This document shows positions 1 through 64,000 of a stretch of 64,000 nt of DNA, in pieces. This DNA is from Obelidium mucronatum. Its lineage: Eukaryota; Chytridiomycota; Chytridiomycetes; Chytridiales; Chytriomycetaceae. The stretch lies in contig JAIVFH010000095.1 of assembly GCA_025765595.1 (NCBI GenBank), forward strand, positions 62,001 through 126,000. Direction: 5' to 3'. The stretch's first letter is position 1. Every line of letters begins with the position of its first letter. The notes under the pieces are model-generated. The model had not been told where the DNA came from. It saw nothing but the letters and a program-made list of their open reading frames with translations, and ran no database searches. The position numbers and the translations under genes are program-made.

Positions 1-1128
1 GAAGCCCTGAAGTTGTCTGGCGCTTGGACATCTGCTGATGTGGAGCGTTTGCAACAACGGCTACGTGTTTTGGATGAAGAAGTTTCGGCAACCGAAGGAA
101 AGTTTGTTGCTGCCAATGTTGGCGAGACAAGTGTTGTCCCACTCGGTGACAAGATTCCAGCGGGGCAAGCTGTGTTGGCAGGAATTCTCAACAGAGCACA
201 CAGAACAATTGATTTCTTGGTGCTGGAAAATGAGTCTGTGGGTGATGACTTGATGCCGCTGAAGCTTGAGTTGGATGGAATCAACAAAAAGCTGGACGAA
301 ATTCAGCAAAAGGGCGTTACCAATTACAGTCTGGATACCCTCGCTCCTCTCTCAAAGAGACTTCATGCAATCGAATCTAGTAGAGGTCCATCTGGTAACT
401 TTGGAAACAGCGACGCCCAATACGGACACGCGACCATTGCTGGTGTTTTGAATGAATGCTTTGACAAGCTTGGATTGCTTGTTGCCGATTTGGATCCTGT
501 TCCATCCTCGTCTCCATTGTACGAAACATACCGTGCCTTGTTGGATGTGCATTCCACTCTTGTTCGCATTTACGCGAATGCATCTACTCGGTCTGACCCC
601 AACCAGCTTTCTCAAGCCTTGGAAGCGGCCCAAGAGAAGCTTCAATCTCTTGAACAGAGACGCGTGGATGGTACCTTTGTCCCAGAAGGAGATTCGTTTG
701 ACAAGGCAGTCAAGCTTCCTGGTCAAGCCACACTTCACAAGGTTCTTCATGATTGCCACGCCTTGGTCACCAAACTTGTGGATCCCGTTTCTCTGCCCGT
801 AGGCGAAGCACTCATTTCAACATATGAGCTTCTTTTGAAGCAAAGAACCATTCTCCGCAAGTTGCGTGCATGGAGCCACTCTGGGTGGAATGTCAAAACT
901 GAACTACAGCAGGTGGAACAAGTTCTCAAAACTGTGGAGGCAGGGAAGGTGAAGGGATTGTTTGTAGGAGTCCGTCCACAAGTTGTTGCAGAGAATGCCG
1001 AGTTTGGTGAGCTGAATGATGAATTCAACTTGCTGCAGAGCGGTGTTCCAGATGGGCAAGCGACTGTGGGGGCACTTGTTGATGAATGTGATTCCCTCGT
1101 ATGGCAAGTATACGCTGCACTGGCTTGA
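1..1128 (+). CDS. DUF2408 (UPF0662)-like protein, 3' part
   Basis: The frame is open from base 1, so the gene enters from the left and its start is outside the window; the stop is at 1126-1128. About 375 residues are visible. They show at least four repeats of one pattern: a helix ending in a spaced 'L..LE..R..G.F' element, followed by 'GQA.....L...C..L' (for example PAGQAVLAGILN, PGQATLHKVLHDCH and PDGQATVGALVDECD). That internal duplication, and the style of the helices, resemble fungal DUF2408 proteins such as yeast YPL260W, whose biochemical role is unknown. It has no membrane segment and is probably soluble and all-helical. It is convergent with the chitinase, 181 bp away; that gap holds AATAAA-like signals. 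The family call rests on remembered pattern only; an unrelated helical repeat protein is possible. Confidence 0.55.
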   Translation, partial: EALKLSGAWTSADVERLQQRLRVLDEEVSATEGKFVAANVGETSVVPLGDKIPAGQAVLAGILNRAHRTIDFLVLENESVGDDLMPLKLELDGINKKLDEIQQKGVTNYSLDTLAPLSKRLHAIESSRGPSGNFGNSDAQYGHATIAGVLNECFDKLGLLVADLDPVPSSSPLYETYRALLDVHSTLVRIYANASTRSDPNQLSQALEAAQEKLQSLEQRRVDGTFVPEGDSFDKAVKLPGQATLHKVLHDCHALVTKLVDPVSLPVGEALISTYELLLKQRTILRKLRAWSHSGWNVKTELQQVEQVLKTVEAGKVKGLFVGVRPQVVAENAEFGELNDEFNLLQSGVPDGQATVGALVDECDSLVWQVYAALA

Positions 1129-1309
1129 AGTGCTTCAAATCTTTATCGTTATTTCAAATAAATGCACCTTGTATAAATCAAATCAAATATACTTCGTTCG
1201 TTTTACATTCGTTGACTACTGTAAATGTATAAGAAACAACACGAAAGCTAAAATCGAATGCAAGTTTATTGTTTTGATTTAATAAATGAAATAAATGGGG
1301 TATGTGGCT

Positions 1310-3773
1310 TTAAACGCCCCATCCCTTGCGCATCGCGTTGATCATCTCGTGTTTGTAGTCTTGGTCCAATTCCCAAGTCATGATTCCCGCGTATCCTGAC
1401 TTCTTGGCCCAAGAAGTCTTCTTCTCGATAGATTGTGGATCATCGTAACTAATAAATTGCTTGGTGGTTGGGTTGTACAAGGTTGGGCTCTCGGCGAAGT
1501 CGTAGTACTTGCGGATCCATCCGTTGGTGGCAGTGAAAGGGTCCGCTCCAGCAAGAGGAGCATTGCTCTGAGAACGTGTACCGGCAGTGTCACCACGTAA
1601 GTTCAAGTACATCCAGACACCAGAACGGCCAGGAGTGCTTCCAGGACACTTGTCATCCCAAGGGTCATCCAATACGTCTCCTTGAATCGCAGTGCATGAA
1701 GCGTTTACACTCTTGGCACCCGCGCAGTGCTGGTAGAGACCATTGTTGGCATCGCTCTCGACTGTCCATGAACGGCCATAGAATCCAATACCAGGAACAA
1801 GTTTAGACTTTGGAACACCAGCGGCTTCGAATTCGGCCATCGAACCAGCGATTGACCACTGCTTTCCGTTGGCAGCTGGTTGACGCGGATCTGAGGAGCC
1901 TGGAGCATGCAATGGGCTGTTGAAGTCAGAGTAAGGAGACCAGGATCCGTAGTAATCGTAGGTCATGACTTGAATGTAAGACAGAGACTCGGCAATTTCA
2001 GGGAGGTAGTTCTTTCCATTGACAACGTACGTTTTAGCGTTGGCAGAAGCAGCAATGGAGATGGAGGCATCTGGTCCAAGCGCGGTACGCAATGCCTTCA
2101 AGAGCTTGGCATAGTTGATTGCATCTTGAGGGTCTACAGCGTTACATGGCAAGCCTCCGCCTCCGGGGTGTTCCCAATCGATGTCAACACCGTCAAATCC
2201 ATTGTCATTGAGGTATTTTTGAACATTCTTGACAAAATTGGCTGTAGCTGTTTCGCTTTTGGCGATATTGCTGATGTGCTTTGATCCTGACCAACCTCCA
2301 ATTGAAATAAGGGCGCGAATGTTTGGGTACTTTGCGCGCACAGTTCCTGTTAACTTTGAAAGGTTCAAAAAGTCAGCCCAGTCATCGAAAGACTTGATAG
2401 ACCCGTCGTCGGTGGCGTCAACGAAAGCGTAATTGATTGCGGAGAATCCAGACAAATCGAGAAGATCAATGTTTGTTTGGGGTCTTGAGTACGCGGCCCA
2501 ATTTGCCCAGTATCTATTGTAGAGGTTTGGGTCAGGATGGAAGAGCATTAGAAAAACAAACAGAAAACACGTACCCAATCATGCCAGGAGTCGTGAACGG
2601 TCGTGGCTTCAAAGTGTTGACATCGCATGCATTCATTTTGCTCCAGTCGGAATAATCACCGGCTTGACCAGGATCACTCTTTGTCTGATACTTTGCTTTA
2701 TAGTTGACACCATTTGAAGACACAATCGAATCTTTAGAGTAGTCCTTTCCAGGAGAATACTTGGGGTAACAGAACTCTCCCAAGACTGGTGGCTGCGGTG
2801 GCTTGGTGGTGGGACTTGGGACTTGAGCCAAAGTTGTCGTAGTAGTAGTAGTAGTAGCGCTAGTGGTAGTAGTGGTAGGCTCTGGAACTTCGGTTGGATC
2901 CTCAGTTGGCTCCTCAGGGTCATCGGTAGGATCTTCAGTTGGTGCATCGGTTGGATCCTCAGTTGGTACTTCAGGAACGTCGGTGGGGTCTTCGGTGTCC
3001 TCAGGAATGTCAGTTGGATCTTCCGTTTGCTCCTCTGGGACATCAGTTGGGTCTTCAGTTGGATCCTCGGTTGGCTCTTCAGGAACATCAGTAGGGTCTT
3101 CCGTTGGCTCTTCTGGGTCTTCAGTTGGGTCTTCGGTTGGCTCTTCAGGAACATCAGTTGGGTCTTCAGTATCCTCAGGAATATCGGTCGGATCCTCAGT
3201 CGGCTCCTCTGGGACATCGGTTGGATCTTCAGTTGGTTCTTCTGGAACGTCAGTAGGGTCTTCAGTTGGTTCCTCTGGGTCTTCGGACGGTTCTTCTGGG
3301 TCTTCGGATGGCTCCTCTGGGTCTTCGGATGGCTCCTCTGGGTCTTCGGATGGTTCCTCTGGGTCTTCGGACGGTTCTTCTGGGTCTTCGGACGGTTCTT
3401 CTGGGTCTTCGGACGGTTCTTCTGGGTCTTCGGATGGTTCCTCTGGGTCTTCAGTTGGATCCTCCGTAGGCTCCTCAGGATCATCAGTAGGGTCCTCCGT
3501 TGGCTCTTCGGGTTCACCAGAAGGGTCCTCGGTTGGCTCCTCAGGGACTTCAGGTGGATTCTCGCCACCACCGTTACCACCGGCAAAGCATCCGTAAGCT
3601 GGACCTGCCATGCATGATTCCCCAGAGCTACATTTTTGGATAGCCACCCAAGTACCTTCCTGGCAGACAGAGAGAGCGTTGGACTGGCAGCCCCAGGCAC
3701 CACCGGTACAAGATGCAGCGGCAGATGTTAAGGTAGCGGTAGATGCGGCAAGAAGAATAGCCTTCAGAAGCAT
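1310..3773 (-). CDS. Secreted GH18 chitinase with two chitin-binding modules
   Basis: Predicted CDS is complement(1310..2513, 2575..3773), 800 residues, with one 61-nt intron (donor GTACGT, acceptor AATAG) that joins the frame exactly as GMIG/YWANW. The protein starts with a signal peptide (MLLKAILLAASTATLTSAAA). A six-cysteine CBM19-like module follows (about 21-64), then a long acidic Pro/Glu/Thr/Asp linker, a CBM5-like module near 335-385 (CYPKYSPG to DWSKMNAC) and the GH18 barrel from about 400. The barrel has SIGGWS, the catalytic DGVDIDWE (proton donor E514), QVMTYDYYG and a C-terminal GIMTWELDQD. It would hydrolyse beta-1,4 chitin outside the cell or in the wall, for remodelling or feeding. 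Its 5' neighbour ERI1 is divergent. Catalytic residues look intact. Confidence 0.93.
2880..3560 (-). repeat. In-frame tandem repeat encoding the chitinase linker
   Basis: Degenerate repeats of 12 to 30 bp encode PEEPTEDPTDVPEEP and, in the middle (about 3270-3440), nine near-identical 24-bp units of PEEPSEDP. No stop occurs in two antisense frames, because the codons used are GAG/GAA, CCA, TCC/ACT and GAT/GAC; those long antisense frames are a compositional by-product. Length polymorphism between strains is likely. Confidence 0.9.
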
Positions 3774-4100
3774 CTATGCGTGTATGCAAAGTAAAAAAAA
3801 AAATGAAACTGAATTTGAAAAAGGTTCACGCCTCGTTTTTCCTGAAAAAAAATTTTCGGGAAAAAAATTATTTCTTGCGGTCAAACAAATTTCGTTTCAA
3901 AATCTGTTTCGAGAAAAATAACCATTTGAAACACGTTGGGGAAAAATCTAATTCCAAAATCGAAAGAATTTTGATAGCGTGATGGTGAGCCAAGAGAATT
4001 TGTAAAGAATCTTCGTTTTTATTTCGTTTTGAATTGACCACATTACTTAACCACCACTTGACTACTTTGATTTTTTTTTGAAAGATAAAGAACAATAATA
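3774..4100. promoter_or_regulatory. Divergent intergenic region, chitinase / ERI1-like gene
   Basis: This stretch is very A/T-rich, with several runs of A and T (about 3790-3800, 3845-3870 and 4070-4080). It separates two outward-facing start codons and so must hold both promoters. I see no coding sequence and no clear TATA box. Confidence 0.4.
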
Positions 4101-5069
4101 ATGCAAAAATACACTCATTTAGCAATCCTGGACTTTGAAGCATCCGTTGTCCAAACAAACGACACAACATCCCATGAAATCACCGAATTCCCTGTCATCC
4201 TCGTATCCACAACCGCCCAAACAATCACCGCCGAATTCCACACCTTCATCCAACCAACCAGAAACCCTGGCTTTCGAAACAAGAAAGGGATCCCTCAAAG
4301 CGTTTTCGACAAGGCACCCAAGTTCCCACAAGCATGGGCGGATCTCGTCTCGTTCCTTGAAACACACAAGATCACAGCTGACAACACCTTGGCGGTTACC
4401 TGCGGGGACTGGGACTTGCGCGCTATGCTACCAACAGAGTTGAAGTACCATGGGTTGATTGATTCGGACTGTGACCCAGCCGCGGCCGCCGCCTTGCAGT
4501 TGTTTTCCAAGTGGTGCAACATCAAGCACGCCTTCGCCACACACACTGGGAAACGTAAAGTGGATTCGATGGTCCGGATGTTGAATATCATGAATGAAAA
4601 GCTTGTCGGCACACATCATAGTGGGATTGATGATTCCCGTAACATTGTCACGATTGCAAAGTGGTTGTTGCGGGATGGGCATTTGTTCCGTGTGACAAGC
4701 TTAGAGCAGAAGCGTCAGGAAGGTGGTGTGGAGGACGGGGTGGAGGATGGGGAGGAGGAGAAGGAGGAGGAGGAGCAAGCGAAAGCGTATGAACGGGAGA
4801 GGGCGTTGTTGATTCAGGAGGAAAAGAGAAGGGTGAAGGAGGTTGCTGATGCGGCTCGAGTGGAGAAATTGATGGCTGGCGCTGTACCACCACAAGAAAT
4901 GTTTCGAGATACGTTGCTTTTTTCAGTGTGGGATTCGGATGGGGTTCCCACGCATTTGGCGGATGGCACTGAAATGACACGGAGTGCTGTTAACAAGCAC
5001 AAGAAGCTATGGAAGGCACGGGATGCATTGCATCAAAAGTATTTGGCGTGGAAAGAGGGTGCCGTTTGA
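4101..5069 (+). CDS. ERI1-like DEDDh 3'-5' exoribonuclease with CysRS-type C-terminal tail
   Basis: Intronless, 322 residues. Residues 1-200 form a DEDDh exonuclease: ExoI LDFEA (D11, E13), ExoII CGDWDLRAML (D103 or D105), and ExoIII HHSGIDDSRN (H173, D178). The spacing is that of the ERI1/3'hExo/Snipper group, which trims 3' ends of small RNAs, histone mRNA or 5.8S rRNA. A charged coiled segment (about 205-258, E/K-rich) follows. The last 55 residues, from PPQEMFRD through WDSDGVPTHLADG to KKLWKARDALHQKYL, closely resemble the extension that ends eukaryotic cysteinyl-tRNA synthetases, which has the same PPxEMF, GxPTHxxxG and KKL..AQ..L...YL landmarks. I see no anticodon-binding or synthetase core. 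Start chosen at the first ATG before the ExoI motif. The exonuclease call is firm; the tail assignment is from memory. Confidence 0.85.
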   Translation: MQKYTHLAILDFEASVVQTNDTTSHEITEFPVILVSTTAQTITAEFHTFIQPTRNPGFRNKKGIPQSVFDKAPKFPQAWADLVSFLETHKITADNTLAVTCGDWDLRAMLPTELKYHGLIDSDCDPAAAAALQLFSKWCNIKHAFATHTGKRKVDSMVRMLNIMNEKLVGTHHSGIDDSRNIVTIAKWLLRDGHLFRVTSLEQKRQEGGVEDGVEDGEEEKEEEEQAKAYERERALLIQEEKRRVKEVADAARVEKLMAGAVPPQEMFRDTLLFSVWDSDGVPTHLADGTEMTRSAVNKHKKLWKARDALHQKYLAWKEGAV

Positions 5070-5148
5070 AATAAAAGTGGGGGTGTAACTCGACTTTTTT
5101 GTTCTCGAAGGTCAAGAATAAAAAAATAAGTCATAGTGGGAAGCCGAA

Positions 5149-6966
5149 ATGAAAGCTACGACTCGTATCGCCTACGCCAGCGCGGACGCCACGCCGCCGC
5201 CGCCGGTCGACCGAATCGCCGCAGCTCTCGACAATGCGGCGGTGCACGTGGACTTTGACGCCGTTGTTGGCGAACACCGGCGCGTGCTTCGGCAGCGAAA
5301 CGCTGGCGGCGGCGCAGCGAACGATGTGCGGCGCCGGCCGCTGTCGATGCGCCTCGACGGTCTGCGCCGCGCCGTGTCGCAGCCGTTCCTCGGCCGCGGC
5401 GTGCAAGTGCAAGTCGTTGCTGTTCACGACGACCAGGAAGAACTCAAAAACTCTATCCACAACAACGACCCATTCGGCGACGAATCTATCCACACTTCAT
5501 CAGCAAAAGAACAACAAGAGTCGCTGTCGGATGCGGATCTGCTTCCCCTCTTTTCAAACAACCCAGAGAGCATTGTGGAATACAGAGTTGCATTAAAGTT
5601 GGATGGCACGCCAGAAGGCGCCCTGCCGCGACTCATGAAACCTGTGCTTGCAAAAGACGTTGATGATCAAAGTAGCGGCGCGAAAAAGCATATCCTGAAG
5701 CTTCGGGAGAAGCATCTCGTTGCCATCTCGCCGCACATTGGCTTGTATGGTAACATAATCTCGAACCTTGACCTGTAAGTGGTGTCTTTGGCTTTTGCGT
5801 CGTGCCATATCTATTATTTTTTAGTGTGTCTTAACTGTGTCTCTTTCCTTATTTACAGGTCCTCCAACAGCTTGAAAGTCATTCCCCCTGAAATTGGATA
5901 CCTCAAGAACCTGCAATGGGCTGACTTTTCAAACAACAAACTCGAAACGATTCCCACAACGATTGCTCATTGCACCAAACTGCGTGAACTCGCATGTTCA
6001 CAAAACGCCCTTACTTGCATCCCAACCACAATCGGTTCCCTCCACCAACTTTCAACGCTGGATTTCTCTCGAAACCAATTGACAATTATCCCACAAGAAA
6101 TCGGACTCATTAACACACTCCAAGATTTGGATCTAAGTCAGAATCAAATCAAGTACTTACCTGTCGAGTTGTTTCGTTTAAAGACACTGTATCGGCTGGA
6201 TACGACGGATTGTCCATTACTCACGGAAATGGACTATGAGGAAATCATGGTTAAAATAGAGGACGGGGAGGAGGTTTATAATCCACCGACTTTGCAGGAG
6301 CTTGCGGCGCGTGTGTTGCATCGGCATCAGACACCCGTTCTTAAGCATATGCAAACGAATCTGAAGGCGCTCTTGAATCCATCGAATGTGTCTTGTTGTT
6401 CTTGCTGCTCTGGGCCCTTGATTGACTATGAAGTGATTCGGTGGCGAAAAGTCATCAAGGATGGAACAGTGATTCTGGGTCGTGAGAGATTGTGTTGGAG
6501 ACATTGGGATACGGAAGCTGAGCGGGTTGTGGCCATGTTTCGGAGAAAGGGGTGGACTGCGCCGGTTGTTTTGCCGCCTCCTTTGCCGTCGATACGGCGC
6601 GATAATCGTGTGCTGGTGGACGGAGGAGCAGGAGGAAGTGGTGGTGGTGCGTTAAGAACCCGATCCATTTCTGAACGGATAAGAAGTCGAGCAAGTTCTT
6701 CATCTTTGCGAGATATGATTATTCATCCTGCGAGCCGAAGGCCAAGTGCTCTGGACTTGGAAGCGACTGAAATGCTACAGCGAGTCTCTTTGCATGATGA
6801 GCACCAAAACATTATTAGCCTACCACCACTGGTTTTACGGCAACCAGCCCCTGTTGCGACCACTCCAAGTTCCAAGCCCATAGGTTTCAATAATCACGTC
6901 CATAATACTGCAACAAAACGGAAAAGCATATTGCGACACTCACAAAGTCTTGCTTCCTTCTTTTGA
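5149..6966 (+). CDS. Leucine-rich repeat protein with cysteine cluster
   Basis: Predicted CDS is join(5149..5774, 5859..6966), 577 residues. The 84-nt intron (GTAAGT...TTTACAG) falls inside a repeat and joins NLDL/SSNSLKVIP perfectly. The first ~200 residues are GC-rich, low-complexity and basic, without a recognised domain. At least five typical 23-residue LRRs follow (about 205-320, IPxxIGxLxxLxxLDxSxNxL type, as in Ras-suppressor or Shoc2-like proteins). Next comes a CCSCCSGPL cysteine cluster with a nearby C/H pair (ERLCWRHW), which may bind a metal. The tail is Ser/Arg-rich and disordered. LRRs of this kind usually serve as protein-binding platforms, often in small-GTPase signalling. No signal peptide or membrane segment is visible. 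The specific function is unknown. Confidence 0.85.
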
Positions 6967-7082
6967 AGACAGAGACGGAAGCGAAAAAAACACCTCGTTC
7001 ATTATTGTATTATCCATAAAATTTATTTAGATATTTGCATAACTTATTCCACTGTTGTTGTTTTTTATTTCGCTTTTTTTTT

Positions 7083-7893
7083 TCAATTCGTTTCTTTATA
7101 TTTCTTGACCCGGTCCATCAGTTTATCCACTTGGTCCGCCAGGTATCCGCGTTTAGCAGAATCAAAGTATCTCGCTAAAGTTGACAGAAAGGACACATGA
7201 TCAGGAATAACGACACACCGAAAAAAAGACTCAATTACCTGGAATAGATTTGTTAATGACTGAAGGAGTGGGCTCGCCTATAAACTTTGCTGGATTCAGC
7301 AGGGCGCGGATAGTTGATCTGTCGTAGTCGAAGCATGTTACTTTTCCGCCCTTCTCTTCAATCAGCTGGATCGCGCGCTGCGACGCATGAGTCACGCGCA
7401 GATCGACGGCCGACCGCAGGAAGTGGCCGCCTTTCGCCAGCACGACGACGCCGTCCTTGGCGCCGCCGCCGACGCAGCGCGCGGCGACGAGCTCGCGGAT
7501 GCCGATCGGGCGCGCCGGATCGAGGCGGCGCGCGTCGATCCAGTGCTGCAGCGCGTCGAGGCGCAGCGGCGCGAGCACGCGGGCGGTGGGCGGCCGGAAG
7601 CCCAGCTTCGGGACTGCGCGCAGGATGCCCGCCTGGCCGCCCTCGAAGCCCGGCACGGGCCGGCTCTTCGCCGCGCGCGCGTGGAAGCCCTTGTGGCCGC
7701 GCCCCGCCGTCTTGCCCTTGCCGCCGCCGCCGCCGCGTCCGACGCGCTTGCGCCGCGTGCGCGCCCCGGGGTTGTCCGCGAGCGACCCGGCGCCGACAGA
7801 GACTAAGATGCCCGGGGGCACCGCCACGCGCCGGGACTGCGACCCGGGCCCCGCCGTGACGTAGCGGCGGACACTCTGAAAAAGCGAAAACAT
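7083..7893 (-). CDS. MRPL10: Mitochondrial large-subunit ribosomal protein uL15m
   Basis: Predicted CDS is complement(7083..7174, 7239..7893), 248 residues. It begins with a likely mitochondrial presequence (MFSLFQSVRRYVTAGPG). The conserved L15 N-region follows (LADNPGARTRRKRVGRG, GKGKTAGRGHKG and FEGGQAGILRAVPKLGF), then the globular L15/L18e fold. The 64-nt intron (GTAATT...CTTTAG) adds a short last exon, giving a tail from PARYFDSAKRGYL that matches the C-terminus expected in fungal mitochondrial L15 proteins. Reading straight through the donor would stop after only one further residue, so the spliced form is preferred. It acts in the mitoribosome near the peptidyl-transferase region. Very high GC in exon 1 contrasts with its surroundings. 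The symbol follows the yeast orthologue. Confidence 0.92.
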
Positions 7894-7935
7894 TTCTGCA
7901 GAAAAATAAAATAAAATAAAATAAAATAAAATAAA
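7894..7935. promoter_or_regulatory. 42-bp bidirectional promoter with (AAAAT)n microsatellite
   Basis: Only 42 bp separate the start codons of uL15m (-) and Kish (+). About seven AAAAT/AATAA pentamers fill most of it (7903-7936). Any promoter elements must overlap the microsatellite or lie inside the two coding regions. Confidence 0.55.
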
Positions 7936-8213
7936 ATGACTGCCATCTTCAAGTTTGACGGTCTGCTGCTGATTCTGCTGTTGCTCATCTGCACTTGCAC
8001 CTTTGTCAGAGGTTTCTTTGTCTTGGATCTTTTTGGTTGTTGTTGGTGTGGTGTACTCAATGTCTGTCGATAGCCCAGTTTCCTTCGCTCATTGACAGAA
8101 ATAAGCATGGCTTCCTGGGTGCTTTCTGGAAGATGGCCCGCATTGGCGAACGTTTGTCTCCCTATGTTGCCTTGGCATGCATAGCAATGGCCGTCAAGAC
8201 ATTAGTGCATTGA
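7936..8213 (+). CDS. KSH1: Kish / TMEM167 small secretory-pathway membrane protein
   Basis: Predicted CDS is join(7936..8011, 8074..8213), 71 residues, the usual length for Kish. The protein begins [20 protein letters not shown] (signal-like first membrane segment). After a 62-nt intron (GTTTCT...CGATAG) it continues [20 protein letters not shown] and then [20 protein letters not shown] (second membrane segment). The pattern PSLxDRNKxGxLGxFWKxARIGERxSPYV is diagnostic for the Kish/TMEM167 family, which acts in the early secretory pathway at the Golgi. Without the intron the frame stops early, so the splice is well supported. It shares a 42-bp promoter with uL15m. Confidence 0.93.
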
Positions 8214-8461
8214 TGTTTGAACATCAAACTCTCGCAATCCAATCGCCCAATCACCAATACCCAAATTCATACTCGAGCCAAATAAACGAGTCGAAAACTT
8301 TCGGACCATTCAATTCTATTTTATACTGGATTAAAATGGCAACAACTGTCTGCTTCCCATCAGAATCAACTTAAAGTGTTTTCGATCGAGAGTCGCCTAC
8401 TCGCTTTTCAGGGATGCATTACTTATTCATATATCGCAAGAGGCAATGGATTGGCAGACCG

Positions 8462-8565
8462 CTTATGAATCGATTACATTTTCTTGAAGTCTTTCTTGTC
8501 TCCTATCGAAAGTCGCATTGATGGCCGCCTCCCATATGTCCATTCCACATTTGCGTACATTGCAA
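8462..8565 (-). pseudogene. Decayed partial copy of the EF-hand gene 3' end
   Basis: This segment matches about 8622-8740, the last exon of the neighbouring EF-hand gene. The shared landmarks are TATGAATCGA, TTTTCTT-AAGTCTT, CTATCGAAAGTCGC and GATGGC-GCC, and one internal stretch of about 17 bp is missing. It has no usable frame. It lies in the same orientation just beyond the gene's stop codon, so it looks like an old tandem partial duplication. The rest of 8214-8615 holds nothing else that I recognise. Confidence 0.6.
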
Positions 8566-8615
8566 CCCCGTTTTTTCTTATCCTTTATTACTTTTATTTA
8601 GGAATTATTGGTTCC

Positions 8616-9414
8616 TCAGTGCCTATGAATCGACATGTTCATTTTCTTAAAGTCTTCCTTGTTCAATGCCCCATCCTTATCCCTATCGAAAGTCGCTTTG
8701 ATGGCTGCCAAATCTCCACGTCGAGGCATTCCATATTTCGTGTCCATACATCTCAAAAGCCGATAGATTGCGGCATCACTGAGTAAATCCGCCTTTTCCC
8801 CATTCTCCACCAACTGGAAAGCTTCCTCAAAGAAATCACATTGCTTGCTAATCAATAAACTCTGGAGCTGCTCCTTGGTTATCGTGTCTTCTTTGGGGTT
8901 ACTAGAAATCAACACTTTGGCTAGTTTTGAGTGGAATATTCCTGTTGGAAAGTATTGCTGCAAAAAGGCTTCGATATCTGAGTGTGTGATTTTTTTCCCG
9001 CCGTCAGATGATATCACTGAGAGTGCTGTATTTAAATCTTCTAATGTGATTGGCCGGAATACTTCGGCGTGTCCTTTTTGTTTTGGTTTGATTCTTTTAG
9101 GTTATTATTTATTATATAAAGAAACATCAATCAATTATTTATAATTCATTATTTTTACCTCTGGTAAGCTTGGACTTTGTAACAGAGATTGTCGAGGCAG
9201 CCCGCATCACGGAAACAGATCGCGTTCCTGCTGTTGCTCCTCCCCCTAGAAGTCCACCTGCACCTGCACCGGGAATACCAAGCGCGCCACCAACCTTTGC
9301 GTCGTAAAACACGGATCGCTGCCGGGATATGGCGGCAGGCGCCGTTTGTGGTTTTTTCGAGGCAGAGTTTACCCGTGAAGGTGATTCTGGCGGTGGTTGA
9401 ATGTTGATTTGCAT
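8616..9414 (-). CDS. EF-hand calcium-binding protein
   Basis: Predicted CDS is complement(8616..9073, 9159..9414), 237 residues. The 85-nt intron (GTAAAA...AAAAAG) joins KLTRG/HAEVFRPITLEDL. The N-terminal ~85 residues are Pro/Ser/Gly-rich and probably disordered. The rest is helical with EF-hand-like pairs. Only the last loop is canonical (FDRDKDGALNKEDFKKM, with calcium ligands D, D, D and E in register). Earlier ones (SSDGGKKITHSDIEAFL, SNPKEDTITKEQLQSLL) look degenerate. It is probably a calcium sensor or a structural calmodulin-superfamily protein; I cannot place it in a named subfamily. The first ATG of the open exon was used as start. Confidence 0.7.
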
Positions 9415-9539
9415 ACTTGTTTACTTGCTTTTAATGTCGATCCATCCGATTCGATCGTCAATGTCAATTTCTTTATCCGCGTCTTCATAAGAAATACCCT
9501 TCTGCTTGGTAATAATAATAAAAAATAAAAAAACTCTGA

Positions 9540-12500
9540 ATGCCCAGCAACACAAGTAGCCAGCGGCTAACAACGAACCTAAACACGCTCCAGAAGCATC
9601 GCGATATTACTCTCGCGCGATTCGACAAATTTGTTCAGAAGGGACAGTTTGAGGATGTCAACCTGAACACGTGTCTGTGGAAGAAACGCAACTCAGAGGC
9701 AGTGAGCCTCCTGGTGTACGCCGTCCCTGACTTGAAGCGCATTTCGTTCCAAGAAGCCATCAAGGGAGACTACAAGCCGACGAGTGTTGGCAGCTGGTTC
9801 GGTCCTAGTAAGTTGAACTGATGCTTGTGTGGTTGGTAATAGGTATATAGACTAACTTGATTATTCTACTTTGTCCGTGTCCTGTGTGCCAGCCCTTGCA
9901 ACCTTCTGGTTTAAGGTATGTGATTTTTATTTATTATTTTTGGCAGTGCTTGCATCCGTTTGATGTGCGACTAATGCTTGGTTCATCAGGTTTCAATCGT
10001 GATTCCTCCCAGTTTCGCAGGCGAAGAAGTATTGTTTGAGTTTGATGCCACGAACGAAGTAATGATTTGGACCACCGACGGCCATCCGGTGGCTGGATTG
10101 ACTGGTGGCACTGGTGATGACCGCCACTCGGATCATCTCTTGACCAAGAAAGCAGTGGCTGGAGAGGTGAATACCACCACCATCCAACCAATTGACACCA
10201 AACACAATCAAAACAGAAATTTGAATTCTATGCCGAAATGGCGTGTAACTTCCGTGGTGGGATTGCTGATGCGGATCGCCCCAGACCGGATATGAATAGA
10301 AGCTGGAGGCTTGATCAGGCTGATATTTCTGTTCGAAACAAGTTGGGTGCCACTTTGATGCTGTATTTCAAGACTTTGGTTCAATTGGTCAAGGTAAGCT
10401 GTTAAAACAAAATATTGCTTGCTGAAAAACTGAACACGACTTATTTTCTTTATATTATTACAGGAAACCCCTCAAGAATGGCAAATTAATGCAGATGCAT
10501 TATACTATGCAGATAGTATTATTAACGCGTTCCGTTTGAATGATGAAGAGTATGTTCTTTTTTTTGTTGTCCCCGAGTCTTACCCTAGGTTCTAATGATT
10601 GTTCTTAACTTTTTAGAGCATTGCAAGAAGCTCACGATATCGCTGTAAAGTTTTTCGCGGACCGCAAGAAGGAAGGCCGTTCCCTCCATGAACTGAACGC
10701 TGTTGGAAACTGCCACATCGACACTGGTAAGTAAAGAAAACAAGGTTTTTTGTTTGCAATTGCGAATTTTGGGAGATTTGACCCTTTCTGGATTTATGCC
10801 AGCTTGGTTATGGCCATTCGACGAAACCAAACGCAAAGCAGGCCGTTCTTGGGCTCGCCAAATCATGTTTATGAAGTCAAACCCGAACTTCACGTTCACT
10901 GCATCGCAAGCGCAACAGTTTGAATGGGTCGAACAATTGTACCCAACCCTGTTCAAAGAAATGCAAGAGTTTTCAGAAAAGGGTCAGTTTCTTCCTGTGG
11001 GTGGGACTTGGGTTGAGATGGATTGCAACATGCCGAGTGGAGAAGCTCTTTGTAGACAGTTTTTGTATGGACAACGGTACTTTGAGAGTCGGTTTGGAAA
11101 GAGATGTAAAGTCTTTTGGCTTCCAGGTAAAGTAATTCTTTTCCGAACAAACGGAAGGAATCCATCGAATTAATTCTTTTTAATTTTTGCCATGTTTTAA
11201 GATACCTTTGGTTACTCTGCCCAGTTGCCGCAAATCTCGACCTTGTCAGGTAAACTATAACGCCTGTCACAACTTTTTTTTCATATTTATCCATCATTTT
11301 GAATACAGGAATGAAATACTTCTTTACTCAAAAAATCAGCTGGAACAATATCAACAAATTCCCACACACGACTTTTAAATGGGCTGGGTAACGTGGCACT
11401 CAATCGGTAACTTCGTTATACTGAACTCTTTAAAAACCTTCCTATAGACTGGATAATTCTGAAGTACTCACCCACTTTGCTGCTGCTGATACTTACGTCG
11501 GCCAATGCAACGTTGGTGAAATCGTAAGAAGGTAAATATATTTTATGGTTGAGTGTTCCAAATAGTCATTAAAACGAATATCCATCCCAAAAAAGTGTTC
11601 ACAACAACAAAGATAAAGCATACTCCAACAAGTCCATTTATTTGTACGGAAATGGAGACGGAGGAGGAGGTCCTCTTGCGCACATGATTGATCGCCTTGA
11701 AATCTTGAGTGCAGTGGAGGGTTTGCCGGCAACTGTCAAGAACTGTGATCCAGCGGTCTTCTACGAGGAGCTTGAAGCGACTAGCCGCGATTTAAATAGA
11801 TGGAAGGGAGAATTGTATTTTGAATTGCATCGCGGAACAGTTGAGTTTCGACCAATTATTGAGCAGTTTTCACAGCAGCCACTTTAATCCCTCTTTCCCA
11901 TTTCAGTACACGTCCCACGGTCTCATCAAAAAATACAATCGCAAGTCGGAGAACTTGCTTCGAGAAGTGGAGTTTCTGTCCACACTTGCCCTAGCGAATC
12001 CTCACAAAAGTGGCAACGTTAATTTTGCATATCCAAAAGAGGAACTCGATCGTCTCTGGAAACTTGTGCTTCTGAACCAATTCCATGACGTGTTGCCGGG
12101 CAGTTCCATCAAACTCGTGTATGATGACGCAATCCGGTTTTACGAGGATGTTGAAAAGACGGGCACAAAGTTGAAGGAGGACGCGTTGAAGGCTTTGATG
12201 GGGTCTATGGCAGCTGCAAAGGGCCATGGAACTTCCCAAGGTATTTTTTTGACTCCTGAATACGTATTTTTGGGATCCTGATATCACATCTTGGTTTCAA
12301 GCTGTGGCTGTGATTAATACCACAAGTTGGCCACTGACTGCTGTTGTTGAAGTCGACATGGCTCAATTGACGGCCGGAGCTGAATTGTATGGCGCCTCTA
12401 CTTGGCAGCAGTTCTCTAAGGGGGGTCAGGCTCTCGTTTATGGTATTGTATCTGTTTACCATGAGGGTGCGGCACATATTGACGTTTTTTTTTGTTTTTT

Positions 12501-14164
12501 TTTTTGAAGTTGATGGAATCAACACTGGGTCAGTGAAGACTTTTGCTCTTGGAAATAAGCCAGCTGGGTTGGTTCCTGTGACTGGTGGGTGCGATGAAAT
12601 GTATGCAGCTTGTTTTGACGCTTCGAATAGTTAAACAAGTTTCGGTTCCTTCTTCGCATACCAATGCGGATGGATTCGTCACTGGTATGTTTTTTTTTCC
12701 CGGTTGCTACGCGTTTTTTTTTGTTCCTCTGTCTTAAGATACATTTTGTATTCGCAGTTGAGGCTGAGACAAAAGTCTTTGAAGTGGAAAACAACTTTGT
12801 CAAAGTCAAAATCGATCAACACGGACGTCTGATTTCTCTCTTTGATAAAGAAGTGAAGTGAGTTATCTACTTTAACTCAAAGTTTAAACTCAGCTTGGCG
12901 TCTAATAATTCGCAACAAAGCCATGAGGCCGTGGCGCCAGACCAACTAGGAAACGTATTTAAAATCTTTGAAGACATTCCAATTTACTGGGATGCTTGGG
13001 ATGTGGAAGTGTACCATTTGGAGAAGGGTTGGGATGCTGGCGTGGGTTTAGCTGTGGTTGAGGAAGCTGGCCCATTGCGTGTCGTTTTGAACGTCAAGCA
13101 TCCATTGAGCAGCACGAGTACTTTGGAGCAGAGAATTATCATCACGGCAGCTGATGCCAAGATTGAGTTTGAAACCAAGGTTGATTGGCATGAGAACCGG
13201 GTTATTCTGGTAAAGTCCGATATAGATTGTTTGTCTTGTTTTTTTGCCAATCTGATTTCTTTGAAATGTAGAAAGTGGAGTTCCCATTCAACATCAACAG
13301 CGACTATGCTACATACGAAACCCAGTTTGGATATATCCAAAGACCAACACATTACAACACTAGCTGGTGAGTCTTTTGTCCTTCTCATATTTTTTTCCGC
13401 GAAATACTGACGGATTATTTTTTTGCCAAGGGACTTGGCTCGGTTTGAAGTGTGTGGACACAGATATGCAGACTTGTCTGAGTACGGATTCGGAGTTGCC
13501 TTGTTCAACGACTGCAAATACGGATACTCAACCAAAGGCGGAGTAATGAGAATGTCTTTGTTGCGATCCCCTAAGGGACCGGACGATACCACAGATATGG
13601 AAGTGCACATATTCCGATACGCGTTGTATCCACACAAGGGAACGTTCCTTGAGAGCGATGTTGTGGAGAAGGCGTACCAATACAACGAAAGACCCATTGT
13701 GCAGTTGAGTTTTATTGGTGGTTTTTGGACCTTGACTGTTGACAACGATTTTACAGCCCAACACTGGTGAATCCATCTGCATTGATATCGAGCGAGTTCT
13801 TTACAGTGAGCCATCGCAACTTTGTTCTTGACACTGTCAAGGTTGCAGAGGATCCTCGCGTTTCTGGAAAAGACGGACAAGTGGATGTCGTGTTGCGATT
13901 CTATGAAGCTTATGGCGGTCGCGGTGTCGCCAAAGTCGATACGTGAGTTTTCTGTGCTTTTAAGTTTTTTTTTTATGTGAATGTGTATACTCAACTGAAC
14001 ATAATTGGTTTTTTGACAGACTCTTCAACATCAAGGAGGCGCGATTCTGCAATATTTTGGAGGATTTGGAGGACAATGTGGCGATTGAAGATGGGGGAAA
14101 GAGTCTTGTGGTTCCGTTTGGGCCTTTCAAGGTTGTTACTGTGCGTTTGTTGATTGGAAAGTGA
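9540..14164 (+). CDS. AMS1: Alpha-mannosidase, GH38 family (AMS1/MAN2C1 type)
   Basis: I rebuilt 21 exons: 9540-9807, 9893-9915, 9990-10166, 10217-10393, 10464-10549, 10617-10726, 10803-11126, 11202-11249, 11309-11387, 11448-11531, 11596-11839, 11907-12240, 12302-12442, 12510-12584, 12631-12684, 12758-12857, 12894-13209, 13272-13366, 13431-13703, 13757-13942, 14020-14164. They sum to 1,113 codons in one frame (1,112 residues), close to yeast Ams1. Landmarks are FYAEMACN, the zinc-binding HIDTAWLWP (H277, D279), WLPDTFGYS (nucleophile D389 at an exon junction), [32 protein letters not shown] and [15 protein letters not shown]. No signal peptide, as expected for the cytosol-to-vacuole enzyme that degrades free mannose oligosaccharides. 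Exon 2 is 23 nt. The intron at 12858-12893 would be only 36 nt and is the least certain splice. Confidence 0.93.
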
Positions 14165-14311
14165 AGCTAAGTGATCCCAGATAAAATAAAACCGAGATTT
14201 GACTGCTTGTATCCCATCCAGACTTTTTATTTTAGTTTTGATCGCTTTTGTTTTGGTCACGTTCGACATGTTCTTACATTATATTGAAATGACCACAAAC
14301 AACCAAAACAA

Positions 14312-15686
14312 CTACATTCTCAAACCGAACATCTTAAAATCACAGACTAAATCTGGGTTGTCCCTGAAATCGCATACACGTAGTTGCATCAATTGCTTTA
14401 GCGATGATGGTAAAGATCCACTGAGATTATTATTGTACATTTCCAGAGAGGCAAGAACTGTCAAATTCCCAAGAGAATTTGGCACAGCACCAGTGAGCTT
14501 ATTATCAGACAATTTCAATCCTTTTAGGTTCAAAAGATTCCCGATAGACTCTGGCAGCTGTCCAGAAAACCGATTCCCATTTAAAAACAACCAAGTCAAT
14601 TTTCCGAAGTTGCCAAGATTTGCAGGAAGCGGCCCCTCCAGTTGATTACAGCCAAGATTCAAATATACCAGAGAAACAAGGAGAACAAATTCTTCGGGCC
14701 AAACTCCAGCCAACTGACAATCCGTCATGACCAAGTACCGCAGATTCACTAATCCACAAATTTCACTGGGAATAACACCCAATACGCTCACATGTATCTC
14801 TAACTCTTTCAGCAAGGTTAAACGACTGATTTCCTTGGGAGTCGGTCCGCATACGCCGTAAATCATCAGTCTTTCAACACATTGATTTACTGAAGACAGG
14901 AAACCATCCCGTGTTTCTTTCTATCACATTCATGAAGTGCCATTGGATGGTGGGGGGTGCTTTTCAACAATGACAAGTACCGCTGCGTAGACCGTTTGAA
15001 AAGAAACCGGGGCCATCGCTGAAACCATCCCCCAAAAACGCCATGAGGGCGGTCTTGACGGCGGTATAATCAATCTTCAAACAATTCTTTAGTTCCTCTC
15101 TTATCATTCCATCGAAATTGGTCTGGTTGAGGACTGCAAAGTGGGCAGTTTGCAAGATGCAATCCACCCTTTTGCTCAATCTGCGGTACTTGAAAACATG
15201 ACGCGAATCAATCCAGCTGAATATCTGTGTAATAATTTCGTTCGGTGTCTTGCTGAGAGGTTCCCGACTTTTGGAGCATATTGAGGGGACTGTACACAAT
15301 TGGGACTTGAGAGTGTTTAAGCGAGAAGTAGTATCAAGATGAGTTAATGACAATTGTTTTTGAATGGATTCGGCGTGGCTGTTGGTGGCTGCTGTTGTGG
15401 TGTTCTGGAGAGACGATTCAAGAGTTGTGAGCCTTGAGTTGATGGGATTTTTGCTGCGTCTGCAAGAACGAAATATCTGACTGGATGCTTTCGAGGAGAG
15501 AGATGATTCTTTGGTCCTTTTTTTGGCGGTCTCTGTTGATCTGTTTTCAGGGGTTTTTACAATAATGGCGAAGTTAAAAGGCGTAAACTTCAACAGCTGG
15601 ATAGATGCTTTTGATGAATTCAGATTCGAGATAAAAAATGATAAGAATAGACACGCTTTTATTGTTGATCGCAGAATGAAGAACAT
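14312..15686 (-). CDS. F-box-like protein with plant-type leucine-rich repeats
   Basis: Predicted CDS is complement(14312..14889, 14981..15686), 427 residues. The 91-nt intron (GTACTT...CTTCAG) joins NGLRS/VNQCVERLMIYG. Residues about 155-190 (TPNEIITQIFSWIDSR...RRLSKRVDCIL) look like an F-box: an LP/TP-E-I start, an aromatic-W core and a following R-L. The C-terminal half has about six 24-residue LRRs of the GxIPxxLGxLxxLxxLxLxxNxLxG plant/receptor type (for example NLGNFGKLTWLFLNGNRFSG). This suggests an SCF ubiquitin-ligase substrate adaptor. The start is uncertain: an upstream in-frame ATG exists, but that part lies in a GC-rich stretch better explained on the other strand. The gene is convergent with AMS1, 147 bp apart. 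Confidence 0.7.
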
Positions 15687-15730
15687 ATTGATTGGCGTGT
15701 CATTGGATGCAGACAATTCTCTAATCGCGG

Positions 15731-15935
15731 CAGTGCAGTGGGCGGCGGGGCGTGTGGGGCATTCCACGGGTTCCAGAGCGCGGCGAATCGCGTGTCTGTT
15801 GTGTGCCGCAGCAACTACGCGGCTGTTTCCCGGGAGGGGTTCCGCGTCTTCTGAAAGCCGCACGCGGCGGCGTTCCGGTTTGCGCCGACGCACGTGTTCG
15901 CGTCGGCCGAGGCGGCGGTGGCGGGCGTCAAGACG
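15731..15935 (+). pseudogene. Remnant resembling ketopantoate reductase (ApbA/PanE) N-terminus
   Basis: A GC-rich frame reads a glycine-rich Rossmann-like start (GGGACGAFHGFQ), VSVVCRSNYAAVSREGFRVF, an in-frame TGA at about 15,850, and then PHAAAFRFAPTHVFASAEAA. In ApbA/PanE-type NADPH reductases the same order occurs: GxGxxGA, then VCRxNYxxVxxxGFxV, then a short strand before the AA-rich turn. The rest of the enzyme is absent and there is an internal stop, so this is a fragment. From about 15,940 to 16,432 I see no further gene. The similarity is judged by eye only. Confidence 0.35.
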
Positions 15936-16432
15936 CTGTCGCTGTGGCAGAACGGCGTGGGCTTTGGTCGCCCTGACGAGAACTCTTGGGAATTACAAGG
16001 CAAGTGTCTTGCTCGACTGGGAAAATCAGAGAGACATTGAAAGTCGGGTATTGTGGGGGAATGTTGTTGATGCTGCTTCTTGATTCTTGACATAGAGAGA
16101 TGGATTTTGGTAAAATAATGCAGAATTACTGTATGATGAGTCACGATGTGATAATAATAAACCTCGAGTGTGTGTATTTGTTTCTACTTCTGACAGGACC
16201 CCTGAAAATAAAATGGCATAGAAATAAGATTGAAAAAAATAATTAAACGGAAATATGTCACATATGATATCAGTATCCAAGAGTGATGTTTCATGATGTG
16301 GACATACCAGTTCAAAATCCCCACTCTTCAAGGCCGTGTGAATACTTGATCCTGTGAGGTACGTTATAATCCCTTTGCTACCCTGTTTTAAACTTTTAAA
16401 GTGATATGTTCCCTAAAACAATATCATCCTGC

Positions 16433-17153
16433 ATGGAAAAAGCCCAGGCAATTCGAAACAACATTGCCGAGTTTTGCCACTAGTCAGCAATTTATCGAGA
16501 TTGCGGCAGGAAAACTATCAAAGACAGACCTGGAAACAGCGCAGGCAACTCAAGAGCTAAGCGATAGTGATGCAGACAGCGATGGAGATAGTGGTGGATT
16601 CAACTCAAAGAGTGTGAATCTTGAAAAGGAACAATCTGCTGTACACATTGCACCTCGCTTGATGTTGTGAGTGTCACATATTCACCATTGCTGCTTTTAA
16701 ACTCTGTTTTATGTAGCACAAATGCCACAAGTCAACGATTTATCGAGATTGCGGCAGGGAAACCATCAACGATGGACCTGGCAAAAGCCCAGGCGATTCG
16801 AAGAGAATTGAATGATGCCGAAAACGGTAAATTGCTATTATCCATTTGGGTTTGATGCTGTGCTAACATCTGATTTTCATCCTTCTTTTTGAAAAGGCTC
16901 TAGAAACTGGAAATTTCTTGAGCTTCCAAGAATAAGCGTTTCTTTTTCATGGCGCGTACTTTGGAAGAGGAGGAAGTCGGGGATAGTGCATAGGAGTCCT
17001 CTTTGTTGTAACTTTGAGATTTTGAGTTATTGTCTTGTTATTATCTATCATTATTCAGAGACGACGGAGAGCCTGCGGGTTTGCATGCCGGTTTTTGTGA
17101 TTCATCAATTCTCCAGCGGCAAGTCAAGGGAGATTGCGATACACTCACGTTGA
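16433..17153 (+). pseudogene. Gene or pseudogene with repeated FIEIAAGK modules
   Basis: One module of about 37 residues (SQxFIEIAAGKxSxxDLxxAQAxxxEL) is present in two full copies, at 16,478-16,570 and 16,722-16,820, plus the end of a third at 16,433-16,470 (MEKAQAIRNN). Likely exons are ..16666, 16717-16826 and 16897-17153. The introns (GTGAGT...TATGTAG; GTAAAT...GAAAAG) keep the frame, and the last exon stays open for 85 codons to a TGA. Between the first and second modules the frame shifts by one base and meets a TAG. So either a tiny intron is missed or the gene is broken. No known domain is recognised. Confidence 0.4.
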
Positions 17154-17810
17154 ACATGTCCTTTTTTGAAGCGCAAAGACTTAGAAACTTGCAAGAGAGT
17201 CCCTAATCCATAATATTATCTGAATAAAACCAAGTTTTCAACAACTGGGTCAAGCGTCCAGCTAAATAAAAACAATAGTAACGCAGACCGAATAATGTAA
17301 AACTGATAGATAGACAAGGTCCCATCGATGAGTCACAGGGGTACAGAGGAGCACCAATCGCCCCCCCACCCACCCTCCTTTTTTTTCACATGCCACATTA
17401 CACCAGTGTTAATTGCATATTTTTTGGGCAATTATCGTATCAGGATGGGATATGGGAGTCAAAACATGGCAAGGAAGAAATCAAACTGTACGAGGTGTGA
17501 GAATATCAGCACCTTTGTGGGCGCGGTGAAATACTTTCCAGCACCCTTTCCGCAGCCTCAAGCTCAATAGCGGATGGCAGGTCAGCTGACTTTCTGTCAA
17601 TTTCTGTGGTTTCCGTTGAGTTGTGATGGTTTAAAATAGGAACAATTGTTAAATACTCAGGTGATTTGGTTTCGGTTTAGTTTGATGCTCTGGTTAAATG
17701 TGGTGTCGGTCCATTTGGTGTATGACTGAATTTGGCTAAAACTTATGCCAAATTCGCGTTTTATTCCCTATACCTATGATCTCCAAACAAACAAGATACT
17801 TGATCAAACT
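17154..17810. other. Intergenic region with a relic exon
   Basis: Mostly no coding signal. At about 17,530-17,590 the minus strand reads ADLPSAIELEAAERVLES, similar in order and spacing to ADPPSTTELADAKKVLER, which is encoded at 20,815-20,888 in the unknown coiled-coil gene. This looks like a decayed copy of that exon. A C-run/T-run tract lies at 17,350-17,380. Confidence 0.35.
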
Positions 17811-20324
<2,514 letters not shown>

Positions 20325-20507
20325 TTGCTGTTTTGTTTTTTTTCACTACTTTGCTTTTTTCAATTTATTGTTTGCTTGATGATGAAAGGAACTGCAAATA
20401 ATACATATGCACACGCGATAAGAATAAAATAATGATAAATACAAGACATCCCACTGTCGCCAATCTTCCTAACATCCTACACAGGTACTGGCGCCGGATT
20501 TCCAGAC

Positions 20508-21971
20508 TTAAATCCCCTCACTTTTTCCTGCTTCGTCAGAACCTGCGCCAGAGTCAGGATCAGCATCGGCATCAGCGTCTGCGGCAACGGAAGGACCACC
20601 TGCGGCAGTGACAGGACTTGCGTGAAGACCCGCGCCAGCAGGACCTGCTTCAAGAGAGTGATTTTCGAGAATCCGTGCGGCAAATTCCACTTGTGATGGC
20701 TTCAAGTCTTTACTCAATTCACGGAACAGCGTAAATTTGCCTTCGCTGAGAGCTACGCACAGGATTAGAAAATAGGGGAAGTACAGAAGGCAAAAACAGG
20801 GGAATAATTACCTTTGGTTGCATCCTTCATTCTTTCCAACACCTTTTTTGCATCCGCAAGCTCAGTTGTGGATGGCGGGTCGGCGCAAGTACTGTTGAAT
20901 TATTTGAATAAAAAAATTTTAGTACTGGAAAGAATATTAGTGGACTTACATCCTGTTGCCGGAAAACTGGCTGGAAAAGGGTCTGTCTCCCAACCCTGTA
21001 CCAACAGTGCCAACGGACACGAGACCACCTGGAAATTTTACTCCACCGCGGTTGAAACCATCAAACTGACCAAATAACTGCTTGTTAAATGCGGCATTGG
21101 GGTGGGGCGCGACTTTGACCCCTTGGAAAGGCTCGCTTTTCTTTCCAATTCTTTCTGAAGGCTCCCCCCATCTGAAGTTCATGTCACTCGCTCTACTGAC
21201 AGGTTCGATCTTTTCTCCATCGTTTTTTGAATCCCCAAGACCTGTCGCAATTTTCTTCTTGCTGTCTGGAGATGGTGTGTGACCATGTTCAGCCCGCGTG
21301 CTTTTTTTACTTGCCATGGGAGTGGATGGCACAACTGTGGCGATAGGCTGTCCCTTTGGCGGGGTTTTCGGACCGGTCATGACAGCTGGCGTTGCCGTGG
21401 GGACTGGTGCGGCTGGTTCAGGAGCAACGTCAGGGTCAGATGAAGCAATCTGCGATAAGGACACCAAACAATGGTCAACATATACTTAATAAAAAGAGAA
21501 ATTGAAAAAGAAAACCTGTAGCGTGGCGAGCTGGCTGTTCAATGCGGCAATTTGACGGTTGCGATCATGCAACTCATCACGCAAACCCCACAACACTCTT
21601 AACATCTCCCCTTGCAATTCTACAACATCGTGCAAATACATCAAGTATGCTACAACAACTCGAGTGCTTGGTGTTGAGAAAGTCTTTTCTGTAGCCCCTG
21701 GTCTGATGTCCCCATGGTCTCTGTCACCGTATTCGTCGGAAGGGAGAACAGCCTTCAACTTCTTAGCGGCTTTAGTTCTGAAGAATCTTGGGACAGGCTT
21801 GTTGGCAAGGCCTTCAAGGGTGGGATGGTGTTTGACTGTGAACTCATAGACTCTGTCCAAGTCTACACGACCATCTTCATTAATACAGCTTGCGTCGAAG
21901 TAGTCCGGAAGATCAACGGCATGGCGCTGATTGCGAAGCATCGCTAGCGCCTTGTCACTCGCTTGGGCCAT
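20508..21971 (-). CDS. Unknown protein with short coiled coil and disordered Pro/Ser tail
   Basis: Predicted exons are 21971-21516, 21449-20950, 20891-20812 and 20752-20508, giving 426 residues in one frame with introns of 59-66 nt. Start chosen at MAQASDKALAMLRNQ; an ORF extension upstream of it is not needed. Residues about 1-150 look folded (PDYFDASCINEDGRVDLDRV; PRFFRTKAAKKLKAVLP) and end in a short coiled coil (RDELHDRNRQIAALNSQLAT). The middle is Pro/Thr/Ser-rich with FG-like dipeptides (GQFDGFNRGG). The C-terminus has a helical piece (STTELADAKKVLERM; KPSQVEFAARILENH) and then an Ala/Asp-rich tail. I do not recognise a family. It is divergent from the ARM-like gene, with 275 bp between start codons. 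Confidence 0.65.
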
Positions 21972-22246
21972 TTTGAAGAGAATTTTTGTTGCTGCAAACC
22001 GTGCCTCCAAGCCCAAGCAAACGTTACCTCGACACTGAATAAAACACGTCATATAAATTAATAATAACGTTAAGAACAGCTAGCGCGTATTCCCGTCACT
22101 TGATTATCGGGCCACCGATGCCACGGGGGTGCTGCGGACTGACAGAAAAACAAGGGTTTGCGAATTCGGAAGAATCTCCGAACTTTCAAGAAAGATAGGA
22201 TGAAATATTGTTAAGATTATAATATAATTGCAAAGTCAAGAACTAC

Positions 22247-24435
22247 ATGCCAAATCGCTTTAACGAAGCATTCGACGCCACTATCAGGGTGAGAAAACTG
22301 AGAATATGACACACAGCAGCTTCAAATCTCTAACCTTCTTTCGAACAGGGCTTGGTTCGAAACCTTGGTTATCTTGCGATTGAGGGAGTGGAAGAGCTGG
22401 CTGATAATCTGGCTGATCAGCTGGTGATTGCCGTTGAAGGCGCTGATCTTGCACCAGCATTGTTTCCGGCGTGAGCACTGTGACTTTGGTCGATTTCCAC
22501 TCCTCACACTCTTTTACCTAGAAACGTTCATGTTATTGTGGACCCCACCAATCAAGGAGAAATTGGCGCTCTCCAGGCTGCCAATTTTCCCTTCTTTGAT
22601 GGAAATGTCACGGCGGTCACTATCGCTGATCTGGATGCTCTAGTAAGTTGGCTGTCAAAGTCGCGATCTAACAACCCTTTTAGTTCCAGAATGCTGTTGA
22701 AGAAGAGGATATCGATACCGCGGTGACGGCTTTAGTCAACTCGTTGTTTAGTGACGGTTAGTGGACCGGTTTGCTCCACTTGCTGCTAATGTTTGTTTGC
22801 TAGAACATATGGTACACCAGGTGGTGAGACATAGAAGAATCTTGAGCAAACTCGCATCAAATCTGTCTGCTGCCCGATCAGACATTCAGGTTCGCTTTCT
22901 CTTATTCTTTGTGGTTTGATGGTTGCTATTGCCAACGGTTGCTGCAGGCACGCATCCTGCTGGCTCTGGTCTACGTCTCAATCATGTCAAATGGATACTA
23001 CGAGGACGAGCGCGGTCAGCAAACAAACTTTGGCATATTGCTGGTGGAAGAAGTTGGGAATCAACTGATAGCCTTCATCCTCAATATGACCGTAAACATG
23101 AACGTTATCAAAAGACATGGCTTGGGACAGGTACACATTTCTAAAAAGTTAACTATTCGGACAATCGACTTAACTTTCATTGGTTAGGCCCTCTGGGTTC
23201 TCGCCAACATGTGTTCCTGCGCAAATGTTGCAGAGGTTTATGCAAATGATGTCTCAAGAATTCTGGAGCTTTTTGGTCCCACGATCATCAACAATATCCC
23301 AAAAGAGTTTAACGCCAGTTACGATATGATTGTAACCAAAGTCGTCCACCTATTGAGTGTCGCGTTAGCCACCGAACACAGCTGCAGCGACCCTGTTATT
23401 CGCGAAAGGGTGCGCATTCTGTATAGTGATATTAATATTTTCTTATTTATGTACTTGTAGTTGCTTCGTTTTTCAGACTGCGTTCGTATTGTTTTTATGA
23501 ATGGCAAGTTGTCTCTTGAACAGGGTCTCGACGCAGTTTGGAGTTTCTGCCGACTTACAAACAATGACCAATGTGCTCAAGATTTATGTGATTCTCGTCT
23601 CGTTGACTCTATATTGCTTCTTCTCACCTCTCCTGTGTCTGTTTTTGCGGTGTCTCGTTTGATTGAAAATATGTCTTTGAGTCCAAGTTGTGCCCTCGTG
23701 AGTAGTGATCTACATTATTCAGTATTGCGCATTTGGGAAAACTCAACTTTTTTGCCCAAGTTTCTGTTGAGGAAAGGTATCCCTGTAATTGAGGCTGTTC
23801 TTTCGACCGGGTCATATCAAGTTGTACTCAACATAATGAGGCATACGGAGCTTCACACTCGCTCCCAAATAGTTCGGTTGCTCGAAAATGTTGGTCGGGC
23901 CGCAACACTGGAGCGTGAAGGCGGCCAAAACCAGAGAGGCGCTTCAATCAGTTTAATGCAAGCTCTACGTATGTTCTTAAATTCTGCCGCCGGAATCCAG
24001 TGGATGAGTGACCCGGTCAAGTTTCTTGAAGTTCGCGAAACAATCATCAGATGTTTAGAGTATTCTTTGCAAAATTTCGACTATTTGACAGGTCTGCTTG
24101 CCTTGAGCCTTATCCACAGGGTCTGTATCTGCGTTCCTGACTTGATGAAACAAAGCTTCAACAAGGATGGGGAAAGCTTCACAAGAATCTATGCCCTGTT
24201 ACTGGCGGGATACAATGATCTGACCGATGAAGCCAACCCCGAAGTCCATAATCAGTTACATCAAATGGCAAACGCTCACGCAAACGAATTCTTGAATCAA
24301 ATGGGAAACATGAATGATGCTGCTGCCGATACTATGCAGTATTTAAACCACTTCACGCAGGAGTTTCGAGGAGCAGCTGTGCTCCACCTGCTTCAGAAAG
24401 GGCTGAGGGATTTCTTGCGCTTGTGCGTAGTATAA
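22247..24435 (+). CDS. Armadillo/HEAT-like helical repeat protein
   Basis: Eight predicted exons: 22247-22288, 22349-22470, 22522-22642, 22684-22756, 22804-22889, 22948-23130, 23188-23409 and 23461-24435. They give 607 residues, with introns of 41-60 nt and all junctions in frame. The protein is almost entirely amphipathic helices in a repeating pattern (LWVLANMCSCANVAEVYAND; LSLIHRVCICVPDLMKQSF), reminiscent of ARM/importin-alpha-like solenoids; the phrase GLGQALWVLANMC is typical of an ARM repeat. It has no NLS-binding Trp-Asn array, so karyopherin function is not implied. Its presumed 3' UTR is split by the transposon that begins 126 bp after the stop. Confidence 0.65.
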
Positions 24436-24551
24436 AAGAAGTCGCTCTGGAACTGGGATTTTGCGGGATGGATTGGTGTTGGGGAATAGGTTATCTTTGA
24501 AAGTGTGTGTGTTGTTGGAGCCAATTGTCTTGAGATTATTGCTTTTTTTGC

Positions 24552-24560
24552 ATGTTGTTT
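24552..24560. repeat. 9-bp target-site duplication, left copy
   Basis: ATGTTGTTT is repeated exactly at 29568-29576, outside the right inverted repeat. The bases beyond the two copies differ, so the duplication is 9 bp and no more. Confidence 0.92.
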
Positions 24561-24962
24561 TAGGCTCAGTGTCAGCCTTGCTCTCGGAACTCTCAAAAAG
24601 AAAAAATAAAAAAAATTTCCATTTTCGAGCCCCAGCGAGAAGGCTGATCGACAATCTTCAAAACCCGCCAACTCCATTTTTTGTAGCGGAAGAACCAGCG
24701 GATGGATCTTCCTCAAATTCGGCACAGGTGTAGTTCAACTTATTTTATTAGTTTTGGCGGCCTTTTGGCCACGTGTTTCTGACAGTTTCCGTTTGAATAG
24801 TGGGGCCGCGTTTCAGACGTCTCCAGTGGACTCAAAACACGCTATATGCTCCTATGTCTTGTTTTTTTTTCAGTATATCCAATATATCAACATATTCTAT
24901 TACCGTTCGACACGTTGATTTGACCTGGAAATCATTTTTTGTTCTGTCCGGAAACACATCAA
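24561..24962 (+). repeat. Left terminal inverted repeat (402 bp)
   Basis: The inward part holds a T-run ending in CAG (about 24,867-24,876) and is open in one frame as far as the downstream gene. It probably contains the promoter and 5' leader of the DUF6589-like gene. It includes the small palindrome GGCCTTTTGGCC near 24,761. Confidence 0.93.
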
Positions 24963-24988
24963 CTCAACTGAAATCAACAGTTGCATTT

Positions 24989-27487
24989 ATGATACGCGAC
25001 AGCCGCGGGATGTTTCGGGGCAAGGCCGACCCACTGACTCAAGATCCAAGCGACGTCGGTACTGAGTCCGAAACTTCACCTGAACGTAGCCACAGCCGCA
25101 AAAAGGCATCAGTTGGACTGGAAACTCCTCTTTCCAATCAACGCCCAACAAGAAACACATCAAATCCATTTTCGACCCATCAAATGGGTTGCCCAATCCC
25201 GTCCATGAGTTTGGAAGAGAGATTGAACGATTCTCGGGATGCCAATTTAGGATCATCCTTCACAACTCATTTACGTGCAACTGGACAATCAGAGCATTCT
25301 GCAAAATTCCGTGCAGCAATGGCAGCGGTAAAATCGGCGGCTGCACAAAAAGCAAGCTTCAAATTTCCGGAAATTGAGGCTCGAGTGGCCATGTTGTCCA
25401 TTGATGACCAGCTGCAACTGTTGCAGAATCTCTTCAACGCTTTGCCTCTTCCAAAGCAACGCGATTTTCTTTTGAATAATGCATCTGCTCTCTCGAAAAT
25501 CGAAATCAAAGAATGCCTGAAGGTTGATATTGCTGCTCCAACCGTTGTTAACCGCTTGAATGTCAGTGTGCTTCTCGAATCTTGGGAGGCCAGTGCGCCC
25601 TTTATCTCGTCTCTCATCGGAATGCTTGTTGGACATGAAAAACCAAAGCTTATTCTCATCCTTGGAATCATTCTTTTTTCTGCATCTCAGAAGTACAATC
25701 TTCTGCAGTCGGAGATTGGTTTGATCTTGTACTCTAATGGCGCTTCGCAGAATCTCGTAAAACTAATGAATAGTATGGGTGTATCAGTTGGAAATGATAC
25801 AATTCTTGACCGGCTTGTTGACATGAAACAGCAAGCTCTCGATCTGATTCCAAAAACATTCCGTTCAAATAGTATTCTCTTGATCCACGACAATGTGGAG
25901 CGATACAACAAGACATACCAAAAGACTCAAGGAAACCAAAACCAGCTTGTGTCCCAAACGCTGCGTGGATTCATTCTTATCACACATGATCCAGCAATGC
26001 TACAACCCGCTGTGCCAATTAAGCCGCCATCACCATCCAATATTGTTGCCGACGCTTGCGAGTTGGCCTGGTATCATTCTCAGACTTTTAATGAATTGTA
26101 CAATCTCATCATCAAAGAATGCGCGGAGTTCAAAGACCTATCTTCAAGGCACAACCATCCTAACCGCCCCCATAGACCAACTGGTATCCTGCCTTTGCCC
26201 ATTATGGACGAACAAGAAATGACTACCAATGGATCCATTCGGATTGGGGAGCAATACACTAAAGACTTCAATATTCCGCACAACAAATGTATAAAAGTCC
26301 CTTTATTTGGAGATTTGGGGACAGTCACATCTGTTCGCTCTGCAATCAATGAGCGCAAACATGAGTGGGGTAGCTCTGATGTTGAGAAGCTGCAACACCT
26401 GATGCCCATCTATGGAGATTTTCATCTTGGAATGGCCGTTGATAAAGCCCAAGTCTCCGCCATGGGCTGGGAGCCATCCTTTCCAGGAACTATTGCTTGG
26501 TTTGCTCGAATTCAAAACAAGAATATCAATGCCAAGAAAGCGACATTCTACGAGATGCAAGATGTGCTAAACGGCTCCCTTAGCGCCTATGTTGTTGCAC
26601 TTGCGGACTCTATTACAGTGGATTACGCCAATGACCTGTCGGAACTGCAGTCAGGTAGTCAAGAAAAGCTGGACTACATTGTGAATACTCTCCTGCTTCA
26701 TGTTAACAGAGCAGTCTATCAATTGAAGCCGATTGTAAACAAAGGAAAGCGTGCTACGGAGTATTCTCCTTTGGAAACCCACCCTTTCCGCAACTACATG
26801 CTGCAATTTATACGCTTGCGACTTCAATCATTGGTCTTCTACGATTGCATTCGCTATGGTGACGGAGAAGGCGTGAATATTATGCATAAGCTGTTCTTGC
26901 CATTGCTCAAGAGACACTCCAAAAAATACGCACAGGGAACTGTGCGTCAGTTGTGGGATTTATCAATGATGACTCCTCGGGAACGAGGAATATGCGTACA
27001 AAACGCGTTTTTAAACTCAAAAGGACTTGTGAACTCCTTTTTTCCCAATGACTTGGGAATGGAGCATGAAGTCCTTGCCATGAAGTCAGTTCAATCCAAA
27101 GCAGGAAGTAACCGCAACTGGAATCATACCCAAACAATTTCTATGACTGCATCTCATGTCTGTAGCTTGACTAGCTCTCTTTTTGACCACTTGGACATTC
27201 CAAGAAGACGAGCATATCATCACGACGTGGATACAAAAAAAGACAAGGAGACCATGATGTTTGATGTCAAATCTCAGATGAATCGAGTACAAGGCTACTT
27301 CAAAGTGGGTGAATATGCCTTTAAACCTGTGCTGGAAGTGGGTTACAAGGAGTTAGTCAAGGATGGATATATTGCTCGGCAACTGAAGAACTTTTTTTGT
27401 GGATCTGGGGATGAGGATGATATTGAGGAGTTAGATGAACGGGTGTTTGACGAGGATGGTGTTGAAATTTTTGATTTAACGAAATAA
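24989..27487 (+). CDS. DUF6589-like protein, candidate transposase
   Basis: 832 residues from the first ATG beyond the inverted repeat; an upstream in-frame ATG exists, but that part is repeat sequence shared with the RecQ end. The first ~70 residues are charged and Ser/Thr-rich. The middle has LILGIILFSASQKYNLLQ, then IGLILYSNGASQNLVKLM, then LIHDNVERYNK (D301), then PLFGDLGTVTSVRSA (D442), then LMPIYGDFHLGMAVD. This order (scaffold helices, YDN/HDN, GD.LT, then P..G.FH...) is what I recall for fungal DUF6589 proteins. D301 and D442 could be two acids of an RNase H-like (DDE/D) site; the third acid is not assigned. No zinc finger or helicase motif is visible. Its position inside a TIR/TSD-bounded element makes it the likely transposase, by inference. 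It is convergent with the RecQ gene. Confidence 0.75.
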   Translation: MIRDSRGMFRGKADPLTQDPSDVGTESETSPERSHSRKKASVGLETPLSNQRPTRNTSNPFSTHQMGCPIPSMSLEERLNDSRDANLGSSFTTHLRATGQSEHSAKFRAAMAAVKSAAAQKASFKFPEIEARVAMLSIDDQLQLLQNLFNALPLPKQRDFLLNNASALSKIEIKECLKVDIAAPTVVNRLNVSVLLESWEASAPFISSLIGMLVGHEKPKLILILGIILFSASQKYNLLQSEIGLILYSNGASQNLVKLMNSMGVSVGNDTILDRLVDMKQQALDLIPKTFRSNSILLIHDNVERYNKTYQKTQGNQNQLVSQTLRGFILITHDPAMLQPAVPIKPPSPSNIVADACELAWYHSQTFNELYNLIIKECAEFKDLSSRHNHPNRPHRPTGILPLPIMDEQEMTTNGSIRIGEQYTKDFNIPHNKCIKVPLFGDLGTVTSVRSAINERKHEWGSSDVEKLQHLMPIYGDFHLGMAVDKAQVSAMGWEPSFPGTIAWFARIQNKNINAKKATFYEMQDVLNGSLSAYVVALADSITVDYANDLSELQSGSQEKLDYIVNTLLLHVNRAVYQLKPIVNKGKRATEYSPLETHPFRNYMLQFIRLRLQSLVFYDCIRYGDGEGVNIMHKLFLPLLKRHSKKYAQGTVRQLWDLSMMTPRERGICVQNAFLNSKGLVNSFFPNDLGMEHEVLAMKSVQSKAGSNRNWNHTQTISMTASHVCSLTSSLFDHLDIPRRRAYHHDVDTKKDKETMMFDVKSQMNRVQGYFKVGEYAFKPVLEVGYKELVKDGYIARQLKNFFCGSGDEDDIEELDERVFDEDGVEIFDLTK

Positions 27488-27510
27488 TAATTGCGTTACT
27501 TTTTATTTGG

Positions 27511-29166
27511 TCAATTCGGCATTTTCTTTAACTCCTTCAAATATGCAACAACAAGTGTTTTTGCTTCAATTTTCCATTTGTCTTCGAAACTATCAATCCA
27601 ATCAACAAATGAGTCGAGAACCACACCCTTCAGATCTCTGCAAATATCATCGATGACTTCCTGTGGGAATCTGCAAAGTCCCAACTCCCATGGTACTCCA
27701 ATCAAACAGCTTTCCCGCCATTCTGACAGCTCCGAAAACAGTTTGATAGATTCTTCAACTGTCAATCCACATTGCGAGCGAATGTGCCTTTTTTGTTTGA
27801 GCAATGGAGTGTTGGAAACATATGGAATCAAGCCAGACTGTGCTATAGTTGGTTTACGAGACTCACAAGCATCACAGCACCGGTCATTTGGTACCGGATC
27901 AAGCCCCTTAAAGTACCCCAAAAGAACCTTCCTTCGGCAAACTGGATTTGAAGTTGAAGGTGTTGATGCAAAGAGAGAGTACACCTCTCTGTTGGTGGCC
28001 TTACTCTCCTTCAACGCCACAGAATCGCTTTTCTTGTCTGATAAATCCTGGAGGGAGTGGAAGAAGAGACAACGACTGGGCAATCCATCCCTTCCAGCCC
28101 TCCCAAATTCCTGGGCAGCATTGCAAAATGATACTGGAGTCTTGTAATGAACAACAGTTCTAATTGAAGGATGGTCCAAGCCCTGGCCCAGCATTTGAGT
28201 GGTGCAAATAACCTTCAATTGATTAGGGTTTTCTCGAATCAGGCCTAGTACTGCGTTTTTGTGGGATTCCGAAGACAAGGCAGTTAAGTGAGTGAGCACG
28301 GGGGGGTAATTGGAGATGCCAGCTGAAAGGTACGTGTAAATCTTGTTCAGTGTGGTCTTTGAATCGCAGAAGAGGACCAGAACAAATACACTCGGATCAA
28401 AAGTTTTTGTTTCGAGAGCTATTTTGATGAATCCAAGATCCTTTTGCATCTCCTTCCGCTCCTGGACATCGTAAAACAAGTTTGGCCGATCCACACACCC
28501 AATAATTTCGACAAATCCTGGTCTCAATCTCAGTCGATTGCACATCTTGTTGTACATTGACTTTGGAACCGTTGCTGAAGCTGCAATGAAAGGAATATCC
28601 TTGAAATGAACACGAATGTTCTCCAGATTCAAATAGTCTTGTCTCCAAACATCTCCAGCGTTGGTCATTTCGTGCCATTCGTCTACTGCAATCGCGAACG
28701 CAAATTTTTGAATGACTTTGAGTATCTTCATGTCCTTTCCTCCAAGAATACTTGTTAAAAATTCCGGAGTCATCCACACAACATCAACATTTCCACTCTC
28801 AAGCAATTCCAGTGTTGAAGAATTCCCAATCTTGTTCATATCCAATGATCCAAAGGCTGCCGGTCGAAGGGGTATGTCTGATTTCTCCAAATTTGCCATT
28901 TGGTCAATCATGATTGCCAAGAGTGGAGATATAATGAACAAAACCGATTTTCGATCACCAGAATCCACCATTCTTTGCATGTGAGCCAGCAGAGACAGGT
29001 AAAAAGTGTACGTCTTGCCTCCGCCGGTCCTTTGAATCAATACGCAGTCTTTCCCATTCAACACAGCCTTGACGCAAGCAATTTGATAGTCACGAGGAGC
29101 ACTCTCGTAGTACTTGGCGGTTAGCAGGATGCAGACTTCCAAGATGGGATCATGTTCTAGTGACAT
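27511..29166 (-). CDS. RecQ-family superfamily 2 DNA helicase
   Basis: 551 residues, intronless, starting at MSLEHDPILEV; the ATG's first base is the last base of the inverted repeat. Motif 0-like RDYQIACVKAVLNGKD comes first, then I QRTGGGKT (46-52), Ia ISPLLAIMIDQM, Ib WMTPEFL, II DEWH (162-165, in place of DEAH), III AASATV, V TTQMLGQGLDHPSIRTVVHY and VI QEFGRAGRDG. A RecQ zinc-type cluster follows (CRRKVLLGYF then CCDAC). The helicase core therefore looks complete and active. There is no HRDC or WRN-like exonuclease; the last ~90 residues are helical and unassigned. Probable 3'-5' DNA unwinding during excision, repair or replication of the element (inference). Telomere-linked RecQ genes in fungi are an alternative source of such sequences, but here the gene is enclosed by the TIRs. 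Confidence 0.9.
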   Translation of the reverse strand: MSLEHDPILEVCILLTAKYYESAPRDYQIACVKAVLNGKDCVLIQRTGGGKTYTFYLSLLAHMQRMVDSGDRKSVLFIISPLLAIMIDQMANLEKSDIPLRPAAFGSLDMNKIGNSSTLELLESGNVDVVWMTPEFLTSILGGKDMKILKVIQKFAFAIAVDEWHEMTNAGDVWRQDYLNLENIRVHFKDIPFIAASATVPKSMYNKMCNRLRLRPGFVEIIGCVDRPNLFYDVQERKEMQKDLGFIKIALETKTFDPSVFVLVLFCDSKTTLNKIYTYLSAGISNYPPVLTHLTALSSESHKNAVLGLIRENPNQLKVICTTQMLGQGLDHPSIRTVVHYKTPVSFCNAAQEFGRAGRDGLPSRCLFFHSLQDLSDKKSDSVALKESKATNREVYSLFASTPSTSNPVCRRKVLLGYFKGLDPVPNDRCCDACESRKPTIAQSGLIPYVSNTPLLKQKRHIRSQCGLTVEESIKLFSELSEWRESCLIGVPWELGLCRFPQEVIDDICRDLKGVVLDSFVDWIDSFEDKWKIEAKTLVVAYLKELKKMPN

Positions 29167-29567
29167 TGATGTGTTTCCGGACAGAACAAAAAATGATTTC
29201 CAGGTCAAATCAACGTGTCGAACGGTAATAGAATATGTTGATATATTGGATATACTGAAAAAAAAACAAGACATAGGAGCATATAGCGTGTTTTGAGTCC
29301 ACTGGAGACGTCTGAAACGCGGCCCCACTATTCAAACGGAAACTGTCAGAAACACGTGGCCAAAAGGCCGCCAAAACTAATAAAATAAGTTGAACTACAC
29401 CTGTGCCGAATTTGAGGAAGATCCATCCGCTGGTTCTTCCGCTACAAAAAATGGAGTTGGCGGGTTTTGAAGATTGTCGATCAGCCTTCTCGCTGGGGCT
29501 CGAAAATGGAAATTTTTTTTATTTTTTCTTTTTGAGAGTTCCGAGAGCAAGGCTGACACTGAGCCTA
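29166..29567 (-). repeat. Right terminal inverted repeat (402 bp)
   Basis: Reverse complement of the left repeat. It ends exactly at the first base of the RecQ start codon, so the helicase gene takes its promoter and leader entirely from the repeat. Confidence 0.93.
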
Positions 29568-29576
29568 ATGTTGTTT
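29568..29576. repeat. 9-bp target-site duplication, right copy
   Basis: Second copy of ATGTTGTTT. An AATAAAAT polyadenylation-like signal follows about 30 bp further on (29,605), consistent with a split host 3' UTR. Confidence 0.92.
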
Positions 29577-31423
29577 ATTTGCTGTTTCATTCTCTCTTTA
29601 GCTGAATAAAATCAATGAGGTAAAAATGCCAAAATGGTTTTCATGAAGCCACTACTTTTGACGAAGTGTTCTTTTGGATAACAGTTCAACTATGAGATGG
29701 TGACTTGCAATATACAATATACTGACTTACAAATATTTTATTGGACTTAGATACAAACAATAACCAAAAGATAGCTGGCAAAAGCGCCGCTGCCGGCCAT
29801 CCGCGTTCACGCCGCCAATGCCGAAGCGACACTGCTGTGTGTGCGCATGGCGATGACGTCGCAGGAGGGCGCGTACGCGGGTCTGCCGCTGCAGGCGACA
29901 CAAGTGGATACAGCGGATGCATCATCGTCACCAATCTTGTTTTGGAATCGACTACAATTCATGTCACCGAACTCACCCAATTGAAGCCGCTGTCATCGCT
30001 ATGGTCTCTAGATTGGTTGTTCAATAAGTCGTTGACAAGGAAGCCGTTGTTGAAACTTACAATAATATACTCCAGTTCTTGTTGAGGGCGGTGATGCCGT
30101 TGAAGAGGTTCAAGTTGTTGTAGTTGACGATGTCAAGCCGCTGGATAGTTGTTTGAGCTTGTGTTGTCGAAATCTTGCTGCGGGGTCGAAGCCGGAGCTG
30201 TTGATTCCGCTGCCCGGCTGCCTGCCGAAGCTCCAGTTGTTACTTTAGTGCGGAACCGTCGCCAAGACTGATCCAAATCGCATTAATGTGGAAGCTATTC
30301 CAAAGTTGATGAATAAGCCGTAACAAAGAAAACCGCTATTTTAATACTTACACAAAGTCGACGTATGCTCCAGTCGTTAAAGCCGGCATGCCAGTTGCTG
30401 TCGCAGGCTGGCAACACTATGATTGTCAATCTGCCGTAGGTTTGGTGCACTGCAGAAACAATTGTCAAAGAAACACAACTTCGGCAGTGTTGAAGTAGAA
30501 GGAAAGAAAAAGGATATACGGCCTTCGGCTTTGTCAAAGTGAAAGGAAAGGAAAAGTATTTACTGCCTTTTTACCGCCTTCGGCGGTGAATCAATGTAGA
30601 AAGGGATGAAACGGATGTACGCAATGTTGAAGTTAAGAAAAATTATTAACTGCCTTCCACAGCGGCACAGTAGAAGGAATGAAAACGATATACTGAGAAG
30701 GAAAGAAACAGATATACTGCCTTCGGCGGTGTAAAGAGGGAAGAAAGGATAGATATATTGCCTTCGGTGGTTGATGAAAGAAAGAAATATACAACCTTCG
30801 GTGGCAAGAACCGCCTTCGGCGGTGTGGCTTACCCTAAATCATTCAGCCGCTGCCACGGCCTTCAGCGCGGTGCGCCACAGATGCTTTGCCAGCAAATCC
30901 GCCGTCAACGCCAACGTCGCTACTCGTTGGCACGTTCCTGGCGCTGCTTTTTGTTGCCGCCATCGCCGCCGTCGATAGAATTGAGCAAAAGAGGCACTTC
31001 CACTAAAAGACGACGACTGCGCCAGAAATGTGGAAGTCGAAAAACAGCTATATTGTAACATCTAAGACTTTCACACATCAGCGCCTGGTACTTACGTCAA
31101 TACAGTCCCTGAAGCCTAGATTAAGAGCTGACAACAGTAGTGGCATGGCGGTCAGGTTTAAAGCTTTCAATTCTGGTGCATTTCTGCAATCAGTTCAAGT
31201 TAAAATTCAAAAATAACAATCACCTGTTCTATGGCTTTTCTTGACACAGAGGTCCTGCTGCTTGCAGGATCAGACTTGTTACAGCAGGCACATTGACCTA
31301 TTTTCTTTTGCGTCTTTTTTTTCTCCATTTATTTTTCACTTCCCAAATTCTGACAAGAACTCCAGGACTGTAATACCCAAACTCTCATCCAGCGTCACTT
31401 GTTATCACAGTGAAGTTGATGAG
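29577..31423. other. Degenerate non-coding region downstream of the transposon
   Basis: Begins with the probable remainder of the ARM-like gene's 3' UTR. It contains two GC-rich islands (29,785-29,900 and 30,840-31,000) with short open frames lacking recognisable domains, and a cluster of GC hairpins (listed separately). I see no supportable gene. Confidence 0.4.
30470..30835. repeat. Minisatellite with GC hairpin ACCGCCTTCGGCGGT
   Basis: Roughly 45-60-bp degenerate units of purine-rich sequence (GGAAAGAAA..GATATA) each carry a version of CCTTCGGCGG. In the best copies (about 30,579 and 30,808) it forms a perfect six-pair stem ACCGCC/GGCGGT with a TTC loop. Weaker copies are at about 30,521, 30,722, 30,760 and 30,797. 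Confidence 0.65.
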
Positions 31424-32650
31424 ATGATGGGTTCAAGCGGGGCTACAATCTCAAAAAACCACAAGTGCGGCAGGGGCGCCGAACTCGAGGAATCTGAACC
31501 TTCACTGGCTTTGCATGATGAGAAACGCGTCAAAATCACGAGCCAATCCGGCCCTCCAGGTTCTTCTTTTGGCAGTAAGTTTGTCTTATTTAATTCTATC
31601 CAGTGCCCTTGGACAGACAAAATACTGATTGAATATTATGATTAGTAGTGGCCAAAGGGCCAGTGCCCCAAACAATCGTCTCACGCAAGCAACATGTAAA
31701 TGACCTACCAACTCTTCCTGAGCTTCCTTCGGATATGGTTCCTGCTGAAGTTATCTGGTCCACTGGGTTTGTGGCTTCCCACCCTCAAGTTTCAAAGTGT
31801 TCGGACAAACATCGCGGCTCGTACTGACGACAATTCGCAGCTCCTCACCAAAAGTTTGGTCAAGTTGTTGACAAATCAAGAGGACACCACGCTGTTTTAT
31901 TTGTGTAAGTATCTTGTGTTGAGTTTGACATATCGAAATCTCACACCACTGGGACTCCGAAAAATTGATGCAGTAAAAATCTAGTTGCCACTGAATTGAT
32001 TTTCCTGGGGCATTGGCGACGGTCCAACGACCAGATATTTCTGATGAAAGACTCGCTTAAACTTGCCAACCACCCGGATTGCCCAAGTGTTATCAAGGAG
32101 CTGAAGCCTCTGCTCAAATTTGCTGAATTGTTCACCAAGCACTATCTTCCGGTTCTGTACCAGTTTCATTGGTGCCAAAGACAGTATCTGAATTCCCACA
32201 AATGGAAACTTCGAAACAACCCTCAGGATTACCAGAGCAATACCAAACTGTCAAGCAGCAAATTTGAGGAGCTGAACACTTCCTTTATGGGAGTGTTTTG
32301 TAGTCTGGGAATTGGCCATAACTCCAATCGTTCCAAAAAGGCGCACAAGGACAATCACAACTACCAGTTTGGATACAGCTTTGTAATTCCACTTGGGGAT
32401 TTTACTGTTCAGTATGCTGAGCTTGGCATTGAGGTGGAAGCCAATGCTGGTGATGTGATCGCAGTGAATTACGCACTCAAGCTCGGTGACATAGAGGGAT
32501 CTTGACACTCCCTTATTTTATTTGATGACAAGGCCATGGTGCTAACTTTGCTTGATGAGCAAAAGATGATTTTACCAAGCTGGGTGGTTGCAAAGTGCCA
32601 CAAAATTGGTTTGACTGTCAAGGCCTTAAGCATGGATCTAAACCATAATA
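31424..32650 (+). pseudogene. Decayed 2-oxoglutarate/Fe(II) oxygenase gene, possibly TET/JBP-like
   Basis: A probable first exon starts MMGSSGATISKNHKCG. A likely intron (31575-31646, GTAAGT...GATTAG) leads into VAKGPVPQTIVSRKQHVNDL and LPSDMVPAEVIWSTGFVASH, which then hits a stop. From 31,996 a clean frame ends in KKAHKDNHNYQFGYSFVIPL, GDFTVQYAELGI and NAGDVIAVNYALKLGDIEGS, then TGA, then in frame HSLILFDDKAMVLTLLDEQK. HxD (HKD), the later G-D-V-I, and S(R)xS landmarks fit double-stranded beta-helix oxygenases. The TGA at 32,503 replaces an expected Arg codon (CGA to TGA), and the distal His looks lost. Such enzymes include transposon-linked TET/JBP proteins in fungi. The gene is broken; the subfamily is uncertain. 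Confidence 0.45.
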
Positions 32651-32973
32651 ATACTCTTTTCACAGATAAATATTTTGAAAGTAACGTATTTCATCTGCAG
32701 GATCTTTCTCTGCATGGTCAAAATTACCATGGCCCAATCCTGCCATTGTCAGTTTTTCACTTTCGATTTTTCATTTTGTCCACAAACAGGTTTTCCACTT
32801 TTTTCCGCTGCCCAATCAGAATTCAGGCAACAATTAATGTTTATTTTTTTTAAAGAAAATTTAAAGGGGTTATTGTCAAAAATATGGTGAAGTATTTCTC
32901 TCTTCTTGCTACGAAGATCACAAGAGTTCTGGTTGGTGGAGTATTCCACCTTTCTCTTTTTCACAGTGGCCAC

Positions 32974-33070
32974 TTCTTTGAACTTTTCCCAATTATTTTT
33001 AACTGCAAAGGAGGCAGTTCTGGCTCTGTCTGCCAATATCAGAGAAATTTGTCTCTTCCTGCTCTCTTCA
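32974..33070 (-). repeat. Copy 1 of a dispersed coding-like module (RKRxIxLILAD)
   Basis: The minus strand reads SRKRQISLILADRARTASFA followed by VKNNWEKFKEV. A diverged copy, TRKRRIRLILADEMGTASWA then VKNNQESL, is encoded on the plus strand at 53,031-53,120. The two lie on opposite sides of the satellite array, in opposite orientation. The family is not recognised; they may be remnants of one mobile element. The rest of 32,650-33,327 holds no other gene that I can see. Confidence 0.5.
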
Positions 33071-33327
33071 GCCTCCATTTCTGATGACTTTGCAAAACAT
33101 CCACTTACAGAATCCCACAGACGAGTTGAGTGTTCTATGAATTTAAACATACACAAAATGACTTCTCCATGCAAGCAGGAACAACTACGTTGTGCTGCAG
33201 TGTTACAAGTAGAATAAATTCTTGTGTATTTATAGAGTAGTTGGTTTGTGTGGTAATATCCAATAATTGAAGTGAAGAGACTTGGCAAATATTGGTGTCA
33301 ATGTGGCACAGTAGAATAAACCCAGTT

Positions 33328-33676
33328 AAACCTTAAAACGCGTTCAATTCAGTTCCAACGCAAATAGGTAATAGGCAATAATAGAATCAGTGATGATAAA
33401 ACCTTAAAACGCGTTCAATTCAGCTCCAACGCAACTAGGTAATAGGCAATAATAGAATCAGCGATGATTAAACCTTAAAACGCGTTCAATTCAGTTCCAA
33501 CGCAAATAGATAATAGGCAATAATAGAATCAGCGATGATAAAACCTTAAAACGCGTTCAATTCAGCTCCAACGCAACTAGGTAATAGGCAATAATAGAAT
33601 CAGCGATGATTAAACCTTAAAACACGTTCAATTCAGTTCCAATGTGAATAGGTAATAGGCAATAATAGAATCAGCG
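33328..33676. repeat. Five tandem 71-bp repeats in alternating A-B-A-B-A order
   Basis: Units start at 33328, 33399, 33470, 33541 and 33612. Each begins AAACCTTAAAACGCGTTCAA. Units 1, 3 and 5 carry AGTTCCAACGCAAATAG-like sequence; units 2 and 4 carry AGCTCCAACGCAACTAGG. The real period is therefore a 142-bp dimer. Unit 5 is the most diverged and runs directly into the APN2-like fragment. Confidence 0.93.
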
Positions 33677-34332
33677 CGAAAACTATCCTGCAGTTTTCCA
33701 GTCAACTCTTGAAGCCATTGCCGCTTAGAATCCTGGAATCCAGAGGTAATCCAAGGAATAATAAGCGGATTGATATCAGAAAAGCAACGTTGACATCGGC
33801 TCCCAAAATTACCAAAAAACCCATGCTTTCTAATTGACAAATTCTGAATAAAATAGCATTATTGAACTTTTCTTTGTATGGTAGTCGATGAGTATTTCTG
33901 CGGCTCACATTTGGACAATACACGTTGAGAATAACAATTGAACCAAGACAGACTTCAAAAGAGCGTCCCTCGGATTCAGCAACAGTCATAGAAGGAGGAC
34001 AACAGATAACGCGCGTTGGAAAGAAGAACTTGTCTTTCTTTAAAAGAGTTAGGACACCATTTAGGCATTTTCCAAAACCAAGTTCTTCATGAGGAAATTC
34101 AGAGTGGAGAAAACTTAGACAAGATATCTTGAGAGATTTTGGACTCCTGAATCAGCACTACATCATAAGACAATAGTTCATCTCGATTTTCTTGACTCAT
34201 GATTTTGACAGCATTTCTTACTGAATTGACTTTCCAAGAAATAATTGAAATTCTTGAACTCTGCCCATGCACCAATCCAGACTGACAAGTAGTAATATTT
34301 TCTAGCTTTGTGTATTTAACGGCAGGTAGCAT
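33677..34332 (-). pseudogene. Truncated, frameshifted AP endonuclease 2 (exonuclease III family)
   Basis: Read across at least two frameshifts, the minus strand gives RISIISWKVNSVRNAV, DVVLIQESKISQDIL, EELGFGKCLNGVLTLLKK, GRSFEVCLGSIVILNVYCPN, RLPYKEKFNNAILFRI and FLVILGADVNV, then (new frame) SDINPLIIPWITSGFQDSKR and QWLQELTGKLQDSFR. These follow ExoIII/Apn2 order: N-terminal SWNVN, LQE(S/T)K, GRxxxxxxxxxxxLNVYxPN, YKxxFN, GDxN, then the Apn2-type PxD..F..S..RQWL..L..DxFR block. GDVN has become GADVN, and the active-site His-Asp end is missing. It is cut exactly where the 71-bp array begins. Nonfunctional. Confidence 0.65.
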
Positions 34333-34398
34333 TCCAGCCTTTACAGAAAACCCGCAGTCTCAGAACGCTCAAGTTGTTGTTGCGATGGCAATTCATAG

Positions 34399-37300
34399 TT
34401 AGCTTTGACTGGAGCACTTGAAATTGACTGTTTCCACAAAGGCAAGGATTGGAAGGGCAGACGGTTGTAGCGGCTGACCTCTGTCTGCAGGTCCCAAACA
34501 TGCCAGGACCTCACAGCTAGAGTTGCAGAAGCTTTCTTTGCTGTTTAGAGCATGGTTTGGGAGTGTGGGGAGACTATTGGAGCAGGCGGTCCAGAATGGT
34601 TTGGATACTGCTGTCCCATCGCACTCTGTTGACAAAACAGGAACCAGAGGAGCTACCGCCTCCAAACTCAGACAGTAGCTAGCCACACCCATTAGCTTTG
34701 ACTGGAGCACTTGAAATGGACTGTTTCCACAAAGGCAAGGATTGGAAGGGCAGACGGTTGTAGCGGCTGACCTCTGTCTGCAGGTCCCAAACATGCCAGG
34801 ACCTTACAGCTAGAGTTGCAGAAGCTTTCTTTGCTGTTTAGAGCATAGTTTGGGAGCGTGGGGAGACTATTGGAGCAGGCGGTCCAGAATGGTTTGGATA
34901 CCGCTGTCCCATCGCACTCTGTTGACAAAACAGGAACCAGAGGAGCTACCGCCTCCAAACTCAGACAGTAGCTAGCCACACCCATTAGCTTTGACTGGAG
35001 CACTTGAAATGGACTGTTTCCACAAAGGCAAGGATTGGAAGGGCAGACGGTTGTAGCGGCTGACCTCTGTCTGCAGGTCCCAAACATGCCAGGACCTTAC
35101 AGCTAGAGTTGCAGAAGCTTTCTTTGCTGTTTAGAGCATAGTTTGGGAGCGTGGGGAGACTATTGGAGCAGGCGGTCCAGAATGGTTTGGATACCTGCTG
35201 TCCCATCGCACTCTGTTGACAAAACAGGAACCAGAGGAGCTACCGCCTCCAAACTCAGACAGTAGCTAGCCACACCCATTAGCTTTGACTGGAGCACTTG
35301 AAATGGACTGTTTCCACAAAGGCAAGGATTGCAACAGAGGTCGGTTGTAGCGGCTGACCTCTGTCTGCAGGTCCCAAACATGCCAGGACCTTACAGCTAG
35401 AGTTGCAGAAGCTTTCTTTGCTGTTTAGAGCATAGTTTGGGAGCGTGGGGAGACTATTGGAGCAGGCGGTCCAGAATGGTTTGGATATCGCTGTCCCATC
35501 GCACTCTGTTGACAAAACAGGAACCAGAGGAGCTACCGCCTCCAAACTCAGACAGTAGCTAGCCACACCCATTAGCTTTGACTGGAGCACTTGAAATGGA
35601 CTGTTTCCACAAAGGCAAGGATTGCAAGCAGAGGTCGGTTGTAGCGGCTGACCTCTGTCTGCAGGTCCCAAACATGCCAGGACCTTACAGCTAGAGTTGC
35701 AGAAGCTTTCTTTGCTGTTTAGAGCATAGTTTGGGAGCGTGGGGAGACTATTGGAGCAGGCGGTCCAGAATGGTTTGGATACTGCTGTCCCATCGCACTC
35801 TGTTGACAAAACAGGAACCAGAGGAGCTACCGCCTCCAAACTCAGACAGTAGCTAGCCACACCCATTAGCTTTGACTGGAGCACTTGAAATGGACTGTTT
35901 CCACAAAGGCAAGGATTGCAACAGAGGTCGGTTGTAGCGGCTGACCTCTGTCTGCAGGTCCCAAACATGCCAGGACCTTACAGCTAGAGTTGCAGAAGCT
36001 TTCTTTGCTGTTTAGAGCATAGTTTGGGAGCGTGGGGAGACTATTGGAGCAGGCGGTCCAGAATGGTTTGGATACTGCTGTCCCATCGCACTCTGTTGAC
36101 AAAACAGGAACCAGAGGAGCTACCGCCTCCAAACTCAGACAGTAGCTAGCCACACCCATTAGCTTTGACTGGAGCACTTGAAATGGACTGTTTCCACAAA
36201 GGCAAGGATTGCAACAGAGGTCGGTTGTAGCGGCTGACCTCTGTCTGCAGGTCCCAAACATGCCAGGACCTCACAGCTAGAGTTGCAGAAGCTTTCTTTG
36301 CTGTTTAGAGCATAGTTTGGGAGCGTGGGGAGACTATTGGAGCAGGCGGTCCAGAATGGTTTGGATACCGCTGTCCCATCGCACTCTGTTGACAAAACAG
36401 GAACCAGAGGAGCTACCGCCTCCAAACTCAGACAGTAGCTAGCCACACCCATTAGCTTTGACTGGAGCACTTGAAATGGACTGTTTCCACAAAGGCAAGG
36501 ATTGCAAGGCAGAGGTCGGTTGTAGCGGCTGACCTCTGTCTGCAGGTCCCAAACATGCCAGGACCTCACAGCTAGAGTTGCAGAAGCTTTCTTTGCTGTT
36601 TAGAGCATAGTTTGGGAGCGTGGGGAGACTATTGGAGCAGGCGGTCCAGAATGGTTTGGATACTGCTGTCCCATCGCACTCTGTTGACAAAACAGGAACC
36701 AGAGGAGCTACCGCCTCCAAACTCAGACAGTAGCTAGCCACACCCATTAGCTTTGACTGGAGCACTTGAAATGGACTGTTTCCACAAAGGCAAGGATTGG
36801 CAAGGCAGAGGTCGGTTGTAGCGGCTGACCTCTGTCTGCAGGTCCCAAACATGCCAGGACCTCACAGCTAGAGTTGCAGAAGCTTTCTTTGCTGTTTAGA
36901 GCATAGTTTGGGAGCGTGGGGAGACTATTGGAGCAGGCGGTCCAGAATGGTTTGGATACTGCTGTCCCATCGCACTCTGTTGACAAAACAGGAACCAGAG
37001 GAGCTACCGCCTCCAAACTCAGACAGTAGCTAGCCACACCCATTAGCTTTGACTGGAGCACTTGAAATGGACTGTTTCCACAAAGGCAAGGATTGGAAGG
37101 CAGAGTCGGTTGTAGCGGCTGACCTCTGTCTGCAGGTCCCAAACATGCCAGGACCTCACAGCTAGAGTTGCAGAAGCTTTCTTTGCTGTTTAGAGCATAG
37201 TTTGGGAGCGTGGGGAGACTATTGGAGCAGGCGGTCCAGAATGGTTTGGATACTGCTGTCCCATCGCACTCTGTTGACAAAACAGGAACCAGAGGAGCTA

Positions 37301-40300
37301 CCGCCTCCAAACTCAGACAGTAGCTAGCCACACCCATTAGCTTTGACTGGAGCACTTGAAATGGACTGTTTCCACAAAGGCAAGGATTGCAAGGCAGAGG
37401 TCGGTTGTAGCGGCTGACCTCTGTCTGCAGGTCCCAAACATGCCAGGACCTCACAGCTAGAGTTGCAGAAGCTTTCTTTGCTGTTTAGAGCATAGTTTGG
37501 GAGCGTGGGGAGACTATTGGAGCAGGCGGTCCAGAATGGTTTGGATACTGCTGTCCCATCGCACTCTGTTGACAAAACAGGAACCAGAGGAGCTACCGCC
37601 TCCAAACTCAGACAGTAGCTAGCCACACCCATTAGCTTTGACTGGAGCACTTGAAATGGACTGTTTCCACAAAGGCAAGGATTGCAACAGAGGTCGGTTG
37701 TAGCGGCTGACCTCTGTCTGCAGGTCCCAAACATGCCAGGACCTCACAGCTAGAGTTGCAGAAGCTTTCTTTGCTGTTTAGAGCATAGTTTGGGAGCGTG
37801 GGGAGACTATTGGAGCAGGCGGTCCAGAATGGTTTGGATACTGCTGTCCCATCGCACTCTGTTGACAAAACAGGAACCAGAGGAGCTACCGCCTCCAAAC
37901 TCAGACAGTAGCTAGCCACACCCATTAGCTTTGACTGGAGCACTTGAAATGGACTGTTTCCACAAAGGCAAGGATTGGAAGGGCAGACGGTTGTAGCGGC
38001 TGACCTCTGTCTGCAGGTCCCAAACATGCCAGGACCTTACAGCTAGAGTTGCAGAAGCTTTCTTTGCTGTTTAGAGCATAGTTTGGGAGCGTGGGGAGAC
38101 TATTGGAGCAGGCGGTCCAGAATGGTTTGGATACTGCTGTCCCATCGCACTCTGTTGACAAAACAGGAACCAGAGGAGCTACCGCCTCCAAAATCAGACA
38201 GTAGCTAGCCACACCCATTAGCTTTGACTGGAGCACTTGAAATGGACTGTTTCCACAAAGGCAAGGATTGCAACAGAGGTCGGTTGTAGCGGCTGACCTC
38301 TGTCTGCAGGTCCCAAACATGCCAGGACCTTACAGCTAGAGTTGCAGAAGCTTTCTTTGCTGTTTAGAGCATAGTTTGGGAGCGTGGGGAGACTATTGGA
38401 GCAGGTCGGTCCAGAATGGTTTGGATACCGCTGTCCCATCGCACTCTGTTGACAAAACAGGAACCAGAGGAGCTACCGCCTCCAAACTCAGACAGTAGCT
38501 AGCCACACCCATTAGCTTTGACTGGAGCACTTGAAATGGACTGTTTCCACAAAGGCAAGGATTGGAAGGGCAGACGGTTGTAGCGGCTGACCTCTGTCTG
38601 CAGGTCCCAAACATGCCAGGACCTCACAGCTAGAGTTGCAGAAGCTTTTTTGCTGTTTAGAGCATAGTTTGGGAGCGTGGGGAGACTATTGGAGCAGGCG
38701 GTCCAGAATGGTTTGGATACTGCTGTCCCATCGCACTCTGTTGACAAAACAGGAACCAGAGGAGCTACCGCCTCCAAACTCAGACAGTAGCTAGCCACAC
38801 CCATTAGCTTTGACTGGAGCACTTGAAATGGACTGTTTCCACAAAGGCAAGGATTGGAAGGGCAGACGGTTGTAGCGGCTGACCTCTGTCTGCAGGTCCC
38901 AAACATGCCAGGACCTTACAGCTAGAGTTGCAGAAGCTTTCTTTGCTGTTTAGAGCATAGTTTGGGAGCGTGGGGAGACTATTGGAGCAGGCGGTCCAGA
39001 ATGGTTTGGATACCTGCTGTCCCATCGCACTCTGTTGACAAAACAGGAACCAGAGGAGCTACCGCCTCCAAACTCAGACAGTAGCTAGCCACACCCATTA
39101 GCTTTGACTGGAGCACTTGAAATGGACTGTTTCCACAAGGCAAGGATTGCAGGCAAGGATTGCAGAGGTCGGTTGTAGCGGCTGACCTCTGTCTGCAGGT
39201 CCCAAACATGCCAGGACCTTACAGCTAGAGTTGCAGAAGCTTTCTTTGCTGTTTAGAGCATAGTTTGGGAGCGTGGGGAGACTATTGGAGCAGGCGGTCC
39301 AGAATGGTTTGGATACCTGCTGTCCCATCGCACTCTGTTGACAAAACAGGAACCAGAGGAGCTACCGCCTCCAAACTCAGACAGTAGCTAGCCACACCCA
39401 TTAGCTTTGACTGGAGCACTTGAAATGGACTGTTTCCACAAAGGCAAGGATTGGAAGGGCAGACGGTTGTAGCGGCTGACCTCTGTCTGCAGGTCCCAAA
39501 CATGCCAGGACCTCACAGCTAGAGTTGCAGAAGCTTTCTTTGCTGTTTAGAGCATAGTTTGGGAGCGTGGGGAGACTATTGGAGCAGGCGGTCCAGAATG
39601 GTTTGGATACTGCTGTCCCATCGCACTCTGTTGACAAAACAGGAACCAGAGGAGCTACCGCCTCCAAACTCAGACAGTAGCTAGCCACACCCATTAGCTT
39701 TGACTGGAGCACTTGAAATGGACTGTTTCCACAAAGGCAAGGATTGCAACAGAGGTCGGTTGTAGCGGCTGACCTCTGTCTGCAGGTCCCAAACATGCCA
39801 GGACCTTACAGCTAGAGTTGCAGAAGCTTTCTTTGCTGTTTAGAGCATAGTTTGGGAGCGTGGGGAGACTATTGGAGCAGGCGGTCCAGAATGGTTTGGA
39901 TACTGCTGTCCCATCGCACTCTGTTGACAAAACAGGAACCAGAGGAGCTACCGCCTCCAAACTCAGACAGTAGCTAGCCACACCCATTAGCTTTGACTGG
40001 AGCACTTGAAATGGACTGTTTCCACAAAGGCAAGGATTGGAAGGGCAGACGGTTGTAGCGGCTGACCTCTGTCTGCAGGTCCCAAACATGCCAGGACCTT
40101 CACAGCTAGAGTTGCAGAAGCTTTCTTTGCTGTTTAGAGCATAGTTTGGGAGCGTGGGGAGACTATTGGAGCAGGCGGTCCAGAATGGTTTGGATACGCT
40201 GTCCCATCGCACTCTGTTGACAAAACAGGAACCAGAGGAGCTACCGCCTCCAAAATCAGACAGTAGCTAGCCACACCCATTAGCTTTGACTGGAGCACTT

Positions 40301-43300
40301 GAAATGGACTGTTTCCACAAAGGCAAGGATTGGAAGGGCAGACGGTTGTAGCGGCTGACCTCTGTCTGCAGGTCCCAAACATGCCAGGACCTTCACAGCT
40401 AGAGTTGCAGAAGCTTTCTTTGCTGTTTAGAGCATAGTTTGGGAGCGTGGGGAGACTATTGGAGCAGGCGGTCCAGAATGGTTTGGATACTGCTGTCCCA
40501 TCGCACTCTGTTGACAAAACAGGAACCAGAGGAGCTACCGCCTCCAAACTCAGACAGTAGCTAGCCACACCCATTAGCTTTGACTGGAGCACTTGAAATG
40601 GACTGTTTCCACAAAGGCAAGGATTGGAAGGGCAGAGTCGGTTGTAGCGGCTGACCTCTGTCTGCAGGTCCCAAACATGCCAGGACCTTACAGCTAGAGT
40701 TGCAGAAGCTTTCTTTGCTGTTTAGAGCATAGTTTGGGAGCGTGGGGAGACTATTGGAGCAGGCGGTCCAGAATGGTTTGGATACTGCTGTCCCATCGCA
40801 CTCTGTTGACAAAACAGGAACCAGAGGAGCTACCGCCTCCAAAATCAGACAGTAGCTAGCCACACCCATTAGCTTTGACTGGAGCACTTGAAATGGACTG
40901 TTTCCACAAAGGCAAGGATTGGAAGGGCAGACGGTTGTAGCGGCTGACCTCTGTCTGCAGGTCCCAAACATGCCAGGACCTCACAGCTAGAGTTGCAGAA
41001 GCTTTCTTTGCTGTTTAGAGCATAGTTTGGGAGCGTGGGGAGACTATTGGAGCAGGCGGTCCAGAATGGTTTGGATACCGCTGTCCCATCGCACTCTGTT
41101 GACAAAACAGGAACCAGAGGAGCTACCGCCTCCAAACTCAGACAGTAGCTAGCCACACCCATTAGCTTTGACTGGAGCACTTGAAATGGACTGTTTCCAC
41201 AAAGGCAAGGATTGCAAGGCAGAGGTCGGTTGTAGCGGCTGACCTCTGTCTGCAGGTCCCAAACATGCCAGGACCTCACAGCTAGAGTTGCAGAAGCTTT
41301 CTTTGCTGTTTAGAGCATAGTTTGGGAGCGTGGGGAGACTATTGGAGCAGGCGGTCCAGAATGGTTTGGATACTGCTGTCCCATCGCACTCTGTTGACAA
41401 AACAGGAACCAGAGGAGCTACCGCCTCCAAACTCAGACAGTAGCTAGCCACACCCATTAGCTTTGACTGGAGCACTTGAAATGGACTGTTTCCACAAAGG
41501 CAAGGATTGGAAGGGCAGACGGTTGTAGCGGCTGACCTCTGTCTGCAGGTCCCAAACATGCCAGGACCTCACAGCTAGAGTTGCAGAAGCTTTCTTTGCT
41601 GTTTAGAGCATAGTTTGGGAGCGTGGGGAGACTATTGGAGCAGGCGGTCCAGAATGGTTTGGATACCTGCTGTCCCATCGCACTCTGTTGCTACCGCCTC
41701 CAAACTCAGACAGTAGCTAGCCACACCCATTAGCTTTGACTGGAGCACTTGAAATGGACTGTTTCCACAAAGGCAAGGATTGGCAAGGCAGAGGTCGGTT
41801 GTAGCGGCTGACCTCTGTCTGCAGGTCCCAAACATGCCAGGACCTCACAGCTAGAGTTGCAGAAGCTTTCTTTGCTGTTTAGAGCATAGTTTGGGAGCGT
41901 GGGGAGACTATTGGAGCAGGCGGTCCAGAATGGTTTGGATACCTGCTGTCCCATCGCACTCTGTTGACAAAACAGGAACCAGAGGAGCTACCGCCTCCAA
42001 ACTCAGACAGTAGCTAGCCACACCCATTAGCTTTGACTGGAGCACTTGAAATGGACTGTTTCCACAAAGGCAAGGATTGGAAGGCAGAGTCGGTTGTAGC
42101 GGCTGACCTCTGTCTGCAGGTCCCAAACATGCCAGGACCTCACAGCTAGAGTTGCAGAAGCTTTCTTTGCTGTTTAGAGCATAGTTTGGGAGCGTGGGGA
42201 GACTATTGGAGCAGGCGGTCCAGAATGGTTTGGATACTGCTGTCCCATCGCACTCTGTTGACAAAACAGGAACCAGAGGAGCTACCGCCTCCAAACTCAG
42301 ACAGTAGCTAGCCACACCCATTAGCTTTGACTGGAGCACTTGAAATGGACTGTTTCCACAAAGGCAAGGATTGCAAGGCAGAGGTCGGTTGTAGCGGCTG
42401 ACCTCTGTCTGCAGGTCCCAAACATGCCAGGACCTCACAGCTAGAGTTGCAGAAGCTTTCTTTGCTGTTTAGAGCATAGTTTGGGAGCGTGGGGAGACTA
42501 TTGGAGCAGGCGGTCCAGAATGGTTTGGATACCTGCTGTCCCATCGCACTCTGTTGACAAAACAGGAACCAGAGGAGCTACCGCCTCCAAACTCAGACAG
42601 TAGCTAGCCACACCCATTAGCTTTGACTGGAGCACTTGAAATGGACTGTTTCCACAAAGGCAAGGATTGGAAGGGCAGACGGTTTGTAGCGGCTGACCTC
42701 TGTCTGCAGGTCCCAAACATGCCAGGACCTCACAGCTAGAGTTGCAGAAGCTTTCTTTGCTGTTTAGAGCATAGTTTGGGAGCGTGGGGAGACTATTGGA
42801 GCAGGCGGTCCAGAATGGTTTGGATACTGCTGTCCCATCGCACTCTGTTGACAAAACAGGAACCAGAGGAGCTACCGCCTCCAAACTCAGACAGTAGCTA
42901 GCCACACCCATTAGCTTTGACTGGAGCACTTGAAATGGACTGTTTCCACAAAGGCAAGGATTGCAAGGCAGAGTCGGTTGTAGCGGCTGACCTCTGTCTG
43001 CAGGTCCCAAACATGCCAGGACCTCACAGCTAGAGTTGCAGAAGCTTTCTTTGCTGTTTAGAGCATAGTTTGGGAGCGTGGGGAGACTATTGGAGCAGGC
43101 GGTCCAGAATGGTTTGGATACTGCTGTCCCATCGCACTCTGTTGACAAAACAGGAACCAGAGGAGCTACCGCCTCCAAACTCAGACAGTAGCTAGCCACA
43201 CCCATTAGCTTTGACTGGAGCACTTGAAATGGACTGTTTCCACAAAGGCAAGGATTGGCAAGGCAGAGGTCGGTTGTAGCGGCTGACCTCTGTCTGCAGG

Positions 43301-46300
43301 TCCCAAACATGCCAGGACCTCACAGCTAGAGTTGCAGAAGCTTTCTTTGCTGTTTAGAGCATAGTTTGGGAGCGTGGGGAGACTATTGGAGCAGGCGGTC
43401 CAGAATGGTTTGGATACTCGCTGTCCCATCGCACTCTGTTGACAAAACAGGAACCAGAGGAGCTACCGCCTCCAAACTCAGACAGTAGCTAGCCACACCC
43501 ATTAGCTTTGACTGGAGCACTTGAAATGGACTGTTTCCACAAAGGCAAGGATTGGAAGGGCAGACGGTTGTAGCGGCTGACCTCTGTCTGCAGGTCCCAA
43601 ACATGCCAGGACCTTACAGCTAGAGTTGCAGAAGCTTTCTTTGCTGTTTAGAGCATAGTTTGGGAGCGTGGGGAGACTATTGGAGCAGGCGGTCCAGAAT
43701 GGTTTGGATACTGCTGTCCCATCGCACTCTGTTGACAAAACAGGAACCAGAGGAGCTACCGCCTCCAAAATCAGACAGTAGCTAGCCACACCCATTAGCT
43801 TTGACTGGAGCACTTGAAATGGACTGTTTCCACAAAGGCAAGGATTGGAAGGGCAGACGGTTGTAGCGGCTGACCTCTGTCTGCAGGTCCCAAACATGCC
43901 AGGACCTTACAGCTAGAGTTGCAGAAGCTTTCTTTGCTGTTTAGAGCATAGTTTGGGAGCGTGGGGAGACTATTGGAGCAGGCTGGTCCAGAATGGTTTG
44001 GATACCGCTGTCCCATCGCACTCTGTTGACAAAACAGGAACCAGAGGAGCTACCGCCTCCAAAATCAGACAGTAGCTAGCCACACCCATTAGCTTTGACT
44101 GGAGCACTTGAAATGGACTGTTTCCACAAAGGCAAGGATTGGAAGGGCAGACGGTTGTAGCGGCTGACCTCTGTCTGCAGGTCCCAAACATGCCAGGACC
44201 TTACAGCTAGAGTTGCAGAAGCTTTCTTTGCTGTTTAGAGCATAGTTTGGGAGCGTGGGGAGACTATTGGAGCAGGTGGTCCAGAATGGTTTGGATACCG
44301 CTGTCCCATCGCACTCTGTTGACAAAACAGGAACCAGAGGAGCTACCGCCTCCAAACTCAGACAGTAGCTAGCCACACCCATTAGCTTTGACTGGAGCAC
44401 TTGAAATTGACTGTTTCCACAAAGGCAAGGATTGGAAGGGCAGACGGTTGTAGCGGCTGACCTCTGTCTGCAGGTCCCAAACATGCCAGGACCTTACAGC
44501 TAGAGTTGCAGAAGCTTTCTTTGCTGTTTAGAGCATAGTTTGGGAGCGTGGGGAGACTATTGGAGCAGGTGGTCCAGAATGGTTTGGATACCGCTGTCCC
44601 ATCGCACTCTGTTGACAAAACAGGAACCAGAGGAGCTACCGCCTCCAAACTCAGACAGTAGCTAGCCACACCCATTAGCTTTGACTGGAGCACTTGAAAT
44701 GGACTGTTTCCACAAAGGCAAGGATTGCAACAGAGGTCGGTTGTAGCGGCTGACCTCTGTCTGCAGGTCCCAAACATGCCAGGACCTTACAGCTAGAGTT
44801 GCAGAAGCTTTCTTTGCTGTTTAGAGCATAGTTTGGGAGCGTGGGGAGACTATTGGAGCAGGTGGTCCAGAATGGTTTGGATACCGCTGTCCCATCGCAC
44901 TCTGTTGACAAAACAGGAACCAGAGGAGCTACCGCCTCCAAACTCAGACAGTAGCTAGCCACACCCATTAGCTTTGACTGGAGCACTTGAAATGGACTGT
45001 TTCCACAAAGGCAAGGATTGCAAGCAGAGGTCGGTTGTAGCGGCTGACCTCTGTCTGCAGGTCCCAAACATGCCAGGACCTTACAGCTAGAGTTGCAGAA
45101 GCTTTCTTTGCTGTTTAGAGCATAGTTTGGGAGCGTGGGGAGACTATTGGAGCAGGCGGTCCAGAATGGTTTGGATACTGCTGTCCCATCGCACTCTGTT
45201 GACAAAACAGGAACCAGAGGAGCTACCGCCTCCAAAATCAGACAGTAGCTAGCCACACCCATTAGCTTTGACTGGAGCACTTGAAATGGACTGTTTCCAC
45301 AAAGGCAAGGATTGGAAGGCAGAGGTCGGTTGTAGCGGCTGACCTCTGTCTGCAGGTCCCAAACATGCCAGGACCTCACAGCTAGAGTTGCAGAAGCTTT
45401 CTTTGCTGTTTAGAGCATAGTTTGGGAGCGTGGGGAGACTATTGGAGCAGGCGGTCCAGAATGGTTTGGATACCTGCTGTCCCATCGCACTCTGTTGACA
45501 AAACAGGAACCAGAGGAGCTACCGCCTCCAAACTCAGACAGTAGCTAGCCACACCCATTAGCTTTGACTGGAGCACTTGAAATGGACTGTTTCCACAAAG
45601 GCAAGGATTGGAAGGCAGAGGTCGGTTGTAGCGGCTGACCTCTGTCTGCAGGTCCCAAACATGCCAGGACCTTACAGCTAGAGTTGCAGAAGCTTTCTTT
45701 GCTGTTTAGAGCATAGTTTGGGAGCGTGGGGAGACTATTGGAGCAGGCGGTCCAGAATGGTTTGGATACTGCTGTCCCATCGCACTCTGTTGACAAAACA
45801 GGAACCAGAGGAGCTACCGCCTCCAAACTCAGACAGTAGCTAGCCACACCCATTAGCTTTGACTGGAGCACTTGAAATGGACTGTTTCCACAAAGGCAAG
45901 GATTGCAAGAGGTGCAGGTTGTAGCGGCTGACCTCTGTCTGCAGGTCCCAAACATGCCAGGACCTCACAGCTAGAGTTGCAGAAGCTTTCTTTGCTGTTT
46001 AGAGCATAGTTTGGGAGCGTGGGGAGACTATTGGAGCAGGCGGTCCAGAATGGTTTGGATACCGCTGTCCCATCGCACTCTGTTGACAAAACAGGAACCA
46101 GAGGAGCTACCGCCTCCAAACTCAGACAGTAGCTAGCCACACCCATTAGCTTTGACTGGAGCACTTGAAATGGACTGTTTCCACAAAGGCAAGGATTGGA
46201 AGGCAGAGCGGTTGTAGCGGCTGACCTCTGTCTGCAGGTCCCAAACATGCCAGGACCTCACAGCTAGAGTTGCAGAAGCTTTCTTTGCTGTTTAGAGCAT

Positions 46301-49300
46301 AGTTTGGGAGCGTGGGGAGACTATTGGAGCAGGCGGTCCAGAATGGTTTGGATACTGCTGTCCCATCGCACTCTGTTGACAAAACAGGAACCAGAGGAGC
46401 TACCGCCTCCAAACTCAGACAGTAGCTAGCCACACCCATTAGCTTTGACTGGAGCACTTGAAATGGACTGTTTCCACAAAGGCAAGGATTGCAACAGAGG
46501 TCGGTTGTAGCGGCTGACCTCTGTCTGCAGGTCCCAAACATGCCAGGACCTCACAGCTAGAGTTGCAGAAGCTTTCTTTGCTGTTTAGAGCATAGTTTGG
46601 GAGCGTGGGGAGACTATTGGAGCAGGCGGTCCAGAATGGTTTGGATACCGCTGTCCCATCGCACTCTGTTGACAAAACAGGAACCAGAGGAGCTACCGCC
46701 TCCAAACTCAGACAGTAGCTAGCCACACCCATTAGCTTTGACTGGAGCACTTGAAATGGACTGTTTCCACAAAGGCAAGGATTGCAAGGCAGAGGTCGGT
46801 TGTAGCGGCTGACCTCTGTCTGCAGGTCCCAAACATGCCAGGACCTCACAGCTAGAGTTGCAGAAGCTTTCTTTGCTGTTTAGAGCATAGTTTGGGAGCG
46901 TGGGGAGACTATTGGAGCAGGCGGTCCAGAATGGTTTGGATACCGCTGTCCCATCGCACTCTGTTGACAAAACAGGAACCAGAGGAGCTACCGCCTCCAA
47001 ACTCAGACAGTAGCTAGCCACACCCATTAGCTTTGACTGGAGCACTTGAAATGGACTGTTTCCACAAAGGCAAGGATTGGAAGGGCAGACGGTTGTAGCG
47101 GCTGACCTCTGTCTGCAGGTCCCAAACATGCCAGGACCTCACAGCTAGAGTTGCAGAAGCTTTCTTTGCTGTTTAGAGCATAGTTTGGGAGCGTGGGGAG
47201 ACTATTGGAGCAGGCGGTCCAGAATGGTTTGGATACCGCTGTCCCATCGCACTCTGTTGACAAAACAGGAACCAGAGGAGCTACCGCCTCCAAACTCAGA
47301 CAGTAGCTAGCCACACCCATTAGCTTTGACTGGAGCACTTGAAATGGACTGTTTCCACAAAGGCAAGGATTGGAAGGGCAGACGGTTGTAGCGGCTGACC
47401 TCTGTCTGCAGGTCCCAAACATGCCAGGACCTTACAGCTAGAGTTGCAGAAGCTTTCTTTGCTGTTTAGAGCATAGTTTGGGAGCGTGGGGAGACTATTG
47501 GAGCAGGTGGTCCAGAATGGTTTGGATACCGCTGTCCCATCGCACTCTGTTGACAAAACAGGAACCAGAGGAGCTACCGCCTCCAAACTCAGACAGTAGC
47601 TAGCCACACCCATTAGCTTTGACTGGAGCACTTGAAATGGACTGTTTCCACAAAGGCAAGGATTGGAAGGGCAGACGGTTGTAGCGGCTGACCTCTGTCT
47701 GCAGGTCCCAAACATGCCAGGACCTCACAGCTAGAGTTGCAGAAGCTTTCTTTGCTGTTTAGAGCATAGTTTGGGAGCGTGGGGAGACTATTGGAGCAGG
47801 CGGTCCAGAATGGTTTGGATACCGCTGTCCCATCGCACTCTGTTGACAAAACAGGAACCAGAGGAGCTACCGCCTCCAAACTCAGACAGTAGCTAGCCAC
47901 ACCCATTAGCTTTGACTGGAGCACTTGAAATGGACTGTTTCCACAAAGGCAAGGATTGCAAGGCAGAGTCGGTTGTAGCGGCTGACCTCTGTCTGCAGGT
48001 CCCAAACATGCCAGGACCTCACAGCTAGAGTTGCAGAAGCTTTCTTTGCTGTTTAGAGCATAGTTTGGGAGCGTGGGGAGACTATTGGAGCAGGCGGTCC
48101 AGAATGGTTTGGATACCGCTGTCCCATCGCACTCTGTTGACAAAACAGGAACCAGAGGAGCTACCGCCTCCAAACTCAGACAGTAGCTAGCCACACCCAT
48201 TAGCTTTGACTGGAGCACTTGAAATGGACTGTTTCCACAAAGGCAAGGATTGCAAGGCAGAGGTCGGTTGTAGCGGCTGACCTCTGTCTGCAGGTCCCAA
48301 ACATGCCAGGACCTCACAGCTAGAGTTGCAGAAGCTTTCTTTGCTGTTTAGAGCATAGTTTGGGAGCGTGGGGAGACTATTGGAGCAGGTGGTCCAGAAT
48401 GGTTTGGATACCGCTGTCCCATCGCACTCTGTTGACAAAACAGGAACCAGAGGAGCTACCGCCTCCAAACTCAGACAGTAGCTAGCCACACCCATTAGCT
48501 TTGACTGGAGCACTTGAAATGGACTGTTTCCACAAAGGCAAGGATTGGAAGGGCAGACGGTTGTAGCGGCTGACCTCTGTCTGCAGGTCCCAAACATGCC
48601 AGGACCTCACAGCTAGAGTTGCAGAAGCTTTCTTTGCTGTTTAGAGCATAGTTTGGGAGCGTGGGGAGACTATTGGAGCAGGCGGTCCAGAATGGTTTGG
48701 ATACCGCTGTCCCATCGCACTCTGTTGACAAAACAGGAACCAGAGGAGCTACCGCCTCCAAACTCAGACAGTAGCTAGCCACACCCATTAGCTTTGACTG
48801 GAGCACTTGAAATGGACTGTTTCCACAAAGGCAAGGATTGCAAGGCAGAGGTCGGTTGTAGCGGCTGACCTCTGTCTGCAGGTCCCAAACATGCCAGGAC
48901 CTCACAGCTAGAGTTGCAGAAGCTTTCTTTGCTGTTTAGAGCATAGTTTGGGAGCGTGGGGAGACTATTGGAGCAGGCGGTCCAGAATGGTTTGGATACC
49001 GCTGTCCCATCGCACTCTGTTGACAAAACAGGAACCAGAGGAGCTACCGCCTCCAAACTCAGACAGTAGCTAGCCACACCCATTAGCTTTGACTGGAGCA
49101 CTTGAAATGGACTGTTTCCACAAAGGCAAGGATTGGAAGGGCAGACGGTTGTAGCGGCTGACCTCTGTCTGCAGGTCCCAAACATGCCAGGACCTCACAG
49201 CTAGAGTTGCAGAAGCTTTCTTTGCTGTTTAGAGCATAGTTTGGGAGCGTGGGGAGACTATTGGAGCAGGCGGTCCAGAATGGTTTGGATACCGCTGTCC

Positions 49301-51492
49301 CATCGCACTCTGTTGACAAAACAGGAACCAGAGGAGCTACCGCCTCCAAACTCAGACAGTAGCTAGCCACACCCATTAGCTTTGACTGGAGCACTTGAAA
49401 TGGACTGTTTCCACAAAGGCAAGGATTGCAAGCAGAGGTCGGTTGTAGCGGCTGACCTCTGTCTGCAGGTCCCAAACATGCCAGGACCTCACAGCTAGAG
49501 TTGCAGAAGCTTTCTTTGCTGTTTAGAGCATAGTTTGGGAGCGTGGGGAGACTATTGGAGCAGGCGGTCCAGAATGGTTTGGATACTCGCTGTCCCATCG
49601 CACTCTGTTGACAAAACAGGAACCAGAGGAGCTACCGCCTCCAAACTCAGACAGTAGCTAGCCACACCCATTAGCTTTGACTGGAGCACTTGAAATGGAC
49701 TGTTTCCACAAAGGCAAGGATTGGAAGGGCAGACGGTTGTAGCGGCTGACCTCTGTCTGCAGGTCCCAAACATGCCAGGACCTCACAGCTAGAGTTGCAG
49801 AAGCTTTCTTTGCTGTTTAGAGCATAGTTTGGGAGCGTGGGGAGACTATTGGAGCAGGCGGTCCAGAATGGTTTGGATACTGCTGTCCCATCGCACTCTG
49901 TTGACAAAACAGGAACCAGAGGAGCTACCGCCTCCAAACTCAGACAGTAGCTAGCCACACCCATTAGCTTTGACTGGAGCACTTGAAATGGACTGTTTCC
50001 ACAAAGGCAAGGATTGCAAGGCAGAGGTCGGTTGTAGCGGCTGACCTCTGTCTGCAGGTCCCAAACATGCCAGGACCTCACAGCTAGAGTTGCAGAAGCT
50101 TTCTTTGCTGTTTAGAGCATAGTTTGGGAGCGTGGGGAGACTATTGGAGCAGGCGGTCCAGAATGGTTTGGATACTGCTGTCCCATCGCACTCTGTTGAC
50201 AAAACAGGAACCAGAGGAGCTACCGCCTCCAAACTCAGACAGTAGCTAGCCACACCCATTAGCTTTGACTGGAGCACTTGAAATGGACTGTTTCCACAAA
50301 GGCAAGGATTGGAAGGGCAGAGCGGTTGTAGCGGCTGACCTCTGTCTGCAGGTCCCAAACATGCCAGGACCTCACAGCTAGAGTTGCAGAAGCTTTCTTT
50401 GCTGTTTAGAGCATAGTTTGGGAGCGTGGGGAGACTATTGGAGCAGGCGGTCCAGAATGGTTTGGATACTGCTGTCCCATCGCACTCTGTTGACAAAACA
50501 GGAACCAGAGGAGCTACCGCCTCCAAACTCAGACAGTAGCTAGCCACACCCATTAGCTTTGACTGGAGCACTTGAAATGGACTGTTTCCACAAAGGCAAG
50601 GATTGGCAAGGCAGAGTCGGTTGTAGCGGCTGACCTCTGTCTGCAGGTCCCAAACATGCCAGGACCTCACAGCTAGAGTTGCAGAAGCTTTCTTTGCTGT
50701 TTAGAGCATAGTTTGGGAGCGTGGGGAGACTATTGGAGCAGGCGGTCCAGAATGGTTTGGATACTGCTGTCCCATCGCACTCTGTTGACAAAACAGGAAC
50801 CAGAGGAGCTACCGCCTCCAAACTCAGACAGTAGCTAGCCACACCCATTAGCTTTGACTGGAGCACTTGAAATGGACTGTTTCCACAAAGGCAAGGATTG
50901 GAAGGGCAGACGGTTGTAGCGGCTGACCTCTGTCTGCAGGTCCCAAACATGCCAGGACCTTACAGCTAGAGTTGCAGAAGCTTTCTTTGCTGTTTAGAGC
51001 ATAGTTTGGGAGCGTGGGGAGACTATTGGAGCAGGCGGTCCAGAATGGTTTGGATACCGCTGTCCCATCGCACTCTGTTGACAAAACAGGAACCAGAGGA
51101 GCTACCGCCTCCAAACTCAGACAGTAGCTAGCCACACCCATTAGCTTTGACTGGAGCACTTGAAATGGACTGTTTCCACAAAGGCAAGGATTGGAAGGGC
51201 AGACGGTTGTAGCGGCTGACCTCTGTCTGCAGGTCCCAAACATGCCAGGACCTTACAGCTAGAGTTGCAGAAGCTTTTTTTGCTGTTTAGAGCATAGTTT
51301 GGGAGCGTGGGGAGACTATTGGAGCAGGCGGTCCAGAATGGTTTGGATACCGCTGTCCCATCGCACTCTGTTGACAAAACAGGAACCAGAGGAGCTACCG
51401 CCTCCAAACTCAGACAGTAGCTAGCCACACCCATTAGCTTTGACTGGAGCACTTGAAAATAACTGTTTCCACGAAGGCAAGGATTGCAACAG
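34399..51492. repeat. Satellite array: about 58 tandem copies of a ~293-bp unit
   Basis: The unit runs from AGCTTTGACTGGAGCACTTG through GGTTGTAGCGGCTGACC to AGCTAGCCACACCCATT and is over 95% conserved, in one orientation throughout. Period is 291-296 bp. Variation is concentrated at four spots: after GGCAAGGATTG, at GACC(TT/TC)ACAGC, at GCAGG(C/T)GGTCC and at GGATAC(C/T)GCTG. One unit near 41,690 lacks 21 bp, and one near 39,150 has a 13-bp duplication. Minus-strand frames of 73-270 codons cross units only when length is a multiple of three; they have no recognised domain. The first unit starts after unrelated sequence. The array stops inside the first variable spot at 51,492. Confidence 0.97.
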
Positions 51493-53030
51493 ATACGTCT
51501 CTGGCTTGCGCTGATGGCGACTTTTGCAGGTGGTGGAACACTTGGATGAAGCTGCCGGTATTGGCTTGCAACGCAACTGGTAGTGTCCCCATAGCCGGAC
51601 CTTTGCTCCATTGAATTTAACACAAATGAATTGTGCTTGAATAGTGGGACTTGCTTTGCAACGCCTCAATCTGTCATTCAAAAAATAAAAATGGAAGACT
51701 GCAACAGAAAACAAAGGAAAATTTAGACTAGAGCTCACCATTGTTTGCAAGTTTGTCTGTGTTGAATTAATATTCCAGCAAATTGGAGCGGCACCAGGTC
51801 TTACTGTGACAACAGCACAAAAAGCAGAGAGAAAGAGAAAGCCCTTTCATCATCTGCTTTTTATCTGCAATTCAAGCATTGTAACTGATGTATTGATGTA
51901 TTTAGGAGAGAGAGGGTGTGTGGCATAGCGGCAGTTCCGCAGCATGGCAATGTTGCAGACAGAACAGCAGACAAGAAGCCAGAGAGAAAGAGAAAGCCCT
52001 TTCATCATCTGATTTTCATCATTTTGAGCATCTGTTTTAATAGAGGTGGCAGAAGTGAATGGCTGGCAATGCGGCAAACCAACTACTGGTACAAAATACA
52101 TCAATTTAACACCAGATTCGATACAGAGAGAATTGAATAAAAATAAGGAAAATACAAATATGCGTGTTTTCAGTGGCAGGCAGGTAGGACATTGTGTGGA
52201 TACCCCAAGGCTGAAAACACCAAGACCAGAGCAGCCCCACAACAGAGAGAATGAGAAAGCCCATTCATCATCTGGTTGATTGTGGAATGGGAGAATGAGA
52301 AAGCCCATTCATCACCACAGACTGCTCAGAGTGGTTTTGTATTTTTTGTTTAATTTTTTTTTGACAGGAGCGGTGGGAAATGAAAAACAAACAACACTCT
52401 CATCCCAGCAGGCAACACCTTCATCAAGAAAGATCTTTGCAGCTTGTTATTTTAAAAGGCAGTTCTAGTTTATATGTTTAGTTTGGTCTTCTGTGATTTT
52501 ATGAATTGGTTTTTACAATTCCAGTCAGGGAATATGAAAAGACAGTGGTTTCCAAAGCGTTCAAGTTGTAAAAACAACGTTTACTACCTTTCCAATTGAT
52601 TGTGTAGACAGTTTTAATTTTCCTCTTTTCCTTTGTTTTTTTCTTTTCTTTCCTTAAAAAATCCTGCACCAATCTTCTGCAACTCGTTGGCCAGCCCAAC
52701 TGCAGCTCTTGCTATATCTATGAAGGTCATGTTGGTTGTTTGTTTTTATTTTCTTGTTTGTTGCAGTCCAGAATGCGTGTCTTCTTTCTAATTCAGTTTT
52801 AATAGGTTTGCGTTCAGCCTGGTGGGGCAAAGCAGCCAGTCACAGTCAACACAACGCTGTAGGTTCAATGTATTGGCAAGGAAAAATCCCTTAATTGTGT
52901 CAGAGGGTTTTCCTTTATTGCATGCGCTTCTGTACTTGGTGATATCACTTTCTCTTTGATCCCACTTTTGCCTGCTTCATCCTTTCCATCTTCTTGCTTC
53001 CTTGTTTTACTTTCATTCTTTTTGCAACAG
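51493..53030. other. Non-coding flank of the satellite with dispersed purine-rich repeats
   Basis: Four copies of a ~30-bp motif (GAGAAAGAGAAAGCCCTTTCATCATCTG and GAGAATGAGAAAGCCCATTCATCATCTG variants) lie at about 51,825, 51,980, 52,240 and 52,285. They are spaced irregularly and separated by partly similar sequence (GGCA..GCGGCA). No gene is recognised. A/T-rich tracts increase towards 52,700. Confidence 0.5.
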
Positions 53031-53120
53031 ATACTAGAAAGCGGAGAATCCGGCTGATTCTGGCAGATGAAATGGGAACAGCGAGCTGGGCAGTGAAGAA
53101 TAACCAGGAAAGCTTGCAGA
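53031..53120 (+). repeat. Copy 2 of the dispersed RKRxIxLILAD module
   Basis: Reads TRKRRIRLILADEMGTASWA then VKNNQESL, preceded by TTTTTGCAACAG, which could be a splice acceptor. It is the inverted counterpart of the 32,974-33,070 copy across the satellite. No larger ORF is intact around it. Confidence 0.5.
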
Positions 53121-53334
53121 AAACGCTGTGGTGGAGACGCAGGGGGTTACCTTCAACATCAATCGCAATGGCACAGATTGCAATCGGAAGATACAGGAAT
53201 CAGTTTTGCAAGCTTTGGGTTGAGCAATGTGCATTTATTTACTATCCATTTATTTAATTATTTATTAATAATTAACAGCTATTTTCCTTATTTTATACAT
53301 TTTTTGTGACTTATTCTTGAGTTTTAGTGATGGT

Positions 53335-53530
53335 TGGGGGGTAGCGGCCTGTGAACCAGTGGCTTGTGGCTTGCTCCCACATACAAAGGTACAGAGCGGC
53401 CTGCTCACAGGCCGTGGCACAGGTCGCAAGCGGCTCGTTTGCGGCTCGTCAACAGGTTGCAAGCGGCCCGTGAGCGGCTCGTGACGCGACCGGTATCGCG
53501 ACTCGCGAGGTCCGGCTCGCTTCCCCAATT
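53335..53530. repeat. GC-rich degenerate repeats of GCGGCTCGT/GCGGCCTGT
   Basis: About ten imperfect 9-18-bp units such as AAGCGGCTCGTTTGCGGCTCG, in an otherwise A/T-rich region. It ends right where the orphan satellite unit starts. No coding signal. Confidence 0.55.
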
Positions 53531-53531
53531 G

Positions 53532-53835
53532 AGCGGCTGACCTCTGTCTGCAGGTCCCAACCATGCCAGGACCTGACAGCTAGAATTGCAGAAGCTTTCT
53601 TTGCTGTTTAGAGCATAGTTTGGGAGCGTGGGGAGACTATTGGAGCAGGTGGTCCAGAATGATTTGGATACCGCTGTCCCATCGCACTCTGTTGACAAAA
53701 CAGGAACCAGAGGAGCTACTGCCTCCAAACTCAGACAGTGGCTAGCCATACCCATTAGTTTTGACTGGAGCACTTGAAATGGACTGTTTCCACGAAGGCA
53801 GGGATTGCAACAGAAGTCGGTTGTAGCGGCCGACC
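53532..53835. repeat. Single orphan satellite unit, diverged
   Basis: One copy of the 293-bp unit, in the array's orientation but with private changes (CCAACCATGCC, GACCTGACAGC, GATTTGGATA, TGGCTAGCCATACCCATTAGTTT). It is circularly permuted relative to the array's first unit. It starts at GAGCGGCTGACC and ends at GTAGCGGCCGACC, so the same motif bounds both sides. Confidence 0.93.
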
Positions 53836-53839
53836 AGCA

Positions 53840-54135
53840 CAGGGTCCGAGCGGCACGCGCAATTCGGGGTCCAAATAGGGCCCGATTTGGGGTCCGAATA
53901 GGGCTCCTAATCGGATCCGATTAGGATTTAGTCCGATTCGGAGCCTAATCAGGGCCGATTAGGGGCCCTAGTAGCTCTCCTAATTTCAAATGAGCAAATA
54001 GGACTGCTTCTAGTAGCATTTGTCTGCTCCTAGTAGGACTCCTAATAGCATTTTGCTCTGCCAATTTGAAACCAAATGGCTTTAATACAACTCCTAGTAG
54101 GACTCCTATTGGGGCCCTATTAGCAATATTGAATG
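53840..54135. repeat. Degenerate short repeats of CCTAATNGGGNCC / CCTAGTAGGACT type
   Basis: Many imperfect 10-12-bp units, for example TCCGATTAGGATTTAG, GGGCCGATTAGGGGCCCTAG and CTCCTAGTAGGACTCCTAAT. Several are self-complementary (GGGGCCC, CCTAGTAGG). They are not canonical telomere repeats. From 54,136 to 54,300 the sequence turns into A-rich CAAAAATC/GAAAAAT repeats. No gene is seen up to 54,662. Confidence 0.55.
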
Positions 54136-54884
54136 TAAAACATCTAAAATAAATGCATTTAAAGGGTAAATAAAATTTTACACAATTTTTTTATACAACT
54201 ATGCAAAAATCAAAGAAAAATCCAAAAATCGAAGAAAAATTCAAAAAAAACCCAGATAAATCCAAAAAACCAAGAAAAATCAAAGAAGTATCAAAGAAAA
54301 ACAACACTTAAAATATCACTGGGTTTTCTTCTGAACAGGTTGCCTCTTCCAAGAATTTGCCAACACTCCCTCCTGGCACCCTTGAAAGTACTTTTCAACA
54401 TCTTGAAAACCTGTAGTACTCCAACTATATATTTGATGCCTAGGGACCAATCTTGCATTGATCTTTGACATGTGCTTCCCAACATCGCTGTAAGAGAAGA
54501 TGCAATCTTCTTTGTCAAAGTAGCTCGTACGTATTTGGAAAGAGCTAGTAAATAAATAAAGGATTATTAAAAGAAATTGCTTGAAGTGATACTAAAATAA
54601 AAACTTACTCTTTGGAATTCCAAATCAGCAAAGAAGACTCCAACATAAGCCCGAAAAATTTCCTTTTTTTTTTTTTTTTTGTGTTTGATGTGGATGTATT
54701 TTGTAATAAACACCTTGCCGAACTACTATTCCTCCCCCATTCCTGAAGTAGTATAATAAGACCCGACTCCACATTCTGGCTTGTGGGCACCACTAGCGCC
54801 CCAACCCCCCTTGTGGACCACCCGTCCACTTCCACCCGTAACGTCTCCTCCCTCCCACCCCCCAGCTCGCCAGGAGCTACCACG

Positions 54885-57800
54885 TTAAAGGTCATCCGGG
54901 GGCCTCATTAAAAAACCCCTGTGGGGAAAAAGAGAGCCCCCATCCAGCCTCCCCTCCTCCCCCATTCCCTCCCCATCTTGGCAGATTCTTGTTCCTTGGC
55001 TTGACAGTCCCCCCCATGTTGGGCTTGTTCCTGTGGCTGGTTTCCAGTGGCTTGGGCTTGGAGGTTCCTCTTCCTCAGGTTCGTTTGGTATTCCCAATCT
55101 TTGCCTTTCTTTTGCTATCTCTTGGCTTATTTGGTCCAGTGTCGTTTTGCCTTCTCTTAATTCCTTGAATGCCCTATCTTCGTATTCTTGTAGTTCTTCG
55201 ATTTTCCTCTTTGTTGTTCTCTCTCCCTTCCTTTTCCCGTCTTGAGTTATTTCTTCTTCAATTTCTGGTGCACCCTGTTTTTGGGCTTTTTCCACGGGTT
55301 CCTGGTTCTTCCTGGGTTTGTATTCGAATTCCTCGTTTTTGGTGTATGCGTTCATGTATCTACTCGACGTTGATGTCCAGCCTGGTCGTATCTTCCTAAT
55401 TCCTTTTTGGTCTTCCATTAGAGTTTTGATTGCCTTTTTGATTCTCCCCATTCTTCCTGAGCACTCGTGGCTCCCTGTCGGGTTCCATTCCCCTTCGCAT
55501 AGTTGGCATATTGTTCCATTTTTGATTTTTGTGTTTTTGGTTGTCCTTGATCCATTGTTTTCCGTGGTTTTGTTCCTAGGCCCCTCTTTAGTGGGGCCTT
55601 TCTCCCTCCTCCTTGCCTTAGCTTTTTCAGTGATTCCGCATGTAAGTTCAAATTCAATTGTCCTTTCATTGCGGTACTTCCATATCTTTTCCTTTACTTC
55701 GTATCTTAGGTCCTTCCAGGTTTGTATTATAATTCTCCTTACGCTCTCAGCTTTCTGGACTCCACATTTTTTAATGCATTCATGTGTTACCTCCGGTATT
55801 AGTCCATATCCTGCAACCTGTTCAAATGTGAATTTATCTGTCTTCATGTTAATTGTGTCTCCCTCTTCCTCTATGTGCTGAGTTAGTGGTCTTCCCATCC
55901 AGTTTCTGAACCATTTAGCTAGCCTTTGTCTGATTTCGTCTTTTGTAAGGTTCTGTTCTTTTTCCATTCTTCCTTCTGGGTTGCTCTTGGTTGGTAATCT
56001 TGATCCTATTTCCTCCAGGCTATTAGGCTGCTGGTGTTCCCCTTTGTTTCCTTTTTGGCCTTCCTCCTCAATTTTTGTACATAGTGTTTCTATGAAGTTG
56101 TTCATGATTTCTTCTCTGATCTCCTGCATTACTGGGCAGTTCCATAGATGTTCGTTGGTTTCTTCCTCGTCCGTAAGGCATACCCTACAGCACCCGTCTG
56201 GGTATAGGTCTTGGTGTCTTCTTCTCATCTCTTTTTGGGTTGGGAGCTGTCTGTGTGTCGCATTTATCAGGTATTTCCGGTAGTGGCTAAGTTTTTCGCT
56301 GGTGAACAGCGAGGTTGTCTTGTACCCACATTGGATTACAGTGAAGGTGAGTCCCAGGTCAACTAGGTCTTGGACTTCTTTAATGTGTTTGTGTTTTGGT
56401 TGATCAATCCATTCCAGATGTGCGGCAATCTTGGTAATTTCTTTGAGGTTGTTTCTATAGGCGCCTTCAATAATATTCCCATTGGCTTTAAGAGTGAATT
56501 GCACGCTTGACTGGGCATGCATATTCTGTGTTAGCAGTGGGGCCAAGTGGCCTTTATTGGCGTCTTTGTCAGCTTGCTCATTTCCTACTTCGCCACTGTG
56601 GCCTTTCACATGTTTTACTTCTGGGATTTGTGTCATTCCTCCCCTTCTTCTCTCTCTCATTATTTCGCATGTGATGGCAGTAGACATTATATTTGCTTTC
56701 TTGTTCAGTTCTCTAGGGTGGATATTGAAGTTGAGCTCTTTGAGTCTGTCGTATGTTGTGATTACGGCCATGTTATCAATGTTGATGGTACTTGTGCCAT
56801 TCCCACATCCGATCAGTGCTGCATTCATTGCCATGTGTTCAGGGTTTGTTGAGTGGGCATTCCCTTCTAGTTTGAAGTTTACTTGTCTTCCGTTACTGAT
56901 TCCTTCTCTGACGAACACAGCCCCTGCTATGCTGGGATTTCCATTGATGGTTTTCAAGGATCCATCGGTGTAGATGATATCATGTGCATTGGTTGTGCCA
57001 CTGCCTATCCTGGTCCCAATTGCTTCGAGTGTTTGTGTGTCATTGCAACTGAAGAATTTCTTGGCACGGTTTGCGCCGTCTTGTGCGCTGTTCCCGTAAG
57101 CTCCTGTTCTCCATGGTAGGCTTTTCTTTGTGCTTAGGCTATCTACACTATGTGGATCTGATGTTGTTTCTTCTTGTGGAGCCTTGTCTATTTCCCATAT
57201 GTCCACGTCCATGTCTGTTTCTTGTTCGTTTTCATCTACAACAGTTACAGGGTGGGTTCCTTTGGCTTTTGCTCTCTCTCTTTGGATTTCTCCATTCCAT
57301 TCAATTATGCAGGAGTCCCCTTGCCATCCTGGGCAGCTTTTTTCCCAGCATGAGCCAATTTGTGCTTTTCCCCCATCCCAGTTGCTGAGGGTCTGTATAC
57401 TTTGGCATGTCTCAAGGGGCATAGCTCTCAGGTGTTTCAATGTGTATTCCACTCTCCCATTTTCGAGTTTGTACTTTGTTATTTGTCCATACTCTTTAGT
57501 TCCGTTCTCATCTGTCCATGATACTATATCTTGTTTCTTCGCTTGGCTTAGTAAGTTTGCTGTCGATTTTTCGGTTGCAAATGGGTTCGGGGTTTCTCTG
57601 GCTATCTTCATCAGTCTTGTGGGGTCACCTGTTGCCGCGGTTTTTTGCAGTAATTGCGTGATGGTAGTGAACCATTTCTCCTTTCCTGCCTTGAAGCCTG
57701 GATATCTGATGGCCATTTCCTGTTGACTAAGTATTCTTTCGCTATTCCTGCATAGGATTTGTTCTACAAATAGGATATTCCATTTCTTGAGGTACGGTTT

Positions 57801-58976
57801 GGTTTCATTGTATATTGCCCAGTTGTCTATGGCATGATACATTGAGGTTTTCCCTCCCTCTACCTTCCCAAAGGCCGGTCTCTCTGCTCCTTCCAGGTTC
57901 AGGTGTCTAATTTCTTTTATGTTAATGTTGTATTGGAACATTCTGCTGAGTATGGAGGCAAGATGGTGTGTCCCTTTTCCTACTTTGGCTGGGAAGGGTG
58001 TCTCCAGGGGACAGTGCGGCAGTGCAAGCTCTTCTTGTAGATTCGCTAGTCGTATCTTGGTTATTCTTCCAATCAGGTCATCGGAGTTCACATGTATCAT
58101 TAGGTTGCTGACACTGTCAACCATGAATTGGTCATTCCAGTCAATTAGGTTATATATTTGTGAGTGTTTTAGCTGGGAGGTTGGCAGACTAATTGGCTGT
58201 CTTGCTTTTTGTTTTACTAGTCTCAGGATTGGGGTAAACCATTTCTCCACTTCAGAGGAGGACACTGGTACTGTCTGCCATTTGTATCTTATTTGTTGGA
58301 GTAGCACAGTGTTTATGATCATGATTGCACTTTTGTCAGTGATTCTTTTGTCCTTCAGGACGTTTACCATGGCTTGAATTTGGGCGCGTATCTCTTCTAT
58401 CGCTCTTGCGTTTGAGTTGTCTGCTGAGAAGTAGTTTCCAAGTATTCTCTCACTTTGTTCTTTTTCTAGGACTTCTACCTCACTGTGGTCTCCCCAACTC
58501 AGCGTTGCCTTGGGGTTTGTGGGGTTGATGGCAATCACTTTAACTTTTTTTGTGTTAGATTTTATAGTATTTCCTTCTTGAAATTCATATAGTAGAGCGG
58601 CTTGTTTTTCCAGCTCTTTCCAGTTACCAGCGGCAGTGCTGGTATCGTCTACATATGCCAGTGCAGCTATGTCTTCTGATAGCGTTTCTGTTTCCCACGT
58701 TTTCCCATTGAATTTGGTTTTAACTTTTGCTTTTAGTGTTATTCCCTTGGTCTCTTGGTCAATCACGTATAGGATTGTGTCCCAGAATATTCTCCATTCA
58801 ATAGGCGCGAGGACTGACCCCTGTTGGATCATTGTTCCAATTTGTATTTGTTCGGTTTCCCCAACTGCCGTTCTTATTTTTGCTGTGAGTCTTTGTTGCG
58901 TGTTGAATTTCCATGCTGAGTAGCAATACGGGATCTTAACTAGAGACATACGCTCAGTCACTTTGCTTCTTCGCAG
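54885..58976 (-). pseudogene. LINE pol, 3' part: RT C-half, RNase H, zinc knuckle
   Basis: The frame is open to 59,012; the first dozen residues come from inserted sequence. RT motif B is IQQGSVLAPIEWRIF and motif C is LAYVDDTS. RNase H has IIYTDGSLKT, an NPEHMAMNAAL helix, NIDNMAVIT and HVKGHSGEVGNEQAD, so all four acidic positions appear present. CCRVCLTDEEETNEHLWNCP is the usual post-RNase-H knuckle of such elements. A further Cys/His group (ICQLCEGEW..GSHEC) and a Lys/Glu-rich tail extend the protein unusually far. It lacks motif A and the fingers, so it cannot make a functional RT alone. Confidence 0.88.
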
Positions 58977-58987
58977 TGCAGGTTGCA
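58938..58987 (+). repeat. 50-bp inverted repeat A, partner at 61,610-61,659
   Basis: The reverse complement of 61,610-61,659 matches with no mismatch found. About 40 bp of it is LINE RT coding sequence (LRRSKVTERMSLV). The distal copy is therefore an inverted duplicate of host LINE sequence placed near the other breakpoint. Confidence 0.9.
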
Positions 58988-59396
58988 ACTCCAGAGAAAT
59001 TAGTGATTGCAACAGGGTGTTTGCAATAAGTCAGAATTTCTATTTTAATTGCTAGAACATTTAAAGAGGCTGTCTTCTTACTTCCAAATTTAAAATCTTG
59101 GGGGATGACCAAAAGATGTCAAACAAGCCAAAAGCAGAAAGATGCTCATCATGAGTCTGCCTGCAATCTGTGCTGCTTACTAGGCATTAATCTAGCCTTG
59201 AGTCACTTCTTATTTTAAGCTTATTCTGGTTTTCAGGTGGACAAGCATGACATGACAGCAGCCGGAATATTAAATGAGTAAAACATGATTACTCAGGTCA
59301 AAAACCCCTTCTTGAGACAGTTGTGTTGTCTGGAGTTACTTTGTTTCCAAGTCAATTTTCCTTTAATTGCCAGGGAAGCAACAGCTTGAACGTGTC

Positions 59397-59533
59397 CATT
59401 TTCTAAAAATAGAACTATTAAAACCCCCTTCTTAACCCTCAAACCATTGCAGGTTGCTTGTCAACCTGTCATGTTAAGGGGGAGTTTGAGGGGGTTGAAA
59501 GGCAATTCCTTGTAGTTCTATTTTTAGAAAATG
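59397..59533. repeat. Fold-back element containing repeat B
   Basis: A 21-bp perfect inverted repeat (CATTTTCTAAAAATAGAACTA at 59,397-59,417 and its complement at 59,513-59,533) closes a 137-bp segment that looks like a small fold-back or MITE-like element. Its right part, 59,446-59,531, recurs inverted at 61,679-61,764 with only a few mismatches. Confidence 0.8.
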
Positions 59534-60268
59534 TATTTATTTTTGTGCATTCTTGACATTTGGAAGTTACAACCAATTGGGATTCCCAACTTTATGAAAA
59601 CAAACATGAAAACAAACAAAGTCTGGAGAATGATCAAAGCTGAAAAGATGGAAAGGGGGGTGTTCTTTGGGTACTATTTCAAACTAGGGAGCCTGGCTAC
59701 TGCAACAAACAAAAAACACAAGTCAAGGAAGAAAAAAATGGCCTAATCCTGATGCTGGCCACCCAAAACCTGAACAGATTTGGCATATACCAGGGTTACC
59801 CATACTAACATGCCAGGGTTACCCATACAAACATGGCAAAAAAGCACTTTGCAGAAATTTTTCTGTATGTGTTCTATTTTTCTTGCTAACAGCCCTAGAC
59901 TTGAGAGGATATTGACTTAGGTAATACATGTTAATAATGGCTAGGTTAAGTTTGTACTCACCTCTAACCCAGCCCCATGACCATCTGGTAACATGACAGG
60001 CCAAACTGAACCCACTTACATATTAAGAGGAATAATAAAAGGAATTTAAGCTGGGGGGTGTGTTAGAAAATAAGTTGGATGCATTTCAGGGGGGCACAAC
60101 AAATTAAATACTAAGAGGAATTAGTTGTACATACTTTTATTATAAAAATAAATATGGAAAAATATAAGAATGGCAATGAAGCTTTCAAAGAAGAAGAAAA
60201 AGGAAGGGGAAATCTAAAAACTTTCTGTTGATAACATAAGCAATCAAGAGAGAATTTTTAGGCAGGGA

Positions 60269-60485
60269 GGGGGGGGGGGGGGGGGGGGGGGGCAGTGGGA
60301 GACTGTAGCTTTATTAATTTATTGTATTGTATTCTATTGTATTGTATTTGTATTGTATTCTATTGATTGTTTTCTATTGTATTGTATTGTATTGTATTGT
60401 ATGTATGGTATTCGTATATCAGCTACAGTCTCCCAACCAGCTATGGTATAGTATAGTATTGTATTGTATTGTATTGTATTGTATT

Positions 60486-60522
<37 letters not shown>
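60269..60522. repeat. G-run, (TTGTA)n tract and A-run with flanking inverted repeat
   Basis: A run of about 24 G is followed by TTGTA-type pentamers (about 60,320-60,490) and a run of about 30 A (to 60,522). GGGAGACTGTAGCT (about 60,297) and AGCTACAGTCTCCC (about 60,421) form a 14-bp inverted repeat around part of the pentamer tract. Confidence 0.85.
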
Positions 60523-60524
<2 letters not shown>

Positions 60525-60557
60525 GTATATTGTATTCTATTTATTAGTACATAGCAG

Positions 60558-60834
60558 GTAGAAAGTGTGCACCCTTTCTACAAGAATGTATGAGATGAGT
60601 TGTTATTGCATGGTATTGTGGGTATTGTATGAAGTGATGCATGGCATGTAGAAAGTGTGCACCCTTTCCACCAGCCAGTGCACTACATTGTATTGTATAA
60701 AGAATAGTAGGTGTGTTGTATTGTGTATAATGTGAAGTGTGTAGTGTATAGGGAATAGAGTATAATATATAGTGTATAATGTATAGTGATAATGTATAGT
60801 GATAATGCAAGCAAAAAGTGTGCACCCTTTTTGC
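60558..60834. repeat. Three stem-loops with constant loop TGTGCACC
   Basis: Hairpins at 60,558-60,581 (GTAGAAAG/CTTTCTAC), 60,648-60,671 (GTAGAAAG/CTTTCCAC, one mismatch) and 60,811-60,834 (GCAAAAAG/CTTTTTGC). All share the 8-nt loop. Between them is TATAGTG/TGTATAA low-complexity sequence. Confidence 0.8.
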
Positions 60835-61204
60835 CAGCTTGTATTTAAGTGGATTCAACTGGAAGTATTTTGGTTTAGTAATAGATTTAATTTAATTAAA
60901 GTAAAACCTGGGTTAAATGAGCCAAAGAAGACATCAACCAGTAGCATGCTTTTTTTTGATGGGCAAAGTTCCTTCTTTTATACTTTTTTTTGGAAGGGTG
61001 CATGCCTTTTTCATTTTCAAACAACTTTCATTACAAGGTCATGACAAGACAAAATATTCATTACAAGTGCCTTACTAAAACAAATAGTCATTACAAGCTC
61101 ATTACAAGAAAAAAGTCATTACAAGTTAATAACAAGAAAAAAAGTATAAAACAAACTGGCAAAAACTTATTGCAATGCAAACTTTTTTTCTTACTATTTT
61201 TAAG

Positions 61205-61435
61205 TTTTTTTTTAAGTTTTTAATAAATTTTTATTTTAGTTTAATAAATTTTTATTTTATTTTTATTTTTATTTTATTTTTATTTTATTTTTATTTTATT
61301 TTTATTTTATTTTTATTTTATTTTTTTATTTTTTATTTTATTTTTTATTTTTATTTTTATTTTATTTTTATTTTATTTTTATTTTATTTTTATTTTATTT
61401 ATATTTTATTTTTATTTTATTTTTATTTTGTTTTT
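61205..61435. repeat. (TTTTA)n low-complexity tract
   Basis: More than 30 ATTTT/TTTTA pentamers, slightly interrupted. Preceded at 61,030-61,140 by degenerate CATTACAAG repeats. Confidence 0.95.
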
Positions 61436-61609
61436 TTAAAATTTTAAATGTTTATTTTTTATTTATTTATTTATTAACTGTTTAATTTGCTTTATTTAGT
61501 AACTTGTATTTTATTTCTTTGCTTTTTGATGATAAGCTTAGTTTTAATAGTTGAGGCTGGGCAGTAAGTTGGTTTCACTTGGTTTGGCCTAAACAAGGTT
61601 CCATTGGGC

Positions 61610-61659
61610 TGCAACCTGCACTGCGAAGAAGCAAAGTGACTGAGCGTATGTCTCTAGTT
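61610..61659 (-). repeat. 50-bp inverted repeat A', partner at 58,938-58,987
   Basis: Inverted copy of repeat A. It lies immediately left of B', so the overall order is A B ... A' B' rather than a simple palindrome. Confidence 0.9.
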
Positions 61660-61678
61660 TAAACAAAGTAGGAACATC

Positions 61679-61764
61679 TTTTCTATAAATAGAACTACAA
61701 GGAATTGGCCTTCAACCCCCTCAAACTCCCCCTTAACATGACAGGTTGACAAGCAACCTGCAAT
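61679..61764 (-). repeat. Inverted repeat B' (86 bp)
   Basis: Reverse complement of 59,446-59,531 with about three or four differences. It directly abuts the RT fragment on its right and lacks the outer arm of the fold-back element. Confidence 0.85.
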
Positions 61765-61769
61765 TCTCC

Positions 61770-62400
61770 TGTGGCTTCTCATTACTGCTCTTGGGCTTAC
61801 TGAGTCAAAGGCCTTTTTGATGTCGTTCAGGAGTATGTAGCATTCTTTCTTGGTTTCGATGCAGTGGTCTATAATTGCTTTCACACAGTGTATAACTGGG
61901 TCTGTTGATTCTCCAGGCAGGACTGAACAGTTTCTCCCTTTCAACACATTGTTTCGTTCAAGGATAGGAATAAGTCTGTTCTTTTTAACCATCTCCTGGA
62001 GTTTGTATAGTGTTTCTAGGAGTGCAATAGGTCTTGTTGAGTATATATCAGCACCCCAGTCTTGGTTCTTTGGGATTGGGTTTATGATTCCTTGCAGCCA
62101 ACTGGTTGGGGAGTCCATGTATTCTTCGCTTGTTTGTACCATTTTTACTATGAGTTTCCAGCTTTCTCTTCCTCCCTTAGAGATTAGTTCTTTGGTTATT
62201 CCACTGGTACCTGGGGCTTTTTTGGTTCCAAGCTGTTCCAGTGCTATGGTAATTTCGTCTTCTGTGACCGTTGCTTTCATAGGTTCGTAGATGTTCTCAT
62301 TTATACTTTCCAATGGTTTGTACGCGTCAATGAATATTGAGTTTTCTTTGAATTCTTTGTCTGGTCTTCTGTGGAACCACTCCTTCATTTGTTTCGCCAC
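61770..62400 (-). pseudogene. LINE RT N-terminal half
   Basis: Continues the endonuclease after a frame break. It has MKATVTEDEITIALEQLGTK, the KKAPGTSGITKELI motif-1 region, IINPIPKNQDWGAD, RPIALLETLYKLQEM and motif A ILLNDIKKAFDSVSP. The D of AFDSV is the first catalytic Asp. The frame then runs about 35 residues into inserted sequence and stops at 61,654. Confidence 0.88.
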
Positions 62401-62402
62401 TT

Positions 62403-63985
62403 CTACTTTACTTCCTCACTGTCAAATTCAATATAGCTGTTGCCGTCTCGGTTGGTGACTTTAATTCTATCAAGGTCTATTTTGTGGAATCTGTCGAGGA
62501 CACTGTTGAGGAATCTCTTTGTGTTTTTGTGCATTCTATTGTTCCTTGCTGCCACATTTTCCTCAATCATTTGGGTGATGGCTTGCGCGGTCGCGCTCTC
62601 CATTTTCTTCCTAACCTCGTTTTGCTGTTCGACTAACCATTGCATTGTTTCTCTTCTCATTGTTTCTTGGAGGTTGTCTTTTTGGTTGTCAGGCTGTGGT
62701 CTGGCCCATTTGTGTTCCGTCTTTTCTAGTGCCTTTTGCAGTCTTCTCTTGTTTTGTCTGTTGATTCCGTTTGTATTGTCTTCTGATTTTTTAACCTGTT
62801 TGATGCAGGTTTCTAGGCTGTTAAAAAGGGCGATCCACTGGTTGTGTATTTGTCTCTTCTTTGGTTCTTTACCACAAGTCCTTGTTGGTAGTGTTTTTAG
62901 TGCAATGTCGCTCATAAGGTCCATGTGTTTCTGGGCCACTATGTCGATTGTTTCCATGACTTCTTGTTTCCCACTGGGGTCATATAGGTTTTCAGTTTCA
63001 GATGGCTCTTTGCATTTCATGCTGTTTGCCATCTTGGTGTGCGCCTGGATTCTTTCTGCATTTCCCTTCTTGAGTTGCCATTTGTTTGTGATTTCCATGA
63101 GGTCGGCGAGGAGGTTGTTTTTCTTAATGGCCAGGTCAAGGGTCTGTTGGAATTTTATCCATTGTTCCTCTGTTGCTCTTTCTGTATCCACCATAATTCT
63201 GGGTTCCTTCCTGGGTTTGCTTGAGGTTTGGAGTATATGCTTTATTTCTATGTCAGCAAGGACAGGGGTGTGGTCAGAGTATCTATAGTCTAGCATCTCT
63301 GTTAGGCATTCGCATTGGGATGTTAATCTGGCCAGATTGTGTTCCAGCCATATACCATCCAATCGGCTCGCTTGGACTATTCTACCAGCTTCCATTTTAA
63401 AGTATGTATATCTTCTTTCCCCTTCGTTTATTATTCTGTATGCGTCCTCTAAGTTTGATTCCTTTAGCCATTTTATGAGGCTATGCTTTTTGGTTGGTCT
63501 GCTGCTGGCTTTCTCTGATATCCAATCTTTCGTGGTTTCTGCCTCATTGAGGTCGCCAGAAATTATTGTGCCCACGTGGTTGTTGCTTTCCTTGTCTCTG
63601 TGCTGCCATCTGTTGAGTGCTGTTATTGTGTCTTTTGTGTTCTCTGCGCTATCATCAGACGGCCAGTATGTGTTGACAATTCTGATTGTTCCTTTTTTGA
63701 ACATAAGTGTTATTGCCATCAGGTTTGAACTAATTTTTTCGCATTTTGTGTAATGTCTGTTCCACCTTTCTGTTATTATTATCCCCACTCCCGCAGACTT
63801 GTGTAATATGATAGTCCCTTGAACTCGTTATTATATGCGCTCATTAGTTTTTGTGCCTGTTTTTCAGTGCACTTTGTTTCTTGTATTAGTAGTATGTCAA
63901 TGCTGTGTTCTTTTAATAATCGGCTTATTTGTATCATCGTGGGGTCGTTGAGTCCTCTGCAATTGTAGGTTGCAATGCGGAGGGT
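62403..63985 (-). pseudogene. LINE APE-type endonuclease domain
   Basis: From the right edge the frame reads LRIATYNCRGLNDPTMI and IDILLIQETKC (Asn and Glu of the active site). It then shifts by one base near 63,820 into TIILHKSAGVGIIITERW, IRIVNTYWPSDD, IISGDLNEAETTKDW (D, N) and YRYSDHTPVLADI (S-D-H). All endonuclease motifs are recognisable. A linker of about 250 charged residues follows and ends in a TAG produced by an AAGTA duplication. The N-terminus continues off the window. Confidence 0.88.
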
Positions 63986-64000
63986 TTCATCAGGTTTGGT

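Follow-up and report, generated by a model that had tools for sequence, protein, structure and literature searches.

A recently active DNA transposon with its own helicase gene, very probably an AcademH element, and a DUF6589 protein as predicted transposase

The window, a 64,000-nucleotide stretch of contig C95, carries at positions 24561-29567 a 5007-bp element with identical inverted ends and two convergent intact genes, as established by inverted-repeat and open reading frame (ORF) analysis. The element is mobile and recently active, and it inserts precisely with a 9-bp duplication. Its gene pair and the acids predicted to be catalytic are conserved across divergent families of the same genome. 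It most likely represents a DNA transposon that is autonomous and encodes a helicase, very probably belongs to the AcademH lineage, and uses the DUF6589 protein as its transposase. Helicase-carrying transposons as such are already known; new here are the predicted function and third acid of DUF6589, a subterminal dyad, a host that has a ciliary gene, and arm changes that match each other within one copy.

The search for inverted pairs returned a single pair of 403 nt at 100% identity. Its outermost base is a chance match in the flanks, so the terminal inverted repeats (TIRs) are 402 bp long: the left TIR at 24561-24962 (+ strand, tip TAGGCTCAGTGTCAGCC) and the right TIR at 29166-29567 (- strand) are identical. 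Sequence comparison placed the 9-bp target site duplication (TSD) ATGTTGTTT, to which no strand is assigned, at 24552-24560 on the left and 29568-29576 on the right. Between the TIRs lie the gene for an 832-aa DUF6589 protein, a predicted DDE transposase (24989-27487, + strand), and the gene for a 551-aa RecQ-like superfamily 2 helicase (27511-29166, - strand, start codon assumed). Both ORFs are open, with a stop-to-stop gap of 23 bp. The preliminary description of this DNA had reported TIRs, TSD and ORF arrangement in the same terms, and all three were confirmed. No other gene was recognised inside the element.

The assumed ATG of the helicase starts at the innermost base of the right TIR of the window copy. 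In the window family (family 1) and in family 3, one of the divergent families described below, the likely helicase start codon lies at the inner edge of the TIR or a few bases from it; each TIR arm is therefore probably the promoter of one gene, the left arm probably supplying, to judge by position, promoter and 5' leader for the DUF6589 gene. An N-terminus encoded in the TIR and common to both proteins was considered and dropped. In family 1, an open frame runs across the TIR into each of the two ORFs, but this is not conserved, because the DUF6589 open frame of family 2 starts only in the last bases of the TIR, unlike the helicase frame of that family.

A search of the 48.3-Mb assembly (694 contigs) with the TIR gave 34 matches, 26 of which form 13 pairs at full-length spacing, the remaining eight lying on relics. 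The scan for further TIR-bounded copies proposed earlier thus yielded, in this genome, 13 full-length copies. Ten are identical (the window copy and nine others), two differ from the window copy by one base, and one (L021) is set apart by two 1-bp gaps and 19 substitutions. All 13 copies keep both ORFs open, and 11 are flanked by an exact 9-bp TSD. No TSD was found at either of the other two full-length copies, L011 and L017. The flanks of L011 map to different contigs (left to C406, right to C119 and C522), as do those of L017 (left to C21, right only to itself). We read both as the result of recombination between copies or of a misjoin, not of another insertion mode.

The flanks of the 11 TSD sites were joined and searched against the assembly. 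An empty homologous site (allele or paralogue), with the target present once, was found for nine of the 11, which answers the empty-site check suggested in the preliminary description; the same search found none for the window copy or for the copy on C16. Two sites have two empty loci each, and the resulting 11 loci aligned over 649-925 columns at 90.6-97.9% identity. The target was exact in eight loci, corresponding to six of the nine sites; the mismatches were one base each in L038 and L042 and a small indel in L045.

The 17-bp tip occurs exactly 47 times in the genome, other families and relics counted, while its reversed control does not occur. Some of the extra tips bound small elements of 144 bp (C376) and 79 bp (C219 and C558), none with matching TSDs. 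The 144-bp miniature element (L049 717-860, G000:C376) has family-2-like tips and 36-bp exact inverted ends. Two relic loci show further rearrangement. A 4.1-kb inverted duplication (99.5%) contains two truncated element relics head to head (L022, G000:C182:33500-43400). Elsewhere, a relic TIR is interrupted by a 1144-bp insert with imperfect inverted ends of ~416 bp, CACCCGG...CCGGGTG (L024 1442-2585, G000:C128); by eye, this insert looks like a different, hAT-like element with a duplication of ~8 bp.

Besides family 1, the genome holds five further divergent families, all with the convergent gene pair and four with well-defined ends. Family 2 (C5) comprises two 5241-bp copies one base apart, with TSDs AACTGAAGT and ATTCTTAAT. 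In family 3 (C66), a 17-bp end is duplicated and a clean TSD is lacking; families 4 (C93) and 5 (C180) have the TSDs TAACTCTAT and ACAAAAACC, respectively. Family 6 (C5:186-196 kb) shows only a 44-bp inverted match, and its left end is unrecognisable. A relic of the gene pair was also found on C179. Across five families, 15 of 18 two-ended elements have an exact 9-bp TSD. Families 1, 2 and 4 have an uninterrupted DUF6589 frame. In families 3, 5 and 6 the frame is broken, and an intron may account for the break in family 3. The DUF6589 piece of family 6 (L034 4477-6102, - strand) ends with a weak PHD-finger-like stretch of 15.7 bits, below the cut-off.

The linkage of DUF6589 to a RecQ-like gene, first noted in the window element, recurs within this genome: the convergent pair is present in all six families. 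There are 22 matches to the Pfam family DUF6589 (PF20231), 21 of them over the cut-off, and a convergent helicase adjoins 20; the two without a helicase belong to a single truncated inverted duplicate, one in each arm. The DUF6589 family was not found in any of 14 control genomes. Over the 15 pairs of families, pairwise identity ranges from 18.1 to 35.3% for DUF6589 and from 23.7 to 36.7% for the helicase, with a correlation of r = 0.86 computed over mutually non-independent pairs and from pieces of DUF6589 (families 3, 5 and 6) and of the helicase (family 5). This parallel divergence argues for joint descent of the two proteins rather than repeated capture of a helicase.

The Pfam scan places the 832-aa protein in DUF6589 (residues 370-744, E 1.8e-36, 126 bits against a cut-off of 27). 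No other domain appeared at E<=1, neither a known transposase domain nor MULE. Searches with the protein returned nothing below E 0.45 among PDB sequences, and a profile search against PDB chains gave no match up to E 10. In each homologue search, none of the 8000 candidates scored, and viral-contig scans, a genome-contig scan and a phage tblastn yielded no lead. In contrast to sequence, structure prediction suggests a function. A model of the core (pLDDT 63) ranks DDE transposases first (P element, ISCth4, Hermes and Transib), and the best eight rows of a second structure comparison are likewise DDE transposases. The preliminary description had proposed an RNase H-fold transposase with D301 and D442 as catalytic residues and had called for a third acid; this moderate-confidence model supports the proposal as a prediction and suggests E692. 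D301 (codon 25889-25891) lies on strand 1 of the modelled core, D442 (26312-26314) immediately past strand 437-441 and E692 (27062-27064, all on the + strand) on the late helix 684-700, an arrangement like that of a catalytic triad. All three residues are conserved in the six families, as are D625, D688 and E783. We therefore predict a DDE transposase of RNase H-like fold for the DUF6589 protein, with helices inserted between D442 and E692. An unannotated Pfam family would thereby gain a testable function, with its first predicted acid, D301, outside the Pfam match.

The second protein matches the Pfam domains DEAD and Helicase_C over their cut-offs. Among NCBIfam models, RecQ scores highest, at 178 bits, short of its cut-off of 219.8; in the PDB, the best relatives are BLM and RecQ. 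The window copy contains the motifs TGGGKT, DEWH and GRAGRDG listed earlier, and the claim that the element supplies its own helicase holds for a helicase that is RecQ-like. Motifs I, II and VI occur in all six families, motif VI being degenerate in family 6. The zinc-binding cysteines CRR...CCDxC were found in five of the six families, the sixth being represented by a piece; the RecQ_Zn_bind match stays below the cut-off.

The element ends contain an inverted dyad starting 12 nt from the tip (16 nt in C180), with 30-60 nt between its arms. In the left TIR of the window copy, the outer arm TCAGCCTT occupies nt 12-19 from the tip (24572-24579, + strand) and the inner arm AAGGCTGA nt 80-87 (24640-24647, + strand). 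The right-hand positions, mirrored from the left since the TIRs are identical, are 29481-29488 for the inner arm and 29549-29556 for the outer arm (- strand). The window-family dyad is weak taken alone, being equalled by 22 of 500 shuffles. Equally good shuffles numbered 0 of 500 for family 2 (TCAGCCTTTCTC), 6 for family 3 (TCAGCCCTT), 1 for the right end of family 4 (CCAGCCTCTCC) and 0 for family 5 (CAGACTGCTCTT). The search did not recover the dyad in family 4's left arm, where the best stem is another one (21/500 shuffles), and at the right end of family 6 it was seen by eye only. The argument is thus carried by families 2, 4 (right arm) and 5 and, less, by family 3. A function for the dyad, either as a hairpin or as a pair of binding sites, is likely because its sequences differ while the pairing is kept, apparently by compensating changes in most families.

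The two TIR arms show no difference in 12 of the 13 full-length copies and one difference in L013. Relative to the other copies, the most divergent one, L021 (G000:C15), carries two substitutions and a 1-bp deletion in its arms, and all three changes are present in both arms. On the strength of this one copy, some process, either conversion or a step of transposition itself, seems to equalise the arms. Consistent with such homogenisation, the arms are nearly identical in family 2 (one differing column), family 3 (one) and family 5 (two).

Several matches in the assembly bear on the nature of the host. Chitin synthase gave 57 matches, and the family also matches four of the 14 control genomes; the strength, number and split of the matches into neighbouring pieces indicate a fungus. 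IFT46, a ciliary protein matched at 233 bits here and in none of the 14 control genomes, suggests a host of a flagellated lineage. Tektin was not found in the assembly search. Elsewhere in the window, a 17-kb satellite array (34399-51486) consists of ~58 copies of a 293-bp unit with 97% matches. A non-LTR retrotransposon is represented by pieces at 54888-59012 and 62406-63788 (- strand); the matches comprise an RNase H domain accompanied by a reverse transcriptase hit under the cut-off, and an endonuclease-reverse transcriptase hit close to the cut-off. At 1310-3773 (- strand), a GH18 chitinase adjoins a long acidic Ser/Glu/Pro repeat tract, for which tandem repeats of 21 to 96 bp code.

In the mechanism that we propose, DUF6589 subunits would bind and pair the element ends through the tip and the subterminal dyad. 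By analogy with P and hAT elements, the transposase would then cut the element out and act by cut-and-paste. The ends would be joined to target strands 9 bp apart, and host gap repair would duplicate those 9 bp. The gene for the RecQ-like helicase is transcribed from the opposite end; the helicase would travel with the transposase and assist transposition, most likely by unwinding the ends or by resolving the intermediate of strand transfer and gap repair.

Three readings depart from this scheme. Segmental duplication of an immobile sequence with chance inverted ends could account for the two copies without a TSD and for the older piece on C182 inside an inverted duplication. Flanks nevertheless differ between copies and the TSDs are exact, and the empty sites led us to reject this reading, whose probability is negligible. 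It is very unlikely that the DUF6589 protein is an accessory, for example DNA-binding, factor and that the transposase comes from elsewhere. The lack of a known transposase domain in the sequence and the moderate confidence of the model would suit such a role; however, helicase aside, the element contains no further recognised gene, the core model ranks DDE transposases first, and conserved acids stand where a DDE triad is expected. Somewhat less improbable, though still unlikely, is that the helicase is a passenger or host-modulating gene, active for instance in replication or silencing, with no part in the transposition chemistry. In favour of this reading, RecQ helicases of fungi are also described from telomeres, where they belong to no transposon (PMC4522978, in part). 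Against it, none of the 13 full-length copies has lost the helicase, the five divergent families keep it as well, its orientation is convergent throughout, and it diverges in step with DUF6589. The apparently live set of copies offers a place to test the open question of what transposon-borne helicases do, with empty sites and precise 9-bp duplications as the read-out.

The preliminary description had also suggested a distinct superfamily, which is not supported. AcademH is a helicase-encoding lineage of the Academ superfamily (Kojima 2020, Mob DNA 11:15, as cited in passages of PMC10045372 and PMC10799480). Its TSDs are given as 9 or 10 bp, compared with 3 or 4 bp for AcademX, a difference linked to helicase versus nuclease (Kojima 2023, PMC10045372, in part). 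With these elements and the RecQ-encoding KolobokH already published, and with an anatomy that fits AcademH, a distinct superfamily is improbable. The reading would require DUF6589 to be a DDE transposase non-homologous to that of Academ and the AcademH likeness to be convergent. In its favour, the likeness is drawn from published descriptions of AcademH, and a RecQ helicase has been acquired by a second transposase superfamily too, as seen in KolobokH (PMC9587614, in part). DUF6589 is unnamed in the searched literature, where PF20231 appeared only in an unrelated physics text. Against it, TSD length, helicase and fungal host all fit the AcademH descriptions in the passages of PMC10045372 and PMC10799480. 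A more specific version, in which the ends form a compensated dyad or hairpin on which a DDE enzyme of P-element/hAT-like type acts as an obligate pair with its dedicated RecQ, and unwinding and copying during transposition equalise the arms, is a speculative and equally improbable one.

Returning to the preferred AcademH assignment, the element can be compared with known systems. It shares long TIRs and a TSD of ~9 bp with Mutator (MuDR), which is not known to carry a RecQ; Mutator was rejected because the Pfam scan shows no MULE transposase domain. P element and hAT (Hermes) transposases resemble the window protein in fold only, with no sequence match by Pfam or PDB-chain profile, and these transposons have 8-bp TSDs and are not known to carry a helicase, in contrast to the helicase and 9-bp TSD seen here. 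Kolobok elements duplicate TTAA, and KolobokH was rejected since the 9-bp TSDs found here differ in sequence. KolobokH nevertheless offers a likeness: it comprises fungal DNA transposons with a RecQ helicase, and in one rhodophyte Kolobok family the RecQ helicase is encoded on the complementary strand (passages of PMC9587614). AcademH differs in its published hosts, being low-copy in Basidiomycota, Ascomycota and Mucoromycota (PMC10799480, in part), whereas the host here has the ciliary gene IFT46. The word 'chytrid' does not occur among the matches listed for AcademH-related literature, and neither AcademH nor a DUF6589 transposase is mentioned in the passages of PMC12730594, PMC3985635 and PMC11075540. 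By published description, the element agrees with AcademH in encoding a helicase, in its 9-bp TSD and in its fungal host. It is very probably a well-formed AcademH-type transposon, and such elements probably explain DUF6589.
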